Shown here one piece after another: positions 1-64,000 of a stretch of 64,000 nucleotides of DNA. The DNA lies in the NCBI GenBank assembly GCA_008729055.1, contig SDUX01000004.1:2418001-2482000 (forward strand), read 5' to 3'. The position numbers and the translations under genes are program-made. Position 1 is the first letter of the stretch. Each line of letters opens with the position of its first letter. The notes under the pieces are model-generated. The model searched no databases and had not been told where the DNA came from. It saw nothing but the letters and a program-made list of their open reading frames with translations. The DNA comes from Pyropia haitanensis (Eukaryota; Rhodophyta; Bangiophyceae; Bangiales; Bangiaceae).

Positions 1-516
1 GATCCCCCACTGGCGGGTCGGCGGGGCGGGTGGGCGGCTGCGTCACTGGCCGCGGCCGCCGCGGGCGCGCCTGTGGGTGTTGGTGGGGGGGGTGGGGGAA
101 GGCGTCTGGCGCGGCGGCCGCTCGCGTGCACGCGGGCGGCGGCGCGCCCGGTGGGCGGGGGTGGGTGGGCGGGGGGGGGGGGGGGTTGAAGAGCGGCGCC
201 GCGTGTGGCGCCGCGCTCTTGGGCAGGGGGGGTGGCAGCCCCCCACCGCCGGCGCCGTCTGCTCCGCCTACCCCCCCCCCCCCAGGCCAGGCGGTGGTGT
301 CATCGCGTCGGCCGCCGCTCTGGTCACCTCCCCCGTGCCTGTTGGATAGCCGCGTGCGGCTGTTGTCATTGTGCAACGCCGGGGCCCGTGCCGCCAGTGT
401 GGGAGTGCGGCGCGCCGCCGCGCCGGTGGCAGTCGCCCCGCCGCCCGTCCCCACCCGCCGTCCCCCCCAGCCGGGCTGCTGCGCGTTGGGCGCCCACGTT
501 GGCGGCGGCCGGCGCG
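1..516 (+). other. 5' leader / promoter side of the NADPH oxidase gene
   Basis: No ATG-initiated coding region with recognisable similarity is present upstream of 517. A run of 13 C at 271-283 followed by AG (284-285) looks like a polypyrimidine tract plus 3' splice acceptor, the same form as the confirmed acceptors of the CHLH gene in this window, so a 5' UTR intron may end at 285. The reading frame stays open from 205 into the gene, but the translation there is Arg/Pro/Gly-rich and unlike any oxidase N terminus. Confidence 0.35.
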
Positions 517-3369
517 ATGGGCGACGACAAGCCGCCGCCGCCCAAGAGCCGCGTGTCGCGGGTCGAGAGCTACCTGTCCTCCAACGGCTTTGTCCTCACC
601 TTCCTCGGCCTGTACGCGCTCGCCAATGTCATCCTCTTCTTCTTCGCGGCGACGCCGGAGCGGCGGCTGTGGCCGGTCGGCCACTATCGCCGCAACCTGA
701 CGCCCGTCGCGCGGGGCGCGGGCAACCTGATCAACTTCAACAGCGCGGTCATCCTGCTCGTGTCGGCCCGCAAGTTCGTGTCGTGGCTCCGCAACACGCC
801 GCTCAACATGGTCGTGCCGTTTGACAAGGCCATGCCGGCCTTCCACATGCTCGTTGGCCGCGTCTTCCTCGCCGCGTCGGTCGTCCACGTCGGCTTCCAC
901 CTCCCCGTGTACGTGGTGTCCAAGCCGTGGGGCCCGGGCTACAATGGCTTCACGCAGCTGTTCATCACTGGGAGCATGCTGGTGGCCCTCTTTGCCATCC
1001 TCTTTGTCACGTCGGTGCGGGTTAACCGTTCCAAGCGGTACGAGCTGTTTTGGTACTCGCACGCGATCTGCGCGAGCCTCGGCTTTGTGCTGCTCATGAT
1101 CCACGGCCTGCACTATGGGGTCTACTGGACCTATCGGTGGGCGGCCGGGCCAATGGCAATCTACATCATTGACCGGCTGATGCGGCGGGTGGAGCAAAAG
1201 GAGGTGCGGATGGAGGTGTCCCGCGACGTGGGCGCCATCAAGGGCAACTCGATGCTCTGCCTCCGGCTGCCTCGCTCCTTCACCTATGAGCCGGGACAGT
1301 ACGCAGAGATCAAGGTGCCGGCCATCTCTTCGATTCAGTGGCACCCGTTTACGATTGCGTCTGCGCCGCACGAGCAGGAGATGGTCTTCTACATCAAGAA
1401 TGGTGGCGACTGGACGGCCAACCTCCATGCTATGTTTGCCTCTACCGACCCGACGCAGGTGGGCATCCAGGTGCGCGGCCCGTACGGCAGCCCTGCGCAG
1501 CATGTCGGGCAGTATGAGAGCGTAGTGCTCATTGGCGGCGGCGTCGGCTCCACGCCGTTTGCGTCGGTGGTCAAGTCGGCGCACAACTGGATGGCTGCCT
1601 CGTCGGCACGCGGGCCGGGGATGACCCCGGCGTCGTCCTTCAATGCCGCTGCACAGCGGGTGTCGGTGCCGACGGCGGCGGCACAGGACGTAACAGCGGC
1701 ACCGGCGTCGGCGGCGGTGCCTAGCCGCCCCACGATGCAGCACAGCACGTCGACGGCGACGGTCAAGGCGCAGGCGCGCATGCCCACGGTCGACTCGCTT
1801 GCGGACATGGACGAGGACCTCTCATCGACCGGGTCGCGCATCCCCGCCGCACGGCTGTCTGACGATGCTGCCCTGCGGCCGCCGCAGGCGCCCTCGAGCT
1901 TTACAAGTGAGGTCCTCGAGCGCCGCGTCGCCGAGCTCGACCGGCTTTACTCCATCGCTGACAAGGAGGACAACGACCGGGTCTTCCCCCCGCCATCGAG
2001 CGTGCAAAGCGTGGTGGATCAGGACATGACCGTGCACGCCGTGGACATGGACGCCGGGGACGGCACCTTCGGTGACGCCGACACGGATGATGATGACAGC
2101 AGTCGCCTGGGCGAGGAGGAAGAGGGCCAACTGGCGAGCCATGAGTCGATCGGCCGCGTGCTCCGCCATTCGGCGTTTATCAACTCGACGGCTGGGCAGC
2201 AGTTGATTGGGCTGGCCTTTGATGTCGATGCGGACGTTGTCAAGCAGCGGGCGGCGGCCAAGGACGGCGCCACCCGCCGCACGTCAGTGCTGGGCGCCTT
2301 TTTCGGCGGCCTCAAGGGCAGCGACGACCGCCGCGGCACCCTCCCGTCTGAGGTTGTCCGTGCGCGGACCAAGCGGGTGGCTGTGCTGCAGATCCTGCAC
2401 TCTGTGTCGGTGAGCCTGGCGCTGTTGTGGGCCATGGTGGCGCGCTTTGCGATCGTCGCTCTCGCGTCCATCATGCGTGGCTTCTCCCCGTCCTCGGCGG
2501 GGCTGGCCATGTTCAACACCCGGGGGCTGGTTGTGGCGGACCTGGTCCTCGCCACCGCCTGCACGGTGCCGTTGGTGGTGTCCCTCGCCTGCGAAGCGTC
2601 CATCTTGGGGGTGTCCGTCTACTTTCGCCAGCGGGGCTCTCTCGTCGACACCCTGTTCCTGCTGCCGTTGCTGGTGGCGGGCGTGATTACGGACGCTCTT
2701 GCGCTGGGCGGCCTGGGCCGTGGCGCGGCCTGGTTTGCGAGTGTCAACCTGCTGGTGCTGTGGCCACTGCTTCTGCTGGCGTTGCTCTTCCGCCTCACCC
2801 GGGTGGTGGGCTCCCGTCTAGCGCTCGCCCAGAACTTGCAGTCGTCGCACAGCCTTCGGAGTCTCGACTTTGTGTGGACCTCCCCCTCACCGGAGCAGGA
2901 TGCTTGGCTCGTGGAGGAGCTGCTGCCCATCTCCCAGTCGGGCACCGTGCGGCTGCACCGGCACATCACGCGGGCGGCTGCGGAGGTGGAGCCCTGGATG
3001 CTCGACTATGACGAGGTGCCGCTCAAGACGACCTACAAGCGTCCGGACTGGGCGGCTATCTTTGCGGGCATCACCGAGCGCTCCCGGTCTGGGTCTGTGG
3101 TGGGTGTTTTCTTTTGTGGCCCGCACCCCATGTCCAAGAGCATCCAGGACGGCATTGCACGGGCGACGGCGCTGAGCCTGGCCCGCGGCTACCGGCGGGG
3201 TGCGATTGGCCTCGACGGGTCGGGGGAGGGGGAGGCGGACCTGGAGGCTGGGCGAGGCAAGTCGTGGAAGCTGGCACGCAACGCCTACCAGCGGAGTGGC
3301 AAGACCCGGTACGCCGACTCCTACGGCAGCAATGTCCGATTCGCGTACCGCGAAGAGAACTTCTTGTAG
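517..3369 (+). CDS. NADPH oxidase (respiratory burst oxidase), red-algal type
   Basis: Membrane flavocytochrome that moves electrons from NADPH through FAD and two hemes to O2, producing superoxide on the far side of the membrane. The predicted protein is 950 aa from the ATG at 517. Heme-ligand histidine pairs are visible at H110/H124 and H182/H196 in the ferric-reductase membrane core. The FAD-binding motif HPFTIAS follows around residue 277, then GGGVGSTPF (about 340-348) starts the NADPH site, and CGPHP (about 867) and a C-terminal FAYREENF motif close it. Between GGGVGSTPF and CGP lies a long insert: a disordered Ser/Ala/Asp-rich part, then four hydrophobic helices at about 625-768. Such an insert is known from red-algal Rboh proteins. 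No EF-hand is seen; the N terminus is only about 30 residues, so direct Ca2+ activation as in land plants is not suggested. The gene is intronless over the coding region and faces a zinc-finger gene tail to tail. Confidence 0.93.
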   Translation: MGDDKPPPPKSRVSRVESYLSSNGFVLTFLGLYALANVILFFFAATPERRLWPVGHYRRNLTPVARGAGNLINFNSAVILLVSARKFVSWLRNTPLNMVVPFDKAMPAFHMLVGRVFLAASVVHVGFHLPVYVVSKPWGPGYNGFTQLFITGSMLVALFAILFVTSVRVNRSKRYELFWYSHAICASLGFVLLMIHGLHYGVYWTYRWAAGPMAIYIIDRLMRRVEQKEVRMEVSRDVGAIKGNSMLCLRLPRSFTYEPGQYAEIKVPAISSIQWHPFTIASAPHEQEMVFYIKNGGDWTANLHAMFASTDPTQVGIQVRGPYGSPAQHVGQYESVVLIGGGVGSTPFASVVKSAHNWMAASSARGPGMTPASSFNAAAQRVSVPTAAAQDVTAAPASAAVPSRPTMQHSTSTATVKAQARMPTVDSLADMDEDLSSTGSRIPAARLSDDAALRPPQAPSSFTSEVLERRVAELDRLYSIADKEDNDRVFPPPSSVQSVVDQDMTVHAVDMDAGDGTFGDADTDDDDSSRLGEEEEGQLASHESIGRVLRHSAFINSTAGQQLIGLAFDVDADVVKQRAAAKDGATRRTSVLGAFFGGLKGSDDRRGTLPSEVVRARTKRVAVLQILHSVSVSLALLWAMVARFAIVALASIMRGFSPSSAGLAMFNTRGLVVADLVLATACTVPLVVSLACEASILGVSVYFRQRGSLVDTLFLLPLLVAGVITDALALGGLGRGAAWFASVNLLVLWPLLLLALLFRLTRVVGSRLALAQNLQSSHSLRSLDFVWTSPSPEQDAWLVEELLPISQSGTVRLHRHITRAAAEVEPWMLDYDEVPLKTTYKRPDWAAIFAGITERSRSGSVVGVFFCGPHPMSKSIQDGIARATALSLARGYRRGAIGLDGSGEGEADLEAGRGKSWKLARNAYQRSGKTRYADSYGSNVRFAYREENFL

Positions 3370-3947
3370 GGGGCGAGTGTGGCCGCCGCCGTGCTGTGCA
3401 CCGAGCCACGGTTGCTTTTCGTCCATGCGTGCTTCCTCCTTTGACTCGTTTTGCTGTTCCACTGCTTGGTGAGGTGTGGGAGGATCTGTACATAACCGCA
3501 CCTACCCCCGTTGGCTGTTCTTTTTTTGCCTCGCCTGTACATAGGGAATGAACAGTCCGGCTCTCCGTTTCTGTATCATCTCTCCTCTGGTGTGCTTGAC
3601 CCCACGTCTTGAGTCAGCCCGGCATGCTGGTACAACGCAAGTCTCAATGGCGAACGTGTTGCCTGAGGAGGCGTCGTCTCAGTGATGAGCATTGCCCGTG
3701 TACTTTGAGAGGGGCAGGCGTCAAAGCAGGAACCTACACTTTCTTGTCGACTTCCGCACGGATACTACATGGCAGCGTGCTGATAAGAGAGTGAAGCACG
3801 CGCGCATCGTGTGTCACTCTTGGGCATGGTGTGTCTCTTGTGCTCGCCCCTTCTCACTGCAGGCTGTCGTGCTCCCGCACTCCTCGAGTGACAGTCGCTC
3901 CTGCATACTCCCTCGCGCTGGTAGACTCGCCATCATACAGTGGGTCG
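3370..3947. other. Convergent intergenic region / 3' UTRs
   Basis: This lies between the oxidase (+) and zinc-finger gene copy A (-), both of which end here. It is less GC-rich than the flanks. Two TGTACATA octamers are listed separately. I see no further gene. Confidence 0.6.
3487..3543 (+). promoter_or_regulatory. Two TGTACATA motifs in the oxidase 3' UTR (possible Pumilio/PUF sites)
   Basis: TGTACATA occurs exactly at 3487-3494 and again at 3536-3543, 118 and 167 nt after the oxidase stop codon. Both fit the PUF-protein RNA consensus UGUANAUA in sense orientation. Two perfect copies 49 nt apart in a GC-rich setting suggest post-transcriptional control of the oxidase mRNA. This is motif matching only; they could instead be part of the poly(A) signal region. 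Confidence 0.35.
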
Positions 3948-6830
3948 TCAATTGCCGCCATCCCCGCTTCCAGGCAGAGACGCCAACCCCTCGGTTAAAG
4001 TTGCCTCCGCTTCCCCCGACACATCATCCCCCCCACCTCCCCCCGCCGTACTCTGTGTCTGCCCGGCATGCCCGCCTGACCCGCTCGCTTCATCCTCCCC
4101 ACAAGCTGCAGCACCATGTTGCCGCTGGCAGTGACGTTTAAGGTCCGACCTCGACGCAAACGCCTGGCGACATGACGGGCACCCGTACGGGCGGATGCCG
4201 CGGTGCACACGCCGTACGTGCCGCTCCACGGCCGACCGAGAGATGGCCCGAAACGGCGGCCGCCCGGGCGTGTTGCACTCAGTGCACACGTAGGGGCGAG
4301 CAGCGTGATGAACGGCTGCCACATGGGTGGTCAGGTGCCCCTTCTGTAGGCCCGTAAACTTGCAGCCAGGGTGCTCGCACGGCCACTGGCGGCGGCGCTC
4401 GTGGACGGTGGTTACGTGGCGTGTGACGTCACTGCGTGAAGCAAACGCCGCGTCGCAAAGGGGGCATGGATGTACCTTTGCCCGACGCGCATGTGGGTCT
4501 GCATGAAGCTCTGGGGCAAGTGGGGAAGGTGTTGTGACCGTTGCCGCAAACGCCGGTGGCGCGGTAGCAGCGGAAGAGGTGGACGGCACGGAAGAAGAGG
4601 GAGGGTCCTCGCTCGTCGTGATGTCGCCGGTCGGCAGCGTCGGCGGCAGCACGATGGGGTTGCTGACCGGGCGAGCGGCGTCCACCGTGCTTGACCCCTC
4701 GACGTGTCGAGCAGCATCCAGAGAGGACGAGCTTCCCGAGTTGCTCAAGCTTCCAGTCAAGTGTCTGTCTGCTGCCAGCGGAGAGCGCGCGCCAACCATG
4801 GGTGGCACGACCTCACTCAAGACATCATCATCGACAACGTTCGCGTCCATGCCTCGCTCAGGCGGTTGGCTACCCCGAAAGCGAGTGACGGGGCCACATA
4901 GCGGTCTGGTCCTCTGTGCAATAGCGTCGTACAGTGCCTCCACTGAGCCTCGGTTGCGCGTCACAGTGACAGGTTCCCCCGGAGCGATGAGGGCGGTTGG
5001 CGCAATGATGCCGCCTGGCACCAACGGACCCAATGGCGCCGCCAGTCCCGTCGATCCAGTTGGCGACGACGGCCCCGCCAGCGTGGATGGTGGGTTCGGC
5101 GCCGTTGGGAAGAATGCCATTGACGGCGCGGACGGGTATGTCCTCCCGACGAGGTTGGTTGGCTCCATGGTCGTGACGGGGACGTCGGAGGAGACCGGGT
5201 CGAACGTCTCGGTCAAGCCGGACTGCGCCTGCTCTACTTTCACACCGCCCAGTTCGGTAGGGTTCAGCTGCGAGACTGGAAACGGTAGGGCGAGGTCTTC
5301 CTTCCGTCCAGCTGCATCGGCGAGGTCAGGTCCTTCCGAGTGGCGGCCTTTGGGAGAGGCTCCGTTGATTCTGAGGTTGGTCGAGACCATACGACCAGCT
5401 TGCGGACTGCCAGTAGCAGGTTCAGTCCCACCCGTTGACGCTCCATCCACCGAGGGAACGCCAACGCTGGACGAGACTCCTCCGCTACCGAAAACAGACT
5501 CAGCAGCAGCAACGACAATGTCTGTAACCGCCTCCGAGTTGACAGACGCCACGCTTGATGCAGCTGGCTCGCTGTCGCTTTCGCAAAGAGCCACCTCAGT
5601 GGGTACCAAGTCCATCAGTGCCGCGCCATCCCGTGGGGGGCTGGAAGCGCCATACCCAGGTGGCAGCTTTCCAAATGCCTTGCTCACCTCTGAGATTAGC
5701 CGGTGCGCCCGAGTCCGCTGGCGCGCCTCGTCTTCTTCCTTGGTCTTGCCACCTCCCATGACAGCTGCGTCGTTTGCCAGCGCCACCGTCGCCTGATAGA
5801 TGGGCGTGCCCAGCCGCAGTGCGTCTGCGCTCGGCTGGTCCCCCCCCCCGAGGATGGATCGGCGCATCGAGTTGGAGAAGAAGGACAGCGCATCGTCGGA
5901 CCGGTGAAACGAGTAGCGGTAGCCAACAGGCGGCAGGGCGGTCACGACCCCCATCTCGGATGCCGACGTGTCGCCCCGCGTCGGGTCCTCTGGCGACGCC
6001 GCCATGATGGCCGCGGCGTACTGCTGGAGTTCAAAGGAAGATGTGCCCGCCAGCGCCAAGGCCCCTGCCGACCCGCACCACTGATCAAACGTGAGCATGG
6101 GTAGACCACGGACGGTCGCCACTTTGTGCGGGCATGGCTGCCGCACGGCTACGCCAACTGGACTGCAGTCGAGGCACACCTCGCTGCGCTCCCACGACCG
6201 CATCAGCAGCTGGGCCAGGCAGGCAGACCGCGGCGGCGCCTCGCCAATCGCGCCGGCTGAGTTGTACCATCGGATAGCCTCGTGGAGAAACTGGCCCGTC
6301 TCCGCCAGCACGACCCGACGCTCGTGAACGAGCACCCGCCCGTCCACCATATAGGCCGCCTCCACGTAATCGAGACACGCCGCCGACAGGTTCACCGCAA
6401 ACCGCCGTCGAGTGCACACGTCTTCAAACGGGATGCCACAGACGGCAGAGCCAATTGGGATGAACGGGTGGCCTTCGTGTGCATCCAGTACAGTCCCCAT
6501 CACGTAGGGACCGACGGTGACCTGGGAGAGCAGGCACTCGCCATGCAGCGCGAGTGCCGACGCGGGCTGGTCCTCAAAGTCCGCGCGGTAGACCAAGCCA
6601 ATCTCGGTCAGCTTGCCCACGGGGGGGCGGTCAGTGGCGCAGCCAAAGAGCCATGCCCCGACTTCCGGGCAGTCCGCGACGTACGCATTGGACAGCCCAG
6701 CTACAATGGAGCCATCGGGTCGCGCCCGCGCGGCAACGAGGTGGGACTGCGCGCGGCGCGTAGCGGGCGTGCCGGGAGGATCGAGGGGGAGGGGCGGACT
6801 CGACTTGTCGCCAAAGCCAGGCACCGCCAT
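3948..6830 (-). CDS. C2H2 zinc-finger protein, tandem copy A
   Basis: Predicted 960 aa, starting at the ATG complement at 6828-6830 (MAVPGFGDK); an in-frame GTG at 6890 is less likely. The first about 330 residues form a Cys-rich conserved N-terminal region that I do not recognise. Next comes a 10-C run (5840-5849) coding for glycines, then a long Ser/Thr/Pro linker. Four C2H2 fingers sit at about 787-905: C-x2-C-x12-H-x4-H, C-x4-C-x12-H-x4-H, a third with an unusually long x18 Cys-to-His spacer, and a fourth canonical one. The tail is acidic and Gly-rich. It is probably a nuclear DNA-binding regulator; the target is unknown. Copy B lies 6.3 kb to the right in the same orientation and is nearly identical over the N-terminal and finger blocks but not over the linker. 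Confidence 0.85.
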   Translation of the reverse strand: MAVPGFGDKSSPPLPLDPPGTPATRRAQSHLVAARARPDGSIVAGLSNAYVADCPEVGAWLFGCATDRPPVGKLTEIGLVYRADFEDQPASALALHGECLLSQVTVGPYVMGTVLDAHEGHPFIPIGSAVCGIPFEDVCTRRRFAVNLSAACLDYVEAAYMVDGRVLVHERRVVLAETGQFLHEAIRWYNSAGAIGEAPPRSACLAQLLMRSWERSEVCLDCSPVGVAVRQPCPHKVATVRGLPMLTFDQWCGSAGALALAGTSSFELQQYAAAIMAASPEDPTRGDTSASEMGVVTALPPVGYRYSFHRSDDALSFFSNSMRRSILGGGDQPSADALRLGTPIYQATVALANDAAVMGGGKTKEEDEARQRTRAHRLISEVSKAFGKLPPGYGASSPPRDGAALMDLVPTEVALCESDSEPAASSVASVNSEAVTDIVVAAAESVFGSGGVSSSVGVPSVDGASTGGTEPATGSPQAGRMVSTNLRINGASPKGRHSEGPDLADAAGRKEDLALPFPVSQLNPTELGGVKVEQAQSGLTETFDPVSSDVPVTTMEPTNLVGRTYPSAPSMAFFPTAPNPPSTLAGPSSPTGSTGLAAPLGPLVPGGIIAPTALIAPGEPVTVTRNRGSVEALYDAIAQRTRPLCGPVTRFRGSQPPERGMDANVVDDDVLSEVVPPMVGARSPLAADRHLTGSLSNSGSSSSLDAARHVEGSSTVDAARPVSNPIVLPPTLPTGDITTSEDPPSSSVPSTSSAATAPPAFAATVTTPSPLAPELHADPHARRAKVHPCPLCDAAFASRSDVTRHVTTVHERRRQWPCEHPGCKFTGLQKGHLTTHVAAVHHAARPYVCTECNTPGRPPFRAISRSAVERHVRRVHRGIRPYGCPSCRQAFASRSDLKRHCQRQHGAAACGEDEASGSGGHAGQTQSTAGGGGGDDVSGEAEATLTEGLASLPGSGDGGN

Positions 6831-8640
6831 CGCAGACGTCAGCACCGGGCAGCAGAGGCCGCTCACGACACGGCGACGCTGAAGCACCACCAGTGGCCGC
6901 TCACGACGCTGTCAAAGTGTAGCCCCACCCGCTCGCGTTCACGCGGCACGCACGACGCCACCCTCCAGCGTCGCCAGCTCGCTTGCAAACGCTACGTGTG
7001 ACACCTCACTCCAGAAGTCGGTTGTGTGCCACCGACGCCAGCAGAGAACCTGCTGCACGCATGCGATGCACTACACAGCAATCCCGCCAGCCGAGACTGT
7101 CGCACTGCTCACCCCCCTTGCCCCCTCTGTCTAAAGCGCGCCTCGGCCACAAGCCTCGGTCCCTGAGATGCGTGACAGGCAACCGCCTCTAGAGCAGCTC
7201 TCGCGGCTACCTCACGGCACCCATCTACGATGCTGCTCAGAAGCGAATGTCCCCGGCGACTGGCGGGCGGTCAAGGGTGTCTCCCACTTCTTGCTTCGGC
7301 GGCTGGCGGCTCTGGTACGTGCCCGTTCGCAAGCCGCGGGGCACTTTTTGGATGCTGCGCGGTCTCGTTTAACGCCGCACACCCGTGTCCAATCACAGCC
7401 CTATGGCAGTCTACCTCTCAGTTGGACACTGCCCAAGCCGCCGCGGGTGTCGGGAAGCTCGGCACGAGCGAGGCCAGTTCCGCTCAGGCAGCGCCTCTGG
7501 AGTGCAGTCAGAGAACTCGTCCTCTGTGCAGGCGTCGTTGCGTCGTCTGGTTGCTGCAAGGAACAAGCCCCGTTCCGCCACCGGACCGCGTAGCGACGGG
7601 ATCTTTTGTGGCCGCGGCGAGCGGCGCTGCCAGGACCAGACATCGTGCCGGGTCCAGTGGAGGCACAAATTGTGAGATAAAGGTCTGTATCTTTCTACCG
7701 ACCCAGGCTGGCACCGACAACACCGCGGCGCACCCAGCTATATGGGTCCACGCACACACCCTCCATCCCACGCATCGGCCCCCCCGGCTCCCGTACGGTG
7801 CCCACTGTCTCGTCCGCAGGGCGCGGAGTGGAAGGGGACGATCGTCTCCGCGCGCGCGCCCAAGACAGGGCGCGCACCGATCGTACTTGCGTCTCACAGC
7901 ACGTAAGTCCCAGCGGGGACTCGCCGATCGTCATCGTCAGACCAGCTCACACAAATGACCACGCCGTTGAGGTAGTCCCCGCCCCACGCTCCAAGCGTGA
8001 TACAGAAAGCGGGGCGCACATCGCCGCGGGGGTGACGCCACTCGGCAGCCACTGGCAAATGCCGCGAGTCGATCAGCCACACGTGTTTCACATTGTTGAT
8101 GGAGGTTGGGGTGTGCAGCAGGGTCCCTGCAGTGGTTTGCATCACGCTGGGCGTTTTCAACTGCCAGCATCAACTGTGGACGGGCAACAAACGTTGGACA
8201 GCGCGGTTGCTTCGCGCCGCCGCAGCGCGCCCCGCACGTGGAGTGTGTCAGGCAGCCGGAAAATCGGCGCCGAGTGGCGGGCGGGGACCGGTGGCGCCCA
8301 CCATGGGGCGACATTCCCACTCTGTTGCCGTAGCCCGTTGCTGTAGGCCGCCGGTTGCCGCGTACGACACTGGGACGCGGCGCGCAAGCAATTGGCTGTG
8401 GCCAAGTTAGTGGCGGGAATGTCCGGCTCGCCAGCACGCACCTGTCCAAGAGACCCTGGGTCATCGCTCCAGGCTACCTCCCTTGCGAGCATGTCCCAGC
8501 GGCGATTGGCACGTGCCGAAGAAACCGTCCGTAGAGCTCGTGCAGCTTTGGCGTCCGCGTGACATGGCAACACCTGTGGCCTTACTGCGGAGGCGTTTCG
8601 TCATCCCGCTTAACGCGTCCGCGTATTTAAAACAGGATTG
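6831..8640 (-). repeat. Upstream flank of zinc-finger copy A with decayed relic, unit A
   Basis: No intact gene is seen. Patches around 7220-7270, 7630-7680, 7980-8100 and 8400-8560 align with 13140-13190, 13425-13470, 13500-13620 and 13935-14130 in the same order and orientation at roughly 70-80 percent by eye. On the minus strand both copies can be read as HVWLIDSR..PVA.EWRH, so this may be a decayed coding sequence. It may be an inactive transposase, but no catalytic motif could be identified. The duplicated unit therefore includes the zinc-finger gene plus about 1.7 kb upstream. Confidence 0.45.
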
Positions 8641-10188
8641 TTCATGAAGGATTGCCGTCGCCAGTTCGGAGAGGATTAGGTATGTACGCTTGGGCTGGGT
8701 GCTTGACAGGGTTGTGCGGGAGATAATTACAGCACTGTATGTATATCCGAAGTTTCACTGAAATCATCGAAATCATTGGAGGCCATTCCATAATTCTGAA
8801 CGAGATCGCCACGTGTCTCGATTTCCGAGGTTGGATCGGGCACCCGATCGCAGGACAGTATGTGACAGGACGGTAGTGAAGCCTAGCGCGCCGTACGGGC
8901 GCACGTAAGGCCGTGTGCGGCGGCAGATGGGGTCCGTCTGCAGACGCGGCAAGTTGCGGGAGGAGGAACCCCTTGCCTCAACCACGACAGCGGCCGCCGC
9001 CGTCGCGGCGCTGCTCAGCCGCGACATCCGCCTGACGTGCGCTGCGCCGGCAGCTATTTATTAGACTGCTGAGCTGAGATAGAAGCAGACATGAGATACG
9101 CACGGTGTCCTATCAGTGCCGCCCAACCTCGGACCCCCCACCACTGTTGCGGTCTGATGCGCGCAGCGCGGCCGGAGAAGACCTGCTCTCCAGCCACCGG
9201 ATTCGACCACAGCGGCAAACCAGTGATTGTGATGGCAACTGCCAAAGAGGCAGCGAAGACCGCTCTGGTGCGGGCGGCCCCCATCGAACCAGCTGGAACA
9301 GCCCACAGCGTCGCGCCACCTCCCAGCCACAAAACTCATGACGGATGACTGGTGGCGGCGGGCATGATCGGCTTTGTCAACGACGTGCGAACCACAACCA
9401 GGCCTCGTCCACCAGCAGCAGCGTTGGCATCCGGTAAAGAGGCGGCGCCATCCACGCCACGCCGCAAAGTCCTTCCCCTCACCCCCCGGACCGAGGCGCG
9501 GCCACGGCCAGGGACAGCGACCGGCAATCCGCCGCTTGCTGAAGCGGTCGCCAGCCGCCCCGATGATGACACTGGTGCCAGCAGGCAGCCGAGCCCCAGC
9601 GCGCTGCCCAAATGGTGGGCAATGGTGAAGCCACCATCCAGGCGATTTCGCGTCTTCGCGCCGCCGTGCGCTACAGCGACCGTCGTACAGCCTGAGAGGG
9701 GGAAAGACTGCGGCCCCCAAGTCGGCCCAGCCTGGTAGCACGGTGAAGCACGGCGGGGCGAGGGGGCGGGGAGACACGCCCACAACCACCCTCGCGAAAA
9801 AAGTTACTGAGCGGTGCTGTGCCGCCGCCGCCACTGCCGCCGCCATCGCCACGCCCGCCATTCCATTCCGGTGCTTGTTCCGTGTACTGCTTCCGCCCGC
9901 CCCCGTAGTCGGACATTTCTTAACTCAAACGCCAACGAGGACGCCCGGTCGGTGAGGGCCACGACCACCGCCACCAAGATCGACACGCGCTGCGGTTGCA
10001 GGCGCGACCCAGGGCCACTACCGCTGCAGTGGGCACCCAGAAATCGTCCCGCTCAAATTGTCGAGCGCGCACCAGTCTCGATGGCTGGGGCGTGAGGCAG
10101 GCAGGGCACCCGGAGAAGACGAGGCAGGCAGAGACGCCAAGTACCCTTTAATGATGCACGCTGTCGCTCTTGACTACTCCCCCGCGCT
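8641..10188. other. Intergenic spacer between duplicated units
   Basis: This sequence separates the two zinc-finger units. The minus strand is open from 9861 to 9061 without a recognisable domain. The stretch 8600-9060 is relatively AT-rich and includes a TATA-like GTATTTAAAAC at about 8623. No gene is supported. Confidence 0.4.
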
Positions 10189-10216
10189 GGTGGACTCGCC
10201 ATCGTACAGTGGGTCG

Positions 10217-12861
10217 TCAATTGCCGCCATCCCCGCTTCCAGGCAGAGACGCCAACCCCTCGGTTAAAGTTGCCTCCGCCTCCCCCGACACATCGTCCCC
10301 CCCACCTCCCCCCGCCGTACTCTGTGTCTGCCCGGCATGCCCGCCTGACCCGCTCGCTTCATCCTCCCCACAAGCTGCAGCACCATGTTGCCGCTGGCAG
10401 TGACGTTTAAGGTCCGACCTCGACGCAAACGCCTGGCGACATGACGGGCACCCGTACGGGCGGATGCCGCGGTGCACACGCCGTACGTGCCGCTCCACGG
10501 CCGACCGAGAGATGGCCCGAAACGGCGGCCGCCCGGGCGTGTTGCACTCAGTGCACACGTAGGGGCGAGCAGCGTGATGAACGGCTGCCACATGGGTGGT
10601 CAGGTGCCCCTTCTGTAGGCCCGTAAACTTGCAGCCAGGGTGCTCGCACGGCCACTGGCGGCGGCGCTCGTGGACGGTGGTTACGTGGCGTGTGACGTCA
10701 CTGCGTGAAGCAAACGCCGCGTCGCAAAGGGGGCATGGATGTACCTTTGCCCGACGCGCATGTGGGTCTGCATGAAGCTCTGGGGCAAGTGGGGAAGGTG
10801 TTGTGACCGTTGCCGCAAACGCCGGTGGCGCGGTAGCAGCGGAAGAGGTGGACGGCACGGAAGAAGAGGGAGGGTCCTCGCTCGTCGTGATGTCGCCGGT
10901 CGGCAGCGTCGGCGGCAGCACGATGGGGTTGCTGACCGGGCGAGCGGCGTCCACCGTGCTTGACCCCTCGACGTGTCGAGCAGCATCCAGAGAGGACGAG
11001 CTTCCCGAGTTGCTCAAGCTTCCAGTCAAGCGTCTGTTTGCTGCCAGCGGACAGCGCGCCTCAGCCATCGGCTGTTTGGCCTCGTTCGCGCAAATGCCTC
11101 GCTTGAGAGGTCGGCTACGACAAGACCGAACGACGCGGCCTCTTAGTGGTCTGGTACATCGCGCAGCGGCACGCATGTCCTTCGCCATCGAGCGACGGCT
11201 CTCGGTGCACCATGCAGCGGGGCGTTCATTCGTTTCCGTCGAGCCGGACTGCGTGCGCCGAGCAATGACGTCATCCAGTTGAGCTGAGCTCAGCGGCGAG
11301 ACCGCAAGAGGTCGCGCCAGGTCGTCCCTCCGTCCAGCATCTAGAGATGTCTTGGGTCCTTCTGGATCGCAGCTCTCGGCAGGGACACGGTTGCTGTTGT
11401 GGTTGCTTTCGAGCCTTGTCATGCCAATGAGACTGGTGTGCGCTCCCTCTGGCTTGCTCCATGTCCCATCTGTTTCAGACGCCGTTGCATCAATAGTGAG
11501 CGCGTCTGTGCTTGACGAGCCGCTAACGGCGTCAAAGGCGGCCACAGCTGCGTCAGTCATCACCCCCAAGTCGGCCGTCGTAAAGCTTGGTGAAGACGGT
11601 CCGCTGCTCCCCTCCCAAAGTGCCACCTCAGTGGGTACCAAGTCCATCAGTGCCGCGCCATCCCGTGGGGGGCTGGAAGCGCCATACCCAGGTGGCAGCT
11701 TTCCAAATGCCTTGCTCACCTCTGAGATTAGCCGGTGCGCCCGGGTCCGCTGGCGCGCCTCGTCTTCTTCCTTGGTCTTGCCACCTCCCATGACAGCTGC
11801 GTCGTTTGCCAGCGCCACCGTCGCCTGATAGATGGGCGTGCCCAGCCGCAGTGCGTCTGCGCTCGGCTGGTCCCCCCCCCGAGGATGGATCGGCGCATCG
11901 AGTTGGAGAAGAAGGACAGCGCATCGTCGGACCGGTGAAACGAGTAGCGGTAGCCAACAGGCGGCAGGGCGGTCACGACCCCCATCTCGGATGCCGACGT
12001 GTCGCCCCGCGTCGGGTCCTCTGGCGACGCCGCCATGATGGCCGCGGCGTACTGCTGGAGTTCAAAGGAAGATGTGCCCGCCAGCGCCAAGGCCCCTGCC
12101 GACCCGCACCACTGATCAAACGTGAGCATGGGTAGACCACGGACGGTCGCCACTTTGTGCGGGCATGGCTGCCGCACGGCTACGCCAACTGGACTGCAGT
12201 CGAGGCACACCTCGCTGCGCTCCCACGACCGCATCAGCAGCTGGGCCAGGCAGGCAGACCGCGGCGGCGCCTCGCCAATCGCGCCGGCTGAGTTGTACCA
12301 TCGGATAGCCTCGTGGAGAAACTGGCCCGTCTCCGCCAGCACGACCCGACGCTCGTGAACGAGCACCCGCCCGTCCACCGTATAGGCCGCCTCCACGTAA
12401 TCGAGACACGCCGACGACAGGTTCACCGCAAACCGCCGTCGAGTGCACACGTCTTCAAACGGGATGCCACAGACGGCAGAACCCATTGGGATGAACGGGT
12501 GGCCTCGGTGAGAGGCCAACACAGTCCCCATCACGAACGGGCCGACGGTGACCTGGGACAGCATGCACTCGCCATGCAGTGCCACTTCCGATGCGGGCTG
12601 GTCCTCAAAGTTCAAGCGGTAGACGATGCCAATATCCGACAACTTGCCCACGGGGGGGCGGTCAGTGGCGCAGCCAAAGAGCCATGCCCCGACTTCCGGG
12701 CAGTCCGCGACGTACGCATTGGACAGCCCAGCTACAATGGAGCCATCGGGTCGAGCCCGCGCGGCAACGAGGTGGGACTGCGCGCGGCGCGTAGCGGGCG
12801 TGCCGGGAGGATCGAGAGGGAGGGGCAGACTCCACTTGTCGCCAAAGCCAGGCACCGCCAT
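10217..12861 (-). CDS. C2H2 zinc-finger protein, tandem copy B (one-base frameshift)
   Basis: Paralogue of the gene at 3948-6830. It starts at the ATG complement 12859-12861 and ends at the TGA complement 10217-10219. The N-terminal region and all four C2H2 fingers are preserved. The run of C at 11872-11880 has 9 bases where copy A has 10, so the frame breaks after SILGGG. Downstream, the reading frame picks up exactly where expected and stays open to the fingers. The intact downstream frame with in-frame length change of the linker suggests purifying selection on a functional gene and a base-call error in the run. A real recent pseudogene cannot be excluded. The linker (about 11040-11620) is strongly different from copy A. 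Confidence 0.75.
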
Positions 12862-13424
12862 TGCAAAGGCCTGCGCCGGGCGGCAGTGGTCGCTCGCGAC
12901 GCCGGCTCTTTCCCGCACCACCAGTAGAGCCGCTCACGACGGCGCCACGACGCAGAACGTTCTCCACTAGCCGTGCCGTTCGCGTTGTTCAACCCCTTTT
13001 CATTCTCTTACTCGATTGCGGCTGCGCCACTCTTTCAAACCGCCACCCGGAGGAGTCGCTCGTTCACAGGCCGTGCGAAGCGTGGTACACAACCGCCCCC
13101 ACAGACCCTAACAGGACAGATGCAAAGGTCACCTCGCGCGGCATCCACCTGCTAAGACTCCAGAAGCGAGTGTCCCCGGCGGTCCGCGGATGAGCAAAGC
13201 GCCTGGGCAAGACGCTACGCTCAGTCTTGCCTGGGTGGCAAGCTGCTCGGGCGCCGGCCTTCGCAACAGCCACTGGATCTTCTAGAGGCTCCTATGCGCT
13301 TCCACCCGGCATCTTTGATGCCAATCATAGCACGAATACAGTCAAAGTATTATCGTGGTGGTAACCGTCGCCATATTGGTGGGTGAAGCTACCGGACGAG
13401 CGAGCGCTCGACCGCCAGTCGCCG

Positions 13425-14150
13425 GCAGCAGACCACCTGGACCAGATACCTTGCCGGGCCCAGTGGACAGAAATCGTGTGACACTGTTGATGTGGCTCCG
13501 CCCTGCCCTTCAAGTGTGCTACAGGGAGTGGGGAGCGTACCGCCAGGGGTGTGGCGCCACTCGACAGCCACAGGCGAGCCCCGCGAGTCAATCAGCCACA
13601 CGTGGCGGGCGCGCGGGGTATCCCTGTTGATGCCGGTCGTAGTGGCAGAAACGAGGCGCCTCCACCTCGAATGAGCATTCAACTGTCAGCATCCACACCG
13701 TGGGTGGCGCTGATTGACTGCACGGCTGCAGCAATCCGTCACGCCGCGGCCCGGGCTGGCGGACACACCCACCGCGACGGCGTGCGTTTGACCGCCAAGA
13801 GCTTGGCGAGTGAGGGGGGGACCGGTGGCACCCCCCCATAGGGCGGTCGACATCATGGGCTGTTGATGTACGCCTCGTGAGGGCGTCGCCGGACATCCGT
13901 ACCGTCGCTGGGGCGCTGCGCGCAAACGACAGGCTGTGGCCGAGATTGCAGCGGGAATGTCCGTCCGGCTCGCCAGCACGTACCTGTCCAAGTGGGCGCA
14001 GGCCGTGGCTCCAGGCTGCTTCCCTTCGACGACCAGCAATCGCAGCCGGAGAGGTGATTGCACCTGTCGAAGCAGTTCTGTCTGCAGCGCCGGTGCGGCT
14101 CTCCGGTATCCGCGTGACACAGCTCGACTCGATTTTGCGTCGTTTCGTCA
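13425..14150 (-). repeat. Decayed relic, unit B
   Basis: Counterpart of 7630-8560 with the same order of patches. The minus strand again gives HVWLIDSRGSPVAVEWRH near 13590. No intact frame remains. I cannot assign a family. Confidence 0.4.
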
Positions 14151-14435
14151 TCCAGCCGAGTCGCACAAGTACGTACTCGTTGTGAAATTACATCCGAACG
14201 AGATCGCAACGACTTCGTTCAAGCACACCGTCGCCATGGGCTCCGTGCGACTCGGCCTCCCTTCCGCACCGCGATGCCTAAAGCCTGACTCCCCTGCCCC
14301 GCCGCTGCCCGTCCCTCGCGCTGTGCCCTATCGTTTGCCACCACATCTCCTTCTTCTCTGCTGGCGCGGTTGTCAACCTTCTGTTGCGGTTGTGGTTGTC
14401 TGACTGAGCCCGCGCACTGCGGCGGCCCGCCAGCG

Positions 14436-15290
14436 ATGGCGGCCTTTGCACCGGCTGCCACGCTGCCGACAAGGCGTGCGCCACCCGCTCCGCCTCTTGG
14501 TGGCCGCGTTGCCGCTTGCATATCTACCTTTACCGGCCGTCGTTTGGCGGTTGCGCCTGCCCCTCCCCTCCCTCACGGCGGCACTGGCCCTCCTCCCGCC
14601 CTGCCGTCTCGGACTGCGCCGACAGCACGCTTCCGGCGAGGCCTGCCTCCCTCCCCTGAGCTGTACCCAACGGCGTGGGAGGTGCCGCCCCTGCGGGACA
14701 TCCATTGGGGCCTTCTCGACATGGCCACCCTGCGGGGAAAGGTCCTGTGGGTGATTAACGTCGCGTCGGAGGACGACGAGTCGGACGCCAAGTACACGCA
14801 CATGATGCGGATGCATGACATCTACAACCCCGCTGGTCTGGAGATCCTGGCCTTCCCCTGCAATTGGTACGGGCAAAAGGAGCCAGGCGACAATGAAGAC
14901 ATCGCGGCGCACGTCAAGGAGAAGTACGGGGTCCGCTTCCACATGATGGCCAAGGGGGACATTGAGGAGAATCCGTTGTTTGGGATGGGGCTCGACACCT
15001 TTCCTGTACCGCCCGAGGTGGTGTGGAACTTCCACGGCAGCTTCCTGTTCAACCGGGAGGGCATGTGCGTGGCACGCTTTGGGCTGACGGACGGCGAGGA
15101 GGCAGTGGAGGCGGCGATCAAAGAGCTGGTGGAGCGCCAGGCAGGGACGGGGTCCCGGCTGCTGACGCCCGAGAAGGCCAAGGTGGCAGATACCGAAGAG
15201 GAGATTGGGTCGACAACGGTAACTGTCATTGAGGAGGATGACGCTGTTCCTGTTGGTGAAGACGACTGGGGTGAGGAGGATGAAGAGTGA
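14436..15290 (+). CDS. Glutathione-peroxidase-fold protein lacking the catalytic Cys and Gln
   Basis: Predicted 284 aa from the ATG at 14436. An upstream ATG-like start at 14370 would add a 22-residue Cys-rich leader of no known type. The first about 70 residues are Ala/Pro/Arg-rich and resemble a plastid transit peptide. The GPx fold follows: GKVLWVINVAS (about 101-111), GLEILAFPCN (about 134-143), KEPGDNEDI and VWNF (about 196-199). In active enzymes NVAS-x-Cys carries the peroxidatic residue; here that position is Asp113. The active-site Gln of FPCNQF is Trp144. The structural Trp197/Asn198 are kept. The C terminus is a highly acidic tail. It is therefore probably not a peroxidase but a GPx-derived binding or regulatory protein. 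It is convergent with the ankyrin gene, 229 bp apart. Confidence 0.8.
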   Translation: MAAFAPAATLPTRRAPPAPPLGGRVAACISTFTGRRLAVAPAPPLPHGGTGPPPALPSRTAPTARFRRGLPPSPELYPTAWEVPPLRDIHWGLLDMATLRGKVLWVINVASEDDESDAKYTHMMRMHDIYNPAGLEILAFPCNWYGQKEPGDNEDIAAHVKEKYGVRFHMMAKGDIEENPLFGMGLDTFPVPPEVVWNFHGSFLFNREGMCVARFGLTDGEEAVEAAIKELVERQAGTGSRLLTPEKAKVADTEEEIGSTTVTVIEEDDAVPVGEDDWGEEDEE

Positions 15291-15519
15291 AGGGGGAAGG
15301 GCGCTGGTGGTGGGGGACATGTGGAGGTGTCTTCGGGGAAAAATTCCACCTGCGTGCGAGGAGCTGGGCTGGCCCGCGGAAGGCACGGTGGCCATGCGTA
15401 GGGCGAGGCAAGAAAGACCAACAGGGCAATGCGGAGCCGAGGGGAGGGCCGGCACGTCTTGCAGCTACTGGGCCAGAGCACAGACGCGGACAACAAGTAC
15501 CGCACACCAACACATGGCC

Positions 15520-17628
15520 TCACTCGGCCGCGTGCTCTTGCAGAGCCGCAAAAAAACGGCGCCCCCGGCGGACAGCGCCCCAGGGCATCGCCCCCCCCTT
15601 GTACTCGGCGAGCAGCAGTGTCACCATCTCGGCGGGATCCTCCTGGGTTGCGACCGCCCCGGTCACGTCCTGGGCGACTGCCACGGGAATGACGGCGGCG
15701 GCAAGGTCCGCCGCCTGGTCGGCGGTGAAGCCAGTCCCAACAAACGCTACAAACGCGGCGGCAACCTCGGCAGCAGTCGCCGTCGGAGAAACGGATGGAA
15801 TGACTGCAACGGGGGAGACGGTCAGCAACGCGGGGGTCTCCACTGGCGGCGTGGCCTCAACAGGAAGGGCGGAAGACGGACGTGACGCCCTCGGTGTTGA
15901 CTTGGCCGACGCTCGGGCCGGAGGTCCCGCCCCACTCGTGCCCGCCGACGCTGAAGCCGACACTTCCGCCGGCGCTGCAGCCGGCACAACCGCCAGTCCA
16001 GAACGTCGCAGAGAACGCTTGCTGGCCATCGCAAGGCCTCCCCTCTTCGCGGCAAAGGCCATGCCCTCAGACCGCCGGCGCTTATTCGCAGACAGCGGGG
16101 ACCCCCCGCGCCACCCCCCGTCGCCGCCGCGCCCCTCACGTGCAACGTCACCCCCCCGCGGCGGCATCTGCGGCCAGTCCTCCTGCAGCCGCCGCGCGAG
16201 CTTGAGGTGCCCTGACCTCCGTGCGGCGCGGCGCGCGTCGCGCAACATCGAAGGACGAACCGCGGCGCCGCCCGCCGCTTCCAGCAGCACTTCAACGGTG
16301 GAAGCGTGGCCCTCGGCGGCGGCCTCGCTCAACGCCGTCACCCGCGCCGCGCTGCCGTCCACGCCACTCGCCGCTGCCGTAGCGTGCACGTTGGCGCCCG
16401 CGTCGAGCAGCCACCGTACGGCGGCGGTGTTGCCCTCGGCGGCTGAAAGCATGAGCGGGGTCTTACCGCCCGTAACGTCGCCGGCACCTCCGTCGGCCGG
16501 CACTTTCGCCGCCAGCAACACCCGCAGCACGGCGTCTGAGTTATGTTCGGCCGCCACGTGCAGGGCCGTGTGGGTCGAACGATAGGCGCCTGTGGGCGGC
16601 AGCCGCTGGCAGGGAACAGCCTGGCCAGTCGCCACGAGCAACTTGGCAATGGGGCCGTGCCCGACAAGCGATGCCAACATGAGCGGCGTCCATCCGTCGG
16701 ACCGGCGCCTCCCCGGCGCTGCACCAGCGTCCAAGAGCTTCCGAACGACACAAATATGACCATTATGGCTTGCAATAGAGAGCGGCGTCGAGCCATCGTT
16801 GATGGCAGCGTCAACAGCCGCGTTAGCGTCCAGCAGCGCAGTAACCACGTCCTCAGCGCCCACTTCCGCGGCCATATACAGGCTGGTAAAGCCCCCGCGT
16901 CGCTTCGCATTGACGTTCGCGTGGTACTTGAGGAGTTCGTGCACAACTGCTACACGTCCTTCGGAGGCGGCCACTATGAGAGGCGTCCACCCGCCATCGG
17001 CGATGGCATCGACGGCCGCACCGGCACGAAGTAAACACCGGCACATGGTCACGTGACCTTCATAGGCCTCCAGATGGAGCGCCGTCCAGCCATCACAGCG
17101 GACGGCGTTGACATTCGCTTCGCGTGCAACCAGTAGCTCCTCCACTCGGCGCTTCTTGCTCATGGCTGCGAGCAACAGCGGGGTGTATCCATCCCTGTCG
17201 ACGGCCTCAATGTCCGCACCCGCATCGAGCAGCAGTGCCACTGACCGCTCGTCACCAGATGCCACAGCCAGTCGTAGCGGTGTTTCCCCGCATTCCGTTC
17301 GTACGTTTACGTCCGCCTTTTCCTTGACCAACAGCCGGGCGGCGGTGAAGTAACCACCAGCCACCGCGACGCACAGCGGGGTGAACCCGTCCAGGCGCGG
17401 AGCATCAACCGCCGCGCCGGCTCGGAGGAGGACGTCGGTGATGGACACCCGGTTGTGGTCCACCGCCACATGAAGAGCAGTCGCCCCGTTGACGCCCAGG
17501 GGCGCTGTCAGCAGCAAGTCGGCGGTCGTGTTGAGCAAGTCCACCACCCGGGCTGTGTCCGCCGCGCGGCAGGCTCGGTAGAACACGTGCGAGGCGTCAC
17601 TTGCGGAGGAACGTAGCGTGGTAGGCAT
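15520..17628 (-). CDS. Ankyrin-repeat protein
   Basis: Predicted 702 aa from the ATG at 17628 (MPTTLRSS). The frame stays open upstream to 17889 but that part is Arg/Pro-rich and likely leader. About 12 ankyrin repeats run from residue 48 to about 470, each with the G-x-TPL/TAL-x-A core and a terminal GA/N-x-DA loop. The repeat block is followed by a basic stretch with two nuclear-localisation-like clusters (NKRRR and KRSLRRSG) and an Ala/Pro/Val-rich tail ending in FFAALQEHAAE. No catalytic domain is seen, so it is probably a scaffold or nuclear adaptor; the partner is unknown. The gene is intronless, on the same strand as the hydrolase gene 0.5 kb upstream. Confidence 0.85.
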   Translation of the reverse strand: MPTTLRSSASDASHVFYRACRAADTARVVDLLNTTADLLLTAPLGVNGATALHVAVDHNRVSITDVLLRAGAAVDAPRLDGFTPLCVAVAGGYFTAARLLVKEKADVNVRTECGETPLRLAVASGDERSVALLLDAGADIEAVDRDGYTPLLLAAMSKKRRVEELLVAREANVNAVRCDGWTALHLEAYEGHVTMCRCLLRAGAAVDAIADGGWTPLIVAASEGRVAVVHELLKYHANVNAKRRGGFTSLYMAAEVGAEDVVTALLDANAAVDAAINDGSTPLSIASHNGHICVVRKLLDAGAAPGRRRSDGWTPLMLASLVGHGPIAKLLVATGQAVPCQRLPPTGAYRSTHTALHVAAEHNSDAVLRVLLAAKVPADGGAGDVTGGKTPLMLSAAEGNTAAVRWLLDAGANVHATAAASGVDGSAARVTALSEAAAEGHASTVEVLLEAAGGAAVRPSMLRDARRAARRSGHLKLARRLQEDWPQMPPRGGDVAREGRGGDGGWRGGSPLSANKRRRSEGMAFAAKRGGLAMASKRSLRRSGLAVVPAAAPAEVSASASAGTSGAGPPARASAKSTPRASRPSSALPVEATPPVETPALLTVSPVAVIPSVSPTATAAEVAAAFVAFVGTGFTADQAADLAAAVIPVAVAQDVTGAVATQEDPAEMVTLLLAEYKGGAMPWGAVRRGRRFFAALQEHAAE

Positions 17629-18171
17629 GGTGGCAATCGAGAGGGGGGGGAACACAAGCGCTGCCCACCGCCGGCGACGGCGGGGCCGCCCCCGCCGTCG
17701 CTGGGGAGGGGCAACAGGTGTGCCTATCGAGCGCGCGGGCAGCCCGACGCGGTGGTCCGCGGGCTGTGGTCGAGGCTCGCACCTACTTCTCATGAGCCAC
17801 CTCGCAGGAAGACCACAGGGCAGCGCGTGGCCTTTCAGGATGCACACAGACGAAGCGTGATTGTGCTCAAGCACAGGTCTGTGGATCATGGAAATGTAAT
17901 TGATACGGAATTGCTGTAGTTAAACGGGCGCGGCCGTCATACGGCTGACGCGGCAGCCTTGCGGAGACCCGACGCTGGCCGAGGGTTGAAGCGACGGGGT
18001 GTCAGAGAAGCAACGAAAAAGATGCAGGCGAGGTCAGGAAGAAAGAAACAGGAGCACACCGCAACCTGAGAAGCAAAAAGTCGTATCTGAGAAGGTGCTC
18101 TCCGAGCGGGTGGGCCGGCCGTCTCTTCCCAGACAGAGACATCCAGCACGTGCGCCGGGCAAGGAAGCCCC
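17629..18171. other. Intergenic region
   Basis: Promoter side of the ankyrin gene and 3' UTR of the hydrolase gene, both on the minus strand. No further gene or RNA was recognised. Confidence 0.5.
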
Positions 18172-19689
18172 CTAGGCAAACTGCATGTCCCCGCTGTCCT
18201 GCAGCGTATCCCGTGGCAAGGGCTCGGCGCACAACAGCCCCTCTCGCTCCAGCTTGTCCATGAATGCAGACACGGACGTGAAGTAGTTCTTGTTGGTCCA
18301 CGTCCGGCTGTGGGTGCCGTCGCTGATGGGCACAAACTCAGTGTAAGACGAGGAAGCCTCAGCCAGCTTGTGCAGCTGCTTCATCATGTCGGGAGGGATG
18401 TAGGCGTCACGCTGGCCGCTGAGGAAGAGCATGGGCAGGGTGAGACTGCGGATGCGGGACGTGCTCCGCCACTGGTTGCGGGAGAGGTAGCGGAAGACGC
18501 CCAGGAAAGGAAACTCGCGGTTGATCATGTCGAGCAGACTCGTAAAGGTGTTTTCCAGCACCAGCGCGTTGACAAACTGCTCGTACCGCTTGACAAAGTG
18601 GAGGGCGACGGCACCGCCGAGGCTCTCCCCAAACACCCACAGCCGCCCGCCGTCAATGTCCGTCCGCGCGCGCAGGTACTCAAACGCACCGTCTGCATCG
18701 CGGCACATACCCTTCTCGTTGGGGGACCCCCCCGAGCTCCCGTACCCACGGTAGGAGGTCAGGAGCACATTGCAGGCGCACTTTTCAAAAAAGCCGGCCG
18801 CCTTTTTCAGCCGGAAGCTCGCGTTCTTGTCCGTCCCATGAAAGTAGACCAGCGTGCGGGCGGTGCGGTACTCCTGGCCGGGCCGCCGGATGAACCAGCC
18901 GTTGATCTCCACGCCGTCCATCGTGCAAAACGACACGTCGTCAAAGTCTGGCATGCCAAAGTCGTCTGGGGCGCCCCGCGACACCCGTGACGGCTTGTAT
19001 ACCAGCCGGTCCTGGATGCCGTAAAAGACGGCAATCATGGCGGCAAAGGCGACGGAAAAGAGCGCCACGGCGAGCGTCGCCACCTTGGTCGCCAGCACCA
19101 GCGGCGCGTCCCCCTCGGCGGGCATGACGCGGAGCAGGCGCGCGCGTAGCGGGGCGGGCCCAACGTCGCGGGCCGCCACCCGCGCCGTCGGCGGCGCCCC
19201 CACCGTCACGCCCACCGCCGCCGGCGACGCGAGCGCGGCGGGCGCCGACGCCGCCACCGCCCGGCGGGCGGTGGGCGCCGCCCCCAGCAGCAGCAGCAGC
19301 ACCGCGGAAGCGACGGCACCCAGCCGGCGGCGCCACGGCGCCGCCGTCCCGCACGTCCGCGCCGACGCTGCCGGCCGCGCGGCCGCGACGGGGAAGAGCG
19401 GCGGCACCAGCAGCGGGGCGGGCGTCGGCGGCCCGGCGGGCGGGATTCCCGCCTCACAAGACACATGTGCAGGGGAGGGGGGGGAGCCGCCGCGGCGGAA
19501 GATGGCCACCGGCGGGTAGCTGCGGGCAGCGCACCGGCGACGGGCGGCAGCGGCCGGCGGCGGCGAGCCCCATTGACCACGGACGGGCGGGGGGCGGGGG
19601 GCACCGCCGCGGCGCGCCAGCGTCAAGCCGCCCACGTGCAGCGGACGGGACGGCCACAATGCCGCGGGGGAGACGAAAGCCATGGCCAT
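18172..19689 (-). CDS. Plastid-type alpha/beta hydrolase (Bem46/WAV2/ABHD13-like)
   Basis: Predicted 505 aa from the ATG at 19689 (MAMAFVSPAALW). The first about 190 residues are Ala/Pro/Arg-rich with a transit-peptide character and a hydrophobic stretch. A clear membrane helix follows (LATKVATLAVALFSVAFAAM), then the hydrolase fold: YFHGTDKN oxyanion loop, nucleophile elbow GESLGG with Ser356, acid Asp428 in SGQRDAYIPP, and base His460 in DGTHSRTW. The sequence order and the single anchor helix match the Bem46/ABHD13 family of membrane-bound serine hydrolases, whose natural substrates are largely unknown. It could deacylate lipids or proteins at a plastid or endomembrane. No intron is visible. 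Confidence 0.85.
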   Translation of the reverse strand: MAMAFVSPAALWPSRPLHVGGLTLARRGGAPRPPPVRGQWGSPPPAAAARRRCAARSYPPVAIFRRGGSPPSPAHVSCEAGIPPAGPPTPAPLLVPPLFPVAAARPAASARTCGTAAPWRRRLGAVASAVLLLLLGAAPTARRAVAASAPAALASPAAVGVTVGAPPTARVAARDVGPAPLRARLLRVMPAEGDAPLVLATKVATLAVALFSVAFAAMIAVFYGIQDRLVYKPSRVSRGAPDDFGMPDFDDVSFCTMDGVEINGWFIRRPGQEYRTARTLVYFHGTDKNASFRLKKAAGFFEKCACNVLLTSYRGYGSSGGSPNEKGMCRDADGAFEYLRARTDIDGGRLWVFGESLGGAVALHFVKRYEQFVNALVLENTFTSLLDMINREFPFLGVFRYLSRNQWRSTSRIRSLTLPMLFLSGQRDAYIPPDMMKQLHKLAEASSSYTEFVPISDGTHSRTWTNKNYFTSVSAFMDKLEREGLLCAEPLPRDTLQDSGDMQFA

Positions 19690-20279
19690 GGGTTGTGTAG
19701 GGGAGTGGGGACGTGCCACCTGGGTGAGGGGGGGGCGGGAGGGGGGGGGGCAGGGAGCGACGCCGGGCAAAGCGACCAACTCCGCCCGAAGGATCCCAAT
19801 GGACGCACGGCGTCCACGCGGGCAATAGGAGCGCTCTGCGGGGCCAAGCCGTCATCACCTCACGATTGGGTGCGGTTGAGGTCGGGGTTTCGTACCAACG
19901 AGGGTCGGTACAAATTGCGTACAGGTACACCCGATTGTGTCTGATGTGGTCACAGTCCAGGCCAAGATCAATTCTGGGAAACAAGCTGTCAGCCAGCCGT
20001 TGTGCCGGATATGCCCTGTTGACCAATGCGAAGATGACCCGGACCCAGACATTAGATCGCGGACAAAATTGGAAATACACAACGGCTTTGCTGAAGCAGT
20101 CAGACAACGGCGCGACTCGCACCAACACAGCAGAGTCCGCGCCAGTCTTGCTCTCGGCCGCCGCCGTCGGTCGTCCACGCTCACCAGAAAAAAGCGCGGA
20201 CAACGCGTCGTCACGTGGAGAGTCGATGACGCGTACTGCCGGCGCCTCGTGTTCCGATCGACGTGCCCCGCCCCCGCCC
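19690..20279. other. Intergenic region
   Basis: Between hydrolase start (19689) and aldo/keto reductase stop, both minus strand. 19790-20230 is notably less GC-rich than its surroundings. No gene is recognised. Confidence 0.5.
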
Positions 20280-21307
20280 TTACGTTCTGCCCCCTCCCCC
20301 CCCTCCCCCCCCCCACCCCCACCAGCGCTTCTCCTTGGTCCCTTCCAGGTAGGCCGCCTTCTCCTCCAGCACCGCCACGCTATTGTCGTCCAGCGCCCAG
20401 TTGCCCGCCGCGACCACGTCCCGGGCGTGGCCCTCGTTCATCACGCCCGCAATCGGGAGCGCGCCCTTGGCGACCAAGTAGTTGAGCGCGACCTGCGCGG
20501 CGGTCACGTCGGCGCGCCCCCCCCCGAGAACGCGCCGACCAGCCGCATCAGCTGCGTCAGCGGGCGCCAAAACGCCGCCTCCGCCGCCGCCGGCCCGTCC
20601 AGCCCGTCTGCACAGCGGCCGGCCAGCACCCCCCGCGCGAGCGGCGTGTGCGCGACGACCGTCACGCCCGCCTCGCCACACGCCTCGACGGTGCCCGCCG
20701 CGTCGGCGCGGCGGTCGACGAGGGAGTAGCCCACCTGGTTGGTCGCCAGCGTCAGCCCCACCCCGCGCAGGCGGCGCGCGACGCGCGCCACGCCCGCCGC
20801 GTCATAGTTGCACACGCCCACCGCGCGGAGGAGGCCCGCGTCACGGGCGGCGGCGAGGCCGTCGACGAGGGCGGCGTCGCCACCCCAATAGGGCAGCGGG
20901 AAGTGGAGGGAGTAGAGGTCCACGGCGGGCACCCGCAGCCGCGCCACCGACGCGCGGAGCGCGTCGACGACCGCGCCACGGCCGGCGCGGACGCCGCCGC
21001 CAATGAGCGCCGCCGTCCACGGCACGGGAAAGTACTTGGTGCCAATGACGGGGGAGGAGGGCGCGGCGGCCGGCAGCGCCATGCCGCCGAGGAGGCACTC
21101 GGCCGACGCGCCGGCGGCGAGCGACTGGTAGCCGTACACCTCGGCCGTGTCGAGGAACGAGACGCCCCCCGTCAGCAGCACCTCGTACGCGGCGGTCAGG
21201 TCCCGGCGGCTGGTGCGGGTGCCGTAGCCGCGGCGGGGGTCACCCCACCCAATGGTGCCGGCGCCGCGCGCCGAGACGACCAGCCCCGACGCGCCGAGCG
21301 TGCGCAT
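20280..21307 (-). CDS. Aldo/keto reductase (frame broken in a C run)
   Basis: NAD(P)H-dependent carbonyl reductase with the TIM-barrel AKR fold. From the ATG at 21307 (MRTLGASGLV) the catalytic tetrad is visible: Asp53 and Tyr58 (FLDTAEVYG), Lys91 (VIGTK) and His135 (SLHFPLPY). The cofactor-site region TNQVGYS and the late helix QVALNYLVAKGALPIAG are also present. The frame breaks at the 9-C run 20517-20525; one more C restores continuous coding from LVGAFSGGG into ADVTAAQVALNYL. The protein would then end near 20280. The frame is open upstream to 21562 through Gly/Pro-rich sequence that may be a plastid transit peptide. It resembles plant and cyanobacterial AKRs; the exact substrate is not predictable. 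Confidence 0.75.
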
Positions 21308-24092
21308 CGCCGGCGGGTGCGCCGGGCCGGCCGGAGTAGCGGGGGGGGGGGAAGCCGCAGACGCCCGCAGGGGGGGGGGGGCGGGGGGGGGGGGGGGGGG
21401 GACGCCGGTCCCCCCGCGCCGGCGGCCGCAGGGGGGGGGGACCCCCTGGGGGGGGGGGGGGGGGCGCCCGAGGAACCGCCGCCGCCCGCCGTGGCCGCCC
21501 CCGCCGCGGCCGCCGCCGCCGCGGCGGGGCGGCGGCGTCAGCGGCGTGACAAAGGCCGTCATGGCGACTGGGTGGAGACGCTAGCAAGGTGTTCCAAGGG
21601 TGCCCAGCGGCAATGGTGGCAACCGCACGGAAGACGCGGGGGGGGGGGGGGAAGGGTGCGGGGCAGGCAGCCTGTTCCACGCGCCTGTCGCCCTCCAGCC
21701 GGCGCTCAAAACCGCCCCCTCTCAACCCGCGTCCAGCAGGGCCACTCGGAAGGGGCCGGATCGCCTCGGCCCTCCCACTCCAGGACGGCTGACCATGCAA
21801 GTACATGGGTACTTCACCACTCTTCTGGGTGGGGGAGATCGTGCAGTCGGTTCAATTTCACACACGAGCATTGGTGTGCACCGACGCTGTTTTTGTTTCC
21901 CGCGTTGCAGACGCGCCTCGGGGTCGCCGCCACGCGTGCACGCCCACCGCCAGGCCGCGGCGGTGCGCCTGCGCCCACGCGCCGCGCCCCCCTCCATGCC
22001 ATCCCCGTCTGCTCCTCCCGCTGCCCACCCGTCCACGCCGCCGCTCCGCTCCCCCACCCAACAGCAGCCCTTCCCGCCGCCGCCGCCTTGCCGCCCCCCC
22101 CCCCCACCCGAAAACGGTCGTGGCCGCCACCGCGGTGGCCACCTCCCCCCCCCCCTGCAGAGTAGACGCGCGGCTGCCGTATGGCCGCCGCCGTCGACAG
22201 CGTCGACGCGGTCGCCACCGGCCGTCGCAGCCGCCCGTCGCCGTTGCCGTTGCCGTCGCCGCCGCTGCCGTCGCCGTCGCTGTCGCTGTCGCTGTCGCCG
22301 CCGTCGCCACTGCCGCGGCCGTCGCCGTCGATACAGTCCGAGTCCACGCAACCGCGACCGGCCCGGCACCGCCCAAGGTCCACCCGCGCCGCCGCCGCCG
22401 CCGACTCGACGCGGTCCCGCGTGTACGAGCCGCCATTGCCGCTGTATCCCCCCGCACACCCCCCGCCCGGAAAGAGTCGATGTCAGGCAGGCGGGCAGTC
22501 GGGGACGTGGGCAGGCGGGCACGCGGACGGGCGGGCAGGTGAGGATGCGGGCGGGGGGGTGGGTGGGCGGTCGGACAGGGGGGCGGGCGGGCGAGAGGCG
22601 GGAGGTGCGAGCGTGTCTGGGGCACGGAGCGGTGCGTCGGGCGCTTGCGTTTGTACAATCCCCCGCCAGGATGGGCTTGCAGCAGAGGCTGCTTATTTCA
22701 AATACATGACAAGTACCCACCTTCCGCCCAGTCGAACGCAAGCAAGATCGCCGTTTTCAGCCCGTACCAGCCATCGGACAGAGGAAAAACTCGCAGAGAA
22801 AACACCGAAACAAACTCTCAGACGTAAAATGGATGGACGGTACGCCAGCGCCCACCCAATCCCGCCGACCGTCCCCCCCCCACCCGACTCGACACCGCTC
22901 CGCCACGCACCTTCGCTTCCCGGCGGCGCCGTCGGACGCGCGCCCCTGCAACGTGCACGCACCGCGAGGGGTGGCCGACCCGCCCGGCCGGCGGCCGCAC
23001 GCCCCGCACTCTTGTCGGCTGCGGCCCTCTCGCTGGCTCCGCCCCCCCACCCCCCCCCTCACGCACACCCCCCTGGCGGCGGCCCGCTCCCGATCGGACG
23101 TGCACCCGTCCTCCCCCCCCCCCCCCCCACCAGCTAGGCTGCCCCGTCGATGGCGAGCGGGCCCGTTTCGCATCGCCCGCGGCGGCCGCGGGGACCCCCC
23201 CCCAAGAAGAAGAAAAACGGAACACGGGGGCGGGGTACGAAAAAATCCCGACGGCCGCGCCGCGGCCGCCGCCGCCCCCCCCGGCGACGGCGCGGCCGGC
23301 GAATCCCCCTTTACACTGCGTGGGCGGTGGGCCCCGTGGGGCCCCCGGCCGGCGCCGGCCGCCCACCCAACCCCGCCCGCCCGCCCACCCGCCCGCCCGC
23401 CCGCCCGCCCGCCCGCCCACCCGCCCGCCCGCCCGCCCGCCCGCCCGCCCGCCGCCCGCCGTGGCGGGTGCGTCCCCCTGGGCGGGTCGTCTGTGCCCCC
23501 CCCCCCCCCCCCCACCTCTTCCCGCGCCGGTGGGACCCGCCGCGCTCGCGCCGCCGTCCGCGCCCATCCCCGCCTCGCAGCGCGGCGGGCGCGCGCTCCC
23601 CCCCTCCCCCCACCCCCCCCCACCCTGCGTACCGGCGGGCACGGTTCGCCGCGGTGCACCCGCGACACCCTCTCGACTGGTGCCACCGGTGCCACACCGC
23701 GGGGGGACAACGAGCCGCGCGTCGCCGCCGCCGCGGCGTGCGTGGGGGGGGGGGGCGCGCGCTCCCCGTTGCCCCGCGCCGCGGCCCAGACGTCCGGCCG
23801 GGGGGGGGCGCGATTTTGGGGGGGTGCCCGCGACCGCGCTCGCGGCGTCGCGTCGGGGCGGATTTGGCGCGCCGCGGGGTGTGTTGCCGCCGCCTACGGA
23901 CCGCTGGCTGCGCGGCCGGTGGGCACCGGCAGGGCGGGTGGCGCGCGCGCATTGGGCACCCGCCGGGGGGAGGGGGCGGCTGCATCGCCCGCCGACGCCG
24001 CGGACGCGCGGCGGCACACGCCCTCCCCCCCCCCCCCCCCCCCCCCACCCCCCCTCTCCTCCTCCCCACGCCACTCCGCCCCCCCCCCCACC
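21308..24092. other. Divergent intergenic region, low complexity
   Basis: Separates the aldo/keto reductase (-) from the hydrolase-TPR gene (+). It contains many poly-C and poly-G runs (21340-21470, 23490-23515, 24018-24040), a (GCCGTC)-type repeat at 22190-22340 and a CCCG array at 23371-23460. The only non-GC-rich island is 22640-22830. No gene is supported. Confidence 0.5.
23371..23460 (+). repeat. (CCCG)n simple repeat
   Basis: About 90 nt of tandem CCCGCC/CCCG units with occasional CCCA interruptions. The reverse-complement type (GGGCGG)n occurs at 28688-28766. Both are capable of G-quadruplex or i-motif formation on one strand. Confidence 0.85.
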
Positions 24093-25573
24093 ATGGGCCT
24101 CGACGCGGCCGACGCGCTCTCCTCAGACGGCATCGCCGCGCTCGCGGCGGCGGTGATCCGGCCGCCGCGCGCGACCTACACCACCGCCGAGCTCGGCCCG
24201 CGGACGTTTGTGACGGCCGGCGCGCGCGTCGACCGGCTCGACGTGTCGCTCGTCAACCGGCGGGGGCTGCGGCTCGCCGCGTCGCACTATGTGCCGCGGC
24301 GGGAGGGGGGTGGGGGGGGGGGGGCACTGCCGGGGGGGCCTCCCCGTGGGCCGCCGCCGTCGCCGACGCGGCGGCCGACGACGCCGCCGCCGCGGCGGCA
24401 GCCGTCGCGGCCGGTGGTGCTGGGGGCGGTGGGGGCGGCGGCGGCGGCGGCGGCGGCGGCGGCAGCGGTGCCATCCCCCCCCCCCCCCGGCGGCGTCTGT
24501 CACGGCGGGCCCGCCGCCCGCCGTCATCTACTGCCACGGCAACAGCTCGTGCCGGGTCGAGGCGCGGGCGCTCGCGCCGGTGCTGCTGCCGTATGGCGTC
24601 TCGCTCTTTGCGCTCGACTTTTCCGGCTCGGGCCGCTCGGACGGCGAGTACATCTCGCTGGGCGTCCTCGAGCAGCTCGACGTGGCCGCCGCGGTGCGGT
24701 ACCTGTGGACGGGCGACACGGCCGACGATGGGGGCTGGCTGCCGCCCGCGGCGGGGTCCCCCCCCCCGGCACGCGCCAAGGCGTCGGCGGTCGTCCTCTA
24801 CGGCCACAGCATGGGCGCGGCGACGGCGCTGCTCTACGCCGGCCGCTCGCCGCGGTCGGGGGTGGTCGGCCTCGTTGCCGACTCGGCCTTCCTCTCGTTT
24901 GCCGCCCTCGCGGCGCACCTGGTCGCCGCGATGCCGCTGCCGCCCGGCGTGCCGCGGCGGCTCGTCACCTCGGTCGGCACCCGCGCGGTGCGGCGGGCGG
25001 TGCGCGCCCGCGCGGGCTTTGACGTTGCCGACCTGACGCCCGCCACGGCGGCCGCGTCGGCCGCCGTCGCCACCCTCCCCGCCCTCTTCCTCCACGGCAA
25101 GCGCGACGCGGTGGTGCCCGCCGCGCACTCGGCGCGGCTGCACGCGGCGTACGCGGGGGGGGACAAGGAGCTCCTCCTCCTCCGGGGCGTCTCGCACGAC
25201 GCGCCCCGCCCCGCCGCGGCGGTCGAGCGGGTCTTTGTGTTTGTGCAGCGGTCGCTCTGGGGCCGCCGCTCCCCGCCGCTCCTCGCCGCGCTGTGCAAGG
25301 CGCGCGGCAACGCGGCGGTCGCGGACCGCCGCTGGGCCGACGCCGCCACGCTCTACACCGCCGCGCTCGACGCGCTCGCCGCGTCCGCCGCGCGCGTCGA
25401 GCGGGGGCGCCAGCGTGCCGCCGCCGCCGCCGCGGCGGCCACCGCGGCGGCGGCGGCTGCCGACGCGGCCACCGCCACGGGCGGGACGCCCGCCGCGGGC
25501 GGCCACGACGTGGCCGCCGTGCCGCCGCTCCCCGCCGCCGCCACCGCGGCGGCCGACCGGCCACCGCCACCGC

Positions 25574-25605
<32 letters not shown>

Positions 25606-25664
25606 CTGCCGTCGCCGCCGGCCGCGGCGGCGGTGCCCCGCTCCGCCACCGACGCGGGGCACCC

Positions 25665-25695
<31 letters not shown>

Positions 25696-26578
25696 AGCGG
25701 CGGCAGTGGCGACGCGGGCGGCGGCACCGGCGGGGCCGTCCCCCTCGGCGCGCCCCCCCCCACCACCACCGCCGCCACCACCGCCGCCACCGCCGCCGCC
25801 GCCGCCGCGGCCGCCGCGGCCGCCACGACCGCGGCCGCCGCGCCGCCGCCGGCCGCCGCGCCGCGCGGGCGGTCGGTCTTTCACCGGTTCACCCCCCCCC
25901 CCACCCCCCCCCCCCCCACAGTCTCGGCGGTGGCCATCCAGGGCACCCCCCCCCCCCCCGGCGTGCCCGCCACGCGCCCCCCGCCACCACCCGTCGCCGC
26001 ATCAGCGGCGGCAGCGGCGGTGGCGACGGCGGCGGGGCGGCGCCCCCCCCCCCCCCCCACCCCCACGGCCGGTGGAGCGCGTGCATCCCCGGCCGCCGCG
26101 GTGACCGCGGCGGCGACCGCGGCGGCCGCGGCGACCGGGACAGCGGCGGCGGTGGTGGTGGTGGGGGTGGTGGTGGTGGTGGCGGTGGTGGTGGTGGCGG
26201 CGGCGGCGGGGAGCGGGGCCGCGGCGACGGCGGCGGCGGCCGCCGCTTCCGCCGCCCGTCGGCCGAGGACGCGGCCGCCGCGGCGGCCGCGGCGGTGCTG
26301 CTGCCGCCGTCGCCGCCGCCGGCGCCGCCGTCGCCGTTGCCGACGCTGGCACCGTCGCCGCCGGCGGCGGCGGCGGCAGCGGCGGTGGTGGGGGCGGTGG
26401 GGGGGGGGGGGGGGGTGCCGCCTGCCAATGGCGGGGTGGCTGTTGGCATGGACGGCGGCGGGCGGGGGGGGGGGGGGGGACGCCCGCGGCGGCCAAGGCG
26501 GGCTTGCGCTCCCTCGCGGGCCGCGTGTCGCGGCTGCTGCACGCGTCACCCGCGGCAGATGCCGGTGGTGGCGGTGGT

Positions 26579-26622
<44 letters not shown>

Positions 26623-26678
26623 TGGGGACGGTGGTGGCGGCGGTGGGGACGGTGCCGCCGCCGCCGGCAGCGGCGGCA

Positions 26679-26716
<38 letters not shown>

Positions 26717-28126
26717 AGCGGCGGCAGCAGCGGCGGCGACGGGGGAGGGGCCCCCCCGGGGCGGGGACCCCCCCCCACCCTCCCCCCCCCCCCCCGGCCG
26801 GCACCCCCCCTCCTCCGCCGCCGCCGGCTGCCGCGGCGGGCGCCGTCCATGCGCGCCGCCGGCGGGAGCCCCCCCGCGGCCGGCCGGCCCGGCCGGCGGC
26901 CGCGGCGCGTGTCGTCGCTGCCGCTGGCGGCCGCCGCGGTACCCGCCGCGGTCGCGGCGGTGCCCGCGTCGGCGGTGGCGTCCCCCCCCCCCCCCCCTCC
27001 CACGCCCCCCCTCCCCCCCGGGCAGTTACCCCCAACCCCCCCCCCCCCGGGCGGCTACCCCCAACCCCCCCCCCCCCGGGCAGCTACCCCCAACCCCCCT
27101 CCCCCCCGGGCAGCCTCCCCCGACCCCCCCCCCCCCCCCCCTCCCCCTCCTCATCGTGTGCCGCCCGCCGGCGCACCCCCCCCCAAGCAGGCGTCCCCCC
27201 CCCCCCCCCCCCCCCACCTGCGCCTGCGGGTGGCCCTCTACGGCAACCGGTCGCTCGCGCGGCTCCACGCGGGCGACCCGGCGGGCGCGCTCGCCGACGC
27301 GGACGCGGCGGTCGCGCTCGACGCGGCGTGGCCGCGCGCGCACGTCCGCCGCGTCGCGGCGCTGCTCGCGGCGGGCCGCCGCGCCGACGCGGCCGCCGCG
27401 GCGGCGGCGGCGGCGGCGGTGGCGCCGGCCAACGCGGCGCTGCTGGCAATGCGGCGGGAGCTGGGCATGGCCGCCGTGCCGCCGGGGGGGGGGGGGAGGG
27501 GGGGGGGGGGGGGGGCGCCGGCCGACCGCCGCCACCGGCGTCACCACCAGCACCACCACCACCAGCACCACCACCACCACCCCGACCACCCCGACGACCA
27601 CGACGACGACCACCCCCACCCCACGCGGGGGGATGACCGGGGGGGGAGGAGGGGGGGGGGGGGACGCCGTCACCACCGCTGCAGGGGGTGGGCGGGGGGC
27701 GGGACGGCCGCGACGGTGGGGGTGGGCGGGACAGCCGGGACGCGGCAGGGGGCGGACCGCCGGGGGAGGTGCCGCCGCCCGTGCCGCCCACGGCGGTGGC
27801 GGCCGCCGCGGCGGTCCGACGCGCCGACGCGGCAGACGCGCACGCCGAGGCGGCTGCCGCGGCCGGCGGGCCGCCGCCGCCGCCGCCGGCGGGTGGTCGG
27901 GGAGCCGCAGCGGCGGCAGCGGCGGTGGCGGTGGGGGCGGCGGCGGTGGGGGCGGTGGGGGCGGCGGCCGCTGCGGCAGCAGCGGCCGAGGCGGGAGCGG
28001 CGGCGGCAGCGTCGGCCGAGCCGCCGCCGCCGCCGCCGGCAACGACGGGCGACCGCGGCGGCGCGGCCGCGGCCGCCGCGGCGGGCGCCGCCGCCGCCGC
28101 GGCCACGCCGACGGGGCCGTCCATGG

Positions 28127-28157
<31 letters not shown>

Positions 28158-28340
28158 GCCGGCAGCGGCGGCGGCGTCCCCCCCCTTCCCCCCCCCCCCC
28201 CCACCCCCCCCAGCGCTGGTAGCCCCGCGGCCGCCGCCGCCGACGCGCCACGCGGCGGCGGCGGCGACGCGGCCGCCGCGGCGGCGGCGCGGCCGTGGCC
28301 GCCGCCCGTGGCTGCCGCTGTGGCGGGCCGCGGTGACTAG
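24093..28340 (+). CDS. Alpha/beta hydrolase fused to TPR repeats, with low-complexity insert
   Basis: Starts at the ATG at 24093 (MGLDAADALSSDG). The hydrolase domain shows VIYCHGNSS, the nucleophile GHSMG (Ser codon 24808), HGKRDAVVP (Asp) and VSHD (His codon 25195), with ALDFSGSGRSDG between. It belongs to the acyl-peptidase/carboxylesterase-like plant and protist hydrolases. A first TPR helix pair follows at about 25285-25380 (KARGNAAVADRRWADAATLYTAAL). The next TPR unit, with its YGNRSLARL motif, comes only at 27215-27470 after 1.8 kb of Ala/Pro/Gly coding-like sequence or intron. The frame shifts at 24309-24322 and 24474-24487, each matching one missing base. After 27480 the probable C terminus is Ala-rich and ends at the stop 28338-28340. 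The hydrolase and TPR2 assignments are firm; the insert and 3' end are inferred. Confidence 0.6.
27020..27130 (+). repeat. Proline-rich tandem repeat of about 30 nt inside the hydrolase-TPR gene
   Basis: Four units begin with GGGCAG/GGGCGG at 27020, 27049, 27078 and 27108. Spacings are 29, 29 and 30 nt. A 30-nt unit would encode a ten-residue Pro-rich repeat in frame, so the 29-nt units each look one C short. Confidence 0.7.
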
Positions 28341-28687
28341 GGCGCCCGGCCGGGGGCACGGCGGCGGCGGCGGCGACGGCGGCGACGACGGCGGCAGCGG
28401 CGGCGGCGGGCGGTGGGGGAGCGCGCCGCGGGGCGGGGGGGGGTGCTCTGCGGGCGCCGTGCGGGCGTGGCGTGCGGCGGCGGCGCCGCACCGCCGTGGC
28501 GTGCGGCGGCCGCCGGCGGCGGTGCCGCGGCTGCCCCGCCGCGGCTGCCGCCCGTCGGGTGGCGCGGCGGCGGCTGGCGGCGGGTCGCGGCGGCGGCGGC
28601 GCGTTTTTGCTCGTTTGGCCGCCGGCCGGTGCGCCGCGCCGGCAGTGGCGCCGCGCTTCTCGCGCGGGCGCGGCGGAGCGGGCGCCG

Positions 28688-28766
28688 CGGGCGGGCGGGC
28701 GGGCAGACGGGCGGGCAGACGGGCGGGCGGGCGGGCGGGCGGGCGGGCGGGCGGGCGGGCGGGCGG
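28688..28766 (+). repeat. (GGGCGG)n simple repeat with GGGCAGAC variants
   Basis: About 80 nt of GGGCGG/GGGC units; two units carry GGGCAGAC. It is likely quadruplex-forming. Confidence 0.8.
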
Positions 28767-29080
28767 TGGTGGCGGCCGGTGGTGCGTAGTGGGGAGTGGG
28801 CGGCGGCGGCGGCCGGCCGCGCCGCGTCGTGGCGGCGGCGGCGGCGCGCGGCGGGGCGGCGGCGGGCGCGGCCGTGGCGCGCCGCCGCGTCGGCCGCGGC
28901 CGCGGCGGTGGGCGGCGGCGCGGCAGACGGCCGCCGCGTGCCGCGCGGGGGCGTCCACGGCCGCGGCGGGCGTGCCGCCGCGGCGGCGGCGGCGGCAGGG
29001 CGGCGCGGCGGGTGCCGCCGCCCGCGGGGGGGGGGACCCCGGCCGGCGGGTGCGGGGCCCGACACCAACAACCACCACAA

Positions 29081-29082
<2 letters not shown>

Positions 29083-29111
<29 letters not shown>
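29083..29111 (+). repeat. 29-nt poly-A run
   Basis: 29 uninterrupted A, directly after CAACCACCACAAAT, in DNA that is otherwise over 80 percent GC. It may be a genomically encoded A-tail left by a retrotransposed transcript, or a simple repeat. An AATAAA is present at the start of the run only because the run itself supplies the As. Confidence 0.7.
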
Positions 29112-29113
<2 letters not shown>

Positions 29114-29818
29114 AGAGCAGCGCCGCCGCGCGGCGCGGCGGCCGCCGCGTCGGCACACCCCGAGAGCGCCGCGCCGCCGCCGCGCCGCGCCGCGCCGACC
29201 GCCCGCCGCGGCCGCCGCCGCGCCGCCTCCGCCGCGTCACGCCGCGGCGGGCGGCCGCCGCCGCCGCCGTCGCGGCGGCGGCCGCGGCGGCGGCGGCGGC
29301 GCGGCGCGGGGCGGGCCGCCCACGGCGGAGCGCGGGGGGGGGGGGCGGCGGGTGCTGCCGGCGTCGGCGCGGCGGCCACGCGGTGTGCCGCCGCGCGGGG
29401 TCTCCGCCGCGCCCCCCGGCCCCCCCCCCCTCCCCCACCCTTGCCCGCCCTACCACACCTGTGCCGCGCCGGTCAGCCGCCCGCCGCCGCCACGCACGCG
29501 GCGCGGTACCGCCGCCGACGCGCACCCCATACACGACGAAAAAGGAGAGTGCACGCAGCCTGCCAATACCCCGCACGGGCACCGCACCGCCGCGGGGGGA
29601 GGGGGGGGGGGGGCACGCACCCGCTGTGGCCCGTAGCGCCGCTCTACCCCCCTCCCCCCCCAGCCCCCCCCCACCGCCGCGCCCTCGCTGTCCCCCCCCA
29701 CCTGTCGTACACTCGCCGACCCCCCCCCCCCCCTTTGACCCCCACCCCACACACACCCCACGCCAATCCCCTGGCCGTCCCCCACGCGGCGGCGGCCGCC
29801 ACCACCGCCGCCACCGCC

Positions 29819-30366
29819 TCACGGCACGACCACGTACGCGCGGACAACGTCGCGGATGGGCGCGCGGCACAGCGGGCACGCCGCGCCCGCCGCGAGCAGC
29901 GACCGCCCGCACCCCGCGCACACGCACAGGTGGCCACACGCGTAGAGGAGGCTGTCGGCGGGCGCGGCGAGGCAGACCGTGCACTCGCCGGCGCCGACCA
30001 GCCGCGGCGGGCGGCCGCCGAGGGGGACACCGGCCCGGGGGGCTGGCGGTGGGGGGGGGGGGGGGGGGCGCCGCCCCCGCCCCGGCCACCGCCACCGCCA
30101 CCGCCCCCACCCCCGCCACCGCCCGCGCCGCCGCCACCGCCAGTGCTACTGGCACCGCCGTCGGCAGCGACCGCCGCCGCCGGGTGCGGCACGCCCGGCG
30201 CGGCCAGCGGCGCCGCCGTGGCGGCAGCGGTGAGCGCGGCGGCCACCTCCTGGCGGATGGCCCGCTGGATGTCCATCTGCAGGTCAAAGCTGGCGCTCAC
30301 CACATTCTTCAGCACGCCAACCTCGGCCCGCAGCGCGCGGACCGCCCGCTCCAGCTCCACCGGCCG

Positions 30367-30399
<33 letters not shown>

Positions 30400-30679
30400 C
30401 CCACCCCCAGGCCCCGCCATCCGCACGTCCCCGTCGGCATCCTCGTCGGGCACGTCGGCGGGCGGCGCGTCCCCCCCCCCCCCCCACCACGGCGGCGGCG
30501 GCGGCCACGGCGGGCGCCCCCCCCCCCGCCGCCGCCGCCATCCCCGCCGTCACGGCCAACATCGTCTGGGCGGCGGACGAGGAGGCCCTCGAGGTGGTGG
30601 CGGAACTCGGACGCGAGCGCCGACGTCACCGCCCGCTGCGACGCGAGCCGCGCGTGCCACGACGACGTCCGCACGAGGC

Positions 30680-30724
<45 letters not shown>

Positions 30725-31250
30725 CGGCGGCGGCCACGCCACCGAGGCCGCCGGGGGGGGGGGGGCCGCCGTCAGCGCCGCCACCGCCGCGGCGACGAGC
30801 GAGTGCGTCGGCGGCGGCGGCCGCGACGGCCGCACGGCTGCCGCCGCGGGCGCGCCCGCACCAACGACGCCGCCTCCGCCGCCGCCGCCGCTGCCGCTGC
30901 CGCCGCCGCTGCCGCCGGCAGCGGCGGCGGTGGCGGCGGCGGCGGCGGTGGCACCCTCGTCCGACAGCAAGTCCCCCCCGTCGCTGTCGGCGCGGCCGTC
31001 CCCCCGCTGTCCCCCTCCGCGTCCGCGTCCGAAGCCGCGTCGCCCGTGCCGCCGCCGCCGCCATCGTCTTCGTCGTCGGCGTCGGCGTCATCGTCGTCGT
31101 CATCTTGGTCAACGTCTGCTCCTCCGGGGAGGTCTCCCCCCCGGCGGCGGCGGCGTCCCCCGGTGGCACGCCGCCCCCCTTCCCCCCCCCCCCCCCCCCC
31201 CCCGGCGGCCACCCCCACCCCCACGCCCCCCCCACGCTGGCACGGGCGGT

Positions 31251-31285
<35 letters not shown>

Positions 31286-31440
31286 CGCCGTCGTCGTCGT
31301 CCCCATCGGCGGGGGCGCCCTCGAGCATCGCGCGGAACGCGGGCGACAGGTTGGTCACAAACCCGCGCCGCGCGAGCAGCGCGACCGACTCGGCATTGGC
31401 GGTCCACCGCTCCCGCACCGGACGGCCGCCGCCCCGGTGG

Positions 31441-31476
<36 letters not shown>

Positions 31477-31551
31477 AGCGGCGGGGCGGCGCGCCCACCG
31501 GCGGCACCACCGGCGGCACGCGGAGCCCCCCAGCCGCCCCCGCCCCCCCCC

Positions 31552-31588
<37 letters not shown>

Positions 31589-32552
31589 GGCCGCGTCCCC
31601 CCCCCCCCCCCCGCGGCAGCCGCCGCCGCGGCCGCCGCGGCCGACGCGGCGGCGGCGGCCGCGGCGGCCGCCGCCGCCGCCGCGGCGGGCGGCAGTGGCG
31701 GCGGCAGTGGCGGCGGCGGCGGCGGCGGTGGGGGCGGCGGGAGGCGCCAGCCGCGGCGGCCGCCCGGCGGCGCCGCGCCACGGTCGAGGACGCGGTGGAG
31801 GTCACTGACAAAGCGGCGCTCGGCGACTTGCAGCCGCGCCTAGACGCGGCCGCCGCCACCGCCGCGGCGGGCGCGGGCGCAGTGGGGGGGGGTGGGGGGG
31901 GGGGGGCGGCGCGCGCGGCGGGGGGGGGGGGGGGGCGGGGGGGGGGGGTGCAAGCAGCGGCAGCGGCCGGCAGCCGGGCGCGGCGGGGCCGTCAGTGGGC
32001 GGCCCCCGGGCGGGCCGAGCGGCGCCGTCGGCGCGCGCGCGGCGGGGGGGGGGGGCGGGGGTGCCCACCGCCCGCGGCAGCGCCGCCCCCTCCCCCGTCC
32101 CCTCCCCCTCCCCCTCCCCCTTCCCCCCCCCCCGCCTCCCCCTCCCCTGCTGCCTCACCCCCGCCCCGCGCGACCGCGTGTCGCCCCCGCGCACGCGCGC
32201 GCAGCCGTCCGCAGCGCCGCCACCCCCACCCACACCCCCCCCGTCCTCCCCCCCCCCCGCCCCCCCCGTCGGCACTCCCCGCCCTCCCCCCCCCCCCCCC
32301 CCCCACCCATTCCCCTCCCCACGCACCTGCTCCCGCAGCAGCCACAGCTCGCGGATGGTCTGGATCTGCGCCGCCGACGCTGCCGACAGCGCCGCGACGG
32401 GCGGGCGGCGGCGCGGGCCACCGCCGCCGCCACTCCCCCGCCCCCCCCCCCCCCCCGCCGCCGCCGCCGCCGCCGCCGCCACCGCCGCCGCCGCTGGCGT
32501 CAGCGAGGCCAGGCGGCGGCGGCCACGCCATCCCACCAGGCGGGAGCGCCAT
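29819..32552 (-). CDS. RING-finger (C3HC4) protein, probable E3 ubiquitin ligase, fragmented frame
   Basis: The C terminus is clear: 30003-29819 encodes a C3HC4 RING of the compact terminal type (ECTVCLAAP, ACGHLCVCAGC, CPLCRAPI), ending ...YVVVP at the stop 29819-29821. Upstream, helical segments survive between low-complexity runs: an ELERAVRALRAEVGVLKN coiled-coil-like helix near 30345-30290, and helices near 30665-30580, 31410-31320 and 31830-31780. An exon ends IRELWLLREQ with a GTGCGTG donor at about 32328-32322. A likely start is the ATG at 32552 (MALPPGGMAWPP). Frames change at C/G runs, so exon borders are uncertain. The C-terminal RING preceded by long helices resembles single-subunit E3 ligases; substrate unknown. 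It is transcribed divergently from the NLR-like gene. Confidence 0.55.
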
Positions 32553-32628
32553 CCCCGCCGCCCCCGTCGCTGCCGCCGCCGCCCGCCGCGGCCGCGGCTG
32601 CCGCCGCCGCCGCCGCCGCTGCTGCCGC

Positions 32629-32659
<31 letters not shown>

Positions 32660-34196
32660 GCCGCCGTCGCCGCCACCGTGGCGGCGCTGCCAGCCGCCGC
32701 GGGTGGGCGGGCAGGGCCGGCGCGGGGGGCGGCCGCCGCCGCCGCACCACCCCGCGTCGCCGCGGCAACGCGGCCGCAGCGCCGCCTTGCCCGCCCTCCC
32801 CGCCGTTGTTGGCGGCTGCCTGCCGGCCCGCCGCGGCCGCCGCCGCCCGCCGCCGCCCGCCGCCGCCGCCGCCGCCGCGACGGGACACGACCGCGTGGGA
32901 GTGGCAGCGCCGCCGGCGCGGGGCCGGGCGGGCTGGGGTGGGGTGTGGTGGGGTGGGGTGGTGGGTGTGGGGCGGTGGGGGGGCGGAGGGGGGGGGGGAG
33001 GAGGGGGAGCGCCCGGGGATGCCGGCGCCGAGACGCGCGCGCGGGTGCCGACGCGGGGCGGCGCGGCAGACGCCCGCGGGGGGTGGGTCGGCCCTGCGCA
33101 GCGGGGGCGACAGCCGGTACCCGTAGAATCGGCCGATTCGACCTGTGCTGGTCTGTCTGTTTGGCTCCTGCACGTGGGTCTGCAACGTGGCCACCAGAGC
33201 CCCAGAACGCGGGTGCTCGCGTTCCTGTACCACACGCCCAGCGCAGGCGGGCTCGGCCCTCTGAAGGGGAAGTTCCGGCGACTCCCCGCGTTTGGAACCG
33301 AGCATGAGAACCACCTCGTCGAGGTACGTGCGAAGCTTTTCTTTTTTTTGCCGGTGGAACCCTTGTCCGATACAACCGCTTTCCAGTCTTGGACCCTGCA
33401 CAAGAGCACGTTTCCGAGCAGGGTTTGCACTCCCACGGTGCACGACGTGTTGTTGATCAAGTGTTGCATGCACCCGAGAAGTGTGTTTGAATGCGTGCCG
33501 CCGTGCACCAGACTTTGTGCAGTCGTGCAGTGCCATGCAGCAGAGTTTGGGACTGGAAATGTGAATGATGAGGTTTCGAAAGTATGTAGCGCACCACCAA
33601 TACTTTCAAAGACCATGGCGTAGTTTTTCTGACGATGACTGCTTTCCTAACTATTTCAACCCGTGTGTGTTGGTGCCACCATCGTTCGTCGTCGTTCGCG
33701 ACTCGGCCTGCTCAACGGTGGTACCATGATCAGCTCCAGTTTGTCAAGGAGTGGTGGGCCGGTCTGGTTGGCCAAGCGGGAGCGGCTGGCCGCGCTGGCT
33801 TGGGCCTTGCCAAGAGGAGGCTGCGTTGCGTCTCGCCATGTGCGGAAGGCGCCAATGCGCTGTCGCGCCCGCCACGCGCGGCCCGTCTGTCGGTGGGGCG
33901 TCCCCGCGCGCGGCGGGCTTGTGTGGGCGGCTGCGGTGGACGCCTCGTTGATGTGATTGGCGTGGGGGACCCCGCCGCGTTGCGGCGCGCCGGCTGGTGC
34001 ATCTGCCACTCGTGGGGCGTCGCGACTGCCGGGGGTCGCTCCATCCTGCGGGTCGCCGTCTGGGCCTGGCCGTCGGCGGGGAAGCCGCGCACGCGACGAC
34101 GCGGGCCACGGGGCGGCGGCGTCGAGCGCACCTTGGCGGATCGTGGACGCGGGGCGCCCTTGCGCCGCCCGCGTGGGGTGCTCCCAGCGCCTTCCA
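32553..34196. other. Divergent intergenic region between RING and NLR-like genes
   Basis: 32553-33120 is GC low complexity. 33120-33640 has a balanced composition and probably holds promoter sequence for the NLR-like gene. A 14-nt perfect palindrome GAATCGGCCGATTC sits at 33125-33138. The + frame is open from an ATG at 33635 to the gene, but its translation ends in a poly-Phe run encoded by the T tract and looks non-coding. Confidence 0.45.
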
Positions 34197-34240
34197 TTTT
34201 TTTTTTTTTTTTTTTTGTTGCTTCTGGGGCCATTGTCAGG
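34197..34240 (+). other. T20 polypyrimidine tract and probable 3' splice acceptor
   Basis: 20 T at 34197-34216, then TTGCTTCTGG and CATTGTCAG ending at 34239, one base before the ATG at 34241. This is a textbook polypyrimidine tract plus CAG acceptor, suggesting that a leader intron ends here and that 34241 is the true start. Confidence 0.5.
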
Positions 34241-37200
34241 ATGCGCCGGCATGCGCGCCGCGCGCACGCCGCCGTCGGCGGCGCGCCCAGTACGCTGCGG
34301 GCTGGGCGGCGGAGCTACGGCCTCCCTGACGACGGTGACAAGGACGGGTGGCGGGCGATGCTGCTCCCATATGCGGGGCGCCTCCAGCTGGTTGACGCCC
34401 CCAGCCACCGCTGCAAGGCCGTGCGCGTCGCCAAGCGGGTGCTTCACGGCGGCGCGCGGCCTCATGCGCCGGTCGACGTGTGGCTCCATTGCGGGCTGTA
34501 CTACCGGGACGCGGCGGGCGGTGACGCGGAGCCCGTGCCGGGGCAGCCGCTGCCGACGGCGAACGGCGCCCGGCGGGGCTGGCGCTTTTTTCCGCTGCCC
34601 CGTGACGCGCCCGACGGGACGCGGTCCTTTGACGTGCGGGTGGAGCCCGGCGGGGGCGGCCAGGCGGGCACCCGTACGGGGGCGGGGTGGGTGATCTGCC
34701 TGGTGTCCATGGTGGAGCAGCCTGCCAATCCCCGTGTCGAGTTTGTGGCGGCGACAAAGGAGGTGGCGGACGAGTGGGCGCGCCAGATTGCACTGCGTGC
34801 GGCACCGCTGTCACTGGTCTGGCAGCGGGTGCTCGCCGGAGGTGGGGAGGGGGAGGGCAGCACGGCGGGTTCCTCTGCGCGGCCGCGGGTCGGCCGGGTG
34901 CGGGCGCTTGCCGACGCGGTCGCCTCCTTTTTTGATTCCGATGTCCCCACGGCGGTGGCGGGGGTCACTACGGCCGTCCTCTGTGGCGGGATCTTTGATG
35001 CGGTCATGTCTGCGGGTCCGTGTGTGGCGTTTGTCGTTGGGACGTTGTCAATGGCCGTGCGCGTTTGTACCGCGACTGCAGCCTTGGGGGGCGTTGCCGA
35101 GGACCTGCGTCGCGAGGTTGGGTGCCTGCTTGAGACGCTACGCTCGCACCTGCTACCAGCCATTGTCTGCTGCCGAGCGGCGGGGTCGGCCAATGCGGCG
35201 GCGCTGCTGGCTGAGGTGGGCGTCGTAGCTGGCGCTCTGGACACCGTCACCGGGAAGCTGTTCCACCTTTCTCTGTCACTGGGCGCTCGCCTGCACCAAG
35301 CGCTGTCTGCGCGTGGGGAGGCCGAGGCGTTGGCGCTGGTGGAGGAGGTCACATTGTGCAAGGCAGCGGTGGCGGATCTCAGGCAAAACATCCACTTGAA
35401 TCTGACCTTCGTCAGTATGAAACTGGCGGCCGAGAACAGAGAGCAGACGGTGGCTGCCGCAAGGGACGTGCAATCGCGGGCACTGACAGACGCGCGGGAG
35501 TGGCTGGCTGTGCCCGCCGTTTCTGGCCCGATCGTTGCCCAGTGGGATGACGCCCACGCGGATCAGCCGTGGTGCCGGCTGCTGCAGGTGGTGCTACGCG
35601 AGCCGCCGCCGTCGGCAGCAGGCACGTCCGCGTGTATTGTCTGCGCGAGCGGGATGGCGGGCGTCGGCAAGACGACGGTGTCACAGCTGGTGGCTGCGCG
35701 CGTGGCTGCCGAGGGCGTGCGCTACCCTGACGGCGTGTACTGGGTAAGCCTCGGCCAAGGGGTGACCGAGGAGCGAGCCGCCAAGTACATGATGGCGGTG
35801 ACTACCTGTGTCACGCGACGGGAGGTGCCGGCGCCGTCCATTGTCGTAGCTGCTGCTCGGCTACGACACGCGCTGGAGGGAAAGGGCGCCTTGATTGTCG
35901 TAGACGACTGCTGGGATGACGAGCTGGCGAAGCACTTTGTGAGCGCCGTGGGGGGGGGGCGCAGCAGTCTGCTCTTCACCACTCGGTCGGATCTCGTTGC
36001 CCGTCGCTCTTCCCCCGGCTGCCTTGTGCACATTGGGACGGTGCAAGGGCAGTGCGCGACGGACATGCTGCTCGCGTATGCACGCCTCGGCAAGTCTCGG
36101 CAGCCGCCCGACAACCAGGACGAGGAGCGCGCGCTGGTCAAGCTACTGCATGCGGCGGCGGGGCTGCCGTTGGCTTTGGCGGTGCTAGGCTCGTTGGTGT
36201 GTGCCAAGGGGTGGACGTCCGCGGCCGAGCAGTTGGACAGGGCGCTTTGTCTCGAGCGGTCTCCCACCGGCGGCTCGTTGTGGGCTTGCTTCATGGCCAG
36301 TTACCGCCAGCTGTGTGCTGATTGCACGGAGGACAATTTGCACGCGCGTCTTTTCAGGGCGCTCTGTGTTGTTGGCAAACAAGAGTGGCTGCCTTTGTCG
36401 GCGCTGTCGGTTTTGTGGGGAATGGATTCGGGGGACGCTGAGCATCATCTGCACATTATTGCGCGCTACGCGCTCGCAACCGTGCGGGAAGAAGCTGGCT
36501 TGGTGGTGGTGGGCCTCCACGACCTCATCGTCGACTGGGTGCGTGGCAGGCTAGTGCCGCTGTCGGTGGATCGTCAGCACTACCACGCGGCGCTGGTGAA
36601 TGGCTACGGGACCCGTCTGGGGGGTGAGCAGCAGATCGTACCGAGCGAGGGAGACGCTATGCGTTGCCGGCCGTGGTGGAATCTACCCGCCGACGGTTAC
36701 ATGAAAGAAGCGCTGTGCCGCCACCTACACGCAGGTGGGCCTCGGTTGCAGGAGGAGCTGTTGTCGCTACTGTTGGACCTTGAGTGGATTGTCTGGCGCG
36801 TCCACCGCCACGGCAACACGGCGGTGGGCTACCGTGCGGATTGCCGAGTGTCTGGAGTGCCCCTGGTGATGCGCGTCGCCACCGTGGTTGAGGGGGCCCT
36901 CGTCACGGCAGCCGACCTCCAATATCCCGCCAAACGGGTGACGGCGTTCGACCTTGCTGCGCGACTGCCTGCAGTCACTTTGACTGATGCCGTTGAACGC
37001 TTTCATGTCGGTCGGCTAGTAGATGCTGCCCGCACATGCCAGCAGCCTCCGGCGGTGGAGCTGCTCCGAGCTGGGACATTGCCTTTTCCGCAAGAGGAGG
37101 CCATTCTGCACGGCCATGAAGGCCCCGTGACGTGCAGCTGCACGCTGCGGGGAGCCAACGGCTGTGCTCTTCTGGTGACTGGGTCGGAGGACAAGACGCT

Positions 37201-39586
37201 TCGGGTGTGGGACGTGGAGAGCAGGGAGTGTGCGCGGGTGCTCGAGGGTCACATGTACTGGGCGGTATGCTTGTGTGTGGTAGTGGGCAGAGTCGGAGAC
37301 AGGAATGGAGGTGGGGCGGGTGTGCAGCGGGTTGTGTCCGGGTCAATAGACATGACACTGCGGGTATGGAACGTGGACACTGGGGAGTGTCTACGGGTTA
37401 TGGGGGGCCACACTGATTGGGTCAAGTGCGTGTGTGCGGTGGAGGTCGGCGAAGTCGGTGGCGGCGGTCAAGGCGGGACGGATGTGCAGCGGGTCGTGTC
37501 CGGCTCGGACGACAAGACGCTGCGAGTTTGGGACGTGGACTCTGGGGAGTGCGTGCGGGTGCTGGAGGGTCACACGGGCTGGGTGTTATGCGTGTGTACG
37601 GTGAAGATGGGCAGAGTCGGCGGCGGGGGTGGAGGCGGGGCGGGTGCGCAGCGGGTCGTGTCCGGTTCGGACGACAAGACACTGCGGGTGTGGGACGTGG
37701 ACACTGGGGAGTGTTTACGGGTGCTGGAGGGTCACACGGGCTTTGTGAGGTGCGTGTGTGTGGTGAAGGATGGTGGAGTTGGTGGCGGTGGTGGAGGCGG
37801 GACAAGTGTGGAGCGGGTCGTGTCCGGTTCGAAGGACAAGACACTGCGGGTGTGGGACGTGGACACCGGGGAGTGCGTGCGAGTGCTGGAGGGTCACACG
37901 GGCTGGGTGTCGTGTGTGAGTGTGGTGGAGGTTGGCGGCCTCTCGGGTAGGGCTGCAGGCCGGGCGAGTGTGGAGCGGGTCGTGTCCGGGTCGTTCGACA
38001 AGACGGTGCGGGTGTGGGACGTGGTCAGCGGGGAGTGTGTGCAGGTGCTGGAGGGTCATAAGCACTTTGTGTCGTGCGTGTCAGCCGTGAAGGTGGGCGG
38101 GGATGGTGGCGGGGGTGGAGGCGGTGCGGGTATGCGGCGGGTTGTGTCCGGTTCGGATGACAAGACGGTGCGAGTGTGGGATGTGGATACCGGGCAATGT
38201 CTGCGGGTTCTGGAGGGCCACACGGACGATGTGGTGTGCGTGTGTGTAGTGCAGGTGGGTGGAGTCGGTGGTGGGGGTAGTAGTGGTGCGGGTGCGCTGT
38301 TTGTCACGTCCGGGTCGGTCGACAAGACGGTGCGACTTTGGGACGTCGCCACCGGCGGGGTTGCGCGGGTGCTGGAGGGTCACACAGAGATGGTGTTGTG
38401 CTTGTGTACGGTGAAGGTGGGCGGAGTCGGGGGCGGGGGTGGAGGCGGGGCGGGTGCGCAGCGGGTGGTGTCCGGTTCGGACGACCAGACACTGCGGGTG
38501 TGGGACGTGGATAGCGGGGAGTGTTTACGGGTGCTGGAGGGTCACACGGACTGTGTACCGTGCGTGTGTGTGGTGAAGATGGGCAGAGTCGGTGGCCGGG
38601 GTGCAGGCGGGACAAGTGTGGAGCGGGTCGTGTCCGGTTCGGACGACAAGACGCTGCGAGTTTGGGACGTGGACACCGGGGAGTGCGTGCGAGTGCTGGA
38701 GGGTCACACGGGCTGGGTGTCGTGTGTGAGTGTGGTGGAGGTTGGCGGCGTTGGTGCGGGGAGCGGAGGCGGGACGAGTGTGGAGCGGGTCGTGTCCGGT
38801 TCGGACGACCAGACACTGCGGGTGTGGGACGTGGATAGCGGGGAGTGTTTACGGGTGCTGGAGGGTCACACGGCGTTGGTATTGTGCGTGTGTGTGGTGA
38901 AGGTGGGCAGAGTCGGTGGCCGGGGTGCAGGCGGGGCGGGCTTGGAGCGCGTCGTGTCCGGTTCGGACGACAAGACGCTGCGAGTTTGGGACGTGGACAC
39001 CGGGGAGTGCGTGCGAGTGCTGGAGGGTCACACGGGCTGGGTGTCGTGTGTGAGTGTGGTGGAGGTTGGCGGCGTTGGTGCGGGGAGCGGAGGCGGGACG
39101 AGTGTGGAGCGGGTCGTGTCCGGGTCGAAGGACAAGACACTGCGGGTGTGGGACGTGGACACTGGGGAGTGTTTACGGGTGCTGGAGGGTCACACGGCGT
39201 TGGTGTTGTGCGTGTGTGTGGTGAAGGTGGGCAGAGTCGGTGGCGGGGGTGGACGCGGGGCGGGTGCGCAGCGGATCGTGTCCGGGTCCGAGGACAAGAC
39301 ACTGCGTGTGTGGGACGTCGCGGCGAGTGATGCGGATGCGGCCGTCGCTGTGGTTCCCTTGCCGCACCTTGTTGCGCGGCTGGAGCCTGTCCACGATCAG
39401 GCTGGGGTGCTGTTTGCAGTGTGTCACACGGGGGCCGTCTGGCATGTCGCCCTGGGCACGCCCGAGCGGGTGCGCCCGGTGGTGACCTCGCTTCGGGTTA
39501 CCGCGCTGTGCGTCGTGGATGCGGGCCGCGTCGCGGCTGGCTGCGCAGACGGCGGGGTGCACGTGGCGCGCGCGACGCTTCCCTAG
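34241..39586 (+). CDS. NLR-like STAND protein: PH-like + helical bundle + NB-ARC + 14 WD40
   Basis: Predicted 1781 aa. Residues about 35-190 have a PH-like pattern ending in the typical amphipathic helix with Trp (KEVADEWARQI). Residues about 230-420 are an all-helical region (hydrophobic AVMSAGPCVAFVVGTLSMAV, then long helices) resembling the MLKL/HeLo/RPW8-type four-helix bundles used as cell-death executors. The NB-ARC ATPase is complete: P-loop GMAGVGKTT (471-479), kinase-2 LIVVDDCWD (551-559), RNBS-B LLFTTRS (about 577), GLPLAL (641-646) and an MHD-equivalent LHD (759-761). Fourteen WD40 repeats of 54 residues follow (about 980-1695), then a degenerate blade. STAND proteins of this form oligomerise on ligand binding; the WD40 part is the sensor and the N terminus the effector. 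It is predicted to act in non-self or danger sensing. The coding frame is uninterrupted. Confidence 0.88.
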   Translation: MRRHARRAHAAVGGAPSTLRAGRRSYGLPDDGDKDGWRAMLLPYAGRLQLVDAPSHRCKAVRVAKRVLHGGARPHAPVDVWLHCGLYYRDAAGGDAEPVPGQPLPTANGARRGWRFFPLPRDAPDGTRSFDVRVEPGGGGQAGTRTGAGWVICLVSMVEQPANPRVEFVAATKEVADEWARQIALRAAPLSLVWQRVLAGGGEGEGSTAGSSARPRVGRVRALADAVASFFDSDVPTAVAGVTTAVLCGGIFDAVMSAGPCVAFVVGTLSMAVRVCTATAALGGVAEDLRREVGCLLETLRSHLLPAIVCCRAAGSANAAALLAEVGVVAGALDTVTGKLFHLSLSLGARLHQALSARGEAEALALVEEVTLCKAAVADLRQNIHLNLTFVSMKLAAENREQTVAAARDVQSRALTDAREWLAVPAVSGPIVAQWDDAHADQPWCRLLQVVLREPPPSAAGTSACIVCASGMAGVGKTTVSQLVAARVAAEGVRYPDGVYWVSLGQGVTEERAAKYMMAVTTCVTRREVPAPSIVVAAARLRHALEGKGALIVVDDCWDDELAKHFVSAVGGGRSSLLFTTRSDLVARRSSPGCLVHIGTVQGQCATDMLLAYARLGKSRQPPDNQDEERALVKLLHAAAGLPLALAVLGSLVCAKGWTSAAEQLDRALCLERSPTGGSLWACFMASYRQLCADCTEDNLHARLFRALCVVGKQEWLPLSALSVLWGMDSGDAEHHLHIIARYALATVREEAGLVVVGLHDLIVDWVRGRLVPLSVDRQHYHAALVNGYGTRLGGEQQIVPSEGDAMRCRPWWNLPADGYMKEALCRHLHAGGPRLQEELLSLLLDLEWIVWRVHRHGNTAVGYRADCRVSGVPLVMRVATVVEGALVTAADLQYPAKRVTAFDLAARLPAVTLTDAVERFHVGRLVDAARTCQQPPAVELLRAGTLPFPQEEAILHGHEGPVTCSCTLRGANGCALLVTGSEDKTLRVWDVESRECARVLEGHMYWAVCLCVVVGRVGDRNGGGAGVQRVVSGSIDMTLRVWNVDTGECLRVMGGHTDWVKCVCAVEVGEVGGGGQGGTDVQRVVSGSDDKTLRVWDVDSGECVRVLEGHTGWVLCVCTVKMGRVGGGGGGGAGAQRVVSGSDDKTLRVWDVDTGECLRVLEGHTGFVRCVCVVKDGGVGGGGGGGTSVERVVSGSKDKTLRVWDVDTGECVRVLEGHTGWVSCVSVVEVGGLSGRAAGRASVERVVSGSFDKTVRVWDVVSGECVQVLEGHKHFVSCVSAVKVGGDGGGGGGGAGMRRVVSGSDDKTVRVWDVDTGQCLRVLEGHTDDVVCVCVVQVGGVGGGGSSGAGALFVTSGSVDKTVRLWDVATGGVARVLEGHTEMVLCLCTVKVGGVGGGGGGGAGAQRVVSGSDDQTLRVWDVDSGECLRVLEGHTDCVPCVCVVKMGRVGGRGAGGTSVERVVSGSDDKTLRVWDVDTGECVRVLEGHTGWVSCVSVVEVGGVGAGSGGGTSVERVVSGSDDQTLRVWDVDSGECLRVLEGHTALVLCVCVVKVGRVGGRGAGGAGLERVVSGSDDKTLRVWDVDTGECVRVLEGHTGWVSCVSVVEVGGVGAGSGGGTSVERVVSGSKDKTLRVWDVDTGECLRVLEGHTALVLCVCVVKVGRVGGGGGRGAGAQRIVSGSEDKTLRVWDVAASDADAAVAVVPLPHLVARLEPVHDQAGVLFAVCHTGAVWHVALGTPERVRPVVTSLRVTALCVVDAGRVAAGCADGGVHVARATLP
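37181..39325 (+). repeat. WD40 array: 14 tandem 162-nt units
   Basis: Units are spaced by exactly 162 nt where measured (37491, 37653, 37815, 37977), which is 54 codons. The consensus is SGS-x-D-KTLRVWDVDTGEC-x-RVLEGH followed by a variable four- to five-residue segment and a Gly-rich loop. Units starting near 38641 and 38965 are essentially identical over about 160 nt, 324 nt apart, showing a recent two-unit duplication. Variation concentrates just after GH and at the residue after SGS. Confidence 0.92.
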
Positions 39587-39700
39587 GCGTGCGCGCGCGA
39601 CGCTTCCCTCGGCGTGCGCGCGCGACGCTTCCCTAGGCGTGCGCGCGCGACGCTTCCCTCGGCGTGCGCGCGCTACGCTTCCCTCGGCGTGCGCGCGCGC
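39571..39700 (+). repeat. 25-nt minisatellite overlapping the NLR-like stop codon
   Basis: The motif GACGCTTCCCT-A/C-GGCGTGCGCGC recurs at 39574, 39599, 39624, 39649 and 39674, five units of exactly 25 nt. The first unit supplies the last codons and the TAG stop of the NLR-like gene. Units alternate A and C at the base that makes TAG. Confidence 0.9.
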
Positions 39701-40244
39701 CGCCGGGGCTGCCCGTCCGTCGCGGCCGCGCGGGTGCCGCGCCGCCCTGCGGCGCGCCGGCCGGTGGCGGCGTCCCCCCCGTGCGCCCGCGCGTCGGCGC
39801 GGCGGCGTCGCCGCCGCGGCGCCGCGCGCCCGGCGGCGGCTGGGCAACCGCCGCGGCGGCGGCGCCGCTGCGGGCGCGCGCCGCGGCGGCGGCGGCGCCC
39901 CGCCCGCGACGGCGTCCCCGTCGCCGCCGCGGGCGTCGTTGACGCGCCGCCCGCGCCGCGCGGCGGCCGCCGCTCGTGTCGCGCCGCCGCCCCCCCCCCC
40001 CCCGCCGCCGCCGCCGCCGCCCGTGCCCCGCCGCCGCCGCGGCGGCCGTCTGCCGCCGCCGTTCCCGTCGCCGCCGCGGCCGACGGTGCGCCGCGGCGTC
40101 CCGCCGCCGCCGCTGCCGCCGTCGCTCCCACCCCGTGCCGCCCCGCCGCTGCTGCCGTCCCGGTCCGACGCCTCCCCGCCGCCGCCACCGACGCTGCCCT
40201 ACCGTCTCCCCGCCGCCGCCGCCGTGCCGCGCCTGCCCCCCCCC

Positions 40245-40277
<33 letters not shown>

Positions 40278-41395
40278 ACTCAACCCCGTGCCACCCCGCC
40301 GCCGCGCCCGCCCCTACCCCCGTACCTCCCCGCCGCCGCCGCCGCCGCCGCTGCCCCCGCCCCGCCCGCTGGCGACCGCGTGCGCGTGCGCGCGGCCGCC
40401 GCCGGCTGCCACACCCCCGCCGGCCGCCCGTGCGGCGCGTCGGCAGCGCGCGGCGGGCGCGGGCGGCCGGCCGGCGGCGGCCCGCCGCCGCGCCGCCGCG
40501 GCGGCGTAGCCGCACCCGCGCGGGCGGCCGCGCCGCGACGGCCACGCGCGCCGGGGTGCGGCGGGCGCGCGGGTGCGCGCACCCGCCGCCGCGCCGCCGC
40601 GACGGTGGACGGCGTGGGGCTGGCCGCGGCTGGCTGCTGCTGTGGCTGCTGTTCTGGGTCTTTTTTTTTTTTTTTTTTTGGTTGTGGGTGTGGGTGTCTT
40701 GCTCGTGGGGGGGGGGGTGCGCGTGGGTTGCGTCTGCGCGTGGCGGGGGGGAGGGGGGGGGGCCGTGCCCGCCCGCGCCCCCCGGCGGTGCGTCGCGTCG
40801 TGCTCGCCCGCGCGCGTGGGGGCGGCTGGTCGCGCGCCGCGACGGCGGCCGGCGGCGGCGGCGGCCGGCCGGCCCGCGGCCACCGCCCCGCCCGGCGGGG
40901 TGCCGCTCCCCGTGGCCGGCCGCCCCCCCCCCCGCCCCCGGCGTGGCCCGCCCGCCCTCGCGCAGACGCGGGGCGGCGGCGCCGCCGGCGGCGCCGCCGC
41001 CACCGCCGCCGCGCGTCGCCCGCCGCCGCGGCGGCCGGGCGGGCGGGCGCGGGCACGGCGGGCGCCCCCCCCCCCAAACAACCGGCCACGCAAAGCGCAC
41101 AACGCTGATGGATCGGTTCACCCCCCCCCCCCGCACGCACCGCGCGGCAGGGGCGGGGGGGGCGGCGCCCGCCGCCGCCCCGCGCGCCGCCCCCCTGCCC
41201 GCCCCCACCGTCGACGGCGGCGCCGCCACGCAACGCACCGGCTCCTCCCTGCGGGCGGCCGCGCGCGGCGGCGCGGCCTGGCCCCCTCTCCCCCTCCTCC
41301 TCCCCCCCCCCCCCACCACCCCCATTCCGCCCCCCCCCCCGCCCTTCCCGCTGCCACTTCCCCCCCCCCCCCCCCCCCCGCGCCCTCCCCGGGGC
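39701..41395. other. Low-complexity intergenic region
   Basis: Between the NLR-like gene (+) and CHLH (-), whose stop codons face each other. It is mostly GCC/CGC triplet sequence with poly-C runs. A 19-T run at 40661-40679 and a GT-rich segment up to about 40740 are the only exceptions. No gene is recognised. Confidence 0.5.
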
Positions 41396-43091
41396 TTACC
41401 CCGCCCCCGGCGGCTCCCCCCCCCCCCCAACCCCCTCCAGCACCGCGTCCACCGACCCGTACTCGTCGCGCAGCCGGTCGAGCATCCCCGCCGGCGGGTC
41501 GGCCCACAGGCCGCGGCCGGCGCCCTCGAGCAGCCGCCCAACCACGTTGCGGTACGCGGCGGGGTTGGCCCGCACCAGCGCCGCCCGGTTGGCCTCGTCC
41601 TCCACGTACAGGCCGACCATCTGGGGGGGGGGGGTGGGGGGGGAGGGAAGGGGGCGGCCACACACAAAGGAGATGAAGAGAGAGTGAGACGAGGGGAGGG
41701 GCAAAGGGGGGGGGGAGTGGGTGGTAGCGGCCGTGATGGGGGGCGGCGCAGGGCGGTTAGTCTACTGCCATCCCTCGCCAGGCGCTATGGCAAGATTACG
41801 CCAGAATGGACACCGCAGCCGCACCCCCCCCCCCCCCCCCCCAACCCCCCCCTCAACCCCCCCCCCCTCAACCCCCCCTCAATCAACCCCCCCTCAATCA
41901 ACCCCCCCTCAACCCCCCCTCAATAAACGCCTCCTCAACCCCCCCTCAATCATCCCCCCCCCCCCCCCCCGCCCCCCGCACACGCGCCGTCCCAGCCGAC
42001 GCGTCGATCACGACGCGCGCGCCGCCACCCCCCCCCCCCCCCCCCCCACGCACCTGCTCGTACACAAAGCTGTCGCCAAACCCGACGGCGCCGCCCCAGC
42101 CGACCAGCGCCGTCGCGCGGGTGGACACCTCGTACGCCCCCCCCGGCCCCGCGGCGAGCATCGCGGCCGCCCACGCCGGGTTGAGCAGCTTGGCCCGGTA
42201 CTCGGTGCGGAGGAGGTCGTCGAGCGGCGTCAGCGCCCGGTTGGCCAGCCGCCCGCCCGCGGCGGTGACGGGCGCGCCGACCGCCTCGACGATCGACGCG
42301 GTCACCGCCGCCGCGGCGGCGGGCGTCGGCTTGGCCGCCCGCGCCGCGTTGACGAGCGCGCCCGTGTTGGCGTGGTACTCTTGGATGTCTGGTCGTCGGC
42401 GCGGGGAGGGGTAGAAGGGGGGGGGGGGGGTGGGGGGGGAGGAGAGGGCGCGTGCGCGTCGCGGCAGGAGCGGACGCCGGGGACGAGCGCGCAGGAGCAA
42501 CGAGGCGGGCGCGCGCAGGGCAGGCAGCGACACGGATCGACGGTTAGCACCGGCACGCGACGCACGCGTCACACCCCGCACCACACACACGGCGCGAGGC
42601 CACACGGAAAGGGCGCCAGCGACCCCACACCCCCAGCCACCCCCCCCCCGCGCCAACTCCCCACCAACAACCACCCCCCCCCGCCCCCCCACGCCCCCTT
42701 CCCCCTCCCCGTCGCGCCCCCTCCCCCCCCCCACCCCCCCCCACCCCCCCCACCCCCACCGCGGCGCCGCCGCACGTACCCGTCAGCCCATACTCGACGC
42801 TGTCCACCTGCTGCACGACCGCCTCGGTGGTGCGGAGGAGCGCGTCGAGGGCGGGCCGCGCGGGCGCGCCGCGGACGCCGCGCCCCCACGCGTACGCGTT
42901 GCGGGCGGCAAACGCGGCGCCGAGCTCCGCGCCCGCCTCCCAGCTCCCGTCCGCCACCCGCTCCGCGACGCCGCTGCCGTACGACTCGGGCGGGTTGGAA
43001 AAGATCCGCGCCGCCGCCGCGTCGACCGCGGCGGCGGCCGCGGCGGCGCCGTCGCGGCGGCCGCCGCCGCCGCCGCCGTCGCCGTCGACGA

Positions 43092-43130
<39 letters not shown>

Positions 43131-43714
43131 TGGCGTCGGCGGCGCCACCGTCGGCGGCGACGCCGCCGACGCCGCCGATGCCGCCGTCGGCGGCGGCCGC
43201 CTCCAGCGCGTGGGCGCGGATAAAGTTGAGCGCCGGGTCCTCGTCGGCCGCCGCGGCGCGGCGGAACATGTCATCGAGCAGGTCCACCGTGTTGGCAAAC
43301 GTGTCCCTGCAGGTGGGGGGGGGGGGGGGGGGGGGGAGGGGCCGACCGGGAGCAACAAAGGGCACAAAAGTGGGCGAGGGGTGGCGGTGGGGGGGACGGG
43401 GTGGCCCGGGAGCCACGAACAAGAGGGGAGACGCAAGGAGGGAAAACGGCACCAGGGGGGGGGGCGGGGACAGAGACGAGACACAGACAGGCGTCAGCAT
43501 CGCAGTCGCAGCGGCGCGGCAGCCGACGCTGCCACGCAGCGGGGGCAGACAGGGAGGGGTGGCAGCCGCCGGCCCCCACGGTCGCCCCACCGCGGGCAAC
43601 CAAGAAGAGGCAGCACAGCCAAACGCAAACGCAAAAGAAACACAACAAAAAAAAAAACGCTCGGGGCACACGCGCCGCGCGCGCACCGGGCGCACGGCGG
43701 GCGCACCGCCCCGA

Positions 43715-43749
<35 letters not shown>

Positions 43750-44857
43750 CACACACCCACAGCACGCACCGAAAAATGCCCGACACGGACACGAGCACGT
43801 CCACCCGCGGCCGCCCGCCGAGCGCCGCCAGCGGCCGCAGCTCAAACCGCACCACCCGCCCCGTCGCGTCGCGGACAACGGCCGCGCCGGCGAGGCCCAG
43901 CACCAGGCCGACCGCCTCCCCCCGCGTCTTGATCGCGTCGAGCCCCCACAGCGGCACCGCCACCGTCTGCGGCGCCGCGCCGCCGTGCGCCGCCGCGTGC
44001 GCGCGGAGCACCTCGTCGGCGAGGGCGGCGCCCGCCGCGGCCGCCGCGGGTGACGGCAGCCGGTACGGGTCGAGGCTGTGGATGTTGCGGCCGGTGGGCA
44101 GCACGCTGGCGCCGTCGCGGAGGACGTCCCCGCCGGGCGCGGCGCGCACGTAGCCGCCGCGGAGGGTGGCGGAGAGGGCGTCCAGCTCGGTCGCCGTGCA
44201 CCGCAGCAGGTGGCCGACCGAGACGGCCGACGGGATGGCCGCGAGCGTCGGGGGGGGGAGGGCGGCCGCCCAGGCGGCCGCGTCAAAGGGGGGGGGGGCG
44301 GGGGGGACGCCCCCTGCCGTCCCCGCCGCCGCCACCGCCGCCGCCGCCGCCGCGGTCGCCGCGGTCGCCGCCGCCGGCGCACCATCGACCGCGCCGTCGG
44401 CGACGCCGCCGGCGACACTGGCGGCGGCGCCCCCCCCCCCCCCTCCGCCGCCACAACGTGCTCCGCAATCGCCGCGGCGAGCGCCGGGAGGGTCTCCCGC
44501 ACGAGCACGTCGCGGCACAGCCTCCCCCCCCCCCCCCCCCCCCCCGGCACGAGGTCCGCGTCCGTCGGCGGGAGCGACGCCGCCAGCAGCGGCGACAGGG
44601 TGCCCGCCAGCGCCGCCGCCGGCGGCGGGCGGCCAAACACGTGGAGCCCCACCGAGTAGAGGCGGTCGGCAACGACGGCCAGGCGGGCCGACAGCACGTT
44701 GGCCGCGTCGGCGAGCGCCGCCGCGGGCACCGCCGCGCCGCCCGCCGCGAGCGCCGCCCAGTCCACCGACGCGCGGGTGTCGGCGTCGAGGCCGGCGGCG
44801 GTGGCGGTGGCGACGACCGCCGCCAGCGCGGCCGTCACGGCGGGGGGATGGGGGGAT

Positions 44858-44889
<32 letters not shown>

Positions 44890-46828
44890 TGCCGCCGGTG
44901 CCGTCGCCAATGTCGCCGCCGCGGCCGCCGGCTCGTCGGCGGCGGGCGCAGAGGCGGCGTCGGTGGCGGCGGCGTCGGCGGCGGCGGCGGCGGCGGGGGC
45001 GGCGGTCGGGGCGTCACCCCCCTCCGCGGCGTCGGCCAGGGCGGCGCGCAGCGTGTCGAGCTGCGGCTTGAGCGCCGCGAGCTCCCGGTACAGCCCCGCC
45101 CGCCCCAGCGGCGGCACCCCGTGGCTGATGATGGTGGCGGCCGCACGGCGCTTGGCGAGCGCCGACTCGGCGGGGTTGTTGGCCGCGTAGATGTACGCGT
45201 TGGGCACGTTGCCCAGCAGCTTGTCGGGCCAGCAGTAGGGGCCCGCGCCGAGGGGGGAGCCGGGCAGCCACTCGTGCGTGCCGTGCATCCTGCAGAGGCG
45301 GGGGGGGGGGGGTGAGAGGCCGACAGAAAGAAAAGGGGGACAGACAGCAACAGCCAGGGGTCAGGGGGCGGGGGGCGGGAAACGACACAGAGCAGAGGAG
45401 GTCGGGGGGGGGGGGGGGGGGGGGGAGGAAGGCAAGAGCGAGCAGAGCGCGTGGCGGACAGGCCGGGGAGCAGAGCAGAGACAGCGGTGGCGTCACGTCG
45501 TTCAGTATGGGAGCACACACAACCACCACCCGCACCCGGCGGGCTGCAACCGCCGGTCACGGGCGGCGGCGGCAGCGGCCGCGGCGCGGCCAGCCGCCGC
45601 GAGCGCCGCGGCTGGCATCGCCGGCAGCGCCAGTCGCGGCAGACCCCCCCCCCCCGACACCGCGTCAAACCCGTGTCCGCCCGCGCCGGCACGGGGCGGC
45701 CGCGCCGCCGTCGCCGCCACCGACGTCGCCTTCCCCGCCCCCCCCCCCCCCCCCCCCCACCCCCGTGAGCGCGCGTGACGACCTACCCAAAGTGGATGAT
45801 CGCGTCCGCGCCGAGCTCCTCCTCCAGCCACCGGTACCACGCGCAGTACTGCGGGTGCGGCGCGGCGTCGCGCTCAAACATCAGCCGCATCGGGTCGCCC
45901 GGCACGCCCAGCGGCGGCTGCACGCCCACCCACACGTTGCCGACGCGGACGCCGCCGACCGGCAGGGCGCCGTCAAACGCGCGCGGCAGCGTCCACGCGG
46001 CGAGGTCGTCGCCCCACGCGGCGGTGACGCGGGCGGTGAGGACGGGGCCGAGCCACTCGCGGAGGGCGGCGGGCGTGACGAGGCCGCGGGCGCCCGCCAC
46101 GGGCGCCGCCGCCGCCCGCGACGTGCCGCCGCCGGCGGCGGTGCCGACCGCGTCGGCGGCGACGGCGGCGGCGACAAGGTCGGCGCCGCCGCGGGCGAGC
46201 GCGTCGCCCACGTCGTAGCCGTCGGCGGCGAGGCGGGTCAGCACCGCCTCGAGCGACCGCGGCACGTCGAGGAGCGCGGCGGTGCCCGCCGCGCCGGCGC
46301 CCGGCGGGAAGCCGTACAGCACGACCGCAACGACGCGGTCGGCGGGCGGCTTGGCCGCCGCCGCCAGCCGCGCGCGGAGGCGGCCGGTGAGGCGGGCGAG
46401 CCGGTCCGGCACGAGGAGGATGCGGTCGCCGACGAGGCCGCCGAGGACGACCGGGTCCACCGCCCCGTCCTGCTCGGGCAGCGCGTACAGCACCGCCGAC
46501 TGCAGGCCGCTGACGCCCGACCGCGTCCACGACGCCACGTCCTGGATGAGCAGCGGCGCGGCAATGACGTACGGCACGTCCAGGCGGGCGAGGATGGCCG
46601 CCGCCGCGTCGGGGGAGCGGCCGGCGGCCATGGAGCCGGCGGGGCCGCCGACCAGCGGGAAGCCAATCGTCGACACCACCGCGTCGACGGCGACCGCGCC
46701 GGGCCGGCGGCGGCGGCGGCGGCGGGCGGCGGCACGGCGGCGGGCGGCGGCCGCCGCGGCGCCGCCGCCGAGGAGCGACGACAGCCGGCCGACGGGCGAG
46801 GCGGCCGCGGCGGCCGCGGCGGCGGCCG

Positions 46829-46859
<31 letters not shown>

Positions 46860-48374
46860 CGCGTCGGCCGCGTCGGCGGCGGCCTCGGCGGCGGCGCTCG
46901 TCAGCTGGTCCCGCAGCACCATGTGCGCCTCGACGCCATTGATAAAGATGGGCAGCGGCGTCAGGCCGGCCGCCTCAAAGTGCGCGACCAGCCGGTCAAT
47001 GTAGGGCAGGCCCGACACGACGTGCTTGCGGTACAGCAGCACCGCCACGCGGGGGCGGCCCGCCCGGTCGGCGTGCGCCGCGGCGTGCCACGCCACGTAC
47101 TCGGCGGGGGTGCGGAAGTAGTGGCCGGGCCGGTCGGGGTGGACGAGGCCGGTCGCGGGGGCGGGGTCTGGCGGCGGGACCACCGCCGCCGCGCCCGCCG
47201 CCGGGTCACCGCCGCCGCCCAGCGGCGGCGGCAGCGACGGCGGCGGCGACGGCGGCGGCAGGCCGAGCACCTCGGTGGACAGGTAGGCGGCCATGGCGGC
47301 CACGTTGGCCACCCCCCCCGCGTTCCAGTACGCGTACACCGACAGCCAGTGGCGCAGGTCCCGCACCCGCCGGCCCGGGAGGAGGCGCAGCAGCCGGGGC
47401 CCGGCCTTGAGGAGCTGCAGGTACGCGGCGAGCTTGTCCTCCTCCCGCCCGAGCACCCCAAACTTTCGCAGCAGCCCCGCCACCGCCGGCGGCATGCCGC
47501 CGCGGCCGCCCCCGCCGGGCCGCCCGTCCGCGTCCGTGGCGGGCGCGGGTTCCCCCCCCCCCCCGCCCCCCCCCCCCCGTCCAGCACAAACGAGCCGACG
47601 CGCGTCAGCGCCATCAGCTCGAGGGCGCTCTCAAACACAAAGCGGGTGCGGACGCTGCCGAGCCGCCGCGCCAGCCACGCGACGTCGTCATAGTCAAAGA
47701 GGAGGCTGCCGAAAAAGACGTCCGCGGCGGCGAGGTCCGCCTCGAGCGCCGCCTGCCGCCCGCCCCGGATGTCCTCGTCCGTGTAGACGGCCAGCCGCAG
47801 GCGGGGCGCGGCGGCCGCCGCGGCGGCGACCGCGTCGGCGTAGAGGCCCGCGTTGAAGCGCTCAAAGCCCGTGACGAGCACGACGGTGTGGGTGGGGGGG
47901 GGGGGGGGTCCCCCCGCCCCGCCGCCGCCGCCACCGCGTCGGGCGCGGCCGCCACCGCCGGCACCGCCGCCGGCACCGCCGACGGCGCCGCCGACGGCGC
48001 CGCCGCCGACGGCGGCGACGGCGGCGGCGGCGGCGGCGATGGGGGCGGCGGCGGCACCGCCGCCGCCGCCGCCGCCGCCACCCCCACCCGCCGCCGCCGC
48101 GGCGCCGCCGCCGCAGCACCCCCCCCCCCCCCCGCCGCCACCCGCCGCCGCCGCCGTCGACGCGCGGCGGGGCGCCGCGGCGGCCCGCCGCCGCCGGCAG
48201 CGGCGTGCCGACAAACGGGCGCGCCGTGGCGGCGGCGGCGCGCCCGCCGCCGCCGCCACCGCCGCCGCGGACGCCGCGGACGCCGCCGCCGCCGCCGGGG
48301 AGGGCGCCGACAAAGGCGGCCGTCGGCGCCGCCGCCGCCGCCGCCGCCGCCGCGGCGGCCGCGGCGGGCGTCAT
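41396..48374 (-). CDS. CHLH: Magnesium chelatase subunit H (ChlH), spliced
   Basis: Large porphyrin-binding subunit of Mg-chelatase, which with ChlI and ChlD inserts Mg2+ into protoporphyrin IX in the plastid, the first committed step of chlorophyll synthesis. Coding blocks: 48374-45787, 45289-43770, 43306-42780, 42388-42054 and 41620-41396, joined in phase by four GT-AG introns. The first block holds a transit-peptide-like N terminus and is broken at C/G runs. Family hallmarks are unmistakable: HFG|MHGTHEWLPG across intron 1, YAANNPAESALAKRR, VLPTGRNIHSLDP, WGLDAIKTRGE, GRPRVDVLVSVSGIFR, IQEYHANTGAL, LLRTEYRAKLLNP, GAYEVSTR and LLEGAGRGLW. Two internal breaks (47552-47578, 44430-44443) are each cured by one extra G; with two more losses in the N-terminal tracts the length becomes a multiple of three, about 1732 aa. 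Typical ChlH is near 1380 aa; the excess is Ala/Gly-rich insertions. Confidence 0.9.
41621..42053 (-). other. CHLH intron 4 (433 nt)
   Basis: Donor GTGCGT at 42053, acceptor a C-rich tract plus CAG ending at 41621. It joins FVYEQ to MVGLYVEDEA. The intron contains imperfect tandem CCCCCCTCAAT/CAAC repeats at 41840-41960. Confidence 0.88.
42389..42779 (-). other. CHLH intron 3 (391 nt)
   Basis: Donor GTACGT at 42779, acceptor GACCAG ending at 42389. It joins VEYGLTG/D to IQEYHANTGAL with the codon split after its first base. Confidence 0.88.
43307..43769 (-). other. CHLH intron 2 (463 nt)
   Basis: Donor GTGCGT at 43769, acceptor CTGCAG ending at 43307. It joins SGIFR to DTFANTVDLLDD, the conserved ChlH order. 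Confidence 0.9.
45290..45786 (-). other. CHLH intron 1 (497 nt)
   Basis: Donor GTAGGT at 45786, acceptor CTGCAG ending at 45290. Splicing joins HFG to MHGTHEW exactly as in the ChlH family. Confidence 0.9.
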
Positions 48375-50268
48375 GGCCGTCACGGAGGGGGCGGCCGCGG
48401 GCGTTGGCGGGGGGGGGGTGGGGCAGCCCAGTGGCAGGCGAGCAAAGGGCAACGACGAGGCGGGGGGCGAGGGGGGGGGAGGGGGGGGGGGGGAGAAGGA
48501 GGCGGGGGGGGACAGGCGCGGCCGGGCGGCGCGTCACGGGCCCAGCCGCGACCCCCCCCGCGCGGCGCGTCCCCCCCTCCCCCCCCCCCCAGCCAGCGCT
48601 CCCCCCCCCCCCCCCCCCGCCACAGACCACGGCGCGGGACGCTGCCGCGGCGGCGGCGGCGGCGGCGGCACCGCCAACGGCGGGCGGCAGCCGCGACGGG
48701 CGGCCGACGCGGCGGCGGCCGGCGGCGTGGCCGGCGGCGGGCGGCCGGCGGGCGGCGGGCGGCGGGCGGCGGCCGCACCCAGCAGCGGCCGGCGCGGCGG
48801 CGGGGGGGGGGGTCGGCGGCGGCGGCGGCGGCGCGGCGGGGCGTGTGCGCGCGGCGCGAGACACGCACACGCGGGGGGCGGGGGGGGGGGAAGGGGGGGG
48901 GGGGACGGCGCACGCGGCGGCGCTGGCGTTTGGCGGCGCGGCGGCGGCGGGGGGCGGCGGCGCTGCGCAGGCGGGGGAGGGAAGCGCGCGGGGGGCGGGG
49001 GAGGGAGCGCGGGGGAGGCGGGGGGGGGGGGGGGGGGGAGGCTGGCTGGCACGGGACGCCCCACTCTGGGGCGGCGGACGCTGGGGTGGCGGTGCCGCAG
49101 CGGGCGGCGAGCTCACCACCGCGGGCTCAAAACGAGGCAAGCGAGGAGGGTGGGGGGGGGAGGAGTGTGGCGGCGGGGGGGGGTGGGGGGGGGGGGAGGT
49201 GGAGGGGGGGGAGGGGGGGGGTGAGGCGCCGTTGCTTGCGCCCGCGGCCGCGGCGCCACGGAAAACGCGGCCGCCGCCGCGCGCGCGGCAGCGGCCCGCG
49301 CGGGGCGGGGCCAGCTGGCGGCGGCCGCCGCGGGCGGCGGCGGCGGCGGCTGGGGGTGGCCGCGACGGTGGCGTGGCGGCCGCGCGGCGGTGGCGGCGGT
49401 GGCGGCCACGACCGCGGCCGGGTGCGGCTGGGGCGCCCGCGGGGGAGTGTCTGGGGGGGGAGTCTTTTTTTCTTGCGGCGCCCGCCGCGGTCGCCGAGAT
49501 CCCGCCCCCCGCCGCGCCACGCCTCGGCGCGGGGTGTATCTCTATCGCTGGGGAGGTGGGCGCAAGAAAAATCTGGCTGCCCGCAGGGATTTATTGCTCC
49601 ATCAGGGATCCACTCGGGACCAAGTACTACAGTGCCTACCAGTTGGCCCGCTTGACTTGCGTTGGATTTTTTGTACTACCGCGCGACAGTCGGTACATGG
49701 GTGCAACCGCAACAGAGGCGTGCGGGGAAATGACGAATTGCGCACGTACTGTAAGGAGCTGCCCCGTTAGTTTCAGTACGTATTCAGACAGCCACAAGGT
49801 TGCCTCTTTTCAGAGAGCTTTCACGCCCCAGTAGACGTGGTACGAATGAGCTCCATTCACGCCCCCCGTCGAGAGGCGCCATGCGGGCGCATGAGATCCA
49901 GCACAGACATCCAAGTCGTCTTGAAAGACGTTCCTTCCGCAAGTTTTGCACTTTTGTCTGTGCACCCGCTCGTCTCGGCTGGCCAGTGATCCAATCGGCT
50001 TGCTCGGCCAATGGGATCGCCGCGAATCCACAGATCCAGCAGGTCAAACCGCCACGACGGCCGGCGCCGCCGCTGGCAAGAGCGGGCCGCCGCGCCAGAC
50101 CGCGATGAAAAATCTGGGGCGACCGCCTGCCGCCGCGCGCGCCGCTGCCGCGCTGGACACCGCGCCCCCCCCACGCCCTTGCCGGCGTGTGCCGTCAGCC
50201 GCGTCGGGTCGGCGGGTGCACCCACACCCACCCGCGCCGACCAGACCGCCCAAAACACCCGCGTCTGA
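48375..50268. other. CHLH upstream region
   Basis: 48375-49540 is low-complexity GC sequence with many G runs. 49540-50050 has a more balanced composition and may hold promoter elements, but I recognise no specific site and no gene. Confidence 0.4.
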
Positions 50269-50751
50269 GAGCATCTCCACCAATGGAGCCAAAAGCCAAC
50301 CCAAACGAGACACGTGGCGCAACGTGGGCGACTGTGAATGGCCACTCCAACCGAGAAGCCAACGCCGCGCACGTCACGTCTCAAGCAAAGCACCTAGTGG
50401 GGCGCCTGGAGAGAGCAGCCGATTCCACGCCGTACTAGCGTCCTGTGGGACTGTCTGCAAGCCACGGGTCACGCTTCCTATTGGCGCAGGTTGGCTCCGC
50501 GTTTGGCCAAAAGCCAAAACACCGCGCCAAAAAGGCTCGTTTGGCGCGGGGGTTGGCTCCGCTGCCGTTGAGAGCCAAAAACTCGAGTGCTCTCGAGGCG
50601 CATTAAGGTGGTCTCCAGAGCGATTAAGAATTGTGATACAGTCTTAGTTTTGGACCGTCACACGGCCCACCAGTCAGAGCCAAAGCCAAACCGGTGAAAC
50701 GGGTGCCACGTAGTTGGCTTTTGGCTTTTGGCTGCATTGGTGGAGATGCTC
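50269..50751. mobile_element. MITE with GAGCATCTCCACCAAT terminal inverted repeats
   Basis: The left end GAGCATCTCCACCAATGGAG (50269) and right end (complement, reading inward from 50751) match for about 30 nt with one mismatch. Similarity continues through GCCAAAAGCCAA into a shared CACGTGGC/TACGTGGC region. Both ends are flanked directly by TGA (50266-50268 and 50752-50754), a 3-bp target duplication typical of PIF/Harbinger elements. The 483-bp interior has no coding capacity and contains several more AGCCAAAA/TTGGCT fragments in both directions. Confidence 0.75.
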
Positions 50752-51090
50752 TGACCGGCGCGCCGCCTCTGCCGGCGGGTACATACATACCGTAGTCGGT
50801 GCACGGATATCGATCGGCTGCCAACGGGCACCCCCCGCCCACGAGCGTCGGGCGCCGCCGCGGCACCGCCGCCGCCCCCCCCGACCGCCACCGCCACAAC
50901 GGTCACGGTCGGCCACCGGGACGGGCGACGGCGGTGGGGCGGCCGACGCGGCGGCACCGGCTGGCACAGCCGGTCGGGGGACCCCTCGGCCCCCACACGC
51001 GCGTGCCGGCAGCGGCCAGTGAGACCCGCCGTCGGCGGCCGCTGCCGCCGTGGGCTCCGCCTTTCCCCCCCCCCCCCCCCACCCCCCCCC
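50752..51090. other. Spacer between MITE and inverted repeat
   Basis: GC-rich, ending in C runs at 51066-51091. Nothing coding is recognised. Confidence 0.4.
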
Positions 51091-53174
51091 CGAACCTTGG
51101 AAACTCTAGGGTTGACGGGCCCGTCAACCCTGGCGTCAAGGCTGCGTCAAGGCTGCGTCAAGGCTGCACCCGGAGATTGGCAGTCGGAGATGTACTTCAC
51201 CGATTGGGTATTTTGGGTGTGGACCTCGGAACTGCGGTGGCAGCGCGCACCAGGGCGGCGCTGCCGCCGCCGCTCCCGCCACCGCCGCCCCCGCAGGCGG
51301 CTGCCCCTGCCCCCCCCGCCGCCGCCACGGTCGCAGCCGGGTGCCCCCGCCGACGTGTCCGCGGGTGCCCCCGCCCCCACCGCGGCTGCTGCCGCCCCCA
51401 CCGCGGCTGCTGCCGCTCCCCCCGCGGCTGCGCCGCCCCCGCCACGGGCAGCCACCCCAGCCCCCCATGTCGCGAGCTGCCCCCCCTGCACCCCTGCCAC
51501 GCGCTGCGCCCCCCGCCACCCTGGCCCACACCCGCCGCCACCGCGGCTGCCGCGGCTGCCGCGGCGGGCGGCCGCGGCCGCCGCGGCCGCCGCCGCCGCC
51601 GCCCGCCGCCCACCGCCGCCGCCGCCGCCGCGGCCGCCGCGGCTGCCGCGGCGGGCGGCCGCGGCCGCCCGCCACCGCCGCCTCCGCCCCCGCCGCTGCG
51701 GGCTGCAGCCGCCCCGGCTGCCGCTGCCGCCCCCGCCGTTGCTGCCGGCCGCCGGCCGCCCACGGCCGCCGCCGCCGCCGCCGCCGCCGCCGCGCCTGCC
51801 GCGGCGGGCGGCCGCGGCCGTCCGCCGCCACCGCCGCCGCCGCCCCCGTCGCGGCCGTCCCCGCCCCCGCCGCCGCCCGCCACCGCCGCCGCCGCGGCCG
51901 CCGCGGCGGACGGCCGCGGCCGCCCGCCACGGCCGCCGCCGTGGCCGCCGCGGCTGCCGCGGCCGCGACCGACGCCACCGCTGCCGCCGCCGCCGCCGCT
52001 GCCGCCGCCGCAGCCCGCCGCCGCCGCCGGCCGCCGCCGTGGCCGCCGCCGCCTCCGCCCCCGCCGCTGCGGGCTGCTGCCGCCCCGGCTGCCGCTTCCG
52101 CCGTCGCCGTTGCTGCCTGCCGCCGGCCGCCTGCCTGGCCGGCCGCCGGCCGCCTGCCGCCCGGGCTGCCGCCCCGGCCGCCGCCCCCACCGCCGCCGCC
52201 CCCACCGGGTTGCTGCCGCCCGGCTGCCGCTGCCGCCGCCGCCGTTGCTGCCGGCCGCCGCGAGCGGGCTGCCGCGGCCAGCGGGCTACCGCCGCCTGCC
52301 TTTCGCCGTCAATCGCGGGCTTCCTTTGTCGGCTGCCTCTGCCGCCACCGCTCGCTATCGCCGCTGCCGCGGCCCCCGCCGCCGCAGTGGCGGCTGGCGC
52401 CGCCGCCCCCGCCCTCGCGGCGGCGGCAATGGCTGCCGCCGCCGCCCCCTCCCGCCGCTGCCCCCGTGGCGGCAGCGGCCGCCGCCATGCGGGGGGAGGG
52501 GTGACCAGCCACGCTGCTTGCACGCAGAGGTATTTGAAAAAACTTATAATCCGCGATTATTTGATGTGGATACAAAAGTACACACACCTCAGACTTGATA
52601 CACATCTCGCGGCCTGTTTGGCGAATCTAGTGTCCCGTACGTCTGGTCTGATAGGGTGTCACACGATTTGAACTGCGAATCTGTAACAATCAATACTGAA
52701 CTTACTCCTGATGGACATGAGAGTACCACATTTGGAAGAACACCCATCCTGGTCAACGACTGGCAACTCCCCAACTGCTGAAGCGCCGGCGTCCGACGCC
52801 CCCCTCCACCCCGCCCGGTCGCCCGCTTCACCATTTCCTGGCCACCCAGCACGCCAGGTGGATACACAAGCCAGTTTTACTTGTTCTATTCAGTTGTGCG
52901 TGCGGGTCTGCACACGTCTGGTAGAGCAGAGCCCCCAAAGAACCCATGAACGGACATAATGCAATCACCATCCCCCTCGGTTACGCCGCTCGGGGGCGCT
53001 GCTGACGGAGAAACAATGTCTAGATCTGATAGATGTAGTTTGTGAAGGATGAGAGCACTGTGGGGCGTTGGACGGCCTGTCGCGGCTACCTGTCCAGAAT
53101 GGACACTTTGGGGGTCTGTATGACCCACTTCCCGACGTTTGCGAAACCTTCTGAGCACATAGTCGTGCTCAGCG
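51091..53174 (+). repeat. Left arm of a 4-kb inverted repeat
   Basis: Begins CGAACCTTGG and matches the complement of 53355-55110. The unique parts (52510-53174) appear identical to the right arm over hundreds of bases. The GC-rich part (about 51240-52500) consists of repeated modules such as CTGCCGCGGCGGGCGGCCGC and is about 330 nt longer than in the right arm. Three GCGTCAAGGCTG units and a 22-nt perfect palindrome (51109-51130) sit near the outer end. Long open frames here are triplet artefacts. Confidence 0.88.
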
Positions 53175-53354
53175 TCATTGACTTAGTTTGATGGGAACAG
53201 CTTGAGAAAATTTTGCTTCACTGTCTGAAACGCGTTGTAGCGGGGTGTGACGCGTTGCACCAAAGTGTGCGCAGGGCACTTCACCACGTGCAACACGAGT
53301 CAGGGACCGCTTCACCAACTTTTCTGAACCATGCTCAATCGACTAAACCGACAT
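53175..53354. other. 180-nt loop of the inverted repeat
   Basis: Unique moderately AT-rich sequence between the two arms. The arm ends themselves carry a small hairpin (CTGAGCAC...GTGCTCAG) on each side. No gene is recognised. Confidence 0.6.
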
Positions 53355-55110
53355 CGCTGAGCACGGTTATGTGCTCAGAAGGTTTCGCAAACGTCGGGAA
53401 GTGGGTCATACAGACCCCCAAAGTGTCCATTCTGGACAGGTAGCCGCGACAGGCCGTCCAACGCCCCACAGTGCTCTCATCCTTCACAAACTACATCTAT
53501 CAGATCTAGACATTGTTTCTCCGTCAGCAGCGCCCCCGAGCGGCGTAACCGAGGGGGATGGTGATTGCATTATGTCCGTTCATGGGTTCTTTGGGGGCTC
53601 TGCTCTACCAGACGTGTGCAGACCCGCACGCACAACTGAATAGAACAAGTAAAACTGGCTTGTGTATCCACCTGGCGTGCTGGGTGGCCAGGAAATGGTG
53701 AAGCGGGCGACCGGGCGGGGTGGAGGGGGGCGTCGGACGCCGGCGCTTCAGCAGTTGGGGAGTTGCCAGTCGTTGACCAGGATGGGTGTTCTTCCAAATG
53801 TGGTACTCTCATGTCCATCAGGAGTAAGTTCAGTATTGATTGTTACAGATTCGCAGTTCAAATCGTGTGACACCCTATCAGACCAGACGTACGGGACACT
53901 AGATTCGCCAAACAGGCCGCGAGATGTGTATCAAGTCTGAGGTGTGTGTACTTTTGTATCCACATCAAATAATCGCGGATTATAAGTTTTTTCAAATACC
54001 TCTGCGTGCAAGCAGCGTGGCTGGTCACCCCTCCCCCCGCATGGCGGCGGCCGCTGCCGCCACGGGGGCAGCGGCGGGAGGGGGCGGCGGCGGCAGCCAT
54101 TGCCGCCGCCGCGAGGGCGGGGGCGGCGGCGCCAGCCGCCACTGCGGCGGCGGGGGCCGCGGCAGCGGCGATAGCGAGCGGTGGCGGCAGAGGCAGCCGA
54201 CAAAGGAAGCCCGCGATTGACGGCGAAAGGCAGGCGGCGGTAGCCCGCTGGCCGCGGCAGCCCGCTGGTGGCGGCCGGCAGCAACGGCGGCGGCGGCAGC
54301 GGCAGACGGACGGCAGCAACCCGGTGGGGGCGGCCGCGGTGCGGGTCGCGGCGGAGGGGGCGGCAGCCGGGCCAGCAGCTGCCCGCAGTGGCGGGGGCGG
54401 AGGCGGCGGTGGCGGCCGGCCGCGGCCGCCCGCCGCGGCTGCCGCGGCGGTGGCGGCCGGCGGCGGGGGCGGCGACGGCGGCGGCGGGAGCGGCGGCGGC
54501 GGTGGCGGCGGACGGCCGCGGCCGCCCGCCGCGGCAGCCGCGGCGGCCGCGGCGGCGGCGGCGGCGGTGGGCGGCGGGCGGCGGCGGCGGCGGCCGCGGC
54601 GGCCGCGGCCGCCCGCCGCGGCAGCCGCGGCAGCCGCGGTGGCGGCGGGTGTGGGCCAGGATGGCGGGGGGCGCAGTGCGTGGCAGGGGTGCAGGGGGGG
54701 CAGCTCGCGACATGGGGGGCTGGGGTGGCTGCCCGTGGCGGGGGCGGCGCAGCCGCGGGGGGAGCGGCAGCAGCCGCGGTGGGGGCGGCAGCAGCCGCGG
54801 TGGGGGCGGCAGCAGCCGCGGTGGGGGCGGGGGCACCCGCGGACACGTCGGCGGGGGCACCCGGCTGCGACCGTGGCGGCGGCGGGGGGGGCAGGGGCAG
54901 CCGCCTGCGGGGGCGGCGGTGGCGGGAGCGGCGGCGGCAGCGCCGCCCTGGTGCGCGCTGCCACCGCAGTTCCGAGGTCCACACCCAAAATACCCAATCG
55001 GTGAAGTACATCTCCGACTGCCAATCTCCGGGTGCAGCCTTGACGCAGCCTTGACGCAGCCTTGACGCCAGGGTTGACGGGCCCGTCAACCCTAGAGTTT
55101 CCAAGGTTCG
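53355..55110 (-). repeat. Right arm of the 4-kb inverted repeat
   Basis: Complement of the left arm, ending CCAAGGTTCG at 55110, with the same palindrome (55071-55092) and three CAGCCTTGACGC units. The single-copy portion 53371-54050 mirrors 53158-52480 without visible mismatches. Confidence 0.88.
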
Positions 55111-57028
55111 CAGCCACCCCCCCGGCCGTGACGCGCACGTCGCCGCGGCGGCGGTGCGCCAGAACCCCCCTCTCGTGGGTGCGCCACGACGCGGGGCATT
55201 TTCCAAGCCGCCGCCCCCCCCCCCCCCCACCCCCCGCCTTCCGCCCCTCCCGCCCCCCCCCCCCCCCCTGCTCCTCCGCGGCGTCGTCAGCGCCCCCTCC
55301 CCCCCCACCACCCTCCACCCCCCCCCCCCCTCACCCTCTCCCGATACCTAGCCGGTGCCAGCCGCCCGCCGCGGACGCCGCCCCCCCCCCCCCCCCCCCC
55401 CCCCCACCTCCCTCCCCGGCCGTGCCGCCGCCGCGTGGCTGCACCCGCTGCCGCGACGCGTGGCGGCCGTCCCACACCCCCCCCCCCCCCCCAAACCAAC
55501 CAACCAACCCCCGCGGCCGCGCCACGGGGGTGGCGCTGTCAGCGGCGTCGACCGGCAGCGGCGGCGGCGGCGGCCGGCCCGACCGCTGCCGCCGTCGAGC
55601 ACCGCCGCCTCTCCCCCTCGCCCCGCGCGCGCCGCGGCAGCGGGCAGAGACGCACCGGCCATGCGCGCGCGCACGGCGGCGGCGGCGGCGGCGGCGGTGG
55701 GGGTGGGGGGGTCAGACCCGCCGCGTCGCCGCGGCGGCCGCGGCCGGCGGCGGCGGCTGGAGGCGGCGCCCCCCCCCCACCACCCCCCCCCCCCCTCTCC
55801 ACCCCCCCCGCTCCTGACCGGTGCGCCGTCCATCGTGGCACCGGCACCGCCGGCGGCGGCGGTCCCACCTTCCCCCCCCGCGGCGGCCCCCCCAGCGCGT
55901 TGGCCTCTGCGGGGGCGGCCCCCCCCGGCCGCCGCGGTGGGTACGGTTCGCGTTTGTGCGTCCCGTCACTGCTGTCACCGGCGGCGGCTCCCCCCTCTGC
56001 CTGCCGCCGAGGCCGCCCCGCGGGTGGTGTGGCCGCGCCGCCCGTCCGTTTTGGTCGCTGCGTGTGGTTTTTTTTTTTTTTCTTTCCCCTCCCACCCCGC
56101 GCCCACCGACCCCCCCCCCCCCCCCCCCGCCTCTGCCGCTGCCTACCCTCTCGCCCAGCCGCACCGACCGCGTGGACCCCACCCTCCCAGTGTAGCGGCG
56201 GCGTGGCGGGCGACGCTGGCCACGCGTCCCGCCCACGCCCCGGCGCGGCCGCCCGCCCGCCCGCCCGCCGCACGCGTGACGGGGTGTGGCCGCCGCCGCC
56301 CGCGGTGGGGCCCGGCGGTCGTGGTTGGGGGGGGGGGAAACGCCCCTTGAAGCGGGGGGAGAGGGGGGGGGGCGGGGGGGGAGGGGCGGGGGGGTCACCC
56401 GCGCCGGTAAACGCCGGGGGGGGGGGGGCAGCCGCCGGCGGTGGCCGGGGGGGGGGCGGGGGCGGGGAGGGCAGCGCAGCGGCGGCGTGACCCCCACCGC
56501 CGGCCGTCGAGCCGCGCGCCGCCGCCAGTGCCGGCCGCGCCATTGGGTGCCGCCGCCCGCTGTCGTTGCCACCGCCCGGGGGCGGCCGTGGCGGACGGCG
56601 CGGGGTGGGCGGGGGGGGGGGGGGGGGGGGAGGAGACCGACCCGCGGTGGTGGGGCACCCGCCACGGCGGCCGCCCCCCGCCGGCTCGCGCCGCACACCC
56701 GCCGGCCGACCGCGGCGGCGCCGCCGCGGCTGCCGCGGCGCCGGCCGGCCGCCGGCGCGGCCGGCCGCCGGCCGCCGCCGCGGCCGGCGTCCCCCCTCCC
56801 CCGCCCCTCCACCACTGGCGGCAGCCGCGTGTGTGTGCCCGCGCCTCGCCTCGCGCCGCGTTGTGCTGGGGGGGGGGGGGCGTCGGTCGCTGCCGCCGCA
56901 CCGCCGCGTTGGCTTTTTTTTTTTTTTTGGCGGGGGGGGGGGGGGGGGGGGGGGAGGCGCCGGCGGCGGCAGCCGGTTGGAGTCTAGAGGCGCCGGGGGG
57001 GAGGGGGAGGGAGGGACGCGCGACGGCA

Positions 57029-57059
<31 letters not shown>

Positions 57060-57735
57060 GGGGGAGGGACCACCACCGCCACCGACGCCACCGCCACCGC
57101 CACTGGCGGGGGTAGATATATCCAGCGCGGCACCCCCCTGCCGCCCTCCCCCCCCCCCTCCCGCCGCGGGCGGCACCGTGTGTGGGGGTGCGCCCGCCGC
57201 TGGGACGCCCCCCCCCCCCCCCCCCGCCTGCCACGCGCCGCCGCCGCCGCGCGTCCTTGCTGTCGGCCACCCCGCCGGCCGCCGCGGGCGGGCGGGGGGG
57301 GGCGGCGGCGGCCCGCCGCGGCGCGGCGTGTGCCGCGCCGCGGCGGCCGCCGACAGCGCCCGCCCGGCCGGCGGCCGCCGCGGCGGCGGCCGCCGCCGCC
57401 GCCTCCGCCCGCGGCGGGCCGGCCGACCCCCCCCGCCGTGGCGGGCGTGGTCGCACCGCGGGGGGGGGGGGGGCCGCCGCCCCGCGCCGCCGCGCGTCTG
57501 CCGCGGCGACTGCCCGGCGTTGGCGGTGCGGGGTGGACGGCGGGCGCCGCGGGGGGCGCCGGGCCGGCCGTGGGCGGCTGCCGCCGCTGCCGCCGCCGCG
57601 GGCGGCTACCACCCCCACCGCCACCCCCACCGCCACCCCCACCCCCACCCCCACCGCCACCGCCGCCGCTGCCGACGCCGACGCGGCGGGGCGGACGTGA
57701 CGCCCCACACTGGCGGCAGCGGCGGGCGGTCACGG
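55111..57735. other. Low-complexity intergenic region with extreme homopolymers
   Basis: No gene is recognised. Contains a 25-C run (55381-55405), T runs near 56068-56081 and 56914-56928, and a 30-G run (57029-57058), along with CCACCC/CACCGC repeats at 57600-57665. Confidence 0.5.
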
Positions 57736-58372
57736 CCGGTCCGGGACACGATCGAGTTCGCGGCATATCGAGTTTGCTGCGCCACGAACTGGTTGCCACA
57801 TCTGATGCGTCTTTTTGGACATCGCATGTGGTCGTGGCGTTGGGGTCGTGGACGAAGAGAAATACATAGCAGTTGGGTCTATGTAATGGGAAAAACTTCG
57901 TATCGACCTGTCGCCAATCTGTTTTGCAACCAATCTGGGGACCATGGTTGCTGCCCCACGCTGGTCTCCACGTTCATGCCAACGCCGTGCTCGCCTCTCC
58001 CGAGGCCGACCCGCTGTGCACGGCGCGGCAAGTGTGCCACCCTGGTGGCCTCGACCCCGCGCGCTTGCGCCGCCGCTGGGTTCAAACTGCCTGAGCGAGA
58101 TCCATCGACAGGAGCAGCTGTTGTGGGGCACGCAGTCCCGAACTTCCCATGAATTTGATGGCGCAAATGCTGCCGCAAGGGGGCTGCCGCGAACTCAGAC
58201 TGCCGCAGGATGCGGCAAGAAGTGGCTTTTGCAAAAGCCACTTCTTGCCGCATCCTGCGGCAGCTTGAGTTCGCGGCACACAACGCAGGACACGTGAAGA
58301 GCAACAGCCAATCTCAGAGCGCCACGAAGTGCCGCGAACTCGCTGCCGCGAACTCAGATGTGTCCCGGACCG
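57736..58372. mobile_element. TIR element with CGGTCCGGGACAC ends and internal hairpin
   Basis: CGGTCCGGGACAC at 57736 is mirrored by GTGTCCCGGACCG ending at 58372; similarity continues inward as ATC-GAGTTCGCGGCA. The 637-bp interior has balanced composition, unlike the flanks, and no transposase frame. Extra copies of GCCGCGAACTC occur at 58187, 58331 and 58345. No target duplication is obvious, so the exact borders are uncertain. Confidence 0.6.
58185..58278. repeat. Perfect 62-nt hairpin extended by GCCGCGAACTCA arms
   Basis: 58201-58231 and 58232-58262 are exact reverse complements (31 nt each, no loop, centre TTTTGCAAAA). Flanking GCCGCGAACTCA and TTGAGTTCGCGGC extend the fold to about 94 nt with few mismatches. 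It could be a nested TIR remnant or a small-RNA precursor. Confidence 0.85.
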
Positions 58373-59858
58373 CCCGTCAGCGGGTAAGGGTGGCGGCAGC
58401 GGCGGCGGCATCGGGCGGCGGCGGCGGCAGCGGCGGCGCCCACCACCGCCGGGGGGGTGGCCGGCTGGCGCCGCCGGCGGCGCGGCCGGGTTGGCGGCCA
58501 GCGTCTGGCGCCTTGCGCGGCGGCGTCACGGACCTGCTGTTCCCCCCTCCCCCCCCCCCCCCCCCCCCCCCCCTCCTCCTCCCCCTGGCGGCGTGCCGCT
58601 CTGCGCGCCCGCGGCGTGCTCCGCGCGCCGCGGCGCGCGCACGCCAGCGGCGGCGCGCCCCCCCCCTCCCGCCGTCCCCGCACACCCCCCACGCCCACAC
58701 GCCGACGCGCACGCCGACGCGCACGCCCCCACCCCCAACCGCCAGCGGCAGCCACCCCCCTCTCGCCGCCGCCGCGGTGCGGCCGTCGCGTGGCGTGAAC
58801 CCCCCCCAACGTCGCGGCGCGTCCCGTCGGCGCGCGCCGCGGGGTGTGCGCCGGCGTCGGCCCTTCCCCTCCCACCCCCCCCCCCCCCCCCCCCCCCCAC
58901 GCGCCCACCCTCACACCGCCCGCGGTGGTGACGGCGTCGTTCCTCCCCACCCCCCCCCCCCCCCCCCCCTACTGACGCTAACCCCCCACCTCCTCCCACC
59001 CCCCCCCCCCTCGACCCACCTCGGCACTCCCGGGCGGTCCTCTCCCCCCCCCGCGCCTCGGCGTCGCACGTGCCGCGCATCCGCGGCGCCCTCCACCACC
59101 ACCACCACCCCCCCCCCCACCGGCGACTCCCCCCCCCCCCCCCCCCCCACCCCCACCCACCACCACCACCGCCGCCGCCACCACCACCACCACCACCACA
59201 AACCGCCCAACCGCAGGCGCGGTTGGCACCCCCCCTCCTACTACCCCCCGCGGCGGCCGTCCTCGGCGCCGCCGCCTGTCGGCCACGCCGCCGCCCACCG
59301 CCGCCGCTGGCAGCGGCGGCCCATCCGCGGCGCGGTCCGCAACGCGCCGCGCGGGCCGCCGCGGCGGCGCCTCTCTCCCTCCCTCCCCACCCCACCCACC
59401 ACCCCCCCCCCCCCCCCGACGCCACACGCCCCGCCGCGGCGGCCGGCGCCCCCACCGCCGCGCGCGCGCGCGCACGCGCACGCGGCGGCGGGCCGCCCCC
59501 CCCGCGGTCGCGCACAGCGCGTCGGCGGCAGCGGCGGCCGCCGCGGTGCTGACCGCCGCCGCGGCGGCAGCTGCGGCGGCGGCGGCGGCGGTGGTGGTGG
59601 CGGCGGCGTCCGACGCGCGGGGCGGCCCGTTTTTTTTTTCCGTGTTTTTTTTTTTTGTCGTTTTTTGGGGGGGGGGGGGGTCGTGTCCGCGCCCGCGCCG
59701 GGCGTCGGCGTCGGGCGTCGGCGTCGGGCGCTGGCGTCGGCGTCGGCGGCGCCGCCCCCGCGCCGCTGCCGCCGCGGTCCGCCGACGCCGCTGCGGCGCT
59801 GTGCGTGCCGGCGCGCTGCTACGGCCATCGCCGTGGGGAGGCGGCGGCGGGGGTAGCC

Positions 59859-59905
<47 letters not shown>

Positions 59906-60016
59906 AGGGGCGGCAGAAGCGACCGGAGCGACCCCCCCACCCCCCCCCCCCCACCCCACCCGTCCCCCACCCCCCTCCCTCCCCCCCCCCCCCCCGCTCC
60001 CCCCCCCCTCCTCCCC
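58373..60016. other. Low-complexity intergenic region
   Basis: GC triplet repeats, C runs, (CAC)n at 59090-59110 and 59158-59200, T runs at 59630-59670, and an alternating CGTCGG repeat at 59700-59745. No gene is supported before the ATG at 60017. Confidence 0.5.
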
Positions 60017-60214
60017 ATGGACCGGCCGCGCAGCGCCAGCCGCGGCGGCGGCGGCGACGGCGGCGGCCGTGGCATCCGCACGTTTGCGCGGTCCCTCTCC
60101 AAGCGCCGCCTCGCGGGGGAGGGCAAGGCCCTGCCGCCCCGCTCCGCGTCGGCCGCGCCGGCGGTGGGCGCCGCCGCCGGCGGTGGTGGTGGTGGTGGTG
60201 GTGGTGGTGGTGGT

Positions 60215-60250
<36 letters not shown>

Positions 60251-61826
60251 CGGCGGCCGGGAGGGGGCGCGCCCTCCCCGCCCCTATCGCCACCATCATC
60301 CCCGCCGCCGCCGCCGCCATCGTCTGCGCCGCCGCCGCCGCCGCTGTCGCCACTCCCGCCGCCGCCGCCGCGGCCGCCGTCCCTGTCCCTGCCCGGCAGC
60401 GGCGGCGGCGGCGGCGGGCCGCCGCCGCCGCCACCGCCGCCGTCGCCGCCGCTGCCGCCGGGCGTTGTCGCGGCGCCCGCCACCCCGTCAGACGGCTCCA
60501 CGTCGCCGCTGCGGGACCGCCCGCAGTCGGCGCCGGTGCGGTCGCCGGGCGGGACGGGCGGCCGGCCGGGGGCGGCCGCGCGGGGCTCCCTCCCGCGTGA
60601 CGCGAGCGCGACGAGCGCGGCGAGCGGCGGCGGTGGCGGCGGTGGGGGGGGGGGGGGGTGGGGGTGGGGGTGGGGGTGGGGGTGCCGGCGGTGGCGGCGC
60701 CGCCAAAAAGGCGGACCGCCGCGGCATTGGCCGCCGCAGCATCAGCAACGTGGTGATGGCACGGATAGCGTCGACGCGGCGCCTGTCGAGCCGGGGGGCG
60801 GCGGGCGCGGACGGCGGCGGCGGCGGCAAGTCGCCATCGGGGGGGGGGGGGTGCCGCGGGTTGCGTCGCAGCCGGGCGGCGGCGCCGCGGGTGCCCACCG
60901 GTCGCTGTCGGGGCGGGCGGCGCGGGCGGCGGTGGCGACGGGGACGCGGGCGACGACGCGGCGGGCGACGGCACCCTGTCGAGCGTGTCGGGCGCCCTCC
61001 GCGGCGGCAGCGACGGCGATGGGGATGGGGGGGGCGGTGGCGGCGGCGGCGAGGCGCACATCCTCCGCACGGCGCTGCCGCGGGCCAACGTGGACCTCAA
61101 GCCGGACGTGGTGTTCCGCAAGGTGTCCCTCGCGCCGTACGGCACCAACTGGGCGTCGGACGTGGTCGTCTTTCTCCACAACGCGGTGCGCCGCGAGTTT
61201 ATGGACCTCTACGCGCTGCTCGACCTGATGCAGCGCAAGCGGCGGACGCTGACGCACGACCTCGTCGACGTCTTTTTCGAGTGGTGGACCGACTTTGAGA
61301 CCTTTTGCGTCGCGACCGTCAATGCCGAGACGGAGGTCATCTTCCCGCCGCTGATGAAGCGGACGCCCCTGACCGCCCCCGTCCTCCGCGACAGCGCGCG
61401 GATGCTCGCGAATGGCAAGTTTGTCGTTGGCCTGCGCAGGGTCACGGACTTTCGGCCCAACTTTACGCCGCACCTGCCCGCGGGGGAGGTCCTCCCGCGG
61501 CTCGTGTCGCTCGTGTCGGAGCTGTCGTTTATCCACGACTACTACGCGGCGCAGGAGGCGGCGCTGCCGCCGGTCATCGCCACCCACTTTCGGAAGCGCA
61601 ACAAGGCGTCGTGGGAGAAGGCGCTCACCGACCACATGCGCTACGCGGACAGCTACGATATGAACCTGGTGCTGCTCACCCGCTGGCTCCGCCCGTCGGC
61701 CGACACCAAGTGGCGGCTGCGGAACCTCAAGCCGGCGGAGCACCTGGCGTTTGGGGGGTGGCGCCGCGAGGCGGAGCGCAACCACCTGCAGATTGTCGAC
61801 TACTTTACCCAGTCGCTGTGTGACGG

Positions 61827-61883
<57 letters not shown>

Positions 61884-61898
61884 CATCGGCGTCGGCGT

Positions 61899-61943
<45 letters not shown>

Positions 61944-62511
61944 GGGGGGGGCGGCTGCGATGGACGCGGACGGCACCGCCGGCGGGGGGCGGCCCGGCTC
62001 GACCGGCCCGACGCTGGGGCCTGTCGGCCTCCTCGGCCGCATCAACGAGGCGCGCAAGCGTCGGTCGGCGGCGAATGGCGGCGCCGGCGCCAACGGCGCG
62101 ACGACGGCGATTGGGGTGGCGATGGCGGTCGCGCCCGAGTGGCGGGACCGCCTCGAAGAGTCCAAGACGTCGACGCTGCAGCTGGACGGGCGGGTCAGCC
62201 CGGACAAGCCGGGCGCGGATGGCAAGGGCGGCGCCGCCGGCGACGGCGCCGACGCGGGCGACGACAAGTCGTCGCCCGCCGGCGGCAAGGCCGACGCCCC
62301 CGCCACCGCCGACGCGGCCGGCAGCCCGGCGTCGGCGGGCTCGCCGTCGTCGGCGGCTGGCGCGGCCGCGGCGGCGGCGGCGGCGGCGCCGGGTGGCGGC
62401 GGCGCGGAGCCGCTCTTGTCGACGCCGTCGCCGCTGCCGGGCGAGCCGGGCTGGGCGACCGGCGGCCGGCTGCGGATCCCCGACATCTTTGGCACGTCCA
62501 CCCTCGCCTGA
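60017..62511 (+). CDS. Hemerythrin-like helical-bundle protein with low-complexity N terminus
   Basis: A plausible start is the ATG at 60017 (MDRPRSASRGG), with a Ser/Arg-rich N terminus, (GGT)n-encoded poly-Gly at 60183-60225 and Pro-rich segments. Frames shift at G runs near 60645-60690 and 60840-60852. From 60985 the frame is continuous to the stop at 62511. The folded region (61075-61800) reads as a four-helix bundle: FLHNAVRREFMDLYALL, FCVATVNAETEVIFPPL, ELSFIHDYYAAQEAALPPV and YADSYDMNLVLLTRWLR. The spacing and the E-x2-x-FPPL motif match hemerythrin/HHE domains, but the usual second-helix His pair is Val-Asn, so diiron binding is doubtful. The C-terminal third is Ala/Gly/Asp-rich. It may be a soluble regulatory protein. 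Confidence is high that it is a gene, moderate for the family. Confidence 0.6.
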
Positions 62512-63433
62512 GCGCCGCGGCACGCGCGCCGCCGCCGCCGCCGCCGTTACCGCGTCGGCGGCGGTGCGGGGGGGTGGCGGCCAGAGGGGGGGGCGGCGCG
62601 TGCGCAGCTGCGCGGGGGGGGGGGGGGGGGGGAGAGTAGACAAGAGGCGGCGCGTGCGGGTGGGCGCGCGGCCGGCCGCGGGCGGGGGCGAGCTGCCGGC
62701 GGGGCGGGGACCGCCCCGCCGCGCCCCCGCGGTTCTATCTATAGTCTGCTGCTGTCTGGTGTTGTCGTGCGCAGCAGGGGGGGGGGGGGGGTGGGGGTGT
62801 GCGGGGCGCATGGAGGGGGGGGGGGGGGGGGCGCCCGCGCGGGTGGTCCGCGCCCATCCGTCGCCCGCGCTGTTCGCCATTTTCTTTTTTTTTCGTTTTG
62901 TGTGTGTGTTTGTGTGTGTGTGCGCGCGCGTGCGCGCGCGCGCGCGCGCGTGCGGGGTGGCCCACCCCCTGGGGTCGGGTCTGTTTTTCACAGCCGCAGG
63001 GGGCGTGCAGCCGGCGGAAAAAACCGTGCCGGCGGCGTGGCCAGCACCGGGGGCGGCAGCGTCACGGCGGTGCACAGCCTGTGGGCCGCTTGGTGGGACG
63101 GCGCCCCCGTGGCAGCGGGCGTGTCGTGTGGCTCGGTGTTTCCTGAGGGGGCGGCAGGGGGTAGCAGGCTGTGGTCCCCGTGCTGCCTGCCCGTGGCCCA
63201 GAGATCCAAACCGGCAGTGCCCCCCGCTTGTACTCTGCCATGCCAGGCCCACAGGCCGTCGGCCAAGCCCGCCGCCGTGGCCCACGCGTCGCGAACAAAC
63301 CCGCACGAGTTCCCGTCACGGGGGTAAGCCTGGCTGCTCCCACGCATGCTCGCCCCACGCACCCTCGCCGCCCCCCCCCGCGCGCCATCCACCCACCCCC
63401 CCACCCCCCCCCCCCCCCCTGCTCTGTTACCCG
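62512..63433. other. Convergent intergenic region
   Basis: Between the stop codons of the hemerythrin-like gene (+) and the reductase (-). Contains G/C runs and an alternating purine-pyrimidine tract. No gene is recognised. Confidence 0.5.
62899..62953 (+). repeat. (TG)n-(CG)n alternating purine-pyrimidine tract
   Basis: About 55 nt of TG repeats running into CG repeats with a single TT break. This is the sequence type that most readily adopts Z-DNA. Confidence 0.9.
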
Positions 63434-64000
63434 CTACCAGTCAATCCGCCCCAGCTTCTTGCCCTCCTCCAAAAAGTCCGTGTGCATCGGCGTCGGGTCC
63501 GGGAAGCCCTTCTCCCTCGCCAGCATCGAATACTTGTAAAAGTAACCGTTGCGGAACTCAAACTCTTTGAGCGACGTCGGGAAGTCTTTGACCGACAGCG
63601 CGTACTCCCGCTGGCGCTCCTCCAGCCGCGGCAGCATGCCGACGGTGAGGGTGAAGCGCACCATCGTGCCCAGCTCGGTCACCATCGCGTCCACGTCGGT
63701 GGCGTAGCGGGTGGCCACCTCCCCCATCGAGACGCCCCCATAAATGGCGCCCACCAGGTTGTACGCGCTGATCCAGATGAGCTTCTCCAGCGTGGACCGC
63801 TGGAAGTCCCGCTCGTGGAGGATGCGGCAAGACATGTTGGCTTCCGCCAGCCGGCCCTGGAGCGAGCCCGCCCACTTGCCGTGCGCAGCGGTGAGGCCGT
63901 CGGGGTGGGAGGCGGTGATGCCGTCAATGGGGGGCTTGCCCAGCTTGGGCACCGCTAGGTACAGGTTGGCGCGCGTGTTGTCCACCAGCGAGTACTTGCG
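63434..64000 (-). CDS. Ketopantoate-reductase-family protein, C-terminal part (cut by window end)
   Basis: The minus-strand frame is open past 64000 and stops at TAG (63434-63436), so only the last about 188 residues are present. The segment EKLIWISAYNLVGAIYGGVSMGEV, then FPTSLKEFEFRNGYFY and DPTPMHTDFLEEGKKLG, matches the C-terminal helical domain of plant and algal proteins of the ApbA/PanE (2-dehydropantoate 2-reductase-like) superfamily. In bacteria PanE reduces ketopantoate with NADPH in pantothenate synthesis. Plant relatives have this domain without a proven role. The Rossmann half lies outside the window. Confidence 0.75.
   Translation of the reverse strand, partial: RKYSLVDNTRANLYLAVPKLGKPPIDGITASHPDGLTAAHGKWAGSLQGRLAEANMSCRILHERDFQRSTLEKLIWISAYNLVGAIYGGVSMGEVATRYATDVDAMVTELGTMVRFTLTVGMLPRLEERQREYALSVKDFPTSLKEFEFRNGYFYKYSMLAREKGFPDPTPMHTDFLEEGKKLGRIDW

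Follow-up and report, generated by a model that had tools for sequence, protein, structure and literature searches.

The gene at positions 34241..39586 (+) of the window, the whole 64,000-nucleotide stretch of Pyropia haitanensis DNA analysed here, probably encodes an intracellular receptor of the Apaf-1/NLR kind, the WD40 sensor of which seems to diversify through repeat exchange and selection. Contig C3, which contains the window, is one of 136 contigs that make up a 52.9-Mb genome. The protein, 1781 aa plus stop, joins a PH fold, a helical region, an NB-ARC module with a winged helix and an HD2-like arm, and 14 WD40 units; these units resemble one another within the gene and carry an excess of amino-acid change at the codons for the top-face residues R1-2, R1, and D-1.

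The frame of the gene is open from 33635 to 39586, with its ATG at 34241. Directly 5' of this ATG, a T-tract followed by CAG (34197..34240, +) could serve as a splice acceptor, its AG lying at 34238-34239, and a further exon upstream is possible. The open frame is not in itself evidence for a gene because the DNA is GC-rich and a low-complexity frame upstream reaches 1812 aa; ORF length was accordingly dropped as an argument. Pfam, considered for the best 25 of 43 families, gave NB-ARC (E 7.2e-20) and 14 stretches of WD40 (E 1.5e-99). Among these same families, there was no plant-type C-terminal LRR: the WD40 units fill residues 956-1693, and only 88 residues are left. The latter form a C-terminal tail that, with the stop, occupies 39320..39586 (+) and possibly closes the last propeller. 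A 25-bp tandem repeat (window 39566-39699, 5.4 copies, 95% matches) spans the stop codon.

The nearest named relatives are from Porphyra umbilicalis and Pyropia yezoensis, in keeping with the red-algal origin proposed in a preliminary description of this DNA. The P. umbilicalis protein P0002 (BU14_0093s0020) has the same architecture and is 50% identical over 98% of residues 1-930. These residues are also matched by P0007 of P. yezoensis and by ENA, lgn, and JGI proteins, and a second protein search, with P0008 as the query, added P0018 of P. yezoensis; in both searches, the approximately 8,000 candidates sharing the most words were scored.

The preliminary description had proposed an NLR-like receptor with a complete NB-ARC domain, and this is what the profile search found: the NB-ARC domain (35636..36241, +; residues 466-667; PF00931 E 9.2e-21) scores 71.7 bits against a curated cut-off of 23.5. 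It contains the P-loop (35651-35674, +) and is followed by a winged helix and an HD2-like helical arm (36242..37057, +; residues 668-939), with the LHD motif of the winged helix at 36515-36523 (+). The P-loop, the acidic Walker B, and the HD motif of the winged helix are invariant in all 14 sequences compared. The best structural match of the modelled NB-ARC/winged-helix/HD2 module (residues 421-939) is Apaf-1. The predicted NBD-HD1-WHD-HD2 fold, with WD40 repeats thereafter, thus makes the gene Apaf-1-like. At the level of profiles, the nine Pfam families found at E<=10 in residues 420-944 do not include APAF1_C or APAF-1-like_WHD; in the paralogue L009, the APAF-1-like_WHD profile reaches E 0.02, below the cut-off. 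The NB-ARC and winged-helix fold also matches 6j5t (RPP13-like protein 4, E 1.8e-8), which we take to be ZAR1.

The gene can be compared with several known systems. It shares NB-ARC, winged helix, and HD2 arm with Apaf-1, Dark, and CED-4, and subsequent WD40 repeats with Apaf-1 and Dark, but has a PH fold plus a helical region where those proteins have a CARD, and its WD40 units are near-identical and diversified. It shares the NB-ARC and winged-helix fold with plant CC-NLRs (ZAR1, NRC2/3/4), but it lacks their LRR, and the identity of its helical region as CC or RPW8 is unproven. The HET-E/HNWD architecture initially proposed does not hold: no HET domain was found, and the NTPase is an Apaf-1-type NB-ARC rather than a NACHT, for which there was no match in the protein and no place in the genome at E<=0.001. 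Membership of the HNWD family was therefore rejected.

A structure model covers the N-terminus. The PH-like segment of the preliminary description is recovered there as a PH fold (34349..34834, +; residues ~37-198) with seven strands and a C-terminal helix. The profile search suggested at that time succeeded for NB-ARC but not for PH or HeLo/MLKL; indeed, no Pfam family, whether PH or CARD, matches residues 1-440 at E<=10, and the model has the PH fold where a CARD might have been sought. Beyond this fold is a helical region (34892..35503, +; residues 218-421), with block means of pLDDT of 35-64 across residues 211-280 that rise to 66-86 across residues 281-420. The helical segment of the earlier proposal thus stands in the model, whereas its assignment to the MLKL/HeLo/RPW8 type found no profile match: none of these profiles appeared at E<=10 in four paralogous N-termini, a search at the profile level that does not argue against kinship in fold. 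Five PDB chains came up at E 0.1-3.1, but none of them bears the name MLKL, HeLo, or RPW8; kinship with this group is unproven. VIA rows to plant CC-NLRs starting at residues 259-299 were left unused, their rmsd being 14-29 A. Within the helical region, a hydrophobic Gly/Ala-rich stretch (35003..35059, +; residues 255-273) is a candidate membrane-contacting segment. Between residue 181 and the P-loop, the most hydrophobic 19-residue window has a mean Kyte-Doolittle value of 1.71-2.29 in 17 of 17 sequences, all of them relatives, and it nearly always falls in this stretch. The N-terminus may act at the membrane.

The 14 WD40 units noticed at the outset were borne out at residues 956-1693, encoded by a 162-nt tandem array (37106..39319, +) in which TRF finds a period of 162 with 13.2 copies and 77% matches (37184-39318). 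The mean identity between units is 0.77 for the core and 0.72 for the whole unit in amino acids, and 0.79 in DNA, with a best DNA pair of 0.957; the corresponding likeness in P0018 is 0.82. The yardstick for HNWD genes is a likeness of more than 80% among the units of a gene. The array of L009 has 10.1 copies with 86% matches (TRF). Over the 14 window units, entropy is highest at unit positions 9, 7, 6, and 37. The interaction residues of the WD40 top face have been defined as R1, R1-2, and D-1 (PMC3419727, in the part of the text used here). Mapped through the GH and SGSxD motifs rather than through a structure of the array, these residues correspond to positions 9, 7, and 37. The set 6, 7, 9, and 37 was chosen post hoc, and the final set of 7, 9, and 37 is that of the published definition.

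At these three positions, amino-acid change exceeds what the synonymous changes would lead one to expect. The ratio of pN at 7, 9, and 37 to overall pS is 1.60 in the window gene, where 11 full units were used (bootstrap over units 1.16-2.14), and 2.98 in L009, where nine full units were used (bootstrap 2.09-4.43), these ratios being count-based and from one genome, in which codon bias may depress pS and exchange between units breaks independence. When pS is taken locally, at these three codons themselves (0.284 in the window gene and 0.391 in L009), the ratios become ~1.8 and ~1.2. Outside the linker, no position of the window gene ranks above these three (permutation p 0.0001); in L009 they are enriched (p 0.00065). 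The rest of the core has a pN/pS of 0.27 in the window gene and 0.78 in L009; over all sites, the values are 0.53 and 0.96, the latter indicating weak constraint in L009. Neutral simulation with an equilibrium GC of 0.5, 0.7, or 0.85 gave mean ratios of 0.78, 1.08, and 1.18, and 1.60 or more was reached in 0/40, 1/40, and 0/40 runs, respectively; at the pS of L009, with the window units as the start, 2.98 was reached in none of 120 runs. Moreover, pN in the Gly-rich linker is 0.243, half the value at positions 7, 9, and 37.

Variability alone would be a poor guide to selection. An entropy test on 12 genes in which five or more units could be recognised (P0011, P0003, P0019, and P0021 had too few, and P0004, P0005, and P0006 were excluded) gave p <0.01 in 11 of them, the twelfth being P0007 (p 0.16). 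However, the bacterial control P0017, a WD40 protein whose units differ from one another, likewise varies at the top face, with a hot/rest entropy ratio of 2.0 (p 0.006), so this variability is partly generic; entropy by itself was rejected as evidence of selection. The ratio is 5.1-5.8 in P0001, P0018 (where the first unit caught by the pattern is out of register), and P0020, and 4.6 in P0002, whereas the values of 1.4-2.8 in L009, P0007-P0010, and P0012-P0014 are little or no better than that of the bacterial control. Entropy is thus supporting evidence only, and only for the homogeneous arrays P0001, P0002, P0018, and P0020.

The units of a gene tend to resemble one another even when positions 7, 9, and 37 are left out and ties are shared. 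A unit finds its closest counterpart within its own gene in 13/13 cases for the window gene, 10.8/11 for L009, 13/13 for P0002, 12/12 for P0018, 17/17 for P0020, and 8.2/10 for P0009, and in 81.8 of 100 units when all genes are pooled. The figure is low in P0010 (4.6/12), P0008 (2.2/6), P0003 (1/3), and P0021 (0/3), and grouping by gene is lacking among the units of P0008, P0010, and P0021. With the identity to P0002 at 50% in the N-terminal half, the high-identity arrays are most simply read as homogenised within the gene.

It is in this evolution of repeats, and not in the list of domains, that the fungal parallel lies, and it is stronger than the preliminary description could know. In the Podospora NWD genes, as presented in the sections of PMC1805685 available to us, codons 7, 9, 25, and 27 of the unit are positively selected and flank two conserved residues; motif matching equates them with positions 7, 9, D-1, and D+1. 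The algal gene is like HET-D, HET-E, and HNWD of Podospora anserina in that its units are internally conserved and alike within the gene, with excess change at 7, 9, and D-1 (PMC1805685 and PMC12222747, both in part). It differs in having NB-ARC instead of a HET domain and a NACHT NTPase, in its WD40 unit, which is 54 aa long and includes a Gly-rich linker, and in the fourth fungal codon, 27 (D+1), which is mostly K in the window gene (11 of 14 units), while unit position 6 varies instead.

The gene belongs to a family. The search for paralogues in the same genome, proposed in the preliminary description, scored 16 candidates and gave at least 13 NB-ARC places over the cut-off, which were assigned to classes by eye from their frames. 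Four form the class of the window gene: the window gene itself, L009, L020, and L011, the last by its N-terminus, no WD40 array having been seen there. In L011 (4223-6573, -), the N-terminus, P-loop, and end of NB-ARC lie in separate frames, owing to a pseudogene, introns, or sequence errors. Five paralogues (L010 and L012-L015) have TPR units, and four (L016-L019) have a trypsin-like N-terminus followed by NB-ARC and TPR, a label given by eye and from the matching combination described in the accessible part of PMC6928737. Behind NB-ARC, TRF finds TPR arrays of 14.7 units in L010 (1831-3863, 96%), 21 units in L013 (779-3671, 90%), and 15.2 units in L016 (5671-7587, 93%). Because no kinship is detectable between the N-termini of the WD40 class and those of the TPR class (hhalign probability 0.3%), the layout that the two classes have in common is no evidence of a shared origin. 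The genome (G000) also encodes TIR_2 domains at two places, each within a long open frame (C7:2061189-2061545 and C10:3656915-3657286).

The WD40 version was presented in the preliminary description as unexpected in a red alga. This does not hold, and the class is not new in red algae, because NB-ARC-WD40 genes have been published for Chondrus and P. yezoensis. According to those parts of each report that we could draw on, they make up 58 of the 61 NB genes of Chondrus crispus, with TIR said to be included in 23 of the 58 (PMC7145615); P. yezoensis has NB-ARC+WD40 genes (seven in Table 1), three of which rise more than 1.5-fold on red-rot infection, as well as NB-ARC+TPR and trypsin+NB-ARC+TPR genes, and P. 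umbilicalis has NBS+WD40 (PMC6928737). A study of Ulva, again in the part used, depicts rhodophyte NB-ARC/WH/APAF1_C/WD40 proteins and reports no phenotype for an Ulva APAF1_C/WD40 mutant, this protein being without NB-ARC (PMC8891106). The present gene resembles these red-algal genes in having NB-ARC followed by WD40, and BU14_0093s0020 of P. umbilicalis and I4F81_003904 and I4F81_005506 of P. yezoensis share with it the WD40 part as well as the N-terminal half. What sets it apart from the published accounts, which in their consulted sections give domains and expression only, are the PH/helical N-terminus and the diversification of the repeats; no report of either in red algae was found in a literature that excluded most subscription journals and all supplements, and was seen in part.

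Other frames in the window were also characterised. An NADPH-oxidase-like frame (205-3366, +; Ferric_reduct, FAD_binding_8, and NAD_binding_6) lies ~31 kb from the receptor gene; defence responses commonly include an oxidative burst, but the linkage may be due to chance. A frame with many ankyrin repeats (15520-17889, -; PF12796 E 4.5e-79) has no long-period DNA array by TRF, unlike the WD40 gene. A magnesium chelatase H subunit extends over two frames (42544-47495, -), possibly with introns, and its top match is an incomplete protein from P. umbilicalis, at 53% over 38% of the query.

Could the gene instead be an Apaf-1-like regulator of cell death in development or stress, with an endogenous ligand and a young tandem WD40 expansion under gene conversion, in which the top face is merely relaxed? 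Apaf-1 is indeed the closest fold, the genome has seven places with a caspase-like C14 peptidase profile, top-face positions vary in the bacterial P0017 too, and L009 is close to a pN/pS of 1 overall. However, pN at 7, 9, and 37 exceeds both the overall pS and the neutral simulation in two paralogues, pN in the linker reaches half that of the three top-face positions, and three of the TPR or trypsin-like paralogues have arrays with 90-96% matches (TRF), near-identical repeat arrays being enriched in fungal NLRs (PMC4986451, in part). This explanation is considered unlikely. We consider it more improbable still that the gene serves allorecognition in the manner of Podospora het-d/het-e rather than the sensing of pathogens: the excess change at corresponding codons and the likeness of units within genes would suit such a function, and the two uses are compatible, but P. 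yezoensis genes of the same class respond to an oomycete (PMC6928737, in part). A pseudogene or a tandem-repeat assembly artefact, which the splitting of L011 over several frames and the far fewer units of the short-read P0006 (close to L009; 1123 vs 1609 aa, perhaps a collapsed array) might suggest, is very hard to reconcile with 1781 open codons, a purifying signal in the rest of the core, and relatives of similar architecture in two named species.

How might the diversifying receptor, the reading preferred here, function? Apaf-1 holds two WD40 propellers. Two propellers of seven blades each could accommodate the 14 units together with the C-terminal tail, and double propellers have been predicted for reactive HNWD alleles (PMC12222747, in part). 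One or two such propellers would constitute the sensor. Close copies of a single 54-residue unit would spread and be replaced inside the gene, and selection would favour new residues at the three top-face contacts of each blade, which would give each gene a private, changeable binding surface. A ligand on the top faces, whether it comes from a pathogen or a conspecific individual or is a host protein under guard, would free an ADP-locked NB-ARC module, allowing nucleotide exchange and assembly into a wheel-like oligomer; clustered PH domains and the hydrophobic stretch might then bring the helical region to the membrane, leading to defence or cell death.

A broader proposal, advanced tentatively and at somewhat less than even confidence, is that the receptors of the nori group combine HET-D/E with the plant resistosome: a PH-guided, membrane-acting helical effector, an Apaf-1-type wheel, and a WD40 sensor rebuilt by exchange and selected at R1-2, R1, and D-1, with TPR and trypsin-like-TPR branches in parallel. 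If this were true, one route of diversification would have been reached, or kept, in both red algae and fungi. In organisms without antibodies, the diversification of receptor surfaces is known in some detail mainly for plants, animals, and fungi, and the red-algal lineage diverged from that of green plants before there were land plants. Contact-focused change in near-identical WD40 units would show that one way of diversifying receptors works across very distant lineages. The PH-fold N-terminus on an NB-ARC receptor is a hint at action on the membrane, and unit codons 7, 9, and 37 (R1-2, R1, and D-1) are the sites to type in wild and farmed nori.
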